A stretch of 64,000 bases of DNA, from positions 30,500,828-30,564,827 of the forward strand of contig CAIIXF020000010.1 in NCBI GenBank assembly GCA_903813345.2. Reading direction: 5' to 3'. The notes under the pieces are model-generated. The model was not told where the DNA came from and did not search any database. It was given only the letters and a program-made list of their open reading frames with translations. This DNA comes from Owenia fusiformis (lineage: Eukaryota > Annelida > Polychaeta > Sabellida > Oweniidae). Numbering within the stretch: the stretch's first letter is position 1; every line of letters starts with the position of its first letter. The position numbers were made by a program, and so were the translations under genes. This document shows, piece by piece, positions 1 through 64,000 of the stretch.

Positions 1-3000
1 CTGCATCAAACAGCACCATACTGCAACAAATAGCTCCATCCTGCTCCAAACAGCACCATCCTGCACCAAGCAGCACCATACTGCACCAAATAGCACAATC
101 CTGCACCAAATAGCACCATCCTGCACCAAACAGCACCATACTGCACCAAACAGCACTTAACTGCACCAAACAGCACCATACTGCACCAAACAGCTTTATA
201 CTGCATCAAACAGCACCACAATGCACCAAAAGGCACCATACTTCACCAAATAGCACCATGATGCACCAAAACAACACCATGATGCACCAAAACAGCACCA
301 TACTGCACCAAACAGCACCATACTGCACCAAATAGCACCATCCTGCACCAAAAAGCACCATACTACACCAAACAGCAGCATCCTGCACCAAACAGCATCA
401 TACTGCACCAAACAGCACCATGATGCACCAAAATCACTATACTGCACCATACTGCACCAAACAGCACCATGCTGCACTAATAGCATTATACTGCACAAAA
501 ATCACTATACTGCACCAAACAGCACGTTGCTGCATCAAAATTACTCAACTGCACCAAACAGCACCATACTGCACCAAACAGCACCATACTGCATCAAACA
601 GCACCATATTGCACCAAACAGCACAATACTGCACCAAACAGCTTTATACTGCATCAAACAGCACCACAATGCACCAAAAGGCACCATACTTCACCAAATA
701 GCACCATGATGCACCAAAACAACACCATGATGCACCAAAACAGCACCATACTGCACCAAACAGCACCATACTGCACCAAATAGCACCATCCTGCACCAAA
801 AAGCACCATACTGCACCAAACAGCAGCATACTGCACCAAACAGCATCATACTGCACCAAACAGCACCATGATGCACCAAAATCACTATACTGCACCATAC
901 TGCACCAAACAGCACCATGCTGCCATACTTCGCTAAACTGCACCATAATGCACAGTTCTGCACCAGATAGCACCAGCCTGCACCAAACAGCACCATACTG
1001 CACCAAAAAGCACCATAATGCACGAAAATCACTCTACTGCACCAAACAGCACCAAATAGAACCATCTTGCACCAAACAGCACTATACTGCACCAAACAGC
1101 ACCATACTGCAGCAAACAGCACCATACTGCACAAAATAGCACCATACTGCAGCAAACAGCACCATACTGCACTAAACAGCACCATACTGCACCAAGCAGC
1201 GCCATAGTGCACCACACAGCGCAACATTGCAACAAACAGCACTATACTGCACTAATAGCATTATACTGCACAAAAATCACTATACTGCACCAAACAGCAC
1301 GTTGCTGCATCAAAATTACTCAACTGCACCAAACAGCACCATACTGCACCAAACAGCACCATACTGCATCAAACAGCACCATATTGCACCAAACAAGACA
1401 ATATTGCACCAAACAGCACTATACTGCACCAAACAGCACTTAACTGCACCAAACAGCACCATACTGCACCAAACAGCTTTATACTGCATCAAACAGCACC
1501 ACAATGCACCAAAAAGCACCATAATTCACCAAACAGCACCATGATTCACCAAAACAACACCATGATGCACCAAAACAGCACCAAATCTACTCCACCAAAC
1601 AGCACCATACTGCACAAAACAGCACCATACTGCACCAAATAGCACCATCCTGCAAGCACCATACTGCACCAAACAGCACCACACTGCACCAAACAGCATC
1701 ATACTGCACCAAACAGCACCATGATGCACCAAAATCACTATACTGCACCTTACTGCACCAAACAGCACCATGCTGCCATACTTCACTAAACTGCACCATA
1801 ATGCACAGTACTGCACCAAATAGCACCATCCTGCACCAAACAGCACCATACTGCACCAAAAAGCACCATAATTCACGAAAATCACTCTACTGCACCAAAC
1901 AGCACAAAATAGCACCATCTTGCACCAAACAGCACCATACTGCACTAAACAGCACCATACTGCAGCAAACAGCACCATACTGCACAAAATAGCACCATAC
2001 TGCAGCAAACAGCACCATACTTCACTAATTAGCACCATACTGCACCAAGCAGCGCCATAGTGTACCACACAGCGCAACACTGCACCAAACAGCACCATAC
2101 TGCACTAATAGCACCATACTGCACAAAAATCACTATACTGCACCAAACAGCACGTTGCTGCACCAAAATTACTCAACTGCACCAAACAGCACCATACTGC
2201 ATCAAACAGCACCATATTGCACCAAACAGCACAATATTGCACCAAACAGCACCATACTGCACTAAACAACACCATACTGCACCAAACAGCACAATATTGC
2301 ACCAAACAGTGCCATAGTGCACTAAACAGTGCAATACTGCACCAAACAGCACAATATGGCATCAAATCGCACCTTACTGCCCCAAACAGCACCATACTGC
2401 ACCGAAATCACCATACTGCACCAAACAGCACCATACTGCACCAAACAGCACCATACTGCACCAAACAGCACCATATTGCACCAAACTGCACCAGAAAGCG
2501 AAGCACCAAACAGTACCATACTGCACCAAACAGCGCCATAGTGCACCACACAGCGCCATACTGCACCAAACAGCACCTTGCTGCACCAAAATACTCAACT
2601 GCACCAAACAGCACCATACTGCACCAAACAGCACCATACTGCATCAAACAGCACCAAATTGCACCAAACAGCACAATATTGCACCAAACAGCGCCAAAGT
2701 GCACCAAACAGCGCCATACTGCACCAAACAGTGCCATTCGGCATCAAATCGCACCTTACTGCCCCAAACAGCACAATACTGCACCGAAATCACCATACTG
2801 CACCAAACAGCATCATACTGCACCAAACAGCACCATATTGCACCAAACAGCAGCATATTGCACCAAATAGCACCATCCTGCACCAATCAGCACCATACTG
2901 CACCAAACAGCACCATACCGCACCAAACAGCACCATTCCACCCCAAACAGCGTCAAACTGCACCAAACAGCGCCATACTGCACCAAACAGCGTTATACTG

Positions 3001-6000
3001 CATCAAACAGCACCATACTGCACCAAACGGTCTCATACTGCACAAAAATCATCATACTGCACCAAACAGCACAATGCTGCATGAAAATCACGCTACTGCA
3101 CTAAACAGCACAGTACTGCACTAAATAGCACCATACTGTACCAAACAGCACCATACTGCATTAAGCAGCACCATGATGCACCGAAATCACCATACTGCAC
3201 CAATCAGCACCATACTGCACCAAACAGCACCATACTGCACCAAATAGCACCATGATGCACCAAAACATCACCATGATGCACCAAAACAGCACCAAATCTA
3301 CTGCACCAAACAGCACCAAACAGCACCATACTGCACCAAATAGCACCATCCTGCACCAAACAGCACCATACTGCATGAAACAGAACCATGATGCACCAAA
3401 ATCATTCTACTGCACCATACTGCACCAAACAGCACCATGCTGCACCAAAATCAATTTACTGCACTAAACAGCACAGTACTGCACCAAATAGCACCATCCT
3501 GCACCAAACATCACCATACTGCACCAAAAAGCACCATAATGCACTGAAATCACCATACTGCACCAAACAGCACCATGCTTCACCAAAATCACTCTACTGC
3601 ACCAAACAGCACCAGATAGCACCATACTGCACCAAACAGCACCATACTGCATCAAACAGCACCATACTGCAGCAAACAGCACCATACTGCAAAAAATAGC
3701 ACCATACTGCAGCAAACAGCACCATACTGCACTAAACAACACCATACTGCACCAAACAGCGCCATAGTGCACCACACAGTGCCATACTGCACCAAACAGC
3801 ACCATACTGCACTAAACAGCATTATACTGCAATAAAATCACTATACTGCACCAAACAGCACCATGCTGCACCAAAATCACTCAACTGCACCAAACAGCAC
3901 CATACTGTACCAAACAGCACCAAATAGCACCATCCTGCACCGAAATCACTCTACTACACCAAACAGCACCATACTGCACCAAACAGCACCATACTGCAGC
4001 AAACAGCACCATACTGCACTAAACAACACCATACTGCACCAAACAGCGCCATAGTGCACCACACAGCGCCATACTGCACCAAACAGCACCATACTGCACT
4101 AAACAGCATTATACTGCACTAAAATCACTATACTGCACCAAACAGCACCTTGCTGCACCAAAATCACTCAACTGCACCAAACAGCACCATACTGCACCAA
4201 ACAGCACCATACTGCATCAAACAGCACCATATTGCACCAAACAGCACAATATTGCACCAAACAGCACCAAATAGCACCATCCTGCACCAAAATCACTCTA
4301 CTGCACCAAATAGCACCATCTTGCACCAAACAGCACCATACTGCACCAAACAGCACCATACTGCAGCAAACAGCACCATACTGCACTAAACAACACCATA
4401 CTGCACCAAACAGCGCCATAGTGCACCACACAGCGCCATACTGTACAAAACAGCACCATACTGCACTAAACAGAATTATACTGCACTAAAATCACTATAC
4501 TGCACCAATCAGCACCTTGCTGCACCAAAATCACTCAACTGCACCAAACAGTACCATACTGCACCATACTGCACCAAACAGCACCATACTGCACCAAACA
4601 GCACCATACTGCACCAAACAGCGCCATACCACCCAAAACAGCGTCATACTGCACCAAACAGCGCCATACTGCACCAAACAGCGTTATACTGCATCAAACA
4701 GCACCATACTTCACCAAACGGTCTCATACTGCACAAAAATCATCATACTGCACCAAACAGCACAATGCTGCACGAAAATCACGCTACTGCACTTAACAGC
4801 ACAGTACTGCACCAAATAGCACCATACTGTACCAAACAGCACCATACTGCATTAAACAGCACCATGATGCACCAAAATCACTCTACTGCACCAAATAGCA
4901 TAATACTGCACCAAACAGCACTGTACTGCACCAAACAGCACAGTATTGCACCAAACAGCACCATACTGCACCAAACAGCACCATACTGCACTAAACAGCA
5001 TTATACTGCACTAAAATCACTATACTGCACCAAACAGCACCTTGCTGCACCAAAATCACTCAACTGCACCAAACAGCACCATACTGCACCAAACAGCACC
5101 ATACTGCATCAAACAGCACCATATTGCACCAAACAGCACAATATTGCACCAAACAGCACCAAATAGCACCATCCTGCACCAAAATCACTCTACTGCACCA
5201 AATAGCACCATCTTGCACCAAACAGCACCATACTGCACAAAACAGCACCATACTGCAGCAAACAACAGCACCATACTGCACTAAACAACACCATACTGCA
5301 CCAAACAGCGCCATAGTGCACCACACAGCGCCATACTGCACCAAACAGCACCATACTGCACTAAACAGCATTATACTGCACTAAAATCACTATACTGCAC
5401 CAAACAGCACCTTGCTGCACCAAAATCACTCAACTGCACCAAACAGCACCATACTGCACCAAACAGCACCATACTGCATCAAACAGCACCATATTGCACC
5501 AAACAGCACAATATTGCACCAAACAGCGCCATAGTGCACCAAACAGCGCCATACTGCACCAAGCAGTGCTGTACGGCATCAAATCGCACTTTACTGCCCC
5601 AAACAGCACCATACTGCACCGAAATCACCATACTGCACCAAACAGCACCATACTGCACCAAACAGCACCATATTGCACCAAACAGCAGCATACTGCACCA
5701 AATAGCACCATCCTGCACCAAACAGCACCATACTGCACCAAACAGCACCATACTGTACCAAACAGCGCCATACCACCCCAAACAGCGTCATACTGCACCA
5801 AACAGCGCCATACTGCACCAAACAGCGTTATACTGCATCAAACAGCACCATACTGCACCAAACGGTCTCATACTGCACAAAAATCATCATACTGCACCAA
5901 ACAGCACAATGCTGCACGAAAATCACGCTACTGCACTAAACAGCACAGTACTGCACCAAATAGCACCATACTGTACCAAACAGCACCATACTGCATTAAA

Positions 6001-6950
6001 TAGCACCATGATGCACCAAAATCACTCTACTGCACCAAATAGCATAATACTGCACCAAACAGCACTGTACTGCACCAAACAGCACAGTACTGCACCAAAC
6101 AGCACCATACTGCACCAAACAGCACAGTACTGCACCAAACAGCACCATACTGCACCAAACAGCACCATACTGCACAAAATAGCACCATACTGCACCAAAC
6201 AGCACCATACTGCACCAAACAGCACCATACTGCACCAAACAGCACCATTCTGCACCAAACAGCACCCTGCTGCACCAAACAGCACCATACTGCACCAAAA
6301 TCACCATACTGCACCATATTTCTCCAAACAGCACCGTACTGTACTAAACAGCACTGTACTGCACCAAACAGCACTATACTGCCCCAGGCAGCACCAAAAA
6401 GCACCACAATGCACCAAAATAACCATACTGCACCAAACAGCACCATACTGCACCAACCAGCATCATACTTCACCAAACAGCACCATACTGCACTGTTTCT
6501 TTGTAGGCAACTTACCAACCTGTCGGGAATATACACAATTTGTGTCACCCGCTCATTGTATGTATTTCAAAACTTAGCTTACTGAATAAATAAATAATAA
6601 TAAAATAATAATAATAATAACAGCACCATACTGTACTAAACAGCACCATACTGCACCAAACAGCACTATACTGCACCAAAATCACCATACTGCACCAAAC
6701 AGCACCAAACAGCACCATTCTGCACCAAACAGCACCATACTGCACCAAACAGCACCAGACATTACCAACATTCTTATAAGACCATATTTTTCCAAACAGC
6801 ACCGTACTGTACTAAACAGCACTATACTGCACCAAAATCACCATACTGCACCAAACAGCACCATACTGCACCAAACAGTACCATTCTGCATCAAACATCA
6901 CCATATTGCACCAAACAGCACTAGACATTACCAAACGTTCTAATAAGACT
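1..6950. repeat. 20-bp satellite array with higher-order repeats
   Basis: Almost the whole stretch is a tandem array of the 20-bp unit CTGCACCAAACAGCACCATA, itself two related 10-bp halves (CTGCACCAAA and CAGCACCATA match at 8 of 10 positions). Variants such as AAATCACTATA and CACCATGATG recur in fixed order and define larger blocks: a block with ACCTTGCTGCACC followed by AAATCACTCAACTG occurs near 4131, 5022 and 5392, and one with AAAAATCATCATACTG near 3045, 4735 and 5877. The consensus has no stop codon in any of six frames, so long open frames on both strands are expected by composition. No gene is supported here. The array decays from about 6610 and ends near 6950. Confidence 0.95.
6492..6612. 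mobile_element. Non-satellite insertion with A/T-rich tail
   Basis: About 120 bp unrelated to the satellite interrupts it. It begins near CTGTTTCTTTGTAGGC and ends in a TAAATAAATAATAATAA-type tail, after which the satellite resumes. A unique 5' part plus a simple-repeat tail suits a truncated non-LTR element or SINE, but no coding sequence is left. A target duplication cannot be judged in repetitive DNA. Confidence 0.45.
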
Positions 6951-8154
6951 GCACATGACATGTTTCAATTGAGTTCAAAACATTTTACCGCACTTTGAAA
7001 AAGTGCAATTTGTCATTATCCAATGTGCTGCAATGTGTTTTTTTAATTGTCAACACCATATATGGACAATTAATTATGTGTTGATTCATGTTATGATAGC
7101 AACAGTGCTTTTAGATATAGTGGTAAAACAGTAATATTTTAGGTAGAGAAACCCCATAAAACCTTGTTTTAAATTACATTGTAACAAAGATTACACAAAT
7201 AAATCAATGCAAATTTTTGAGACAACCCCTACATCTCAATGACTCATTGAAGTTACAATGACTTCAAAATCATCATGTACCTGATTAAAGTGCAAAGTTT
7301 TCTTGATTTATTTATTGTCTTAGAGGTTTGAACATAAGAAATGCTGTAATACCTATGATACAAATGTCATCCCTTCCCCCCTTCCTTATATTTTCTGTTA
7401 ATAGTTGCACTATATTTATAATGGGGGAAGGGGGAGGGGGGACTAATAAAGGTTGCATTTTCCAAATATTCTTAATTTTAAGAAGGTTTAGAGCATTTTT
7501 AGTGTTTAAGGAGTTGTATAAGCAAAATTTGAGGGTTCTAGATATTCATTTATTCAGTCAAAAACATCATTTTACGCTATTTCCATGAGATTTAGGTGTT
7601 GTTGAAGGGGGGAGGGGGGGGGGTTAAGTTGTAACAGATTTATAATTTGTTATTGTGAGATGGGGTAAAGATTAGAGCCTGCAATAAATATACCAAAACA
7701 ATTAATTTTCTGGGATCAAAAGATTTTAGATCTTAATAAATAAAAACATCCTTACAAAAAATATTATTGTGGTTGTTTTAAAACACAAAATACAATGAAA
7801 TGTAGAAGAATAAGCAAAAAAACAAAAAAAAAAAACAGACGTGAAGTCAACACCTTAAACTGTATAGAAATGCAACAAAATCAGATGGTTTATTCAAAGT
7901 TTATAGAAAAAGTAGTAAAGATGGATAGCTAAGAACAAAACTGAAGTGTCTAGACTTCATAAGTTAGTAGTTTGAGCAGACTGCTTGTTTAAGATAATGT
8001 CATAATTAATAAATGTTTTCCAACGGTAAAATGATTTCAGATATAATGAATATTTTCTTGAGTTATTGGAAACACAGTGAAATAGAATGGAGTCCTGATG
8101 TTATGCGAAAAATTCAATCTACTCCTTTGGGTTATGGTTTTACTATTCATATTC
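6951..8154. other. Non-coding stretch
   Basis: AT-rich sequence with homopurine and poly-G runs near 7420 and 7606. I see no exon with family similarity, no RNA gene and no clear mobile element. Confidence 0.6.
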
Positions 8155-8455
8155 TTAACCTCTTGAATACACAGAATGACGGATATATCTGTCACAAATA
8201 AAATCCATTTGGAACCCAGAGCGACAGATATATCTGTCACAGAATTTTTCACTAAAACTGCTCTAACTTTGGCATTTTTTATCCAATCTTCACAACTTAT
8301 GTTTTAGAATGTATGTAATGGGTCTATGGTTACTATTCTTATGAAATCAAATATCAAACATAGTGTTTTTAGATGTAAATATCCAGAAAACTAGCAGAAA
8401 ATGAAAAATGCTCTGGTTTCAAACCCTTTTTAGAGGCTGGTATTCAAGAGGTTAA
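8155..8455. mobile_element. TTAA-flanked MITE, piggyBac-type
   Basis: TTAA at 8155-8158 and 8452-8455 flanks a 293-bp element whose ends are 12-bp perfect inverted repeats (CCTCTTGAATAC and GTATTCAAGAGG). TTAA target duplication with a CC-starting terminus is characteristic of piggyBac elements. Inside are two near-palindromes, GACGGATATATCTGTCAC and GACAGATATATCTGTCAC. There is no transposase, so it would be non-autonomous. Confidence 0.7.
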
Positions 8456-8564
8456 AGGAGTTGTATATCCAAATGTTTTATCCAATGAAATTGTTTCAAT
8501 CATCCCATAACCTAATGATATCGTTAATACATACACATATTTTTGTATAACTAAAGAAACTGAC

Positions 8565-8752
8565 TAGAAGGAGGGGGGGGGGGGCTGTAGCCAGCTTTTG
8601 CAAAGGGGGATTCAGTTTAATTTGTGCAATATGGACCCAAAATCACGATATGTTGAAAAATTGCATGATTTTTAAAGATTTTTTCCAAAAGGGTTAACTC
8701 AGATACCCCAAATATCTCCTGGCTATGGGCCTACGGGAAGGGGGGGGGGGGG
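8565..8752. repeat. Degenerate dispersed repeat with G-tract ends
   Basis: Begins GGGGGGCTGTAGCCAG and ends CTGGCTATGGGCC followed by a G run. A related degenerate copy lies at 18308-18474, sharing CTGGCC, GGACC/GGTCC, AAATCAC and CTATGGGCC in order. CTGGCTACGGGCCTGG beside a C run near 12519-12553 looks like one end of the same family. Class unknown. Confidence 0.4.
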
Positions 8753-9044
8753 GTTCTATTTTGAATATAAGATATACAGAAGTTGGGGTTGAGGTATTAC
8801 AAAAATTGTACTAAATTGTATATAAGAAAAATTTGTAAACTAGGCATGATCGGAAATTTCAAGGGTGGTACGTTCATTACCACTTAATAGCTCAATGCCA
8901 AGTTTTAATTACAAATTAGAACAAATTTGATGATCTGAAACTTAGCAACATATTTTTAGTATCAAATAGTCAATGGTGTATGAAATATGAGCATGAGAAG
9001 GTTATCAAATGTATAATTGATTCTTTTATTTGGGGTTCAATGTC

Positions 9045-9380
9045 CATCTGCTCATGCTTATTTCACTCAATTTCTCTCAAAAATTTGAATGAAGTGTCTG
9101 ATTTTCTTGAATTTCTGTATAATTTAGAGTGTTGACTACATGTCTGTTTACTTTATTCCTTGTTGATTTCACTAGTTTCTCTCAAAAATTTGAATGAAGT
9201 GTCTGATTTTCTTGTATTTCTATATCATTTAATGTGTTGACTACATGTCTGTTTACTTTATTCCTTGTTGATTTCACTAGTTTCTCTCAAAAATTTGAAT
9301 GAAGTGTCTGATTTTCTTGTATTTCTATATCATTTAGAGTGTTGGCTACATTCCTGTTTACTTTATTCCTTGCTGATCCT
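9045..9380. repeat. Dispersed repeat, locally triplicated
   Basis: Three tandem copies of about 105 bp, each with CTCAAAAATTTGAATGAAGT then GTCTGATTTTCTTG, beginning at about 9076, 9181 and 9285. Single copies of the same family occur at 11402-11580, 12838-13030 and, inverted, 21063-21440. No coding capacity was seen. Confidence 0.65.
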
Positions 9381-11401
9381 CCCCCTTTACACTTTATTTG
9401 GAATTTCAAAGTATGCACCTTCACATTTTCTCATTGATTTATTGAGTTTTGCTATTGACCGTTTTAAACGAGGTTATTTTACATCTGTGATCTACTACTT
9501 TAGAGGATTTTGATCCTTGAACTTTTCTCTTATTGTAAGCAATGTTTCATTCTTACTTTTGTTTTGGCACTTGAAATAGTTATTTAAATAAATATGACTT
9601 TTACATGTATGTTAGATAAACAACTCTCACCTCGTCTATTATGTTTCTTCCTTTGTTAACTATAATTATATATACATATACATTACTTATATATAAATAA
9701 CTACTTTTATATATGTTAAGGACATTTATAAACATAGGGCTTACATTTATTTTTTTTAAATTACTAGGCTATATGGTAATTTTACATGTTCCAATAGATT
9801 TGAGGTGCAATAATTCTAGGCTTACTTGGTTGAATCACAAGTTAAGTGGTAGTTTCGGAAAAACATAGGGAGGTGAAAATGCTATGTTGACATTTTTGTC
9901 AAAATATTATTTACTGATTTGGATTTAGCTTTTGTTATTGTTATTTATTTTGTTATAGTCATTTATCTTGTTATTGTTATTTATTTTGTTATTGTTTGCT
10001 TTGTTAGGTGAGGTCACGGGATGTCACAGTTAAGAAAAAGTCAAATTAACTATGTCCCATTGTCTCTTAAAGGAGAACCATCCAAGCCTTATGACACCCC
10101 CTTCTATTAACCAAGGTATGGTTCTCGCTTGCTCTCTCGCTCCGTCCCTCCCTCTCTTTTGTTCTCTTTATTCAAACTTATTTTCGTTCACATCTACCTG
10201 ATCATTTCTATAGTTTTCCTCAATCCCCTTATTGTCATTAATCTTTCCCACTTTCATTTTAGCTATTTCAATCCCTGAGTAGCCTGATAACATTTTCAAG
10301 TTCATTCATTTAGAAAATGACAAGGCAAACTGCAATATGGTAATTTGTATTTCCAAATGAATTGTTCTACATTCATTGAAATCATGTTTTTGCCAAAAAT
10401 TCAATTATTTAAGAAATCCCTGCCGTACCAGCTGTTTATAAATTCTCAAAAAAGTTTTCCAAAAATTATGTTTTAAGATAAAGATCAGAAATGTTTGATA
10501 ATTAACAATTGAAATTCATGATAAGGGAATGTGATATACCACATTTTCAAAGGAGACTTGCATCTCCTCTGAGACACAAATAAATGTTGCATAGCTGTAT
10601 AAATATATATGTACAGTACATGTATGATCAAATTTTATTCTGCATTCACTAAACCACAGTGATATGATCTTTTAATGCAATATCACAAAATTGGATTACT
10701 AATAGAGAAAAACACAACTTCCAGTAATACCTAACCTATGTTACAGATATGTAACAGATTTGTTACACATTTTTCCAATTTGTAGATCACGTGGAAAAAT
10801 TATAATGCTTCTTGATATTGCAAAAATTGTATCTGAGCTGATTTTACGAGATTGATTGATCAGTTGCATAGAGATGGAAAGAGAATACTTTCTATATATT
10901 TATTAGAAAAGCATTTTTGATGGCAATAAATATTCAAGCTGAGACTGAGCCGTGTCAAATCAACCGTGTCAATATACTGCCCCAGACGAGCTTGACCAAA
11001 GTCATTTCTCTAAATTTTGATCTCCATCACGTCAATGTTAAAATCTATGATGCTCAAGTATTTTGAAGATTTATGAGATTCAGATAATTTTCGGTGCAGT
11101 TAGTGCAGCGCTGTGAGCTGAAAATTCCCTTTGCCATGCAATCAGGAGTAAAACCATTTTTTCTAAATTAAGGTGGTTTAAATAAAAATGATAATTCAAA
11201 TTATTTTGGCTGCCTTTAGCGCAGTGACTGGAAAATTCTGTACGAGGAAATATTGGGTCATTTTGCTTCAGTAAGTTAAATTTATCAGGAGTATGATTCT
11301 GTCAGATTTTATGGTATAAGACTGTAAAAGATGAATCAATTAATTGCCGATAAGAGCAACTTAATTAATGAATTTGAGAATCACATCAAGTCTGAAATAT
11401 T
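9381..11401. other. Non-coding stretch
   Basis: AT-rich, with a short TTATTTTGTTATTG repeat near 9935-10000. A short segment at 10076-10115 has AG before and GT after and one open frame, but nothing resembles a known domain. No other feature was seen. Confidence 0.5.
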
Positions 11402-11580
11402 TGTCTACTCATGCTTATTCTTCACTATATCTCAACAAAATTTGAATAAAGTATCTGATTTTCTTTGATTTCTATACAATTTAGAGTGTTAACTACATGC
11501 TTATTTACTTTATTTCTTGCTAATTCCTGTCTTTCCCATTCTATTTTGCATTTTAAAACATGACCGTCACAGCAATTTCT
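11402..11580. repeat. Dispersed repeat copy, same family as 9045-9380
   Basis: Shares ACTCATGCTTATTC, AAATTTGAATAAAGTATCTG, TTTAGAGTGTTAACTACATG and TTTACTTTATTTCTTGCTAA in the same order as the other members of the family. Confidence 0.6.
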
Positions 11581-11825
11581 TGTGAAAAGCTTACAAGAAA
11601 GGCAATGTTATCAGATGGGGGTCTGATGATGTAAATCTTAGATTAAATTCCTATGTAGATAAAGTACCATAGCATTAGAACATTAGCTTGCCTTGAACAC
11701 TGGTCAGTATTAGGACACATTAATTGCCGTTACCTTCTTTTCAAAATGGCAGACAAGAATCAATGTTTTCAAACTTTCTTGTTCTACTGTCATGGCTGGT
11801 CTTTACTATTTCATTGTAGAGCTTT

Positions 11826-12108
11826 CACTAGGGCAGAGCATTTGTACTTAAAGGAGCGTTTTCAGTACAAATATGTACTGAAAAATGTACTAGTTTTGTT
11901 TCAGTACAAATTTAATTTTAATTTAAAAATGTACTTAAAATTTCAGTACATTTTTCAGTACATATTTATACTGAAATTTGCACTGAAATTTTAAGTATAT
12001 TTTTCAGTACATATTTATACTGAAAAATATACTTAAAAATTCAGTACATTTTTCAGTACATATTTGTACTGAAAACGCTCCTTTCAGTACAAATGCTCTG
12101 CCCTAGTG
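11826..12108. mobile_element. 283-bp foldback MITE
   Basis: The element starts CACTAGGGCAGAGCATTTGT and ends with its reverse complement. The two halves pair along most of their length through repeated CAGTACA/TGTACTG motifs. Long near-complete palindromes of this kind are non-autonomous DNA transposons. Flanks share TTT; a longer target duplication is not evident. Confidence 0.75.
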
Positions 12109-12152
12109 TTTGAATCTGAAATCTGGGCCACATCAAGTTCATCTAAGAATGG

Positions 12153-12330
12153 CTCACTCATTCTCCTGTCAAAATTCTTTTGTCATCATTCTCCTGTCAA
12201 CATTTTCCTGTCATCAGTCTCCTGTCAATATTCCTCTGTCATTCTCCTGTCATTCTCCTGTTAAAATTCTCTTGCCATCATTCTCCTGTTAACATTCCCT
12301 TATCATCATTATCCTGTCATAATTCCCATC
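12153..12330. repeat. CATTCTCCTGTCA short tandem repeat
   Basis: About 12 degenerate copies of a 12- to 23-bp unit with core ATTCTCCTGTCA(A). It has no coding potential with support. Confidence 0.75.
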
Positions 12331-12837
12331 ATTCATATACCCAAAGCAATTGAAGCCTTTTAGTTGTTTTAGTTCTCTAGGATGAACCCATTTATTATAG
12401 GGTTGGCACATTAGACAAAAAATCAGAAATTGTAAAATTTGTGAAAGTTATTTTAATGATTATCCAGAACACAACTTTTAAGAATCAATATTATTGTTTA
12501 ACTTTCCGCTACCTCCGCTCACCCCCCCCCCCCCCCTGGCTACGGGCCTGGTATCCCTTAAATATTATATGACAGACTCTTAGATATTCATGCCAGCTTT
12601 ATCCAAACACGATAAGTTTTATTGGTGTTTTGAATGATTTATTGTGACCAATGTCCTTTATAATTAGTATACTCATTCAAAACATCCGCCCATGAAGTTC
12701 GATGAACCTCTTATCAATTTAGTAGATTTGGGGTTAATTATAGCATGTATAGGCTCACAAGAAAATAAATCGGAAGGTCAATTGATATAGCACTGAACAT
12801 GCCTTATAATCATTTCTGAGTTTTACTTTACGGAAAA

Positions 12838-13030
12838 TGTCCGTCTGCTCATGCTTATTTCACTCAATTTCTCTTTAGAATTTGAATAAAGTGTCTGATT
12901 TTCTTGCATTTCTTTACAATTTAGAGTGTCGACTAAATGCCTGTTTACTTTATTCCTTGCTAATTCCACTCTTTTCCACTTTATTTTGTATTTTAAAACC
13001 TGGCCCTCATGATTGTTATCTCTTGGTTAA
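12838..13030. repeat. Dispersed repeat copy, same family as 9045-9380
   Basis: Contains GTCTGCTCATGCTTATTTCA, TTGAATAAAGTGTCTGATTT and CTGTTTACTTTATTCCTTGC in family order. Confidence 0.65.
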
Positions 13031-13865
13031 TAGATACGATCCTGAGTGAAGGTTCCCGTAAATAGCAATTTCATCAGAGACCAACAAGAAAACACACCAG
13101 AGCAAGCAATGTAAAACCATGAAGCAATACAAAGCAACTCTAATTGAAAACATTTATATTTATTTATATTTGAAAATGAAACCATCCCATTCCCCAATAT
13201 ACCAACCTCCAAAATTATTCCGAAACTTGCACACTTTTATGTAGTCATATGTAATGATTTAATGAATGATATAAATAAAACTAATTTAACCCAAGCTTAC
13301 TGATTTGTCGATTTGTACAACTGCAGATCTTTGGTAGCCACATGCAAGTGATAACAGAAATAAAGGAGTGGTATCGATATGGTGAACTTTTTGAACACAC
13401 GTTTCTCTTAAACCAGTCATCAAAAAATTCAGAAAATTTTACATATCGTCAATTTAATGGTCATCTTTTGAATGGTAATTACGTTTGAAAAAAAAATATA
13501 CTTTTCTCTATATTGTTTTAGAAAACACATCAGACACTTATGTTCTTCATATCATATGTTAGGAATAAAATGAAACATCTATCCGAACCTCATTGAAACA
13601 AAACGACATAAACGTGTTTAGGTCTCTCAATATTGTAATAGTACAAAGGAAAGTTTGGTTGATTTTAAAAAAGTATCTTGTAAACGAAATATAAGGTTTA
13701 TCTTAATTTTTAATCATTTTTTTTGAAAAATTTTCAGAGTTGAAATTTAGATGTACATGTATAGAGATTATCCTATATCAGGTTCAGGATATTGGGATTA
13801 TCCCGAGGCCAATACCTCGGGCAAATATATTATATTGGCCAATTAGACAATTTTAGTTTTAACAA
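13031..13865. other. Non-coding stretch
   Basis: AT-rich. A small inverted motif (GGGATTATCCCGAGGCCAATACCTCGGGC split by a few bases) lies near 13794-13822. No gene is supported. Confidence 0.5.
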
Positions 13866-14520
13866 TAACTTGGACTTAGAATATTTTTTACTGGCACTTT
13901 GAAGTATTCTTTGACTTTGTTTCGGCACACATCTACCTTAAGTTGGACTTATACATTTTGTTGTTGATGATAAGTTGGACTTAGAATATTTCTTAGTGGC
14001 ACTTTGAAATATTCTTTGACTTTGTTCCGTGATACGTCTACCTGGAGTTGGACTTATACATTTCACTGTAGTTGTAACTTGGACTTAGAATATTTTTACC
14101 ATTTTCAATATTCTTTGACTTTGTTTCGGCACACATCTACCTGAAGTTGGACTTATACATTTGCTGTAGATGATAACTTAGACTTAAAATATTTCTTAGT
14201 GGCACTTTGAAATATTCTTTGACTTTGTTCCGTGATACGTCTACCTGGAGTTGGACTTATACATTTCACTGTAGTTGTAACTTGGACTTAGAATATTTTT
14301 TACTGGCACTTTGAAGTATTCTTTGACTTTGTTTCAGCACACATCTATCTGAAGTTGGACTTATACATTTTGCTGTAGATGATAAGTTGGACTTTGAATA
14401 TTTTAACCATTTGCAATATTCTTTGACTTTGTTCCGTTGTATATCTACCAGAAGTTGGACTTGGACAATTTTAGTTTGAACAATAACTTGGGCTTGGAAT
14501 ATTTTCCTACTTTGAAATAT
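13866..14520 (+). repeat. Diverged higher-order array, period about 105 bp
   Basis: TTGGACTTAGAATATT recurs at about 13870, 13975, 14079, 14183, 14283 and 14388. Within each period are two or three degraded GGACTT-spaced subunits of 33 to 42 bp, matching the spacing of the cleaner array that follows. This looks like the older, decayed edge of the 14520-17253 minisatellite. Confidence 0.7.
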
Positions 14521-17253
14521 TCTTGGACTTGGCCGGAAGAGGCTACCTTGAAGAAGATTCATTCGACTTATCTGGAAGAGGCTACTTTGAAGAAGACGAT
14601 TCATTAAACTTAGCCGGAAGAGGCTACCTTGAAGAAGATGATCCATTAGACTTAGCCGGAAGAGGCTACCTTAAAGAACACGATCCATTGGACTTAGCCG
14701 GAAGAGGCTACTTTGAAGAAGACGATTCATTAAACTTAGCCGGAAGAGGCTACCTTGAAGAAGATGATCCATTAGACTTAGCCGGAAGAGGCTACCTTAA
14801 AGAAGACGATCCATTGAACTTAGCCGGAAGAGGCTACTTTGAAGAAGACGATTCATTAAACTTAGCCGGAAGAGGCTACCTTGAAGAAGACGATCCATTG
14901 GACTTAGCCGGAAGAGGCTACTTTGAAGAAGACGATCCATTGGACCTAGCCGGAAGAAGCTACCTCGAAAAAGACGATCCATTGGACCTAGCCGGAAGAG
15001 GCTACCTTGAAGAAGACGATTCATTAAACTTACCCGGAAGAGGCTACCTTGAAGAAGATCCATTGGACTTAGCCAGAAGAGGCTACCTTGAACAAGATGA
15101 TTCATTGGACTTAGCCGGAAGAGGCTACCCTGAAGAAGAAGATCCATTGGACTTAGCCTGAAGAGGCTACCCTGAAGAAGAAGATCAATTGGACTTAGCC
15201 GGAAGAGGCTACCTTGAAGAAGACGATCCATTAGACTTAGCCGGAAGAGGCTACCTTGGGAAGAAGACGATCCATTGGACCTAGCCGGAAGAAGTTACCT
15301 TGAAAAAGACAATCCATTGGACATAGCTGGAAGAGGCTACCTTGAAGAAGATCCATTGGACTTAGCTGGAAGAAGCTACTTTGAAGAAGAAGATCCATTG
15401 GACTTAGCCGGAAGAGGCTACCTTGAAGAAGACGATTCATTAAACTTAGCCGGAAGAGGCTACCTTGAAGACGATCCATTGGACTTAGCCGGAAGAGGCT
15501 ACCTTGAAGAAGACGATTCATTAAACTTAGCCGGAAGAGGCTACCTTGAAGAAGATCCATTGGACTTAGCCAGAAGAGGCTACCTTGAAGAAGATCCATT
15601 GGACTTAGCCAGAAGAGGCTACCTTGAAGAAGAAGATCCATTGGACTTATCTGGAAAAGGCTACCTTGGGAAGAAGACGATACATAGGTCTTAGCCAGAA
15701 GAGGCTACCTTGGGAAGAAGACGATCCATTGGACTTAGCCGGAAGAGGCTACCTTGGGAAGAAGACGATACATTGGACTTAGCCGGAAGAGGCTACCTTG
15801 GAAAGAAGACGATCCATTAGACTTAGCCGGAAGAGGCTACCTTGGGAAGAAGATGATCCATTGGACTTAGCCGGAAGAGGCTACTTTGGGAAGAAAACGA
15901 ACCATTAGAATTAGCTGGGAGAGGCTACATTGGGAAGAAGACGATCCATTAGACTTAGCCGGAAGAGGCTACCTTGGGAAGAAGACGATCCATTGGACTT
16001 AACAGGAAGGGGCTACCTTAGGAAGAAGATGATCCAATGGACTTCGCCGAAAGAGGCTACCTCGAAGAAGATGATCCATTAGACTTAGACGGAAGAGGCT
16101 ACCTTAGGTGGCCACAGAGGATTACCAGAGGGAGAAGATCCATTGAGCTTAGCCACAAGAGGTTACCTGAGGAAGAAGATCCACTGGACTTAGCCACAAA
16201 AGGTTACCTGAGGAAGAAGATCCATTGGACTTGGCCACAAGAGGTTACCTGAGGAAGAAGATCCATTGGACTTGGCCACAAAAGGTTACCTGAGGGAGAA
16301 GATCTATTGGACTTAGCCACAGAGACTTACCAAAGGGAGAAGATGATCCACTAGACTTAGCCACAAAAGGTTACCTGAGGGAGAAGATCTATTGGACTTT
16401 GCCACAAAAGGTTACCTGAGGGAGAAGATCTATGGGACTTGGCCGTAGAGACTAACCAAAGGGAGAAGACGATCCACTGGACTTAGCCACAAGAGGTTAC
16501 CTGAGGAAGAAGATCCATTGGACTTGGCCACAAAAGGTTACCTGAGGGAGAAGATCTATTGGACTTAGCCACAGAGACTTACCAAAGGGAGAAGATGATC
16601 CACTAGACTTAGCCACAAAAGGTTACCTGAGGGAGAAGATCTATTGGACTTTGCCACAAAAGGTTACCTGAGGGAGAAGATCTATGGGACTTGGCCGTAG
16701 AGACTAACCAAAGGGAGAAGACGATCTACTGGACTTAGCCACAAGAGGTTACCTGAGGAAGAAGATCCATTGGACTTGGCCACAAAAGGTTACCTGAGGG
16801 AGAAGATCTATTGGACTTGGCCACAGAGACTAACCAAAGGGAGAAGACAATCTACTGGACGTAGCCACAAGAGGTTACCTGAGGAAGAAGATCCATTGGA
16901 CTTGGCCACAAAAGGTTACCTGAGGGAGAAGATCTATTGGACTTGGCCACAGAGACTAACCAAAGGGAGAAGACAATCCACTGGACTTAGCCACAAAAGG
17001 TTACCTGCGGGAGAAGATTTATTGGACTTGGCCACAAAAGGTTACCTGAGGGAGAAGATCTATTGGACTTGGCCACAGAGACTTACCAAAGGGAGAAGAC
17101 GATCCACTGGACTTAGCCACAAGAGGTTACCTGAGGAAGAAGATCCATTGGACTTGGCCACAAAAGGTTACCTGAGGGAGAAGATCTATTGGACTTGGCC
17201 ACAGAGACTTACCAAAGGGAGAAGACGATCCACTGGACTTAGCTACAAGTGAT
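14521..17253 (+). repeat. 42-bp minisatellite encoding a 14-residue repeat
   Basis: Units are mostly 42 bp with some of 39, 44 or 45 bp. In the main phase they read GRGYLEEDDPLDLA and variants. 14521-16110 is one class; the 44-bp units at 15650-16030 break the frame. 16110-17253 is a second class (ATKGYLREK, EEEDPLDLA) arranged in higher-order repeats of 126 and 252 bp, both multiples of three. No single frame is open across the array; the repeat phase moves through all three frames. It may be a decayed coding repeat, a set of exons, or a minisatellite with chance coding capacity. Confidence 0.85.
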
Positions 17254-17520
17254 TACCTGAGGGAGAAGACGAGCCACTTAGATGACAACAAGATAACTGC
17301 TGACTGTCAATGTATGGAACTGGATGTCCCCTTCTTTGTTCTAGTAGTAGGCGGTATACTGTTTATATTGATCTGTTTAATGGTGGTACTATGCACTCAG
17401 GTTTGCATAAGCACTACGGAGGAAGAAGCAACTGAACATTCTGCTCAGGTACCGCCTGTACCAGTTCCAACCTTAGAGTCGCTGTTAGCTTTTAACCTGA
17501 GTACAGTGAATTTTATGTGA
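17176..17520 (+). CDS. Possible C-terminal exon: repeat unit plus transmembrane anchor
   Basis: In this frame, open from just after a stop at 17173-17175, the last minisatellite unit is read in its conserved phase (EDDPLDLATSDYLREK). It continues through a short Cys-containing linker (TADCQC) into a hydrophobic stretch of about 22 residues starting at FFVLVVGGILFILICL, then an acidic tail with TTEEEATEHS and a proline-rich VPPVPVP, stopping at 17518-17520. This layout, repeat ectodomain then one membrane span then short tail, suits a surface protein. The 5' boundary is unknown, frames are broken upstream, and I recognise no family. It could be a gene end or a pseudogene. Confidence 0.4.
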   Translation, partial: GRRSIGLGHRDLPKGEDDPLDLATSDYLREKTSHLDDNKITADCQCMELDVPFFVLVVGGILFILICLMVVLCTQVCISTTEEEATEHSAQVPPVPVPTLESLLAFNLSTVNFM

Positions 17521-19737
17521 CTTCTATTTCAACATAAATGGACCTAGTTAATGGCAACTAATTAACAACTATTTAACAACAACAATGAAACAAGTTTGGT
17601 TCTACATATACTTTGAGATTTTTTGGGACATTTCTGGATTTTATGTACATAATTTGGGCTTACAGATGCCACAATATAGCTGTTATTATTATTATATAGT
17701 TGAATTCTATCTTCTGGTTAAATCTTTGGTGCAAACACATTTAACGTGTTTCACATATCCCACAAAGTAGACAGCGGCCTATCAGTCCACACTACCATAA
17801 ATTCCATAAAAAAGGATGAACTGTTACACTATTTTTTTTTGGGGGGGGGGTTGTTTTAATTTTTTGAATATTTTTTGTTAAATCAACCAAAATTTCCTTT
17901 GTGTAATTATAATATTGAGAAAATGTTGTATATGCTATTTTGTTCCAACAAGGTTCGGAAAGACATTTTATTTCATTCTCAAGAATTGGTAGAAAGGAAC
18001 AAAAAACAATTGCACTAAAAAACAAAAAATGTTAACAAAAACAGTTATATAAAATATATATAAATAATTTTCGCATTAAATTGTTTTCAATAAGTCAACA
18101 TTACATAAATGATGTGACGTGTTTTTTACAGAATGTTTTCAACAATTGGTTTAAGAGAAAAACATTGTTAAATTCAGTTCACCATATTGTATCGATACCT
18201 ATCCTTTGTTGTTCAATTTAAATGTGCATCAAATACTCAAATGATTTGATGGTAGCTTTCTAAAATGAATATAAGAATTTAGAAGAAAACTATAGATTTG
18301 AGAACTAGTCTGGCCCTTAGCAAGCTTTAACTAAGGGGGTCACTTCTTAAAAATTTCGAGGGTAGTTCACTCTTGACAATTTTGGTCCAAAAATAGCCCA
18401 AATCACATAAAAAGTGCTCAGAATGGTGAATAACTGCATGAAAGAATTTGACCCCTGACTATGGGCCAAAATGTATAAGTAGGCTTCTCAACATTTTTCC
18501 AAATATGTTGTAGAAAAGTTTGTTAAAAAGGTATATGTTAGAGCTTTTTAAAAACCTCTAAAATTAAATTAGAGTTGATGGATCTGCTAATCTAAACCGA
18601 GCAGTGCATCTTATATCAGGAGTGGTCTTCCTCAATACTGCCAAATATGAAGAACCCCAGGGAAGAACCTTAATAAGTATTCTATTGAATGACTAAGTCC
18701 CAAATAAGATCCAGGATGCAAAAAATCCAGTTATAAACTTGTTCATATCAATCAAGAATTGAATTTAAGACAATTTTGTCCACAATCAGTTTATCATATG
18801 ATTGAGTAGAAGTTCAATTATTTTATTACATTGACCATGTGATCGCATTTTTGTTTTCTGTGTCTAAAACATTGTCAGATAATCCTTTTTAGAAGCAATT
18901 CCCTGTAATAGATAAATGGTTTAACTGTTTTTCTGTAGAAGCAAATTTGAATAAGTGAGCCTTTAGGCTGAAGGAGATACATGTATGATACTGCCATGTT
19001 TGAAATATCAGAAAGTTAGGCAGCTCATTCAATATACTTTTTTGAATTTTTTATTAAGCATTTTTGTGTGTTTATAATTTTTACTTTTTGTATTGGATTG
19101 ACTAATGTAGACCTACATTTACTACTGTAATTAACGATAAAGCTAAACTAAACTAGATCGACTGAACTCAGTAACCTCACTCCATTTCCCTCCTTCGATA
19201 AGCATGTATTGCCTTCATGTGCTTTTGTTTTCGTGTTTCTGTCCAATTTACTAATTTCCAGATCACATACTTTGCAATTGATTTCACTCACTTCAAATGA
19301 AGCACTTTGGATATTATCCAACTATTACATTTTACAGATGTTTGATGTTCGTTAATTGATCGTTCATTCAGTTGTTCTTTTATGGATATGGTTCCTCCCA
19401 GCATGTTTAAATATTTCCTTTTCCAATAATTTGATTTTTTAAGAGCATGCTAAGAACACTTGGTATGGGTAACATATTTTTGTCTTTTTATTTCACCACC
19501 AGAAGTAGTGACATATTGTTGATATATGTCACCACTTGTTGTTCTCTCCATTTTTTGTGAATAGTGTTCAGTGGTCAGCAGTTAGCATTTGGCATTTTGC
19601 GATTCTGAATTTGAACTACTGATTTTCACATTCTATAGCTCTATTCAAGGACCAATATCTTATCTTTCCTTTGGATAAAACCCATATGTATCCTCTGGAT
19701 AAAACCAATATATGAACCAAACTTTCTATATTTCCAG
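17521..19737. other. Non-coding stretch upstream of the first recognised ABC exon
   Basis: AT-rich, with T/G runs near 17830 and a degenerate dispersed repeat at 18308-18474. I looked for exons encoding the Walker A and Q-loop part of the transporter NBD here and upstream and did not find them. Confidence 0.5.
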
Positions 19738-19845
19738 TGGTGGACAGATGAGGAGAGTGTCATTTGCAGCAGCCTTGCTTCAAGAGCCAGAACTGTTGAT
19801 ACTTGATGAGCCTACTGTAGGAGTTGATCCATTACTGAGACAAAG
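19738..19845 (+). CDS. ABC transporter exon: signature and Walker B
   Basis: Acceptor TTTCCAG, donor AAG|GTTAG. It reads [15 protein letters not shown] then [20 protein letters not shown], which is the ABC signature, Walker B with catalytic Glu, and D-loop. One leading base completes a Ser codon from an unseen exon; two trailing bases (AG) are completed by the exon at 22185. Its 3' part is the source of the mini-exon array that follows. Confidence 0.92.
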
Positions 19846-22800
19846 GTTAGTAGCCTTCTCTACCTTTCTACCCCTCCCTCCTCTACCCCCCCCCCCCCTC
19901 CTCTACCCCCCCCCCCCTCCTCTACCCCCCCCCCCCCCTCCCCTCTCTCTAGGCCCTGCTCAGAACTGTTGATACTTGATGAGCCTACTGTAGGAGTTGA
20001 TCCATTACTGAGACAAAGGTTAGTAGCCTTCTCTACCTTTCTACCCCTCCCTCCTCTACCCCCCCTCCTCTAACCCCCTCCCCTCTCTCTAGGCCCTGCT
20101 CAGAACTGTTGATACTTGATGAGCCTACTGTAGGAGTTGATCCATTACTGAGACAAAGGTTAGTAGCCTTCTCTACCTTTCTACCCCTCCCTCCTCTACC
20201 CCCCCCCCCCTCTATCCCCCCTCCTCTCCCCTCTCTCTAGGCCCTGCTCAGAACTGTTGATACTTGATGAGCCTACTGTAGGAGTTGATCCATTACTGAG
20301 ACAAAGGTTAGTAGCCTTCTCTACCTTTCTACCCCTCCCTCCTCTACCCCCCCCCCCCTCCCCTCTCTCTAGGCCCTGCTCAGAACTGTTGATACTTGAT
20401 GAGCCTACTGTAGGAGTTGATCCATTACTGAGACAAAGGTTAGTAGCCTTCTCTACCTTTCTACCCCTCCCTCCTCTACCCCCCCTCCCCTCTCTCTAGG
20501 CCCTGCTCAGAACTGTTGATACTTGATGAGCCTACTGTAGGAGTTGATCCATTATATTACAGAGACAAATGTTAGTGGCCTTCTTCTTTTTTTAACAAGA
20601 TGATAAACTTTATCCAATGACAAGTGAGGTTTCAGGTACATAACAGCTCGATATAGAATCAATATCTTGGGGTAGCAGGACATTGTATCTCCCGCTGTGT
20701 ATCTCCCACTCCAATATTCCCAGGAAAAATGTTTTTGTTATTTTAAGTGTCAAAACAGTCATATTTGTGAGGGTAATTCACTGGAATAGCAAAACTGTAT
20801 TTAGACATCCAAGGAAGAAAAATAATAACTTTGACATTATTACTGATCTAAAGTTCAAGAAACATAGGCTTTAGCAGAGAAACATGAATCTTTAAAACAG
20901 AAAGGACTTAAAAACCAGCCAAATGCATATCATAGAATAAACTTTTTATGGGGTATATTCCTCAGGAAACATGATATCTTACCTCAAACCCTCCAAGCCC
21001 TTAGTAAGATATCTATAATTCCCTGGTATATACCCCATCCAAAACTTCCCATAACATAACCCTCATGAACATAATCCTGTCATACTGAACTGAAATACCA
21101 ATTGAGACATACATTGTTCTATACTTGGAATATTAAGTTTCTCTCTCTGAAGTAATTGTATGTTACCATTTAACTTCATATTATTAGTGTGATCAGAAAT
21201 ACAGGGATAATTATTCTTTACGTATGTAATTGCAACACCGTAAGAAAAATCCACGTCACATTTTAAAATGCAAAATAGAGTACAAAAGAGAGGAAATAGC
21301 AAGGAATAACGTAAACAGGCATGTACTTGGCACTCTAAATTGTATAGAAATGAAAGAAAATTTGACTGTTCATTCAAATTTTAGAGAGAAAAATTGAGAA
21401 AAAGAGAGATATTGTATGGATTAATGATAAGAGCAGACGGCAGTTTATACACAAGTGAACAGTAAAACATGTTTATTTTGCAAAATTTATTTTCTTGAAT
21501 AAAACTGATCGTCCAATCTGTCTTTATTCAAGATTGTAACATCTTTCATTTAAATAATCAAGTAAAAACTTGATGGATTAGTAAAATTATCACGATGCAA
21601 AATGTTGAGAAATTCAGAATTGATGAAAATAACACGACTTATGAACTTGGCATGTTTTACTGTACTTCTCACATGACATATCCATTTTCTATTTGTATAC
21701 AGAAATATTTTCTAGAAATAGAAAATGTTTTTCCTATTGAGGATTATTATCCTATTTATCAATTTCCTTGTACAAAAAGAGAACAGCAGCATTATACAAT
21801 AATATTTTACACTAACTGGGTTGTCCGTAATTCTTATCTATAAGAAGCCTGAGTTATTGTCATTAAATGGTAAATATAACAATTTTTATTCTACCCTTTA
21901 TGTGATATTTTGTTCTTTTATTTTTTCTATGTAAAATGTTGCTTGTTTGTACATGTTTGTTTGTGTATGTTGATTATACATGATTAAGATTCCATAATCT
22001 TGTATTGTTGCTTGTTAGTTTGTTTGTTTGTTTGTTTTACCATTTTTGATAATTCTTTACAGTGTTGTATTTTGCATTGCAGGATTTGGCAATTCAATAT
22101 CAAGATAGCACAATGAAGTATGTGTTTGTTTGTTTGTTTGTTTGTTTGTTTGTTTCAATAGTTATACATATTTTGTTGTTGTAGGATTTGGCAACACATG
22201 ATCCAGATTGCTCAGTCAAGCAACACAACAATCATTATTACAACTCACTATGTTGAGGAAGCAAAGCAAGCAGATATGGTTTGTTTGTTTGTTTTTGTTG
22301 TTCGGTTCCTTGATACTTCGTAATGATTATGATCAATTTTTGCATTTTATGAATATACTAATTTTACTTTCAAAGAGGCAGAAAGGCCTACCTTTCCCCA
22401 AAAATCATTTTTAAAGAGTCTTAAGAAGAGCTTGATGCAAAATAAAAAAGATTTTTTCCAAACTAGTATAATGCTTACATTTTTTTTTTTTTAAATAGAC
22501 ACACATATATACAATGCATGAGTGGGTGACACTTTAAAAAGTGTGTACTCCCAACAATACATGTATATACAAATACATGTAATCTCTTTGTTCGCAATTA
22601 AGTTGATTTTATTCAACCCATATCTAGGTTGGGCTCATGAGAAATGGAAGACTTCTTGCTGAGTGTTCTCCAAGTGCCCTGATAGAGAAATATGAAATGC
22701 AGGTATGGATATTTGATTTATCCCATGCATGCCTATATAAAGCTTTTGAGAGATTTGCATTGGTGGTTTTAAAATGCTGCCATCTTTTTATCAACACATT

Positions 22801-25800
22801 CTATTAAACTCTGATTTTTACAAAAAAGAGAGTTCCCATTGATTATGTTAGTTACAGTGTACATATAGAGGTTATTTAATGGTAGGAATAGACTATGGAT
22901 TTTATTCTGTGGGAAAATATGAAATTGCCCAAGGAAAGTTTGTTGACTGATGGCCATAGCCCAAGTGTCAGTTTGATATTTTCTGGGCTCATGAGGCTCA
23001 TCATATTTTCTGAGGACAATATTATATTTTCTCAAAGATAAAATTAATGTTCCATCAATAGCCTATTTATTCCAAAATATTAGTTTTGTATATCATCACT
23101 CACAACCAAATGATGGTGATATAAAATGATTCAATTTGATTAATCATATGTAATATTTTCAACAATTTTTTGACCAGGAATAGTTCTGATACGGAATCTG
23201 ATACAGGATTTTGGCTGATATTGGATCTGATACATGATCTTTTGAATATCAGTTATATTCCCTGTTTATTTCCCAGGGAAAACACATTGCTATAGAAATG
23301 AAAATGACTATTCATTTAAGTATTTTAGAGTTACAGTAAAACCTGTTTCAAATAACATGAAGTCAATTGACTATGAAATGTTTCCCTTCAAGAGGTATTT
23401 CACTTAAAGAGGTGTTCCACCTGAAGAGGTGTTTCACTTAAAGAGGTGTTCCACCTAAAGAGGTGTTCCACCTAAAGAGGTGTTTCACTTAAAGAGGCGT
23501 TCTACCTAAAGAGGTATTTCACTTAAAGAGGTGTTCCACCTGAAGAGGTGTTCTACCTGAAGAGGTGTTCCACCTGAGGAGGTGTTTCACTTAAATGTAA
23601 TCCACTAGACAGGTTTTATCGTATTAAGGGTGAGAATAGAAATACTGTTTTGGTCTTAGGTGTCTTATTTATTTATAGTCTCTGGAGGCTGTGTACCTAA
23701 AACTCTGTGAAAAGGACCAAATTCAGGATATATATGAAGCTGAGGAAAACATAGTCAGCTCCAGACCATCCCCCTCTACACATGTAAGTGTTTTAATTGT
23801 ACCTTTCAAAGTGTGTAATAATTGATGAAAAACAATCTTTTTTTGAATAAACTCAATTTTTGTTTGTTCAGTGTAAAGTTCAAGGTCACATCTCAGAACG
23901 AGGCTAGGGTAGGAGAAACCCCTATTTTTCATATGTCTGCTTATTCAGTACTGTCAACCCCCAAAGATTTTCTCGCAGGACAGATTTTTTAGACCCAGTG
24001 CCAAATATTCGCTGGATTTCACGGGACATCCACCTAAATTTGCGGTATTTCGCGGGACATTTAAGGGATTTGCGTGATTGCGGTAATAGGTCATATTTTG
24101 ATCAAATTCGCGAGATTTTGCGGGACAATTCGAGGGACAAACATGCTAATTGCGGGAAAGTTAACAGGGTTACCACCAAAGACTTCATAGAGGGACAGAT
24201 CTTTTTAGACAAAGTGCCCTAAATTCGCGGGATTTTGCGGGACATCCACCTAAATTTGCGGGATGTTGCAGGACATTCTTGAAAGGGATTTACGTGATTG
24301 GGGCTTAATGTAAAAGTTCTCAAATCAAACTTTCAGATACTGATTTATCAAATATAATGCACTTAACTTAAGTAAACGTCAACACAATTCCACACAATAC
24401 ACATAGAAATATTATTAAACTACGGGATGGTCAAAAATATGGAAATCCTAATACCATTTTGCTAATATCTTTGTCATTTTAAAAACTAACTCCCTGATAT
24501 TTTACACTTTTGTACATCATTCAATTTGCTTCCAGCCTAAGTTATTTCACGACCATCATATTGATAGTCACAATGTTACAGTACTCTAAAGAACATGCCC
24601 AGTGGCCACTATTGGGTTGTGAGGAAACTTGACTCATCGTTTAAAATGTCCCTACCTGTCGGGATATGGCAGAGATAGAGTATATGAGAATGACCTCGGG
24701 ACAATTGCAAATCTCAAAAGTGAGATCATTTGTGTCATTCAGGCCATACCTGCTGAGGAATGCGTTTGGATTATTGACAACTGCAATGGCCAAATCTGAA
24801 GCATGTTATTCTAAATGCTGTAAAATTGTGTCTATCAGTCCGATGGTCATGAAATATGGTAGGGTGGTAGAAAATTTAATGATGTACAAATGTGTGAAAT
24901 ATCAGGGAGTAATTCCTTAAAGTGACAAAGATATAAGGAAAATGCAGGGTTTCCATTTTTGACCACCGGTATCAAAAAACCATGCTTTATTTGTGAGTAC
25001 CGTAATCCAACATGAAATTCAAAAACTCTGAACAATACTTTGCACTTATGGTGTTCGTGACCAACTATGAAAGATTTACCCCCCATAGTGTTACATATTA
25101 AAATGTACCTATTCATATTGGGGTTTGATTAATCTACATCAAAATATATAAATATTATAGGGAGTCAGGTTTCTTTTCGAGATATCAGTGTCCATTTATT
25201 GGAACTCGCGTTTGCTAACATTTGCTCAGTTCTTAGATGAAGGCCATGACACGCGTAGTAAAAAGGCCAACGTTGGAACTATACGTGACAAACATCCCTA
25301 TTTTCGTAATTAAAATGAAAATTGCACTCTTCTTCTTTATTTTGATACCAAATAACGGCATACTAGGGAAGCCAACTACAGTATGGTGTTATTTGGATCA
25401 GAATCACAGTTTTATAAATGGACTATATGCTCTTTTCAAAAGCAGTCTTCGATGATCTGATGCACTGGGAGTTTGGCAGCACTTTTCAAATTAGGTAAAC
25501 TTTACTCCTCAAAAGCGCAAAAACTTAGCTTCTTAATCACAAGATAATCAAAATTATTTGGCCTCGGGGATTGTTACAATTTTGAAAATTCGCGGAGGTC
25601 AAAGCCGACATTCGCGGGACTTCGCGGGACATTTCGGGACACGCGAATTAGCCAAATTTTGATCAAATTCGCGGGATAATCCCGTCATTCGCGGGACATT
25701 TGACAGCTCTGGCTTATTAGAAATATAAACAATTTGCACTAAAATGACTTGATTTGTGCTGTTGGCCATGTGTGTCCGTGTCTGTCTGGGTGGGGGTGCC

Positions 25801-28800
25801 ACATAAGTCATAAATTCAATTTGAAATTTTTACAGATGCAAGAGCTCATAAGGGTCTGAAGTAAACAAAACATTTTATTTAGCTTTTAGTTCCAATATTA
25901 AGTGTGGAGAATATAATCACACTACTGTATAATAATAGTTATAGAAAAAAATAAATAAAAATATGTGTTTTAAGTTTATTTCAAAACCTGTCACTGATAA
26001 TATCTTGCCCTTATACTTATATTACTCAAATACCATTGGCTCGATTTTGTTCATATTTTGTAAACATATGCCCTATGGAGCCAGAAGTTCTGCTCGAAAG
26101 CAGACTTTCAAAATGGCCACTTAATTGTTCAAAAATTTTAGCGCCAATTTTACAGTAACTTAGGTACAATATATAAAATTGTTATAGCGATATGTTTTAA
26201 ATGTAAAGAAAAAATTATATAGGACATTATAATAAAGCTAGAAGTAAGATATTTCAGAAGCACACTGTATAATGACACTTTTGGGAATAGGTGGCCATTT
26301 TGAAACAGCCACCATTCGCATGGCCTCCATGCATATGTGTTATTTTACTTCATTTTTACTATACACTGTCGCTCAAAATTCATATTTGATATATAATACT
26401 CATAAGCATGGCACATTTTCTTACGACATTTTGGCTAGTAGCCATTTTGAAAAATGGCTGCCATTTACATGTAATTGTGTGCAATTTTATTGAAATTCTA
26501 TATGTGCCTACATGTACCTCTAAGCATATTACACTTTCTGATGACAATTTGGCTAGTGAGCAACCATTTTAAAAATGGTGGCCATTTTTGTGTGTTATTT
26601 TACGATTTTTCTCATATGCTTCGTTTGTTAAAATGCCAGACATGGCTGTTCGATGGGATTTGCTACGCTTTGGTGTTGCTGTTGTCTAGTTGATATTCTT
26701 TTATCAAAATCATGATATGGCCATAAAATTAGAAACATGTTACATGTGTCGTGTTACAGACTGAGCCTACACATGGACTGGTTCATGTTTTCGATGTAGG
26801 TGTGTTGAGTTTCAAATGATCTACCTATGGAAACTATTTAGAATGTTTCATTTATTAAATTGTTATATTGATTGATACAGAAGACTGCAGAAAAATTACA
26901 AAACAACTTGTAGGAAAATCATTGCATTGACTAAAATTATCAGATTGATGATATGGGATCACCCATTTTTATGAATAACATTGCCCAGCCAGTTCATTAT
27001 GAAAAATTAAATGCACTCTGAAATAATTTCCATTCATCTACCCAAAAATAAACGTGTTGGAATACTATAGGCTGATTCACTCTCAGTGACACCTGGTATG
27101 TTTGAACATTTTGCAACTTGCATCATAATTGACACAATCAAGTGAAAATAGAAGTGACATTCACAGCAGATTTTATTGAATGAATAATTGAAGCTAACTG
27201 GTACATGTAACTTGTCATTTTGAACTTACTGGAAACATTATGAATATCTTCCGAGCCAAATTCCTTATCATTTTTATCATTATCATTGTCATTGGGACTT
27301 TATACTTATTAAGCATAGCACCTCGGCTAGTTCAAGAACTGAAAGAATCTACCTCACTGGCCGCTCAGATAAAATGGGAAAATACAGGCGTAAAACCAGA
27401 AATAGAATTATTTCCTCCACCTCCCAAAGCGCATGTAGATACTAAAGGCAATTTTGGAGCAGTTAAAACATCAGGGATGAATCAAGCATCAAGAGAAAAT
27501 CCTAAAACATCGGAGAAGATAATGTTAAAAGAACACTTTGAGCAAATAATTAATGCATGGGGAAACATTACAACAAACCAACAGAAGTATACAGTCTTAG
27601 ACTTTCAAAATATCTGTGACACCCATTCTGATGACCTGATCCTATTACAGATAGAACATATGTATGATCTCGCTGGAATAAACACGAGTCAACGATTTAA
27701 TAACAAGAGTTTGAAATTTATGTCCAATATCCTTGGACCGCGTTTATACAATTCAAAGAGATTCGAGTATAACATACAGTGGTCATATGATAGTTTCCGT
27801 CATAATGTTTATATGAAGATCTTGGAAACTTTTTTGGGAAAACCAACGTATGGAGGTAGCAGCTTTCGGATTCTTGTACAGGGTGTCCATAGTTTTATGT
27901 GTAATGTGAAGGATAATTTCAATGGGATATATCATGTATGTTGTCCCTTTGTACCACCATGTAGTAACATTACTGTTGCATTGGTATACACTTCTTATGG
28001 GGCATTCCTTGATATACCAACAATTCGACCATTTTCATTGATTCTTGCTCAAATAAAGAATTGCCGACTTAATAATGGGGATCAGCTGCCGCATGAACAA
28101 TTCGAGACTGATATGATAAATAAGGTTCAGTGCGTGAGAGATCCAAGATTCCTTTCTAAACATGGGAGATGGATATTACACGATGGAAGTTTAAAATGGG
28201 GATTGCACTCAAAGTGTATTTCAAAGATGTTGACCCCGACAGAGCTCAGAACTTGTTTTCAAAAATTAAGAAACATAAATTGCTACGGAGACTCTCATCT
28301 CCTTAATACAATGACTTATTTTAAACATCTGATTGAAAATAAATCAGTTTATAATGAAACTCTCAGAAATTGGACATTTGATAATAATCATCTTTACTTT
28401 CATTGGTCAACCAGTGTGCGTGAAGTTTCACAAAATCTGCTTAAAGATTATAATCCAACACTTCAAAATATTAAACCAGCTGTGGATCAAACTGGAGATC
28501 AACGTTACAGTACTATAATTTTTGATAATGGAGCTTGGGATATGTACAAAGGGACATTGTCTGACTATCTCAATTCTATTCAAACCTTACTTGTGCCACT
28601 TTTAAGAAAATATCGCCAAAATCCAACATGGAGCAATACACGTATCATCTGGTTTGGTAATCCAGCATGGCCTCATAAACCAAATTACATGACTCAAGGA
28701 CACCATGAGAGGAATGACTTTAGAATTGCTGTTGCAAATGCTCTTACTGAGTCACTCACCAAGGACCTTGGCGTTGACTTCATAAATCAGTTAACCCCCT

Positions 28801-31800
28801 CGAGTATAAGGTCCAGTGAGAATGTATGTACTATACATTATATCTGTACAAAGAAAGTCAAACATACACACAAATCTATCGGACATGTGGGGATTGTTAT
28901 AGCTCACATGTTGTTTGAGAACATGTGTAGAATATAGTGATCAATGATATTGGAATGAAGAACACTGAGGAGAAGTGATTCTTTATAAATGAGTATAGCC
29001 AGTCCTCCAGATCTGAGTTTCACCGATTTTATAGGTGTATATTTGCATCATTATTAGAGAAATTGTGTTTGTTTGATGTGGTTTGAATGACTAAATAGTC
29101 ATTATGAAAGAAAATCCAAAAATATATTTTCCCGTATCTCAGGCCATGGAGCCTGAATAGGGCTATCCATAGTAGGATTTGTCCTTCCTTAGGGGATCAA
29201 TCCACGTATAAATTTAATTAAAATTTAATTTGCTGAATCAGGTAATTAGTAAGTGATTCATATTAGATTAAGGTGGGTATGCCCTAATGAATATTCGAAC
29301 ATGACTGTATTCATGCCTTCTATAGTCTGTAAACAAAGCCACCATTTCGCTCGAGGTATATTCGTGAAGAATACCCCTGGTAATACGTGTAATGTGTGAC
29401 GTTTTAACGGCGGGTCGTAGTAATGGCGGACCATAGTGAATATTCGAAACATTTTGGTTAGTTTTCATGTTCGAATCGTAATATAGACCTCAGAGCAGGG
29501 GTAATATCGTCGAATACACCCCTTAAGGCTAGGCACAAAAGCTTTCGAACCCCTCACTCCCTTCGGTCGTTCCCCTGCGGGGTGTATTTGACAATATAAC
29601 CCTTGCTCTTCGGTCTATATTTCTTAATTATTGGCCCGAGTTCTTCAACATCTTGTTGCAATGATGTAACCATCTGAAAAGTTAATCCAAGGACTGAGGT
29701 TAATCATACGATGATATGAATTATTGGATTGTCATTCAAAACACATTATGCAGCTGAACTGTGATGCTTTTTTCTTACAAATCCATGAGGAATTTATTTT
29801 CTTTTTGCATAGATCATTGTATAAATGTTATATATCTCTGTTTTCCAAACTAGTATCATTTGGTTCCTTTTGTGAATTACCTATATTTATGATACATCCG
29901 CTCATATTGCTGTTTGGTACTTGCTCGTTACATATAAAGATTATAACACAAGACAGCGTATGTTGCAGATAAAATGCACATTGGAAGTGCAATTAGATGT
30001 TATTCATAATTATACAAGTTGGGTCTAAAACAACTGATAGGTGGACTATGTCCGTTGAACTACCCTATCATATGTAAAAAAAAAGTGTAATGCCTTGGTC
30101 ACAGTTGCTCCAATTTTCACTACGGCACCTGGCTGATTGAGTATTTTGTTCAAAATTGAATACAATATTGAACAAGCCGGGCGCCGGCCGATGGATCGGA
30201 GCAAATGTGACCCAGGCACATAAGATGTAATTCATACTCAGTCTTGCAAGAATACATGCAACTTCAATCAGTAGTCAGTGTCACCTTCTCAATATTAAGG
30301 CAATTGAATTGAAATGAAAAGCATCATATTTGCATTACTTAAAATTTTTAATTGGATTATGATTTCACATTGGATAATCAATATTAAAAAATTACCCAAT
30401 TGTCATAATTTAGTGGAGCGATCAATCACATTTGATCAATTAATTGATCAACAACAACAATAGAACAAATCAATAGAATATGTCATTCACATATCAAAAC
30501 CATATGTGACATATGCAATACGCAGAGCTGTCAAGTGTCCCGCGAATGGCGGGATTATCCCGCGAATTTGATCAAAATTTGGCTAATTCGCGTGTTCCGC
30601 AATGTCCCGCGAAGTCCCGCAAATGTCGGCTTTGACCTCCGCGAATTTTCAAAATTGTAACAATCCCCGAGGCTAAATAATTGTGATTATCTTGTAATAT
30701 AAGAAGCTAAGTTTTTGCGCTTTTGATCGAGGAGTAAAGTTTACCTTATTTGAAAAGTGCTGCCAAACTCCCAGTGCATCAGATCATCGAAGACTGCTTT
30801 TGAAAAGAGCATATAGTCCATTTATAAAACTATGATTTTGATCCAAATAACACCATATAGTTGACTTCTCAAGTACCAAGTAAGCCGTTATTTGGTATCA
30901 AAATAAAGAGGAAGAGTGCAATTTTCATTTTAATTACGAAAATAGGGATGTATGTCACGTATAGTTCCAACGTTGGCCATTTTACTAAGCGTGTCACGGT
31001 CTTCATCTAAAAACTGAGCAAATGTTAGCAAACGCGAGTTCCAATAAATGGACACTGATATCTCGAAAAGAAACCTGACTCCCTATAATTTGATGTAGAT
31101 TAATCGAACCCCAATATGAATAGGTACATTTTAATATGTAACACTATGGGGGAGTAAATGTTTCATAGTTGGTCACGAACACCATAAGTGCAAAGTATTG
31201 TTCAGATTTTTTTAATTTCGTGTTGGATTACGGTACTCACAACTAAAGCGTGGTTTTTTGATACAGGGTGGTCAAAAAATGGAAACCCTGCATTTTCCTT
31301 ATATCTTTTTCACTTTAGGAAATTACTCCCTGATATTTCACACATTTGTACATCATTCAATTTTCTACGACCCTACCATATTTCATGACCATCGGATAGA
31401 CACAATTTTACAGCACTTAGAATAACATGCTTCAGATTTGGCCATTATCGCGCTGTAGGCATAACAGCACAGTTGTCAATGAGCCGAATGCATTCCTCAG
31501 CAGGTATGGCCTGAATGACACAAATGATCTCACTTTTGAGGTTTGCAATTGTCCTGAGGTCATTCTCATATACTCTACATGTATCTCTGCCATATCCCCA
31601 CAGGTAGGGACATTTTAGACGATGAGTCAAGTTTCCTCACAACCCAATAGTGGCCACTGGGCATGTTCTTTAGAGTACTGTAACATTGTGACTATCAATC
31701 TAATGGTCGTGAAATAAATTAGGCTGGAAGCAAATTGAATGATGTACAAAAGTGTAAAATATCAGGGAGTTATTTTTTAAAATGACAAAGATATGAGGAA

Positions 31801-34800
31801 AATGGTATTAAGGTTTCCATATTTTTGACCACCCTGTAGTTTAATAATATTTCTATGCGTATTGTGTGGAATTGTGTTGACGTTTACTTATAAGTTAAGT
31901 GCATTATATTTGATAAATAAGTATCTGAAAGTTTGATTTGAGAACTTTTACATTAAGCCCCAATCACGTAAATCCCTTTCAAGAATGTCTTGCGACACCC
32001 CGCAAATTTAGGTGGATGTCCCGCAAAATCCCGCGAATTTAGGGCACTTTGTCTAAAAAAATCTGTCCCTCTATGAAGTCTTTGGTGGTAACCCTGTTAA
32101 CTGTCCCGCAATTAGCGTGTTTGTCCCTCGAATGGTCCCGCGAAATCCTGCGAATTTGATCAAAATTGGACCTATTAGCGCAATCACGCAAATCGCTTAA
32201 ATGTCCAGCGAAATCCCGCGAATTTAGGTGGATGTCCCGCGAAATCCCGCGAAGTTTTGGCACTGGGTCTAAAAAATCTGTCCCGCGAGAAAATCTTTGG
32301 GGGTTGACAGTACTGCAACACGTGGATGTGGAATGATCTTCCAAAGGCAATTAAAGATAAGACCACTTTTTATGTCCCACCCACATAGTGTGGGGCCATA
32401 TTGTCGGCCTAGGCGCGTCCGTCCGTCCGTCTGTCTGTCCGTCTGTCTGTCTGTCTGTCCGTCTGTCTGTCCGTCTGTCTGTCCGTTTGTCCGCACGTCC
32501 GGCAGTTTTCTCCAAAACCGCTACAGATATCACCTTCAAATTTTCAGGTATAACTTATGAGTGCATACAGATGTGGATAAAGAAAAATTAACTCGATACC
32601 AACTTCCTGTCGGCCATTTTGAAGTCAAATGCTAAAATCCTTGTCTGCAAACTGTAAGAAAAACGGCTTCACAGTTGCATTTAAAACTTTAACATCTTGT
32701 TCAGCTCACTTCATTCTAGATCTGATTAGGTTTTGGACCTGTAAGCTCAGTCATGTCAGCCATTTTGAATGTTTTAAGAAAAGTTAGCGCACGATAATAC
32801 TTTGTATCATATTGAATGGTGTTATTCAGTTTTCATACTGAAACTATTTAGTAGCTTTATAAATAATTTCAGGTGTATTTTGTTGTAAAAGCCTATGTTA
32901 TTGTTAACAGTAGTTATATGTGATAATTTTGTTGAAAGAAATTAGCAAAAACTCATAATCACTTTTTTATTGTCGGCCATTTTGGATTTTTCGGTCCTAA
33001 AATCTCATGTGTAAAGTCTAGTCTACACGTTTTCAGGTGAACCGTTTGGTGGATCAATTTCAAATTTTCAGGGATGATTCTTAGTATGAAATCTAGATCT
33101 GATTAGTTTTTGGGCATTCTGGGTAAATGTCAAGGCAGCCATTTTGGATTTTCCGTCCTTAAATCTTGTCAGTAAAGTCTTGTCTACTTGTTTTCAGGTG
33201 AACCATTTGGTAGATCAATTTCAAATTTTCAGGGATGATTCCCAGTATGAAATACTAGATCTGATTAGTTTTTGGGCATTCTAGGTAAATGTCATGGCAG
33301 CCATTTTGGATTTTCCGTCCTCAAATCTTGTCTGTAAAGTCTTGTCTACGCATTTCCAGGTGAACCGTTTGGTAGATCAATTTGAAATTTTTAGGGATGA
33401 TTCTCAGTATGAAAATCTAGATCTCATTAGTTTTTATGCATTCTGGATAAATGTCAAGGCAGCCATTTTGGATTTTCCGTCTTAAAATCTTGCCCGTAAA
33501 GTCTTGTCTACGCGTTTTAAGGTGATCCGTTTGGTAGATCAATTTCAAGTTTTCAGGGATGATTCTTAGTATGAAAATCTAGATCTGATTAGTTTTTGGG
33601 CATTCTGGGTAAATGTCAAGGCAGCCATTTTGGATTTTCTGTCCTAAAATCTCGTCTGTAAAGTATTGTCTACACATTTCCAGGTGAACTGTTTGGTAGA
33701 TCAATTTCAAATTTTCAGGGATGATTCTTAATATGAAAATCTAGATCTCATTAGTTTTTATGCATTCAGGATAAATGTCAAGGCAGCCATTTTGGATTTT
33801 CCGTCTTAAAATCTTGCCCGTAAAGTCTTGTCTACGCGTTTTTAGGTGAACCTTTAGGTAGATCAATTTCAAATTTTCAGGGATGATTCTTAGTATGAAA
33901 ATCTAGATCTGATTAGTTTTTGGGCATTCTGGGTAAATGTCAAGGCAGCCATTTTGGATTTTCTGTCCTAAAATCTTGTTTGTAAAGTTTTGTCTACGCA
34001 TTTCCAGGTGAACCGTTTGGTAGATCAATTTCAAATTTTCAGGGATGATTCTTAGTATAAAAATCTAGAACAGATTAGTTTTTTGGCATTCTGGATAAAT
34101 GTCAAGGCAGCCATTTTGGATTTTCGGTCCTCAAATGTTGTCTCTAAAGTCTTGTTTACATGTTTTCTGGTTAACTGTGTGACGGATCAATTTCAAATTT
34201 TCAGGGGTGCCTCTTAGTATGAAAATCTAGAACTGACTAATTTTTGGGCATTCTGGGTAAATTTTAAGGTGGCCATATTGGATTTTCCCTCCTCAAATTG
34301 TGTCGTTAAAGTCTTGTCTACTCATTTTTAGGATAACCATTTGATGGGATCACCCATAGGTGGGGACATTTTGTACACATTTGTGTTCTTGTAATCTTTT
34401 CAAATTTGAATTGAAGAGACATTTGTTTAATCAAAATAAAAGGTTTCAGAAACTGTATTATTGCAGCGACCGCAAAGTTAATATAATCCATGCGCGGTTT
34501 AGATTAGGCCTCACGCAACTGAATTTGCATTTATTATCGCACCCTCAGGTGCTATATTGTAATCAGTTTGCCGGGCGGGCGATTGGGCGGGCGGGCGATT
34601 GGGCGGGCGGGCGGGCGTTTGGGCGGGCGGGCATCTGGGTAAATGTTAAGGCGGCCATTTTGGATTTTCCGTCCTAAAATCTTGTCTGTCAAGGCTTGTC
34701 TACAGGTTTCCAGCCAAACCGTTTGAGGGATTCATTTGAAATTCTCAGGGATGTTTGTACCTATGAATGTTTAGACTTGATTAGTTTTTCGGCATTCTGG

Positions 34801-37800
34801 GTAAATGTAAAGGCGGCCATTTTGGATTTTCCGTCCTAAAATCTTGTCTGTCAAGGCTTGTCTACAGGTTTCCAGCCAAACCGTTTGATGGATTCATTTG
34901 AAATTCTCAGGGATGTTTCTACCTATGAAAGTTTAGAACTGATTAGTTTTTCGGCATTCTGGGTAAATGTTAAGGTGGCCATTTTGGATTTTCCGTCCTA
35001 AAATCTTGTCTGTCAAGGCTTGTCTACAGGTTTCCAGCCAAACCGTTTGAGGGATTCATTTGAAATTCCCAGGGATGTTTCTACCTATGAAAGTTTAGAA
35101 CTGATTAGTTTTTTGACATTCTGGATAAATGTTAAGACGGCCATTTCTGTTCAAGGGTGCGATATTGTTCACCGTGTGTATTTTCCATGAGGTTGATCGA
35201 CGCTCCAAGTTGTCCCCTCTGCGTAAATAGTAATGAAACAATCATGCATACATACACATAACAATTAACAATAAAATATGTGACAATACATATCATGAAA
35301 TTAGAAATTTGTAAAAACAGTACATTAATATGTGTAAAAATAGTATATGACCAGTCTATAAAAAATAAGCACTTAAAATTTATTGTCACACTTACATTTG
35401 AGCATATTAAGACATGTAAAATTACAATTATTCACTAATTGAGGCAAGGAATTGCTTTTTTAGATGAACTTTAAAAGATTGCACTGAAGCAGATTCCTTT
35501 AAATCTAAAGGTGCCTTGTTCCAGAGAACAGATGCTCTGTGACTAAAAGTTTGTGTGCCTGCATTATTACAATTTTGTTTAATAAGAATACATTTGTTAG
35601 TAGTAGCACGAGTACCATAGTTGTGAGTGTCCTTAGTTAAGGTAAAACTGTCCTGCATATAAGTGGGAACCAGTCCATTCACTACCTTATACATTAGTGT
35701 CAGGTTGTGCATGTCCTGCCTCTCTCTTATGGATGGCCACTTCAGAGTATTTCTAACATCCTGGGATGGTGTATGTGGGGCACATTTAACTATCAATCTA
35801 CCAGCATGGTATTGGAATCTCTTATATTTTATTAGAGTTGTGAGCTGCATCCAGAGATGAAAGCATCACCATAATCAAAAATGGGTGTGATGGTAGATTG
35901 GATTAAAAGTTTGGTTGTTTTGAGGGTAAGAGAATCTCTCACTCTCCCAATGACCCCTAACCTTTGTGACAATTTTGTACAAGTTTTGGTTATATGTGTT
36001 TTTCCAAGTGAGTGTTGGATCAAACCACAAACCAAGATATTTGAAAGCATTGACTTGTTCAATTTTTTCTCCATTCATGACTATGTCGTCACTTTCATCT
36101 ACCTTTGACAGTTTCTTGGATGACCCATACACCATGAATTTGGTCTTCTTGACATTTAATGTTAATTTATTTGAGCACAGCCATTTGTGTACCACATTCA
36201 TGTCAGCTGTTAACTTTGCTTTAATAGAGTGAATATCTTTGGTATGGTAAAATATGGCAGTGTCATCTGCATAGAGTGTGACTTTGGAGTCTTTAATTTG
36301 ATTTTGGAGGTCGTTTATGCAGAGAATAAAAAGCAGAGGTCCGAGTACAGAGCCCTGAGGTACTCCATACTCGACTGGTAATGAAGATGACACTTTGCCA
36401 TTTATACTTACACATTGACTTCGACCAATGAGATAACTGCTGAACCAAGACAATTCTTTGTCTCTGACACCGATGTTTTGCATTTTCATGAGCATTAAGT
36501 ATACATCGACGGTGTCAAAGGCTTTTTTCAAATCAAGATATACTACACCCGTTAAAAGCCCATTTTGGGTGTTGTTAAGTATATAATCAGTAACATTTAC
36601 AAGTGCGGTCTGCATGGAATGTTTGGGCCTGAAACCAAATTGATGAACAGCTAAGATATTATTGTCAGTCAGGTAAGTATATAATTGATTGTGTACAAAT
36701 TTTTAAAAAACTTTTAGACAGACTGGTAGAACAGATATTGGTCTGTAGTTTGAAGTATTCAAATTGGGGCCATCTTTATAGATTGGCGTAACTTTAGCCT
36801 TCCTCCACTGATCAGGTATTTTCCCTGTCATTAGAGAAAAGTTAAAAAGGGTTGTCAGGGGGATAGATATCTCCGGGGCTGCCATATGCTTTAACAAACC
36901 CTTGATTAGTTTGTCAACAAATCGTGAAAAAGTTAACATTATTCTTAATGGGAGTACTTCTTTTTCTGACGAGGAAAACAAATTATTATTCGAAGAACTC
37001 CATCGATATTTCATTAATTCACAAAGATTTTAAAAATGATTTTATGTCTCCCAATGCTGCACACCCCCCCCCTTTTTACCAGAGATAACATTAAACAATG
37101 TGTATGGAAAACATTTTGTATTAGCTGATAGCTATTAATGTAATCCAATAAATATAATATTACACAAAAAACATATGCAACAATAGAACCATTGATGATG
37201 CAATTTTCAATCTGATGTGAAACATGAAATACAATTATTGATTATTGAACATTTGTGGATTATAAATCATGAAATTCATGATAGATCAAAAAAGCAGAAT
37301 TGTTAGCAAACTGAATGATCTGAAAGGAATTTTGACAATTTTGGTTTTACAGTGATTCTAGTTATACTTTATAGAATAAAACTTCTGATATTTCTGTTCA
37401 AGTTGAAAATGGAACTGGTATCCAAAATCAGACTAGATTACTGCATATGAAAATGATACTGTATGTTACCAATTGATGAAGTAATTTAGGATTCAGGGAA
37501 AAGGTTGTCCAGAGGTTTCTGGTGACTTGGAAAATAAAGATATTTGTCTCGATCATCTTCCGCTATGTCATTACTTCAAGAAGACTGGCCAGAAAGTGAT
37601 TAGTTTTAGATGGAAGACATTGTTGCTTTGATGTTTGTGGTAGTGACATCTGTTATTGATAATTTTAATTTTAAACCAAAAAAACTCAATTTTCATCCCT
37701 GGGTATATTACACAAAGAGCAGACTTTAAAATGACCTTTGCCACAGACTGAAGTGTAGGCCTATGCTGCCACCATTACAATTCTGATGTAATGCAGCAAC

Positions 37801-40800
37801 TGACCAATCATCAAATACAAGAACTTAAACTCCGCTCTGTCACCAGGCCAACATTTTCCTCTTATATTCACGTCGTGAAAGGGTTAAAAAACGGTGGCAG
37901 CATGACCCTATAGCTGAACATGTTAAACTAACTAACTAATCCACTATGGATAACAATAGAATGGTAAAAAAAACAAAAACAAAACAACAACAAAAAAGTC
38001 CTGCAACCCTACCAATGTAACTATACACATTCAGTATAGTACCCCGGACAGGTTCAAAGATGCAGTCATGCTTTTACGCTGTAGATTTGCAATGGAACAA
38101 TCATTATCATTGAAATTTTCAAGATTTATTTTAGAGGCAATTTCCAACATAGAAATTGAATATCTTGTCAAAGTTCCTAATCTTATGATTTCCATAGACT
38201 TTTTTCAAAAACACCCCACTATCAATAAAATACAGGTTTTGCTTGAACAATTGAACTTTAAATGTCATTTTAAATCTTGTCAAGCTATTGAATTTTCAGC
38301 TGCCTAAAGTCTTTTCAGAAGCATTTGTTGCCATATTTATGAATGGCTGATTGTTGTTATTCATGTTAGTTATATTCAATATTATTACAGTGCATTTAAG
38401 GCCAGTAAAGTACTTGAGCTCTGGGTCACTTTTCCCTTGATTTTGCAGTTCAGACGGAGAGCAAGGTCTTGAGCCGAAGCTTCCTGTCAAAGGACACGCG
38501 TTTCACCCGATCATACTGTTCAATAACTACTAGTGTGTTCAAAATGAAGTAAACATTACAAATCCCCAACTTCATATATTTCCTTGATTAGATCCTTCGA
38601 AATAGTTGTGTCAAATGCTATCATGAAATTTTACTTGTCAAAGGGTTGCATGCTGAGCGATGGTGATGGAAAGACCAAGCGGCAAAAAAGTGCTTAATAA
38701 GAGGAAATGTGACCAAGAGCTACAAGTTTTTCATTGGTCTATTGCACTGTTGGATACTATATATTGAATTTGACTAACATGAATAACAATAATCAGTCGT
38801 ATATGCATAAAATAAAAATAAAATGAATTATAGAGATACCAGAGAGATGCTCAATCTTCAGAAGAGTTATCTCACCTGTTGGACGCGCCACCTATCCATG
38901 GAGAATCACAACTGGACACACCTGTCGTGATAAAAGGTATTTTGATAATGGACATTAAATAACTTTTTGACATAAATTTAAAAATGAAAATTTAATAATT
39001 TTATGAATATATTTTGTTAGTTGTATGAGTCGATGAGTATACAAATAATTATAGTTTTATTTGTTTTAATAAATTTTAATAATGAATTGATAAATCTTTT
39101 GATTTTCTGTTATCACTTTTTTCAGAATTATTGAGAATTTCTAAAATTGACAACATCTCAGTATCTCAGCTCAATCTTAGGTACAATTACAGAGTTCACA
39201 TATTGCAATTGTGGTCCCAATTTGATAGTTATACAGTGAAACCTGTATATAAGAACAGCTCTTTGATTGAAATACATGTACCTCTCAATGTGAACACTAT
39301 TTCTTGGTCTCAAATTTCTCATTGATCTACATGTTGAAGATTCCTTAAAATGTGAACACCTGCTAATCCAAACACTTTTTGCGGGTTCCAGAGATGTTCA
39401 GATTAGACTGCTAGAGCTTTTACTGTATTGAAAATTATGTCCATTTGTTTGATTTCAGAGAGGCAGTCTTGTTTTGCTGAGTTTATGCTTGGACTCTGTA
39501 CCTGTATTAGCCTTGGGAACATCTGGGCAATATTCATCAAAAATATCACTGTGCTCTCTAGAAATATAGGGTTAGTTATTGTTGAACTTAGCTTAAATTT
39601 CTGTTAAAGCCCCCGATAAATCGGGCTACGTATACCGCCGTGTTTACATTAGGGGATTAGAAGAGTTTATTTTTTACTTAGGTATGCAAGCAATATCAAT
39701 ATTAGGCTTCATGCATGTACTCGTGTGTACAATTAGCATGCCCTTCAATATTATATAAGCCAGGCAATTCAAGTACAACATAATGTACACTATTAATGTG
39801 TGTACCACATGGGAATACAATTCCCTGGGAAACAAAACACAAATACTTTTTATATGTTCAAAATGAGCCATTTGATTGATGCATACACTTAATACCTTCA
39901 TATATAAACATCTACAAAGTATATCTAATAGTTATTTTCAATTCCAATCTTGAAACTCGCCTGGTTACGATTATAGGGAAATCAACACGGGACGATAGTT
40001 GTACACCTTCCTGGCTTACCTCTGAAGCCTGTACCCTGTAATCTCTTTATATAGGTTAGCGAGAGCACTGCGCCTGCGCAGTTTTAAATTTTGGCGCACA
40101 CTTTAAGGTGGTAGATTTCTATAATTTTAGAATTGCAACAAAATCTTCAATTCTATGAATTCTGGTAAATCTGTTGCCGAAAATTTTATTCTGGCTATTG
40201 CCAAAAAACACCTATTGCAGTGCAATTTCAGTCTTTTAAAAATTGAATAAATCAGAAAATCACAATTTTTTCTAAAATTATCTGTTACTACATGTCCTCT
40301 GTTCTCTTTTTAATACACAATTGTATTTTGATTTTTTCAGATTTCTCTTGTTCTCGTTTATGTTGCCTGCCATCCAGATTATCTTATTCTGTTTGTGTAT
40401 AGGACGGGAACCTTATGGTTTAAACATGGCAGTAGTAAATAAGGATACTGGTCCATTAGGAGCTGAATACCTGAAATTTCTAAATAATAATACTATTATA
40501 CAGGTATGCCTTTTTAATTTCCTTTGAAAATTTTTTTGGTAACTTTGTATTATAGTTATTGGTATTTATCAGACATAATTGAATATAGTGACATAAAAAC
40601 TCAAGATTCTAGATTCTATGATAGGCGGCATCAGTAAATGAATGAAGTTGAAATTTATTTGCAGTATTTCTTGTCATGTTTTAACTTTAGACTCATTACA
40701 CAAATTTAGTCAACCTTGGGCACTGCCCTTAAAGGGCACTATGCTTTCTTCAGAAAATTACTTTTGAAAATATTTTTTGGTAATTTATTGTAATTAGCTT

Positions 40801-43800
40801 TGATGTGGTCTGTTTGAGCTGTTTTTGGTGTCAAATAAAATATAAAGTACTTATTAATTCACTGGAAATGCTATGAAGTCAAAAGATAAGTCTACATATT
40901 TTACCAAAGAATGTTGAAAGTATGCATAGAAGGCCTTCAATTTAGTAGATTAGAAAATGGAGGAATGATTTAACGAATGAATGATAAATGATTGTTTAGC
41001 AGAATGAATATGATATCTGGGATTATAACATACCTATGATGATGTATAGTGTAAACTGTTCACAAGACAGCGGGCCAATATAACTTTTGAAAAGCCCGCG
41101 CCCGCTAACTTTCTGATTGGTCAAGCGCTGGGACTACGTCATACATTAGGCCTAGGTCAAATTGACTTGTACATTCGTAAGATTCAAACATGGGAATGAA
41201 TCATCATTTCCAAACCATTGCTAGTCAATTAGATAAGAAAACGGTACTCTCTGACCAGACTAGATCATCATAGGTATGTTATAAATCGTTTATGTCACTA
41301 TAGTTGCACATATGCCCTCTGTTCTCAATGATCAATGTCCCTCCCAAGGTCGGGCCATATATCACTGAAACCCTCGGGCCATATATCACTGAAACCCTCG
41401 GGCATATATGCAACGATAGTGACATAACCTCTAAATATTAAACAAGGGCAACTCATGTACACGAAGGAGTTGCCACTCCAGTTTATTTTATTCCAACAGT
41501 ATACATGAGAACAATTTAGTTATATATAATGATTCTTTAAAGTACTCTTGGATTTGATTGTAGAATAAAATGATAGCAACTCTTTTCATTGTTTTTAACT
41601 AATCATATTACTTAAGTAGAATGTATCCTATGATTTATATTTAATTTTCTATTGTGGAACAAAAGTGCTATAATGCATGTCAAGTAGGCACAACTTAAAA
41701 TTTTAGGAAAACTGCCTATTCATTCAACTTGAAGATCTGATTAGCCATGTGTTATTAAATTTTTTTATTTTGGAGCTATTTTTTAATATATGATCTTATT
41801 TATTCTATGATTCTTGACAGGAGAATTACACAGATTTATCAGCAGCCTTGGACACAGTTAAGCGGGGAGAGAAATGGGGAGTTATTAGTATGAGTCAAAA
41901 CTATACTCAGGACCTCGTTCTAAGGTAGGTACCGCATATGTATTCATTTATTATTAACAATTTACCTGTTATTGAATTCTGAAATAGTTCTTAATATGCT
42001 GGATTTTGTTTGAAAATGAAGAAATCAACTTGGTTCAACTTGTTTTAGAAAAAATCTGATCAGTGGCAAAATATGTTACACATTTTTCCAAGGAGGATGC
42101 ACCTAAATCCAAAAAACCATCATCTCCATCATCATAGCTTGCACTTGATGTCTAGATTCTCCTCGCTCACCAGACCAGAGAGTTCATTCATATGAGTATC
42201 CTCCTGTAATCACACCCAGTGCCTAGACCAGATGGTTCATTCATCTGAGTATCCTCCTGTAATCACTCCCAGTGCCCAGACCAGATGGTTCATTGATCTG
42301 AGTATCCTCCTGTAATCACACCCAGTGCCCAGACCAGATGGTTCATTCATCTGAGTATCCTCCTGTAATCACGCCCAGTGCCCAGACCAGATAGTTCATT
42401 CATCTGAGTATCCTCCTGTAATCACAACCAGTGCCCAGACCAGATGGTTCATTCATCCGAGTATCCTCCTGTAATCACACCCAGTGCCCAGACCAGATAG
42501 TTCATTCATCTGAGTATTCTCCTTTGGTCACACCCAGTGCCCAGACCAGATGGTTCATTCATCTGAGTATCCTCCTGTAATCACAACCAGTGCCCAGACC
42601 AGATGGTTCATTCATCTGAGTATCCTCCTGTAATCTAACCCAGTGCCCAGACCAGATGATTCATTCATCTGAGTATCCTCCTGTAATCACACCCAGTGCC
42701 CAGACCAGATGGTTCATTCATCTGAGTATCCTCCTGTGGTCACACCCAGTGCCTACCCCTGGAGACCCCATTTATGTTATAAGGAAAATGATTTTAATGC
42801 AAGAAATGATCTCTTATATTTTTAGATTTATGTCAAAAACAAACATTTCTGAGAAAATAATAGATGGCAGTTCAGTACATCTGTACTTAGACATGACAAG
42901 TAAGTATATTTGTTTATCCAAACATGCAGAGCTGTCAAGTTTCCCGCGAATGGCGGGATTATCCCGTGAATTTGATCAAAATTTGGCTAATTCGCATGTC
43001 CCGCAATGTCCTGCAAATGTGGCTTTAAACTCCGCGATTTTCAAAATTGTAACAATCCCTAAGGATAAATTATTGTGATTATCTTGTTTTATAAGAAGCT
43101 AAGTTTTTTGCGCTTTTGAGGAGTAAAGTTTACCTAATTTGAAAAGTGCTGCCAAACTCCCAGTGCTTTTATAAAACTGTGATTTTGATCCAAATAACAC
43201 CATAGTTGGCTGCTCAAGTGCCTAGTATACCATTATTTGGTATCAAAATAAAGAGGAAGAGTGCAATTTTCATTTTAATTGCGAAAATAGGGATGTATGT
43301 CACGAATAGTTCCAACGTTGCCCTTTTTACTACACGTGCCACAGCCTTCATCTCAGAACTGAGCAAATGTTAGCAAATGCAAGTTCCAATAAATGGACAC
43401 TGATACTGTACCTCGAAAAGAAACATGACTCCCTATTATTTTATGTAGATTAATCAAACCCCTGTATGAATAGGTACATTTTAATAAATAACACTATAGG
43501 GGGTAAATTTTTCTATAGTTGGGCACTTTGTCCAAACGTTATGACACACAAACTATATGAGCACTCCAAGAATAGACCCATGCTTTTGCTCCTCTGGCTA
43601 CTATTTTCTTGTTTTTCTCCATTTTCATTTTTAAATGCACATATCTTTTTTGCAGACCTTGAGATTAGTGTCACCATACAAGAGTATACCATACAAGCAT
43701 TCCAAGACTTTGCAAAAAGCATGCTTCCTGCTTTAGGGTTGAGTCCTGCAATGATTGATCTGCCAGTTAAGGTAACCATAACAACACAACCTATCACATG

Positions 43801-46800
43801 GGCCGTGCTTTATTTCACTAATGAAAATTGGTGACTTATTCATGTAGCCACCGTTTCTTGACTGAAATTCGTTGTCAGCTGTGATATTTTATGTCTGGAA
43901 CAGATTTTTACTATTTTGTAACCATTTGCATTTGCAGAAACATTTTGAAACAACTAATATTACAAAACAATAAATTATGAACAAGTCTACTTAAATAGAA
44001 ACCTGTTATTGGTACATTAGTTAAACCAATTTGCTAAATTTTCACTTTATTTTGCTTTCCAGTTGGAACAGCCAGTGTATGGTGAAAGAAAACCTGCATT
44101 CACTAACTTCATGGCACCTGGTATTATATTGAGGTAAGAGACAAATATGGGATAAAATGCATGAAAACCAGAAATTATGACAAGAAAAACGGTCAATAAT
44201 TTTAAGCAAAGTCCTTTTTATGAAAGAAGCCTGAAAGGTTTGTCATTTGAACTTTGGAATCACATTCTTCAATGTGCCAGGTCTTTCATTTCTGTCATTT
44301 GTGTTTTGCATTCTGCATGGTAACATGTCTAACAACTTTGCTATTTGTGTTTCAGCATCACATCCTTCATGGCAACATGTCCTAAGAACTTTGCTATTTG
44401 TATTCAGGATCACATTCTTCATGGTAACATGTCTAACAACATTGCTATTTGTATTTCAGCATCACCTTCTTCATGGCAACAGGTCTGACAACACTTTCAT
44501 TTGTATTGGAGGGAAAACAGGGGCTTCTTGACAGAAGCTTAGTAGCAGGTAATAACTCTATATACAGTCCATCCATAAGTTTGGCAACTATAAATTCCCT
44601 TCTGAAATGGTGCTAGAACATGTTTATGTGAAGCAATTCAAAATAAAGTAATCACATTTGTCATAAATTTCAGAATTATTGTAATAAGGCACAAAGTAAA
44701 GATTCAGACACAATCAATGAAGATTTTGGGGTTTCAAACTACTGTAGTTGAGAGGAGTGTACAAACATTTGTAAACTCTTATATGTGACTTCCATATCAA
44801 ATAAAGTTTTTTCCTTTTAAATGTTGATGTACAGTGTAGGTCCTTGCCCCAAATGTATTTTAACAATAGGGGTGGAATGTGAGGTGGGAGGTGTGATACA
44901 GAAAAAAGGAAAAGCAATTTTGTAAAATTTGTTGAAAAAAACAATAACATATTATAGTTTGAAATTCTTAGAATGCAGCATATACCATCTTGATTCACAA
45001 GATTTCAGTTGTTCCTACGCCAGTCTCTAGACCCAGTGTAGATTTTAAAGGGTTCCGATTAGCATCCCGTATAAAAACAATATGGCGGCTCCAGGCGAAT
45101 CAACTGGATCAGTCCATTTTTAAGAAATAAGGGGAGTTCTGTAAAATCCAGTTTATTGAAATTGTCTTTGAGATAAAGTAATCCGTTTATAATGATTTTG
45201 AAAACGTTATCCAAAGAGTGATTGCATTCAAAGAATACAGTACATGTACAACAGCCAATATAAATCCTTGTATTAGAAACCGGTTTGTCTTGCTTTGTTT
45301 CATTTGTAGGATATTTCATATGCCAAGCTGTGTGCTATTACGTTATGGGGAAATTTAGATGCCAATTTCTCCTTATTACACACAAATAGAAGATCCTGAA
45401 ACTTCACCCATAAATGTGGAATTGATTTGTCAAAATAAAAATATAAATGTGTGACGATCTATAATATACTTATGCTATATAACAGTTAGAGGTGTTGACA
45501 CAATGACCTCGAACCTGTGAACCCTTGAGTATTATTCCGGGATCTGGCCTTTTATACTAAACGGTGAGCAACACCAGAAACGAGCGTTTGATTTGCTAAA
45601 TGATATGCGTCACCCTTTAAAAGATTTCCAGGGGTGAAGCCCCGTATCCCCCTTTTGGGTTTTGCATTGCTCTCAGCACTGCAAATCCAAAAAATCACAC
45701 ACCCCTTGACATTTTGTTGTTGTTGTTTTTATTATCATAGTAATTTTCTACAAAGATTTTTCAATAAGTTGCCGAAGCAAGCATTATATGGCAACTACCC
45801 CTTGACATTTTCTAGCTACAGTGTAGGTCCCTGTTTTATCTTACATGTATATTCTTACAGTTTCGAGGCATAAAATGTTATCAAGTTTTAGCTAATTTTC
45901 AGAAACTTACAATTTTATTTACTATTTGTTGCTGACTGTGAAGTTTGACTTCATAAGTCTGGTAGACATACCATAATAGTTTCTTTTGTTCTCTAAAAGG
46001 GTTCAGGATTTACCCAGCTCTGGATTATGTAAACTGTAAAATTGTTGTTCCTTGTTTTACAAGAGTGAACACTGTTGAAGTAATGATTGCACAAGTGTAC
46101 CCAGTTCTGGATTATGTAAACTCTACAATATTGTTGTTCCTTGTTTTACAGGAGTGAACACTGTTGAAGTAATGATTGCGCATGTGTGTACCCAATTTTG
46201 GATTATGTAAACTGATTTGTGTACCCAATTTTGGATTATATTAACTGTAAAATTGTATTCCCTGTTTTACAGGAGTGATAACACAGTTGAAGTAATGATT
46301 GCACATTTGTGTACCCAATTCTGGATTATGTAAACTGTAAAAGTGTTGTTCCGTGTGCAATGATTGCACATTTGTGTACCCAATTTTGGATTGTGTAAAC
46401 TGTAAAATTGTTGTTCCTTGTTTTACAGGAGTGAACACTGTTGAAGTAATGATTGCACATGTGTTTACCCAATTTTGGATTATGTAAACTGTAAAATTGT
46501 TGTTCCTTGTTTTACAGGAGTGAACACTGTTGAAGTAATGATTGCACATGTGTGTACTCAGTTCTGGATAATGCTGGTGCAGGCTGGTCTTCTTTTACTC
46601 TTTGCCTTAGTTGTATTTGAGGTTAGTGTATTTAAATGTAACATTAGAACAATAGGGACACTTTGATTAAACAAAATAAAAAAAAAGTACTGTGAAACCT
46701 GTATATCTGAACACATCTCTAATAAAAACATCTCTCAATGTGAACACTTTTTCTCAGTTCCAAATTTGTTATCTCATTGACCTACTTGTTGAAGGAACCC

Positions 46801-48370
46801 TGGAATGTGAACACCTGCTAATCTGAGGGTCATTAACAGAAACTTCGTAAAGTTACGAATTTGTACATCAATTGTTGTAACTATGGATATAATGACGTCA
46901 CAGTTAGAGAACAATGGACTTTAAGAAATCCTTACTTTAGGAAGTTTACGATAATGCCCCCCTGAGGGTCATTAACAGAAACTTTCGAATTCGTAAATCA
47001 ATTTTTTGTAACCATGGATATAATTACATCACAGTTAGAGAACAATGGACTTTAAGAAATCCTAACTTTAGGAAGTTTCTGTTAATGGCCCCCTGATCAC
47101 TTTTGGCTGGTCCCAAAGCTGTGTGGATCAGACTGGTTTCACTAATTTCACTCCAGATCTCCACCCCCTTGAGCTCTGCAAATTGTAAATCAAATTACCA
47201 TTTTACTATTATTCCTTGCAGGTGCCGTCTCGAGGACCTGTCATTCTGGTTATAATACTAACAATATTTATAGGATTTACTGGTATGGCACTAGGTGAGA
47301 GCATTTCCTTGTTATTATATGTTAAAATGGTTTGTTATAACGTTGATGTGTATTGTTTCTACATGATAATAATACGACGATCATATTCATACATTTTTAT
47401 GATTTAAATTTTTTTGTATATTAGGTCTTTTAATCTCAACATTATGTGATGAAGAAAACACAGCGATCCAAGCTGCTCTTGGTTCTGTCTACCCCAATCT
47501 CTTACTGAGTGGTGAGTCCAATGTTTATTTTGGCACATTCAGGGTATTGTAACATACACTCCCCTCCATAATTCTGGAAACTGGAAGCCCCCTTTTGAAT
47601 CATTCATCAAATCCTGCTTATATTTGGTTAAATCATCAAACTTGACATAAATTCCTGAACTACAAGTATTGTAATGAAGGAATAAAATTAAGACACAAAC
47701 ATTTTCCAATATTTGAATATGATATCAAATTAAAACATCCAGTTGCCAAACTTATGGAGGGGAGGGTAACTTGTATAAACATCCTACATTGGAATATATG
47801 AAGGCTTATAATTAGAAGCCTAATCAATGCAGTCAATGAGGGTTAAATACTCCCTAACCTTTAGTCTATACATGTCTATCTAGAATATATGAAGGCTTAG
47901 AAGCCTAAATCAATGCAGTCAATGAGGGGAAACTACTCCCTAACCTTTCATCTATCTGGCTCTTGTGAAAAAAGAGTCCAAGGAACGACAAGTGATGACA
48001 TATTGTTATTGTCTAAAACTTTTTTGTAGATGGTATTCGGTTTATGGTGGTGGATGTCTGTAACAAATGGCACATAGTGACATTTTGCATGTTAATGCCT
48101 TATCAGTATTATACTTATCAGTAACTTATAACTTATACAATGTATTTTTCTCCAGGTATCATTTGGCCAGTGGAGTCGATGCCTATATGGTTGCGCTATG
48201 TTAGTATGGCACTTCCAATGACATATCCAGCTGAGGCCATGCGCTGTGTCCTAAGCAGAGGCTGGGATCTGACATATATGCCCGTGTGGCGAGGATTCCT
48301 TGTGGGGATAGGCTGGGGATGGGGGCTTATGTTAATAGCAGCTATAATATTACGTGTGAAAGGATCATAG
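19738..48370 (+). CDS. ABCG/ABCH-like ABC half transporter (16 exons, 5' incomplete)
   Basis: The joined exons give about 563 residues in NBD-then-membrane order, as in ABCG and ABCH half transporters and proteins commonly annotated 'ABC transporter G family member 20/23-like'. Seen: signature SGGQMRR, Walker B LLILDEP, D-loop region, H-loop ITTHYVEEA, a cytoplasmic linker, then an ABC-2-type membrane domain with hydrophobic segments in [54 protein letters not shown] and the last exon. All 16 exons have AG/GT borders and their phases fit without a gap. The Walker A exons are missing, either upstream of the window or unrecognised. The role is presumably ATP-driven export or lipid handling as a dimer; the substrate cannot be read from sequence. 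The 15-kb intron hosts another gene on the same strand. Confidence 0.85.
19846..20570 (+). repeat. Tandem array of Walker B mini-exons with splice sites
   Basis: Five further copies of the 3' part of the preceding exon with its intron, at 19953-20018, 20093-20158, 20241-20306, 20373-20438 and 20500-20570. Each is preceded by a C/T tract and CTCTCTCTAG and followed, in the first four, by AAAG|GTTAGTAG. Those four are exactly 66 bp and in phase, adding [20 protein letters not shown]. The fifth has a 5-bp insertion and an altered donor (AAAT|GTTAG), so it would shift the frame. Unit spacing is 127-148 bp, varying in the poly-C tracts. Confidence 0.9.
20571..22082. other. Intron; contains one short unrecognised reading frame
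   Basis: Mostly AT-rich. 20940-21065 carries a degenerate GGTATATTCC-type repeat also seen near 60365-60450, and 21063-21440 an inverted copy of the 9045 repeat family. A frame at 21595-21843 (+) could encode 82 residues starting [19 protein letters not shown]. It has no recognised domain and no splice support. GTTT microsatellites lie at 22015-22040 and 22120-22156. Confidence 0.5.
22083..22120 (+). pseudogene. Partial copy of the next exon's 5' end
   Basis: TTTTGCATTGCAG followed by GATTTGGCAATTCAATATCA resembles the acceptor and first bases of the true exon at 22185 (GATTTGGCAACACATGATCC). The copy then diverges and has no matching donor. It is about 100 bp upstream of the real one. Confidence 0.55.
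22185..22278 (+). CDS. ABC transporter exon: H-loop
   Basis: Acceptor TTGTTGTAG, donor ATG|GTTTG. It reads [18 protein letters not shown] then [13 protein letters not shown], with the switch His in TTHY. The first base completes Arg from the exon at 19845; it ends in phase 0. Confidence 0.93.
22628..22702 (+). CDS. ABC transporter exon: end of NBD
   Basis: Acceptor TATCTAG, donor CAG|GTATGG. 25 codons, [20 protein letters not shown] then KYEMQ, typical of the segment after the H-loop in ABCG-type NBDs. Phase 0 at both ends. Confidence 0.92.
23334..23621. mobile_element. Pogo/mariner-type MITE with internal 17-bp array
   Basis: TA-flanked, starting CAGTAAAACCTGTTTC and ending GACAGGTTTTATCG, giving an inverted terminal repeat. 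CAGTAAAACCT with TA duplication is typical of pogo-like and related mariner MITEs. The interior, about 23390-23595, is a degenerate 17-bp tandem repeat AAGAGGTGTTCCACCTA. Confidence 0.6.
23679..23783 (+). CDS. ABC transporter exon: post-NBD linker
   Basis: Acceptor TTTATAG, donor CAT|GTAAGT. 35 codons: [14 protein letters not shown], then an acidic and Ser/Pro-rich tail. 'LEAVYLKLC' fits the segment closing the NBD in this family. Ends in phase 0, so the next exon must start in phase 0. Confidence 0.88.
23946..25711 (+). mobile_element. hAT-like non-autonomous element, copy A
   Basis: Ends CAGTACTGTCAACC and TTGACAGCTCTG form inverted termini of the CAGNNCTGTCAA type. The flanks carry the direct repeat GCTTATT (23939-23945 and 25712-25718), or 7 of 8 bp if one more base is counted. 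The interior is rich in CGCGGGACATT-like motifs in subterminal repeats, and encloses a mariner-like element at 24423-24969. No hAT transposase is present. Copy B (30523-32315) is the inverted relative. Confidence 0.72.
24423..24969 (+). mobile_element. Mariner-like remnant nested in hAT-like copy A
   Basis: TA-flanked CGGGATGGTCAAAAATATGG and TTTTTGACCACCGG at the ends form long inverted repeats, with ACTCCCTGATATTTTACAC-like sequence repeated inside each arm. The middle carries the degraded end of a mariner-type transposase, better seen in copy B. Confidence 0.6.
25712..26075. other. Intron segment
   Basis: AT-rich intronic sequence between hAT-like copy A and the start of the paralogous block. 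Nothing recognised. Confidence 0.5.
26076..29275 (+). repeat. Paralogous block 1 (contains NXPE-like gene)
   Basis: Sequence from about 26076 matches about 55080 onward, and again 27085-29275 matches 57155-59270, on both sides of and through the NXPE-like gene. Differences: block 2 has a 1.7-kb element inserted where block 1 reads TTATTTTACTTCATTTTTAC; block 1 has about 600 bp (26480-27083) that block 2 lacks. Similarity resumes briefly at 29681-29735 after a block-1-specific insertion. Confidence 0.85.
27240..28937 (+). CDS. NXPE / PC-esterase-like type II membrane protein, copy 1
   Basis: 565 codons without an intron. Residues 8-27 ([20 protein letters not shown]) form a signal anchor, so the rest is probably lumenal or extracellular. 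The C-terminal half has an SGNH-like layout: CYGDSH with candidate catalytic Ser at about 352, DNGAWD at about 429-434, [10 protein letters not shown], and a late GH at 548-549. NXPE and PC-esterase families act on, or are thought to act on, O-acylated glycans; that function here is inference. The ATG at 27240 is chosen because the anchor follows directly and copy 2 starts at the same place. It sits in the large ABC intron on the same strand, between inverted hAT-like elements. Lack of introns suggests a retrocopy origin or an intronless family. Confidence 0.78.
   Translation: MNIFRAKFLIIFIIIIVIGTLYLLSIAPRLVQELKESTSLAAQIKWENTGVKPEIELFPPPPKAHVDTKGNFGAVKTSGMNQASRENPKTSEKIMLKEHFEQIINAWGNITTNQQKYTVLDFQNICDTHSDDLILLQIEHMYDLAGINTSQRFNNKSLKFMSNILGPRLYNSKRFEYNIQWSYDSFRHNVYMKILETFLGKPTYGGSSFRILVQGVHSFMCNVKDNFNGIYHVCCPFVPPCSNITVALVYTSYGAFLDIPTIRPFSLILAQIKNCRLNNGDQLPHEQFETDMINKVQCVRDPRFLSKHGRWILHDGSLKWGLHSKCISKMLTPTELRTCFQKLRNINCYGDSHLLNTMTYFKHLIENKSVYNETLRNWTFDNNHLYFHWSTSVREVSQNLLKDYNPTLQNIKPAVDQTGDQRYSTIIFDNGAWDMYKGTLSDYLNSIQTLLVPLLRKYRQNPTWSNTRIIWFGNPAWPHKPNYMTQGHHERNDFRIAVANALTESLTKDLGVDFINQLTPSSIRSSENVCTIHYICTKKVKHTHKSIGHVGIVIAHMLFENMCRI
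29276..29680. mobile_element. Insertion with hairpin core, absent from block 2
   Basis: Block 2 passes from GATTAAGATGGG straight to AAAAGTTAATCCAAGG, while block 1 has about 405 bp between. The insert holds inverted arms of about 43 bp: TATAGACCTCAGAGCAGGGG (29483-) and its counterpart ending CTTGCTCTTCGGTCTATA (to 29622). It is more CpG-rich than its surroundings. A MITE-like insertion is likely, but its exact ends are not fixed. Confidence 0.5.
29736..30090. other. Intron segment
   Basis: AT-rich, no supported gene; one 82-codon open frame at 29724-29972 lacks any recognisable domain. Confidence 0.5.
30091..30222. mobile_element. Short MITE with GCCTTGGTCACA termini
   Basis: TGCCTTGGTCACAGTTGCTC at the left and GGAGCAAATGTGACCCAGGC at the right are imperfect inverted repeats around about 90 bp. 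No coding sequence. Superfamily not determined. Confidence 0.5.
30523..32315 (-). mobile_element. hAT-like non-autonomous element, copy B (inverted)
   Basis: About 1.8 kb matching copy A (23946-25711) in reverse along its whole length. Starts CAGAGCTGTCAAGTGTCCCG and ends GGGTTGACAGTACTG. Flanks GCAATACG (30515-30522) and GCAACACG (32315-32322) match at 7 of 8 bp, consistent with an 8-bp hAT target duplication. Copies A and B bracket the NXPE-like gene with inverted orientation. A mariner remnant is nested at 31264-31836. Confidence 0.75.
31264..31836 (-). mobile_element. Mariner-like remnant with transposase C-terminal piece
   Basis: TA-flanked; CAGGGTGGTCAAAAAATGG and TTTTTGACCACCCTG termini, with similarity extending inward about 100 bp as inverted arms. 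On the minus strand, about 31445-31630 reads [20 protein letters not shown] and then [13 protein letters not shown]. These match the closing segment of mariner/IS630-type transposases (a WGY...VY.N...TI.EL...IA.IPAE pattern). Only this fragment remains, so it cannot be autonomous. Confidence 0.65.
32323..32367 (+). pseudogene. LINE ORF2 C-terminal fragment, part 1
   Basis: Reads [15 protein letters not shown], the WNxLP motif near the end of CR1/Jockey-like LINE polyproteins. The frame is cut by the modular element starting at about 32368 and resumes at 34393. Confidence 0.65.
32368..34392. mobile_element. Modular tandem-repeat element with CYGTC microsatellite, copy 1
   Basis: Begins TTTATGTCCCACCCACATAG and ends near GGTGGGGACATTTTGTAC plus CACATTTGTGTTCTTGT; ATGTCCCACCC against the complement ATGTCCCCACC gives imperfect inverted ends. 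Inside in order: a CCGTCTGTC microsatellite (32415-32495), a core with TTTCTCCAAAACCGCTACAG and AAATAATTTCAGGTGT, then about seven 161-bp tandem units (33000-34340) containing CAGCCATTTTGGATTTTCCG. The same structure is at 55302-57027. No coding capacity is evident; the microsatellite produces open frames by composition. Confidence 0.8.
34393..34534 (+). pseudogene. LINE ORF2 C-terminal fragment, part 2
   Basis: Same frame as part 1 and continuous with it in sense: [14 protein letters not shown], then [20 protein letters not shown]. This corresponds to the 'RK.NI.HARLRLG.S.LN..L' region of LINE C-termini. Interrupted by the TATCGCACCCT element at 34535. Confidence 0.7.
34535..35164. mobile_element. 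TATCGCACCCT element with GGGC repeat and tandem units
   Basis: Perfect 11-bp inverted termini, TATCGCACCCT at 34535-34545 and AGGGTGCGATA at 35154-35164, around 630 bp. A GGGCGGGCGATT repeat (34573-34630) holds the place of the CYGTC microsatellite in the neighbouring element, followed by about three tandem units of 160-170 bp with GGCGGCCATTTTGGATTTTC and TTCCAGCCAAACCGTTTG. Different termini, same architecture and related unit. Confidence 0.75.
35165..35240 (+). pseudogene. LINE ORF2 C-terminal fragment, part 3
   Basis: Reads [20 protein letters not shown], matching the Cys-containing 'D.P.C.CG...ET..H' segment that follows part 2 in such LINEs. It ends where the minus-strand LINE begins. 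Confidence 0.6.
35241..37020 (-). mobile_element. 5'-truncated CR1/L2-like LINE with broken reverse transcriptase
   Basis: Minus strand. RT motifs are seen in order from about 37014 down: [39 protein letters not shown], the catalytic YADDTA, and [10 protein letters not shown], then the C-terminal segment with [17 protein letters not shown] ending at about 35428. One nonsense codon lies near 36702 and frame changes near 35950 and 35850. The endonuclease domain is absent, so the copy is truncated and inactive. The 3' side near 35236-35260 has a TGTATGTATG-like tail. Confidence 0.88.
37021..37750. other. Intron segment
   Basis: AT-rich, with a C tract near 37065. Nothing recognised. Confidence 0.5.
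37752..37914. mobile_element. Short MITE, ATGCTGCCACC termini
   Basis: TGTAGGCCTATGCTGCCACC (37754-37773) and GGTGGCAGCATGACCCTATA (37893-37912) are imperfect inverted repeats about 120 bp apart. No coding sequence. Confidence 0.5.
37915..38833. other. Intron segment
   Basis: A possible short open segment after TTTTGCAG at 38449 was considered as an exon, but its phase and lack of a donor do not fit. Otherwise nothing recognised. Confidence 0.45.
38834..38936 (+). CDS. Probable ABC transporter exon: cytoplasmic linker
   Basis: The exon ending at 23783 is phase 0 while the exon at 39459 needs one preceding base, so a missing exon of length 3n+1 is required. This segment, after GAATTATAG and before AAAG|GTATTT, is 103 bp, open in the required frame and ends with one base. 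It reads [20 protein letters not shown] then [14 protein letters not shown], a plausible hydrophilic linker. The polypyrimidine tract is poor, so the acceptor is less certain than the donor. Confidence 0.58.
39234..39425. mobile_element. Pogo/mariner-type MITE
   Basis: TA-flanked, 192 bp, CAGTGAAACCTGTATATAAG at the left and GAGCTTTTACTG at the right. A second member of this family is at 46690-47142, sharing CTCTCAATGTGAACAC and GTGAACACCTGCTAATC. Confidence 0.65.
39459..39570 (+). CDS. ABC transporter exon: start of membrane domain
   Basis: Acceptor TGATTTCAG, donor AGG|GTTAG. In phase it reads [20 protein letters not shown] then [17 protein letters not shown]. The 'RNIG' leads into the first membrane helix in the next exon, as in ABCG20/23-like proteins. 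It starts with two bases of a split codon and ends with two. Confidence 0.85.
39571..40340. other. Intron
   Basis: AT-rich intron with a GC-richer patch near 40030-40100 (GCGCCTGCGCAG). Nothing recognised. Confidence 0.5.
40341..40503 (+). CDS. ABC transporter exon: TM1 and first extracellular segment
   Basis: Acceptor TTTTTTCAG, donor CAG|GTATGC. It reads [20 protein letters not shown] (first membrane span), then [15 protein letters not shown] and an N-rich end. The 'LLF.F.LPAIQ..LFC..IGR.P.GL..AVVN' pattern is strongly that of ABCG20/23-like membrane domains. Confidence 0.95.
40504..41820. other. Intron with short inverted repeat
   Basis: TTATGTCACTATAGTTGCAC at 41290 pairs with GCAACGATAGTGACATAA ending at 41427, and GGGCCATATATCACTGAAAC is directly repeated between them. 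This may be a MITE at about 41280-41440. The rest is unremarkable. Confidence 0.5.
41821..41924 (+). CDS. ABC transporter exon: extracellular segment
   Basis: Acceptor TTCTTGACAG, donor AAG|GTAGGT. It reads [20 protein letters not shown] then [14 protein letters not shown]. 'A...V..G..WGVI....NYT' is characteristic of the first large loop of ABC-2 exporters of this type. Starts in phase 0, ends with two bases. Confidence 0.88.
42180..42765. repeat. 53-bp minisatellite in ABC intron
   Basis: About eleven copies of a 53-bp unit containing CCCAGTGCCCAGACCAGATG and TCTGAGTATCCTCCTGTAAT. It ends about 60 bp before the exon at 42826. Open frames within it are by-products of the repeat. Confidence 0.9.
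42826..42899 (+). CDS. ABC transporter exon: extracellular segment
   Basis: Acceptor ATTTTTAG, donor ACAA|GTAAGT. It reads [20 protein letters not shown] then LDMT, completing a codon with the next exon (N). 'I...SSV.LYLDMTN' fits the family. Phases match both neighbours. Confidence 0.82.
42927..43532 (-). mobile_element. hAT-like element, copy C (truncated)
   Basis: Starts CAGAGCTGTCAAGTTTCCCG and follows copy B, in the same orientation, for about 600 bp, including AAGTGCTGCCAAACTCCCAG. It then stops near GGGCACTTTGTC, a string that also lies near the far end of copy B, suggesting an internal deletion. The mariner insert is absent. It lies inside an ABC intron. Confidence 0.65.
43656..43771 (+). 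CDS. ABC transporter exon: extracellular segment
   Basis: Acceptor TTTTTTGCAG, donor AAG|GTAACC. It reads [20 protein letters not shown] then [18 protein letters not shown]. 'DMTNLEIS.TIQ' across the junction supports the join. Confidence 0.88.
44063..44133 (+). CDS. ABC transporter exon: membrane domain, 'FMAPGII' segment
   Basis: Acceptor GCTTTCCAG, donor GAG|GTAAGA. It reads [20 protein letters not shown] then IIL. 'PVYG......F..F.APG' is a conserved block before the second membrane span in ABC-2 exporters. Ends with two bases. Confidence 0.9.
44250..44459 (+). repeat. Tandem partial copies of an exon and its acceptor
   Basis: About 51-bp units resembling TATTTGTATTTCAG plus CATCACCTTCTTCATGGCAA, beginning near 44270, 44358 and 44409, before the true exon at 44460. 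Two copies keep an acceptor (GTGTTTCAG, GTATTCAG). None keeps the donor; some have AACATGTCT where the exon has AACAGGTCT. Confidence 0.82.
44460..44548 (+). CDS. ABC transporter exon: TM2
   Basis: Acceptor GTATTTCAG, donor CAG|GTAATA. It reads [20 protein letters not shown] then GLLDRSLVA. 'LDRS.VAG' is a family motif after the second span. Phases agree with 44133 and 46518. Confidence 0.9.
44549..45989. other. Intron
   Basis: 44565-44620 holds a single end of the mariner-type MITE seen at 47557 (CAGTCCATCCATAAGTTTGG). The rest is AT-rich with no supported feature. Confidence 0.5.
45990..46517 (+). repeat. Tandem partial copies of an exon with acceptor
   Basis: Copies of TTGTTTTACAG plus GAGTGAACACTGTTGAAGTA begin near 46062, 46152, 46270 and 46429, with further fragments, before the true exon at 46518. 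Each continues ATGATTGCACATGTGTGTAC then TGGATTATGTAAACTG, where the real exon reads TGGATAATGCTGG. The copies thus gain a possible donor (TTAT|GTAAAC). Unit length is about 90-117 bp; one acceptor is ruined (ACAAG). Confidence 0.88.
46518..46621 (+). CDS. ABC transporter exon: TM3
   Basis: Acceptor TGTTTTACAG, donor GAG|GTTAGT. It reads [20 protein letters not shown] then [14 protein letters not shown]. 'VAGV...E....H..TQF..ML.Q' is typical of this membrane domain. The hydrophobic stretch is a membrane span. Confidence 0.92.
46690..47142. mobile_element. Pogo-type MITE split by two tandem MITEs
   Basis: Outer ends CTGTGAAACCTGTATATCTG and GACTGGTTTCA, TA-flanked, relate it to 39234-39425. 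It is interrupted after CCTGCTAATCTGA by two consecutive copies (46827-46965 and 46966-47094) of a palindromic element. These begin GGGTCATTAACAGAAACTT and end AAGTTTCTGTTAATGGCCCC (second copy), and share GAGAACAATGGACTTTAAG. Confidence 0.6.
47222..47294 (+). CDS. ABC transporter exon: TM4
   Basis: Acceptor ATTCCTTGCAG, donor CTAG|GTGAGA. It reads [20 protein letters not shown] then GMALG with the next exon. 'RG.....L....GFTGM..G' is the conserved fourth span region. Confidence 0.9.
47425..47511 (+). CDS. ABC transporter exon: TM5 region
   Basis: Acceptor GTATATTAG, donor AGTG|GTGAGT. It reads [20 protein letters not shown] then VYPNLLLSG. 'LIS..C..E..AIQ...G..YP.LLLSG' is a strong family match. 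Confidence 0.92.
47557..47766. mobile_element. Mariner-type MITE, 210 bp
   Basis: TA-flanked; left end CACTCCCCTCCATAATTCTG and right end CAAACTTATGGAGGGGAGGG give an inverted repeat of about 28 bp. Solo ends occur at 44565 and 48565. No transposase. Confidence 0.7.
47793..47965. repeat. Direct duplication in ABC intron
   Basis: GAATATATGAAGGCTTA through CTCCCTAACCTTT is present twice about 90 bp apart (47793 and 47881). Confidence 0.7.
48156..48370 (+). CDS. ABC transporter last exon: TM6 and C-terminus
   Basis: Acceptor TTTTCTCCAG; stop TAG at 48368-48370. It reads [40 protein letters not shown] and [20 protein letters not shown]. 'G..WP.E..P.WLRY.S..LP.TY..EA.R.VLSRGW' is diagnostic of ABC-2 exporters of the ABCG20/23 type. 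An AATAAA lies immediately after the stop and another at about 48480, possible polyadenylation signals. Confidence 0.95.
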
Positions 48371-48639
48371 AAATAAAGCTATTGACTCTTGACAGGAATC
48401 CCAAAATACATGTATTTGAATATGAAATCATTCTCGATACATGTGGAACTTTGTGCATTTATGGTACCTGGAATACAGCAATAAAATATGATTTACCTGG
48501 TGACATTCTTGATGTTTACAGCTGACACAGTGAATGCATTTGTCTGGGAAGAGGAAGTTCATGTACACTCCCCTTCATAAATTTGGCAACCGGAGATTGA
48601 AAGCTTATTTTGTCACCACATATTGTTATGTTCTCCAAT

Positions 48640-48680
48640 TTTTAGCTTGCATGGTGAGCTTTTGCAATCACTCACTTGTC

Positions 48681-48715
<35 letters not shown>

Positions 48716-49790
48716 CCGTCAACAATAGTGGCACGTTTTAAAACCTCTGTCGATAGGATTCCTATTTTCAAAATGGCCGTCACTTTTGTCTCGCGAAATT
48801 CACTTTTAGACCATTTCCTAGCTAACCTCTGTTGATAGGATTCCTGTTTTAAGTTATTTCTGTTCAACATCAATACAGAAAACCCCCCTATGACTCCTGG
48901 TTCAAAAGCTCGCCTATTTTCAAAATGGCCGTCACTTTTGTCTCGCGAAATTCACTTTTGGCCCATTTCCTAGCTTTACAAATAATTTCAGGTGTCCTAC
49001 ATTGTAAAAATCCATGTCAATGTAAAGATTAGATATATGAAATAATTTTGTTACAAAAAATCAGCGAAAAATTGTATCCATTTTTTTATTTTCAGCCATT
49101 TTATAGTTAACATTGATTTGTCTATCTGACTCGCGAAATCCACTTTCTGTCAATAACAGTGGCACGTTTTAAAACCTCTGTCGATAGGATTCCTGTTTTA
49201 AGTTATTTCTGTTCAACATGAATTCAGAAAACTCCCCTATGACTCCTGGTTCAAAAGCTTGCCTATTTTCAAATTGGCCGCCATTTTTGTCTCGCGAAAT
49301 TCACTTTTGACCCATTTCCTAGCTTTACAAATAATTTTAGGTGTCCTACATTGTAAAAATCCATGTCAATGTAAAGGGTAGATATATGAAATAATTTTGT
49401 TACAAAAATCAGCGAAAAATTGTATCCATTTATTTATTTTCAGCCATTTTAGTTAACATTGATTTGTCTATCTGACTCGCGAAATCCACTTTCTGTGGCA
49501 CGTTTTAAAACCTCTGTCGATAGGATTCCTGTTTTAAGTTATTTCTGTTCAACATCAATTCAGAAAACTCCCCTATGACTCCTGGTTCAAAAGCTCGCCT
49601 ATTTTCAAAATGGCCGCCATAATTTTGTTACAAATTATTGGCAAAAAATTATATCCGTTTTTTTTCAGCCATTTTAATTGACTGAGAGACAGATGGCTTG
49701 AAATGATTTTGTAACAAAAAATCAGCAAAAAATTATATCCGTTTTTTTCTGTCACCATGTGAGCCCAATACCCACGGTACTAATTTTTTT
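48640..49790. mobile_element. Second-family modular tandem element with CYGTC microsatellite
   Basis: GCATGGTGAGC near the start and TCACCATGTGAGCCC near the end suggest inverted ends. A TGTCCGTCTGTCTG tract at 48675-48720 is followed by tandem units starting GGCACGTTTTAAAACCTCTG at about 48730, 49161 and 49497. Each contains AAATGGCCGCCAT-like and CTCGCGAAATTCACTTTT motifs. The module TTACAAATAATTTCAGGTGT then ATAATTTTGTTAC is shared with the elements at 32368 and 55302, so the three are related despite different ends. Confidence 0.7.
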
Positions 49791-50385
49791 TGTGGTGGTG
49801 TTTGGTGGTTGGCGTCTGTCATTGGGAGTTTGGCACCTGTAACAAATGGCAAGTGGTGACATTTTGCATGTTAATGCCTTGTTTTCATTACATTGATAGA
49901 TGTGACATAAATTTGTTTGACAGTTATTACATTACATTGATAGCTATTAAAATATATTGATAGCTTTAACATAAATTTGATAGCTATTATATTTGATAAC
50001 AATAACATTTACATGAATAACTTTTACATTACATTGATCAGTTGATCAGTTGATCATTATGACATCATAACATGTTGCTGTTTGAATCTTTATTACGTTC
50101 TGTTATGACAATGGTTCGAAAATATATGACAAATTAGATGATTTTTAAATCACCGAACATAAACAATATTTGTCGTTTTAAAAATCGCGTTGTCAGGCTT
50201 TGAGTTAAGACAATATTAGGACCAATTCTATGAGATTCACACATATACATGTATTTTACTTGCTTTTATTTTTAGATGCGTTTTATTCAACATTTTTGTA
50301 GTTTATTACATTATTATGATGAATTTGTAATCATGGTTACATTTTATAAACATAGCATAATAAGGATAGGGACAGTTGCACACAT
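49791..50385. other. Intergenic, AT-rich
   Basis: TTACATTGATAG short repeats near 49880-50040; no gene. Confidence 0.5.
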
Positions 50386-50390
50386 CCCTC

Positions 50391-50682
50391 CCCCATACCT
50401 GTACTGTAGCCTGTATTTCTTTCAAATGGATACAGGCTACAGTGAAGTTGCAAATGGAGAAATGAAGATGTTTATTTCCGTATTTCTGAAGGTAAACTAG
50501 ATTTTGCATATATTCTTAGTGTTCTACTATACATTGTACAGATTCATTGAGCAGTTTGTATTGTATTATTACCAGAGAAGCCCTATTATATACAATGATA
50601 GAGAATACCCGCTTCATTTCTAACTTCACTGTAGCCTGTATCTATTTTAAAGAAATACAGGCTACAGTATGGGGGTAGGGTA
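50391..50682. repeat. Inverted repeat, each arm itself a hairpin
   Basis: Left arm 50391-50449 and right arm 50621-50682 are reverse complements. Within each, CTGTAGCCTGTATTTCTTT pairs with GATACAGGCTACAG. The 170-bp spacer is unremarkable. A foldback element is likely. Confidence 0.7.
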
Positions 50683-50861
50683 GTGTGAATGTAAAACTTT
50701 ACATGTGCATGTTAACTTGTCCAGTGTATTCTGACTGGCGTGTGTAAATAGATGGTAACGTTCATAATCTAAGGCCATAGAAATAATTTTAAAAATAAAT
50801 ATGCCATGGTAATCGATCTGTTTATTTATAATTCTCTCTTGTAAAAAGAGAAAAAGGTAAA

Positions 50862-50971
50862 ATTCACTGGTCAGTATCAAGCGAAGGTAGAAATATCCAA
50901 ATCAACAACCGTCCGCCATATTTGATGCGGAAGTGATGGCTGTTACCTTCGCTTGATACTGACCAGTGAAT
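50862..50971. mobile_element. 110-bp palindromic MITE
   Basis: TTCACTGGTCAGTATCAAGC at the left and its exact complement at the right (GCTTGATACTGACCAGTGAA), extending to GAAGGTA/TACCTTC. Flanks give no clear target duplication. Confidence 0.7.
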
Positions 50972-51020
50972 ATTGGATTCTGCTGGTGCTGCCATCTTTA
51001 TATTGGCCTAAAACCAATGG

Positions 51021-51629
51021 TTAAAGGAATATTCCTTTCCAGACTATTTCTCTCCTGATATGGTAGCTATAATCAAATATATACTCTACATATTTAGCAA
51101 AACACGGGAAAATGTTTTGAAATGGTCAATATTGTTAATTCAAAATTGTATTACTCATTTCAAGTAAGCTGCCATCTTTTAAGATTTCATTCAGGAAGTG
51201 ATGTCATCGACTCTCACCTGTTATAACCTTGCCTATTACAGTATAGGAAAGAAGCACAAAATCACTTCTTGACAAGAATCCCTTATCTTCTGTGCAAAAA
51301 TATTTTCAGGGCTTGACAACTTAGAATTAAACAAGAGATTACAAGAAGGATTTAAATCATATACCAAATTGAAAAAAATATTCAGCTGGTTTTGTAATTC
51401 CAATAGCTCCTTACCTAATGCTATATGCAAAGTTGAGAGTCGATGACATCACTTCCTGAGTGAAATCTTAAAAGATGGCAGCCTACTGGGATTGAGCAAT
51501 GTATTTTTAAGTTATCAATATTGACAATATCAAAACATTTGTCTATGTTTTACTAAACATGGAAAGTATATGTATGGTTATAGCTACCATATTAGGAGAG
51601 AGATGGTCTGGCAAGGAATATTCCTTTAA
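51021..51629. mobile_element. TTAA-bounded foldback element, about 609 bp
   Basis: Arms of about 190 bp (51021-51220 and 51435-51629) are inverted copies, beginning TTAAAGGAATATTCCTT and ending AAGGAATATTCCTTTAA. Within the arms, GAAGTGATGTCATCGACTCT pairs with its complement. TTAA at both borders would suit piggyBac-type insertion. The central 210 bp is unique. Confidence 0.72.
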
Positions 51630-52630
51630 GTTTTAACAATTGTAGAATTTTAGAAATACAACTTTTAATTTATATGCTTTGTAAACAGATGATGAATATA
51701 TTTTGTAATCGTATTACCTATATATGTAACCATTAATTTGTCAAGGGTCACTATAGTAACTACACAATTTGGCATTAATAAACACAATGTGAGGTCGCAA
51801 AATTAAAGTAAGCGAAAAATAAATGAAGATTGTGTATCTGTTATTTATATATTTTGTAATCATATTACCATATATGTAACCATTAATTTGTAAAGGGTCA
51901 CTATAGTAACTAGTAACTACATAATATTTATTATTTATATTGTATTGTTTTATTGGTAGAAATAAATAATTGTGCTATTAAATATAAAGTTTTACATTTC
52001 TTATTGATCTTGATAATTACTGTATTTTCGATCTTGTGCTGATGGGGCCAAATATTGTTGTCGTGGAGAGAGAGCAAGATATGTTGTCATGGAGATAGTA
52101 AGAAACGCATTCATTTGTTTTACTTTAAATCTTTCCAAATCCAAGTGTGATTTTTATCAATGTGTGCCACAATGATCCCATTTACTCTGAAGTCATTTCA
52201 TTTTCTAACCATTTCACAAACATTTCTTTTCATATAATACTTCTAAATTGGCATCATTTCCATGTTTGAATTGCTGATACAGTTTCTGGCTACTGATATT
52301 ATCTCTATCATCAGTTTTCATTCCACAAACGAAATATCAATTATTTTGCCCAATATTTCAGTTTCATTATTTAGAAACATTGAATACATGTTTTAATTGG
52401 CAGTTTAAAATGGTTGTGTTTTCAAGTGTTATTTTATATATGTCCAACAAATCGAATTATGGTTTTGATACTATCTAGATGTATTTAATAGTATCTCAAT
52501 GTCTCGTTAATTCATTTGACCAATAAAAATCATAACTGCCTGGAAAGTAATATGAATAAAGTATGTAAATAAATGAATTAAAACGTCAAATTAAGAAGCA
52601 AAAGTCTTTTCTGGGTCACTGCGAATGGCA
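51630..52630. other. Intergenic, AT-rich
   Basis: CATTAATTTG and GGGTCACTATAGTAACTA are directly repeated near 51730 and 51885. No gene is seen. Confidence 0.5.
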
Positions 52631-52639
52631 TGATTTCCT

Positions 52640-52976
52640 CGAGTCTCTTCAGTTGCAAGGCAACCATACTGGGACCGATTCGCGTCGTTCCACTACTGCC
52701 CTTGGTGGGGGCCCGCTACCATACTATATGACTCCCGGAGTTTACTAAAGCACGTTAGTGGAGGAACCAACCACAGTCTCACAATCTGTCTCCGGCAAGA
52801 GCGGCCAGAGAACCAACCCATGCCAAGGGCCGGTAAACGGTTGGACCTTCGGACCGGGTGTCCGTAGTGACAATGATCAACAACTCCGTACCTGGGGCTC
52901 GAACGCGAGACCTCCGTATCCCACTATGTTCAACCGCAAAGTAGCCTCAGTCTACGCCACTAGGCTACCCTGCTTA
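52640..52976 (-). mobile_element. tRNA-derived SINE
   Basis: On the minus strand the 5' end (52976 down to about 52893) is tRNA-like. It has A box TAGCCTAGTGGCGTAGAC and B box GCGTTCGAGCC, with a T-arm-like GGTCTCGCGTTCGAGCCCC. The body is markedly GC-richer than its surroundings and runs to about 52640. Open frames here are coincidental. Confidence 0.7.
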
Positions 52977-53560
52977 GGTGTCAAAACTGCTAAAAAATAA
53001 TGTAGTTGTTACAATTATTTGCTTGGATAAACATCTGATTTAATCTGATTTAGTTGGAATCGAAGTTCGACCAACGATCAAGGCAATGCAATCAACGACT
53101 CTTGCAAATGTCGTAAAGACAGAAAGTACAAGAATCGTGATCAATGTAAAGTATAATATTTAAGACACATCTTTAAATATCGGGTTGGAGAAACATTCCA
53201 AACTGAAGAAGAATCATTTATAACATTTGATTTGTTGCCAATATATCAATTGCGTCTCAAATTAATGAAATAAAAGGTATCGCGGGCCTGTGACTAAAGC
53301 CATGGCAACAAATATTGGCAGAAATGTGTTGGAACTCACAACATGAAACAAGAGATTAGAAGGAAAATGGGAGCCATTTCACAAGATATCTGTGAGTGTG
53401 TAGCCATAAAACTTTACTGGGCTCAAGCTTGTCTCTTAAAACAGCATTTTGAGCATGATGTGTAAACTTCCTTAAAATCTTGAGCATTTGACCAATGAAA
53501 CTTGGTAGAATAAAAGAACATTGGACAAGGTCAAATTGTGCCAGATATGACTTAGAATCC
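52977..53560. other. Intergenic
   Basis: Nothing recognised. Confidence 0.5.
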
Positions 53561-53993
53561 CAGGCCTGTCAACTGTCCCGCAATTTGCGTATTTGTCACG
53601 CATTTGCTGAAGAATTTGAAGTCACGCCAGTTATTTTTGCGTGACAGAAAATGTCACGCAAATACGCATTTCACCTGGTAATTGTCAAGCAAAAATATTT
53701 TTGTAGAAAAATTTCTAAAAAAGATCGTCTACACAGCAAAAATACGAACGACGGAAAAAAATTTACGCATTTCGTTCGGACTTTTCACGCGAATTACGTA
53801 TATGTCACGCATTCCGTTCGAAATTTTTCGTACCTACCCCCCCCCCCCCCCCCCGTTGATGGATGTTTAGAACGCGAACGTAGCGAGCGCGAAAAATTTG
53901 AGGTGTTCAAAATTTGGACCAAGGTGTCCACATTTTGAGGGGAGGTGTTCAACATTTCCAAGTCACTCAGGTGTTCCCAAGTTGACAGGCCTG
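53561..53993. mobile_element. hAT-like MITE with CAGGCCTGTCAAC termini
   Basis: CAGGCCTGTCAACTGTCCCG at the left and GTTGACAGGCCTG at the right; GAATCC lies directly outside both ends (53555-53560 and 53994-53999). Termini resemble those of copies A-C (CAGNNCTGTCAA), but the interior differs, being rich in TCACGCAAATACGC-like motifs and a poly-C tract at 53838. 433 bp, no transposase. Confidence 0.72.
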
Positions 53994-55079
53994 GAATCCA
54001 TACAGGATGATTAAGTTATTGGGATTTGTTTGGATTACCTTTTTGGCTCACCACCCTGTATGTGTCTCCTTGGGCAGTTTTGGCTACCCAATTTTCAAAT
54101 AAAGGCAATCCACCCAATTTTAAATCTGGGATAGACAGCGTTTTAACTCAATATGTCACTTTTGCTCCAATGTCACATAAAATAAAACAACAGAATTTCT
54201 TTTAATGACATTTATTGACTATACAATTATATACGATAAGAAGCTAATAGTATTTACATTGGACTGATGGCAGTGATGTATCAAAATACTCCGGTGTTGT
54301 ACAAAAAATAGTGTATCATTACTATATGCATATTGAGTTTAGTTTACAACTCACCATTGAAGTCCATGTAATGTTTAATGATGACGTCACTTGAATATTC
54401 TAGAGAGCAATTTCTAGAATTGTCTAGAAATCGCACTTGACTTTGTCCACTTTACAACCTGACATAAATGACCAAATCACAGACCCCATGGACAATCACG
54501 GACGTGTTTCAGGACTAATCCAAAGGGAACCTATATCCAGCAGAACAAGGGTGTCATTTGGGAATAGGACCCAAAATGGTCAGACCCCACATTACTATAG
54601 ACAGACAAAGGTGAGATTTATTACAAGTAGGATATATAATATACAGCATAGGATATATAATATATACCATAGTATATATATTACATTAACCAAAAAATAT
54701 ATAATACATACCATACGTAGAAATACACATTTTTTACAGCAAACAGGCATCACCAAGGATACCCATGATTAAAGCTAATGAGTATAAAATGATCACATTT
54801 TTTGAATCAATATATATGCAGCTATGATACAATAATCTACAAGCTAACACAAAAAGACAGCGAGACTGGCAGAAATTCAACGAACATGTGGATACATGTT
54901 ATTTGTATATATGTGTTTACATGTGGATACATGAGAATTTTACCTATTTTATCAGTGAAAATTTCCATCAATCAATTACGAAGATTTTCAAAAAATTTGC
55001 CCTCATAATTTGCACCATTTTCCATTTCAAAGTTGTAGAACTCGTTCGAACTTGTAATCTGAGTCAAGCACTATGAAAT
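53994..55079. other. Intergenic
   Basis: Short ATATATAATATA repeats at 54630-54720. A 111-codon open frame at 54437-54772 overlaps these and has no recognisable domain. Nothing else. Confidence 0.5.
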
Positions 55080-55301
55080 TGAAGACCTGCTCGAATGCAG
55101 ACTTTCAAAATGGCCACTTTTTAAAAATGGCAGCCATTTTAGTGCCAATTTTACAGTAATTTAGGTACAATATATAAAACTGTAATAGCAATATGTTTTA
55201 GATGCAAACGAAAAAATATGTAGGACATTAATAAAGCTAGAAGTACAAGCTAGATGAAGCACATTGTCTAATGACACTTTTTTTCTTATGTGTGTTATTT
55301 T

Positions 55302-57027
55302 CCTTTTTATGTCCCAACCACATAGTGTGGGGCCATATTGTCGGCCTAGGCGTGTCCGGTTGTCTGTCTGTCTGTCTGTCTGTCCGTCCGTCCGTCCGTC
55401 CGTACGTACGTCCGTACGTCCGGTAGTTTTCTCCAAAACCGCTACAGATATCACCTTCAAATTTTCAGGGATAACTTATGAGTGCATACAGATGTGGACG
55501 AAAGATTTTTAGCTCGATACCTACTCCCTGTCGGCCATTTTGAAGTCAAATGCTAAAATCCTTGTCTGCAAACTTTAAGAAAAACTGCTTCACTGTTGCT
55601 TTTAAAACTTTAACATCTTGTTCAGCTTACTTTATTCTACATCTGATTAGGTTTTGGACCTGTTAGCTCAGTCATGTCAGCCATTTTTAATGTCTTAAGA
55701 AAAGTTAGCGCGCGATAATGCTTTGTTTCATATTGAACGGTGTTTTTGAGTTTTCATACTTTAACTATTTAGTAGCTTTATAAATAATTTCAGGTGTACT
55801 TTGTTGTAAAAGCTTTAACTATTTAGTAGCTTTATAAATAATTTCAGGTGTACTTTGTTGTAAAAGCCTATGATTTTGTTAACAGTGGTTATATGTGACA
55901 ATTTTGTAAAAGGAAATCAGCAAAAACTCGCAATCACTTTTTTATTGTCGGCCTTTTGGATTTTTCCTTCCTAAAATCTTGTATGTAAAGTCTTGTCTAC
56001 GTGTTTTCAGGTGAATCGTGTGGCAGATCAATTTCAAATTTTCAGGGATGATTCTTTGTATGAAAATCTCGATCTGATTAGTTTTTTGGCATTCTGGGTA
56101 AATGTCAAGGCAGCCATTTTGGATTTTCCGTCCTAAAATCTTGTCTGTAAAGTCTTGTCTACGCGTTTTCAGGTGAACCATTTGGTAGATCAATTTCAAA
56201 TTTTTAGGGATGATTCTTATTATGAAAATCTAGATCTGATTAGTTTTTTGGCATTCTGGGTAAATGTCAAAGCAGCCATTTTGGATTTTCCGTCCTAAAA
56301 TCTTGCCTGTAAAGTCTTGTCTATATGTTTTCAGGTGAACCGTTTGGTAGATCAATTTCTAATTTTCAGGGATGATTCCTTGTATTAAAATCTAGAACTG
56401 ATTAGTTTATGGCATTATGGATAAATTTCAGGGCTGCCATTTTGGATTTTCCATCCTAAAATCTTGTCTGTAAAGTCTTGTCTACGCGTTTTCAGGTGAA
56501 CCGTTTGGTAGATCAATTTCAAATTTTCAGGGATGATTCTTAGTATAAGAATCTAGAACTGATTAGTTTTTTGGCATTCTGGGTAAATGTCAAGGCAGCC
56601 ATTTTGGATTTTCCGTCCTAAAATCTTGTCTGTAAAGTCTTGTCTACGCGTTTTCAGGTGAACCATTTGGTAGATCAATTTCAAATTTTTAGGGATGATT
56701 CTTATTATGAAAATCTAGATCTGATTAGTTTTTTGGCATTCTGGGTAAATGTCAAGGCAGCCATTTTGGATTTTTCCGTCCTAAAATCTTGTCTGTAAAG
56801 TCTTGTTTACATGTTTTCTGGTTTACTGTTTGACGGATCAATTTCAAATTTTCAGGGATGATTCTTAGTATGAAAATCTAGAGCTGACTAATTTGTTGGC
56901 ATTCTGGGTATATTTTTGCATTTTCCATCCCAAAATTGTAACGGTAAAGTCTTGTCTACTCATTTCAGGATAACCATTTGACAGGATCACCCATTGGTGG
57001 GGACATATTGTACACATTTGTGTTCTT
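55302..57027. mobile_element. Modular tandem-repeat element with CYGTC microsatellite, copy 2
   Basis: Same order as copy 1: TTTATGTCCCAACCACATAG, TGTCTGTC/CGTCCGTC tract (55358-55420), core with CTCCAAAACCGCTACAGATA and AAATAATTTCAGGTGTACTT (the latter in local duplicate), about six 161-bp units, and the terminal GGTGGGGACATATTGTACAC. Paralogous block 1 keeps the unoccupied site near 26349, which fixes the ends to within a few bases in a T-rich target. Confidence 0.85.
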
Positions 57028-57312
57028 GTTTTTTACTATAGCTCAAAATTCATAATTGATATGTGAATACTCATAAGCATAGCAAATTTTCTTAAGACAT
57101 TTTGGCTAGTACACGTAGGTGGAAATGAAAGGTTTGAAGTATGGCTGCCATTTACAAGTAATTGTGACACTTGGTATGTTAGAATATCTTGTAATTTGCA
57201 TCATAATTGACAATCGAATTGGAAAAATAGTTATGACAATTACAGCAGATTTTATTGAATGAATAAATGAAGCTAACTGATAACTTGTCATTTTGAACTT
57301 ACTGGAAACACC

Positions 57313-58989
57313 ATGAATATCTTCCGGGCCAAATTCCTCATCATTTTTATCGTTGTCATTGGGACTTCCTATTTATTAAGCATAGCACCTTGGCTAGTTG
57401 AAGAAATGCAACAATCTACCACACTGGCTGCTCAGATAAAATGGGAAAATACAGGCGTAAAACCAGAAATAGAATTATTTGCTCCACCTCCCAAAGCGCA
57501 TGTGGATACTAAAGGCAATTTTGGAGCAGCTAAAACATCAGGGATATTAACATCAAGAGAACATCCTAAAACATCGGAGAAGATAATGTTAAAAGAACAC
57601 TTTGAGCAAATAATTAATGCATGGGGAAACATTACAACAAACCAACAGAAGTATACAGTCTTAGACTTTCAAAATATCTGTGACACCCATTCTGATGACC
57701 TGATCCTATTACAGATAGAACATATGTATGATCTCGCTGGAATAAACACAAGTCAACGATTTAATAATAAGTGTTTGAAATTTATGTCCAATATCCTTGG
57801 ACCGCGTTTATACAATTCAACGAGATTCGAGTATAGCATACAGTGGTCATATGATAGTCTTCGTCATAATGTTTATATGAAGATCTTCGAAACTTTTTTT
57901 GGGAAATCAACGTATGGAGGTAGCAGCTTTCGGATACTTGTACAGGGTGTCCATAGTTTTATGTGTAATGTGAAAGATAATTTCAATGGGATATATCATG
58001 TATGTTGTCCCTTTGTACCACCATGTAGTAATATTACTGTCACATTGGTATACACTTCTTATGGGGCATTCCTTGATATTCCAACAATTCGACCATTTTC
58101 ATTGATTCTTGCTCAAATAAAGAATTGCCGACTAAATAATGGAGATCAGCTGTCGCATGAACAATTCGAGACTAATATGATAAATAAGGTTCAGTGCGTG
58201 AGAGATCCAAGATTCCTTTCTAAACATGGGAGATGGATATTACACGATGGAAGTTTAAAATGGGGATTGCACTCAAAATGTATTTCAAAGATGTTGACCC
58301 CGACAGAACTCAGAACTTGTTTTCAAAAATTAAGAAACATAAATTGCTACGGAGACTCTCATCTCGTTTATACAATGACTTATTTTCAACAACTGATTGA
58401 AAATAGATCAGTTTATCATAAAGCACACACAAATTGGAAATTTGATAATGATCATCTTTCCTTCCATTGGTCAATCAGAGTGCTTGAAGTTTCACAAAAT
58501 CTGCTTCAAAATATTAAACCAGCTGTGGTAAAAACTGGGGATCAACGTTACAGTACTATAATTTTGGATAATGGAGCTTGGGATTTGTACAAAGGGACAT
58601 TGTCTAACTATCTCAATTCTATTCAAACCTTACTTGTGCCACTTTTAAGAAAATATCGCCAAAATCCAACATGGAACAATACACGTATCATCTGGTTTGG
58701 TAATATAGCATGGCCTCATAAACCAGGGTACATGACTCAAGGACACCATGAGAGGAATGACTTTAGAATTGCTGTTGCAAATGCTCTTACCGAGTCACTC
58801 ACCAAGGACCTTGGCATTGACTTCATAAATCAGTTAACCCCTTCGAGTATAAGGTCCAGTGAGAATGTATGTAAAGTACATTATATCTGTACAAAGAAAG
58901 TTATTAGAGGTGCACACAAACCAAATGCAATCGGACATGTGGGGTTTGTTACAGCTCACATGTTATTTGAGGACATGTGTAGAGTATAG
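57313..58989 (+). CDS. NXPE / PC-esterase-like type II membrane protein, copy 2
   Basis: 558 codons, intronless and intact. Differences from copy 1: a shorter hydrophobic anchor (FLIIFIVVIGTSYLLSIA), a 7-residue deletion after SQNLL, and altered residues before the C-terminus (VIRGAHKPNA). The candidate catalytic block CYGDSH (Ser at about 349), LDNGAWD and the late GH (541-542) are kept. Both copies being open over more than 550 codons, with many differences between them, argues for selection to stay coding. Same start choice as copy 1. The function (SGNH-type acyl-ester chemistry on glycans) is inferred from the family. Confidence 0.78.
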   Translation: MNIFRAKFLIIFIVVIGTSYLLSIAPWLVEEMQQSTTLAAQIKWENTGVKPEIELFAPPPKAHVDTKGNFGAAKTSGILTSREHPKTSEKIMLKEHFEQIINAWGNITTNQQKYTVLDFQNICDTHSDDLILLQIEHMYDLAGINTSQRFNNKCLKFMSNILGPRLYNSTRFEYSIQWSYDSLRHNVYMKIFETFFGKSTYGGSSFRILVQGVHSFMCNVKDNFNGIYHVCCPFVPPCSNITVTLVYTSYGAFLDIPTIRPFSLILAQIKNCRLNNGDQLSHEQFETNMINKVQCVRDPRFLSKHGRWILHDGSLKWGLHSKCISKMLTPTELRTCFQKLRNINCYGDSHLVYTMTYFQQLIENRSVYHKAHTNWKFDNDHLSFHWSIRVLEVSQNLLQNIKPAVVKTGDQRYSTIILDNGAWDLYKGTLSNYLNSIQTLLVPLLRKYRQNPTWNNTRIIWFGNIAWPHKPGYMTQGHHERNDFRIAVANALTESLTKDLGIDFINQLTPSSIRSSENVCKVHYICTKKVIRGAHKPNAIGHVGFVTAHMLFEDMCRV

Positions 58990-59267
58990 TGATCAATGGA
59001 GTTTGACAATACTGGGAGGAGGTCCGTTTTAAATGAGTAAAGTTGGACATCAAGATCTGTCAATATATGCATCATTATTGTAGAAATAGTGCTTGTTTGG
59101 TGTGGTCACACTGAACGAAAATTCCCAAAATATATTTTCCACATATCTCAGTTCATGGGCACCCAAATAAGGCTATCTATAGTAAGATTTGTCCTTTCCA
59201 AGGGAATCCACGTATAAATTTAATTTGCTGAATCAGCTAATTAGTAAGTGATTCATATTAGATTAAG

Positions 59268-59498
59268 ATGGGAAAAGTTAATCCAAGGACTGGGGTTAAT
59301 CCCGGTGTAAAAGTAATAGTAGTCCCAAGGAAGCACGGTCCTACGGACCGTGCTTCCTGGGTTTATACATCCTATGGATTGTCAATCCCAGTGTTTATGG
59401 TCTCAATAGGACTGTCATTCCTACTGTTATATATTAATAAGACCATGGACTATAATCACCAATGGACTTCTGTTCCTTCCACACCAGTGAAAGAATAA
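59268..59498 (+). CDS. Possible small single-pass membrane protein
   Basis: 76 codons from ATG at 59268 to a TAA. A basic N-terminal part (NPGVKVIVVPRKHGPTDR) is followed by a membrane span (LSIPVFMVSIGLSFLLLYI) and a short tail with TSVPSTPVKE. Bases 59327-59357 form a near-perfect palindrome (GGAAGCACGGTCC, then its complement) within the frame. The matching place in block 1 (29681-29735) is disrupted by a deletion of about 75 bp. Family not recognised; could be chance. Confidence 0.33.
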   Translation: MGKVNPRTGVNPGVKVIVVPRKHGPTDRASWVYTSYGLSIPVFMVSIGLSFLLLYINKTMDYNHQWTSVPSTPVKE

Positions 59499-59872
59499 AA
59501 TGTCCCGGACATTTAATCCCAATTTTATTGTCCCGGACTTTTATATCTAGGTCAAAGAGACCGTCATTTTACATATATTAAAAGAGTTATGCATAAATAT
59601 AAATAAAAGTTGAGTCTGTTCGTCTCACCTTTCTTGGCAAAATCAATAACGACTTGGTCCAGTGGCCGAGAGAATAGTGTTTCGATCCCTATGTGAGTCA
59701 ACTTATTTTTTTAATCTCAATACAGTTAAACACTTTTTTAAGTATCCCAACACCCCTTTTTTTAAAGAAAATGTCATATTTAAAAAACGCAGATGTTTAG
59801 TTAAGCATGGCCAACCTGGGTATAAATTGTTGCACGTGGTATATGTTATTCCTTTGAAAAGTGGATGCCAAG
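59499..59872. other. Intergenic; possible tRNA-like promoter fragment
   Basis: TGGTCCAGTGG at 59655 and GTTTCGATCCC at 59679 resemble pol III A and B boxes, but the spacing is short. If real it is a broken tRNA-derived SINE. GTCCCGGAC palindromes lie near 59500-59545. Confidence 0.3.
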
Positions 59873-59992
59873 ATGAAAACACAACTGGACATAAATGTTA
59901 TTTATCAATATGTCAGGCAAAAATCGTATCCACCAGGTACAACAGTGAATGGAAAGAGGGCTATAAGAAGAGCTTCGACAACAAATTTCAAG
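59873..59992 (+). CDS. Integrase-like gene, exon 1 (N-terminal segment)
   Basis: 40 codons from ATG at 59873 to donor AAG|GTAATG. It contains DINVIYQYVRQKSYPPGTTV then KRAIRRAS, resembling the stretch before the zinc-binding region of Ty3/gypsy-type integrases and related domesticated genes (GIN and KRBA2-like). Ends in phase 0, matching the exon at 60797. The intervening 804 bp contains no integrase core. Could be a domesticated remnant or a decayed element. Confidence 0.45.
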
Positions 59993-60796
59993 GTAATGTT
60001 AATTTATTCACATTATAAAGTCAATCGTACCCAGATAATAACGTCCGACGCCACAATGAGGACACTTCCTCCTGAAATATGTTCACAAATGTAGTCCTCG
60101 AGACTTTTCCCTCGGGTTACGACGTCCGAAAACATACACACGGACAATCTATCCTTGTTTATATCCATTTTAGTAGTCCTGGACTTTCCCCTCAGATTAC
60201 AACGTCCAAAAACAACCACGTGGACCTTGTCAATACCATATTTTATGTCCAGGTGGACTTGATGCACTCCTCCATAGATCCACTTTGTTATTTTTCAAAT
60301 ATCGATCACGCCTTCCCAACATTGTCCACATCTTTCAGTTTTGCACAGAGTGCACTAATGTCCCTTCGGTCCCTCGGGGAGATATAAATATATCCCTCAG
60401 GATATACCCTATATCAAAACCTCCCAGGACATAACCCTTATTTATCCCATGATTAATATGTTATCTGTACAATAACAGCTATTGCTATTTCTGATATTAT
60501 TTAAATCCGTGTGATATTTCCCAGAAAATGGTTTATCAAACTCATAAGCATGTGATATCGTTTATCACACGCATAGCCGTGTAATAAAATAATTGATATC
60601 GTTTATTACACGCATATCCGTGTGATAAACGAATTTTATTGATTTTTGATTTTTTTTAAATTCATGATTGTAATCATGGGATAAACCCAATATCAAATCA
60701 TTTCTCATGATATTATTTCATCGCTAATGTAATGTAATGTAATGGTATGTAATGGTAATCGTGGAGAAGAAGTAAATAAATGTAATAACTTTACAG
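59993..60796. other. Putative intron with repeats
   Basis: Two related GTAGTCCT...GACTTT...CCCTC...TTACGACGTCC-type segments (about 60090 and 60170), a GATATACCCTATAT-type repeat at 60365-60450 also seen near 20950, and a 50-bp near-tandem with GATATCGTTTAT(C/T)ACACGCAT at 60554 and 60598, each with a palindromic half. Confidence 0.5.
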
Positions 60797-60997
60797 GATT
60801 TGGCAGTAGGTTCATTAGTATTGATGCGCAACTTAAGAAGACAAGACAGAAAGGGGGGCAAGACGGAGGAGCCGTGGACTGGCCCCTTCGAAATTGCAGG
60901 GGTGGAGAGGGCAGGGATCTACAAGATTAAAAATAAAAAAGGACAATTTTTTAAAAAATCCGTAAATGGCTGTAACTTAAAACAGTTTCACCAATAA
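60797..60997 (+). CDS. Integrase-like gene, exon 2 (GPF/Y C-terminal module)
   Basis: Acceptor ACTTTACAG, stop TAA at 60995-60997. It reads DLAVGSLVLMRNLRRQDRKG, WTGPFEIAGV, and KKSVNGCNLKQFHQ. The 'G..VL.RN.RR..RKGGK.....WTGPF.I......G.Y......G....K.VNG.NLK..H' pattern is the GPF/Y module at the end of Ty3/gypsy-type integrases and of genes derived from them. The catalytic core is not found upstream. The open frame has no stop or frameshift. The two exons would make a protein of about 106 residues; splicing is inferred from phase and splice sites only. Confidence 0.6.
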   Translation, partial: DLAVGSLVLMRNLRRQDRKGGKTEEPWTGPFEIAGVERAGIYKIKNKKGQFFKKSVNGCNLKQFHQ

Positions 60998-62808
60998 CTC
61001 TCGAATAATGATGTAATAATTATTAGTATATATTGTAAGAGTGCATACTGTACGTCTGACGTCGAAAAACGAAACTGACGTAACAATTCGCAAATAAAAG
61101 TGTAATGTGACATACTAGTAATTTGTTTGTTTGTTTGTTTATTTGTTTTTGCGACGCAGGCCTAAAGATAACTGTAGCATATCCAGACTATAAATCTTAG
61201 GTGTGATAGTCCGGTTGAAATCTTATGGATATTTAAATCTAGGTTTACAAGTCCACAAGAGACAATAAATCCCATAACCAAGACGTTCATTACTAAGGTT
61301 TAGAAGTCCGAGGGAATATAGATTCTAGATTTTAAAGTCCAGGACTTGTAAACCCAGGAGTTAGAGTCTATCGGACTTTCAAAATAGGAGACCGTATAAA
61401 CTTTCACACCGGGATTGTTTTAGTGTTATAAAACATTGAGTATACTGAGAATGCAATATGTGCATTTTAAAAAACTGTCGTATTCTCATAATGATTTGAA
61501 TTTTATATCTTGAATCCGGGTTTGTAGAAAAAACCGGGTACCGGGTACCGGGTACTAAATCCTCCATGCGGGATTCCAACTTGGTACCCGGTACCCGGTC
61601 GAGAAAGTACCCGGTCGAAAAAACCGGGTACCCAAAAACGGGGTATACGTTTCTTCACAGGAATAAAGCTTGTAATCCCTTTATTTACGTCATATTTGCT
61701 ATTCCCTCTGACCAAGGATGAAACTAAGCATTTAAAGGTAATAAAAAGTAAACGTTAAAACACAATTCACGACAGGGGCGAAGTTAGGCCATTTGCCAGA
61801 GTACGTTAGATCTACCGTTTTCTACCAACGATAACAAATTTGTCTGAAAGTACGTGTATGTCAAGGTAACATCATGAAATGGGACGCAATCATTAATGTC
61901 ATATGATATGATTATAAACATATTCCATTAAAGTAAAACACTATTGTGTTCTGCATCAAGAGCATAATGTTCAAATCTTAGCAATTGATGTTAATACTTT
62001 CAAGATCAAATATTAATTTTCTACGCTTTGGCGTTGCTGTTATTTAGTTTAACTTAAACTGTATAAACGGTGAACATTGTTTCAAGCTCTTTGCTGCAAT
62101 GTATTCATCATCATCATCACACTATAGCTCGGATAATATATTTAGCTCTGATTTGGCAAATACAGCTGTAATATAAAGTTTAAATTGTGTTTTCAGGACT
62201 AAATGCACTTATAGGGACACCACATAATACATGTCATGAGCTTAAGTCAAAATAAATAATTATATGGAAGTAAAGCAAGGTTCATTTCTGGTCCCCCTCT
62301 TATTTTGTTCATTTATAAGTTTGTATAACCCTACTCCTATGAATTAAGTATAATGAGTAGGATTGCTCTTAAATTTTAGATTTTAATGCTCTGCTGTATA
62401 TCAAATTAGTTTGTATAAATGACCGTAGCCTTAAGAATTGAAGGATTTTCTCCAATAAATGGTTTATCTAGTACAGACATTTACCATGCATTCACAATTA
62501 CAGACTATTACAGCGACATCATGACCAATAAAAGGAAATCCAATTATTCATTGAATTTTGGTTGAGGTAAAAAATATTAATAAGTCCATCAATGTATTCT
62601 ATGCATTATTGAGTATGAATATGAAATATGTGGTTTTCCACGACTCTTCAGTAAGAAGGAATGAAAAACCCAGCAGGAAGGTGAATTGAAATTTGAGTAA
62701 GAATTTGCAAAATTTAATGTAACAAAAATCTACCATTATTTGTAGAATTTTGATTAAGTGTAAAATATTAACTCATCCCATAAATATATCTTATGCATTC
62801 TTTCACAG
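60998..62808. other. Intergenic
   Basis: GTTT microsatellite at 61127-61150; degenerate short repeats with AGTCC/GGACTT near 61200-61380; the GGGTACC hairpin listed separately; otherwise AT-rich without support for a gene. 62545-62610 resembles 62738-62805, the tract before the exon at 62809. Confidence 0.5.
61533..61633. repeat. GGGTACC palindromic cluster
   Basis: ACCGGGTACC is repeated on both sides of about 30 bp (AAACCGGGTACCGGGTACCG, then GGTACCCGGTACCCGGTCGA), giving several alternative hairpins. Confidence 0.8.
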
Positions 62809-62890
62809 TGTCCAACTCAAACGCTCTTACATGCACAAAGGAATGTTTCATTCATGCGGAAACGGGGCTAATGAAGATCCCACTGTGACC
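62809..62890 (+). CDS. Candidate isolated exon
   Basis: Flanked by a good acceptor (TTCTTTCACAG) and a consensus donor (ACC|GTAAGT). 82 bp, open in the frame VQLKRSYMHKGMFHSCGNGA then NEDPTVT; a second frame stops near the end. No family recognised. It may belong to a gene continuing beyond the window. Confidence 0.4.
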
Positions 62891-64000
62891 GTAAGTATTG
62901 TTTCACTAGTTTCTCTTTCATATCATATGTTATGGTGAAATATTATGTACCATTTGATGAACAATACTCTGAGCAGAGATCTTATTTATTCAACTTCTGA
63001 TGGTAAACTGTTATTTGCTTGATCAAAGCTCCATAGTGTAGATAGAACAAATCTGAAGTTGACGTATTGACCACAAATTACGAATTAAACTAGTATTTAT
63101 ATGAAATTGTCCATCTTTCTGTCAAAGTAGTAGATCACAAACTTGTTTATTCTCATTTGCTGAAAGTCCAAATCCATTACTTGTTTTTGAGAAATTGCTT
63201 GTTTTCCTCGACTGTTTCTGTCGATTTTGGACAAAATTTTTGAAACGTTCTTACTATTTTGTTTTGATATCATTTTCAGATTATTAGAGAAACGTTCGGA
63301 ATGGAATCTATCTCTAAAAACCCTTTTGTACTTGTTAAGTAAATTGAAACTTCTCAACCTGGTGGTGCTACACGTGCAACAAATCAACTAAGCCTACATT
63401 AGATGATGCTTTGCCTAATGTGTGCTATAAAACAAAACTATTGACAAAAACAAAAAGATTATCTGTGAATTAATCTTTCTTCTTTTGATGCCAAGGAATA
63501 CAATAGATCTTTTCTTTCTCTTCTTGAAAAGGAAAGTTGAGCTAATTCCTAAACATATCTAGCCTAGTACCGCAGCGTTTCCAGTTCACTGTGTTAACCA
63601 GATCACAGCATTTCTTGAATATGAGAATGTCATCATTTTTAAGACTTAATTTTAGGTTATCAAATCACGATTACGATAATGTATTGTGTGATCAAGGTTT
63701 GGAATTTGACCAAAATATACTCTGATGTTCAACTCAACTAGTCGCATGTCTCGACAAACTATACTGCTTCATTCAGCTCTTCCTAATTGCTTCAAACGTC
63801 AACAGTCATCCAAGTACAATATATCATAGCCATCAAATGGTATACTTGAAATAAGTAACACATACTTCTTATTCCCATTATTGGGGAAATTGTCAGATGA
63901 CTCATCATTCCCACTGGCCATACTCCAGAGCGTTTCTTTGTTTAGTTTCAGTAATGAAATGCTCAATCTTGCATGTAAGAGCGTTTGGGTTGGACACCGC
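62891..64000. other. Non-coding to window end
   Basis: AT-rich; no supported exon. A 96-codon minus-strand open frame at 63097-63387 has low-complexity composition and no domain. Confidence 0.5.

Follow-up and report, generated by a model that had tools for sequence, protein, structure and literature searches.

The tandem array that follows exon 4 of an ABC transporter gene in the window (the whole stretch of 64,000 nucleotides analysed here) is a real and well-formed member of a known, little-studied kind of element, the mirage. Mirages are described in amphioxus as minisatellite tandem duplications of intron-exon boundaries, found in Adh3 and in the globin genes BflGb6 and BflGb9 (PMC3087553, in the part cited here). 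In the array studied by us the units likewise span the boundary, and a complete exon remains whose frame stays intact if everything else is skipped. We think that the normal transcript probably skips all of the array and that its copies are without function. The sequence-only reading of this DNA had noticed the array; its naming as a mirage and the presence of similar arrays at exons 5, 13 and 14 of the same gene go beyond that reading.

Exon 4 lies at positions 19738-19845 of the plus strand (108 nt, phase 2-2), as judged from its AG and GT edges, its frame and its collinearity with the PDB structures 8yzp and 9ju6, and we take its motifs to be the tail of the signature, Walker B and the D-loop. 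As first reported, its 3' part recurs five more times together with the donor, so that six occurrences of a common core start at 19788, 19961, 20101, 20249, 20381 and 20508, with spacings of 173, 140, 148, 132 and 127 nt (TRF scores of 783, 954 and 1064, by period). Four of the extra copies are exact mini-exons of 66 nt on the plus strand (copy 1 at 19953-20018, copy 2 at 20093-20158, copy 3 at 20241-20306 and copy 4 at 20373-20438), each preceded by AG, followed by GT and with phase 2-2, which bears out the symmetric phase noticed before. The last, fifth copy at 20500-20570 on the same strand is altered: it has 71 nt, is out of phase, and would bring a premature stop if included. Every mini-exon holds 8 other nucleotides in addition to the 3'-terminal 58 of the exon's 108 nucleotides, and its acceptor arises at the junction between units and is absent from the original exon 4; the earlier description of a repeated exon part with its own acceptor is therefore corrected. 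Copies 1-4 are mutually identical over the 66 exon nucleotides and the following 42 intron nucleotides, and the original exon 4 equals them over 58 exon and 42 intron nucleotides. The last copy carries TATTACAG in place of CTG (by eye) and a weaker donor, changed from AAG/GT to AAT/GT. Apart from these changes, variation among the units is confined to the C/T-rich tract that precedes the acceptor, with homogeneous inner units and a diverged edge unit. The five plus-strand spacers (19846-19952, 20019-20092 and 20159-20240, of 107, 74 and 82 nt; 20307-20372 and 20439-20499, of 66 and 61 nt) are C-rich, run from GT to AG, hold 6-8 A apiece with the splice-site A counted, and each present a G-quadruplex-type motif on the minus strand. 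In multiplying a donor site, the array is like the minisatellite of IFI6 (6-16), which has short units and, as far as is known, repeated splice donors only.

The array might also be an error of the assembly, either in its copy number or as a whole, since C runs are hard to sequence and a single assembly was available. We consider this very unlikely: length and pattern differ from spacer to spacer, the array sits in a 37-Mb contig with no N in the stretches read, and arrays of the same kind occur at other exons. In a search of the 498-Mb assembly that skipped simple repeats, the array was matched in full once, besides three shorter matches of 38-60 nt.

Within the inner units, exon and intron sequence are identical to the same degree, and the coding part thus shows no trace of selection. 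This also bears on the recent expansion proposed before, for which the near identity of the copies is confirmed, while expansion is indistinguishable from homogenisation. In our opinion, a tandem duplication would have run across the boundary, taking in the 3' part of exon 4 with its donor and the very start of intron 4; unequal exchange or replication slippage, perhaps aided by the C/G-rich tract, would then have expanded and homogenised the array. Each unit junction happens to place a pyrimidine run and an AG before the copied exon part, and in this way every unit comes to resemble a complete small exon. The normal transcript would join 19845 directly to 22185 and treat the whole array as intron; some leaky inclusion of mini-exons is likely, which would be harmless or be removed as faulty mRNA.

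Judged by its predicted protein, the host gene is an ABCH-type half transporter, in which an NBD precedes an ABC2-type membrane domain. It comprises 18 exons over about 179 kb, which give a single open frame of 680 aa when joined with all mini-exons skipped. This protein matches ABC_tran and ABC2_membrane_3, and it scores 660.8 bits against 9ju6 and 186.5 against ABCA3 among the chains listed. The alignment to 9ju6 is collinear, with no insert at the junction of exons 4 and 5, and the NBD piece is nearest to PDB ABCG23-like proteins (8yzp); we assume that these ABCG23-like structures, 8yzp and 9ju6, are insect ABCH proteins. As the skipped frame is collinear with solved structures and free of inserts, a normal protein needs the mini-exons to be skipped. 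The gene looks intact at the level of its predicted exons and, with every copy skipped, is not broken by the array. Searches of the window and of the 40 kb upstream of it gave no Walker A, but a broken gene or pseudogene was ruled out, as this motif was located 148 kb upstream, with contig and strand the same and the phase matching. It belongs to exons 1-3, which also contain the Q-loop and occupy C10:30370299-30372139, 148.4 kb upstream and outside the window. The intervening intron 3 (C10:30372140-30520564) measures about 148.4 kb. Within it, open stretches of 14-aa repeats occupy window positions 14523-17519, with a possible membrane segment by eye.

Exon 5, the true 3' partner of exon 4, is placed at 22185-22278 on the plus strand, and further coding exons follow on that strand at 22628-22702, 23679-23783, 39461-39570, 40341-40503, 41821-41924, 42826-42899, 43656-43771, 44063-44133, 44460-44548 (exon 13), 46518-46621 (exon 14), 47222-47294, 47425-47511 and 48156-48371, the last of them with the stop. 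The exon at 39461-39570 was positioned by eye and phase, and the numbering of exons 13 and 14 predates its discovery; for some edges another AG or GT lies 3-4 nt away. Pfam and PDB searches of raw window frames, one of which covered frame 1 of positions 1-9999 only, failed to detect the membrane domain, whose exons were located with an ABCH query sequence. An intron of this gene also holds a long, intronless open stretch, seen by eye at about 27241-28937 with a copy at 57164-59272, which may be NXPE-like.

The splice signals of the array are the main evidence against simple skipping. Scores were obtained with a simple weight matrix of general frequencies, untrained on this genome, and many sites of the ABCH-type gene were left unscored, their edges having been entered 1-3 nt off. 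The mini-exon acceptors score 6.3-8.8, at the 99.1-100th percentile of all AGs in the window, in comparison with 3.6 (96.7th percentile) for the true acceptor of exon 5, which is also exceeded by a decoy acceptor before that exon (4.8). Copies 1-4 have donors with the same score as the real donor of exon 4 (4.5), and that of the last copy scores 1.2. By site strength alone, some inclusion of the mini-exons is thus expected. Every in-frame mini-exon would add 22 residues, which corrects the number given previously, and the computed product would have 702 aa with one mini-exon and 768 aa with four, the frame remaining open; the products with two and three are obtained by arithmetic. Inclusion of the last copy would lead to a stop after residue 299 (all copies) or residue 211 (last copy alone). 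This copy shifts the frame, so that the in-frame maximum is five Walker B copies, the original and four more; the range of one to five that had been put forward keeps its upper limit, although the fifth extra copy is not part of it. The aligned structure shows nothing that would correspond to a second Walker B and D-loop directly behind the first; the earlier view was that such copies have no obvious place in an NBD.

It could be proposed that the mini-exons are often spliced in and that the resulting mixed transcripts lower or tune the functional output of the gene, through in-frame products with 2-5 Walker B segments that would be unable to form a normal NBD and through stop-bearing products made with the last copy. 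The strong acceptors on all five copies, the full-strength donor on four of the five, the spacer lengths of 61-107 nt, the frame that stays open with one or four copies and the stop given by the last copy all agree with this proposal. Nevertheless, we regard it as unlikely, as amphioxus mirages, in which many units carry AG and GT, are reported not to disturb splicing (cited parts of PMC3087553 and PMC3902484). Moreover, with so few A in the spacers the branch points may be poor, which is one possible reason for skipping. That the array, variable in length, consists of true cassette exons, with 1-4 Walker B mini-exons spliced in according to animal or tissue and their number set by the allele, seems to us quite improbable.

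Selection of the array as a cassette for useful NBD variants, in the manner of mutually exclusive tandem exons, would fit its symmetric phase and open frames. Such exons are used in place of one another (PMC9013439, cited part) and, like the mini-exons, are tandem exon copies, whereas here partial copies stand beside a full exon. Mutually exclusive tandem exons were rejected for this array, the copies holding only the 3' 58 of 108 nt and 8 other nucleotides. The inner copies are incomplete and identical to each other, they would insert another Walker B and D-loop and leave the first in place, and a length of 66 has a 1-in-3 chance of being a multiple of three; furthermore, the copies of exon 14 run into a stop. 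For these reasons a selected cassette is, in our opinion, extremely improbable. Elsewhere in the assembly, there is a stretch on the minus strand at C9:37986009-37994334 where about a dozen matches within 8.3 kb all cover Myosin_head positions of about 18-84; this cluster of whole exons perhaps represents mutually exclusive myosin exons. For the array of exon 4, skipping remains our best guess, and a function of the mini-exon copies is unlikely.

Four boundaries of the ABCH-type gene carry arrays, those of exons 4, 5, 13 and 14, all on the plus strand. Exon 5 has its acceptor edge repeated once, in degenerate form, at 22077-22118 (76% over 42 nt), with a stop in the exon frame. The acceptor edge of exon 13 is present in four copies 47-52 nt apart at 44259-44459, and that of exon 14 in four copies at 46011-46517, mostly in units of about 89 nt. 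In three of the four exon-14 copies the acceptors score 7.7-8.2, in comparison with 8.2 for the real exon 14, and the fourth copy is without AG. The region has also undergone a tandem segmental duplication, in which positions from about 26084 to 53301 recur as pieces from 55081 to about 83466, most of them 79-97% identical, the last 19.5 kb or so lying outside the window. The duplicate carries the membrane-domain half of the gene, with an in-frame stop in the last exon, and the exon-4 core was not found in the 20 kb examined beyond the window. With the real exon counted, the array of exon 14 comprises 5 copies within the window as against 17 in the duplicate, even though the DNA adjoining the two arrays is 97% identical, and the array of exon 13 has 5 and 6, respectively. 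The difference between 5 and 17 copies in the paralogous arrays of exon 14 means that the copy number of this array is unstable.

The frequency of such arrays at exon edges was compared with that at other exons of the assembly. Edge copies occur at 4/17 exons of the ABCH-type gene and at 1/47 other exons (Fisher p 0.015, post hoc and with the exons of one gene treated as independent), where the 17 tested are without the exon at 39461-39570 and include one edge 3 nt off and many 1 nt off. The 47 control exons belong to ABC and myosin genes, some sharing a gene, and come from nine of 12 loci (three ABCH loci were dropped), 20 places hand-picked from two lists of 25 matches, and the first 18 of 92 matches; the test would miss copies beyond the matched part plus 30 nt. 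The sole control with arrays is an NBD exon of an ABC gene around C9:38603735 (locus L012), ABCA-like by its motifs, which has them on both sides, with edges judged by eye. At this locus, arrays of 41-nt and 58-nt units flank the exon (L012:1349-1515 and 1590-1764), and the 58-nt units carry AG/GT. Together with the arrays at other ABCH exons and those in the downstream duplicate, this locus rules out a unique oddity.

The window is rich in minisatellites: 23 merged TRF arrays with a period of at least 20 cover 16,802 of its 64,000 nt (26%), at a density of 3.6 per 10 kb, compared to 2.3 in the control loci. Very dense minisatellites were observed at 1-6921, 13865-17269, 32976-35146, 42170-42753 and 55954-56910. 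Arrays that touch an ABCH exon by at least 15 nt number 2 (15 exons), against 2.7 by random placement, and within 19-49 kb 2/11 arrays lie on exons, against 2.3 expected; in these counts TRF places the beginning of the exon-4 array at 19871, past the exon itself, and does not report the exon-5 pair; adding both raises the observed number to 4. An enrichment of arrays on exons is thus unsupported by random placement, whereas the comparison of 4/17 with 1/47 points the opposite way. Since random placement already gives 2.7 arrays on exons, the dense local minisatellites may be cause enough.

Several known systems help in placing the array. Amphioxus mirages affect both 5' and 3' exon edges, with units of 10-160 bp and AG/GT in many units; two haplotypes differ in unit number (6 and 3), homogenisation affects the inner units but not those at the edge, and RT-PCR suggested that regular splicing is undisturbed (PMC3087553, cited part). 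PGBD5 has been added as an amphioxus mirage, and troponin C is cited (PMC3902484, cited part). As far as these sources go, the exon-4 array resembles amphioxus mirages in its boundary-spanning units with AG/GT, its unhomogenised edge unit and the complete exon that is kept. It differs in that four units form whole exons in phase, each with an acceptor and a donor, that four boundaries of one gene are hit, that the host is probably an annelid, and that one spacing (173 nt) exceeds the range of 10-160 bp. An annelid is suggested by three matches to Eryth_link_C, a domain of the linkers of annelid giant haemoglobin, which fall within 15 kb on C6 and all exceed the family cut-off (best 38.1 bits). 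A literature search for mirages with annelids gave nothing beyond amphioxus. In human segmental duplications, internal tandem repeats at exon-intron boundaries change gene structure and activate cryptic splice sites, and minisatellites at such boundaries may form novel introns (PMC2812944, cited part); those repeats are backed by transcripts. Intron gain by tandem duplication has been described for the AGGT model, ATP2A1 and potato RdRp, with new introns in use (PMC4974935, cited part). There too, splice signals are carried along in the duplication and new intervals from GT to AG arise between the copied exons, although in our array the AG arises at the unit junction.

If the host is rightly taken for an annelid, mirages occur outside cephalochordates, which is apparently new, as are, apparently, units that form complete in-phase exons with acceptors outscoring the real one. 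What distinguishes this case is the combination of complete in-phase units with strong sites and of four affected boundaries in one gene, which suggests that a single gene can hold several mirages with its frame kept. We think that it offers a natural test of splice-site choice, with five strong, near-identical acceptors nearby competing with a lower-scoring real acceptor 2.3 kb away, and that the arrays also test whether mirages give rise to new introns and exons. Were the mini-exons cassettes after all, a minisatellite would directly determine how long and how active the NBD of an ABC transporter is or, by way of the stop-bearing last copy, the dose of the transporter. If the same holds more widely, minisatellites at exon edges would frequently give rise to new exons and introns in this lineage, in a process that is still under way.
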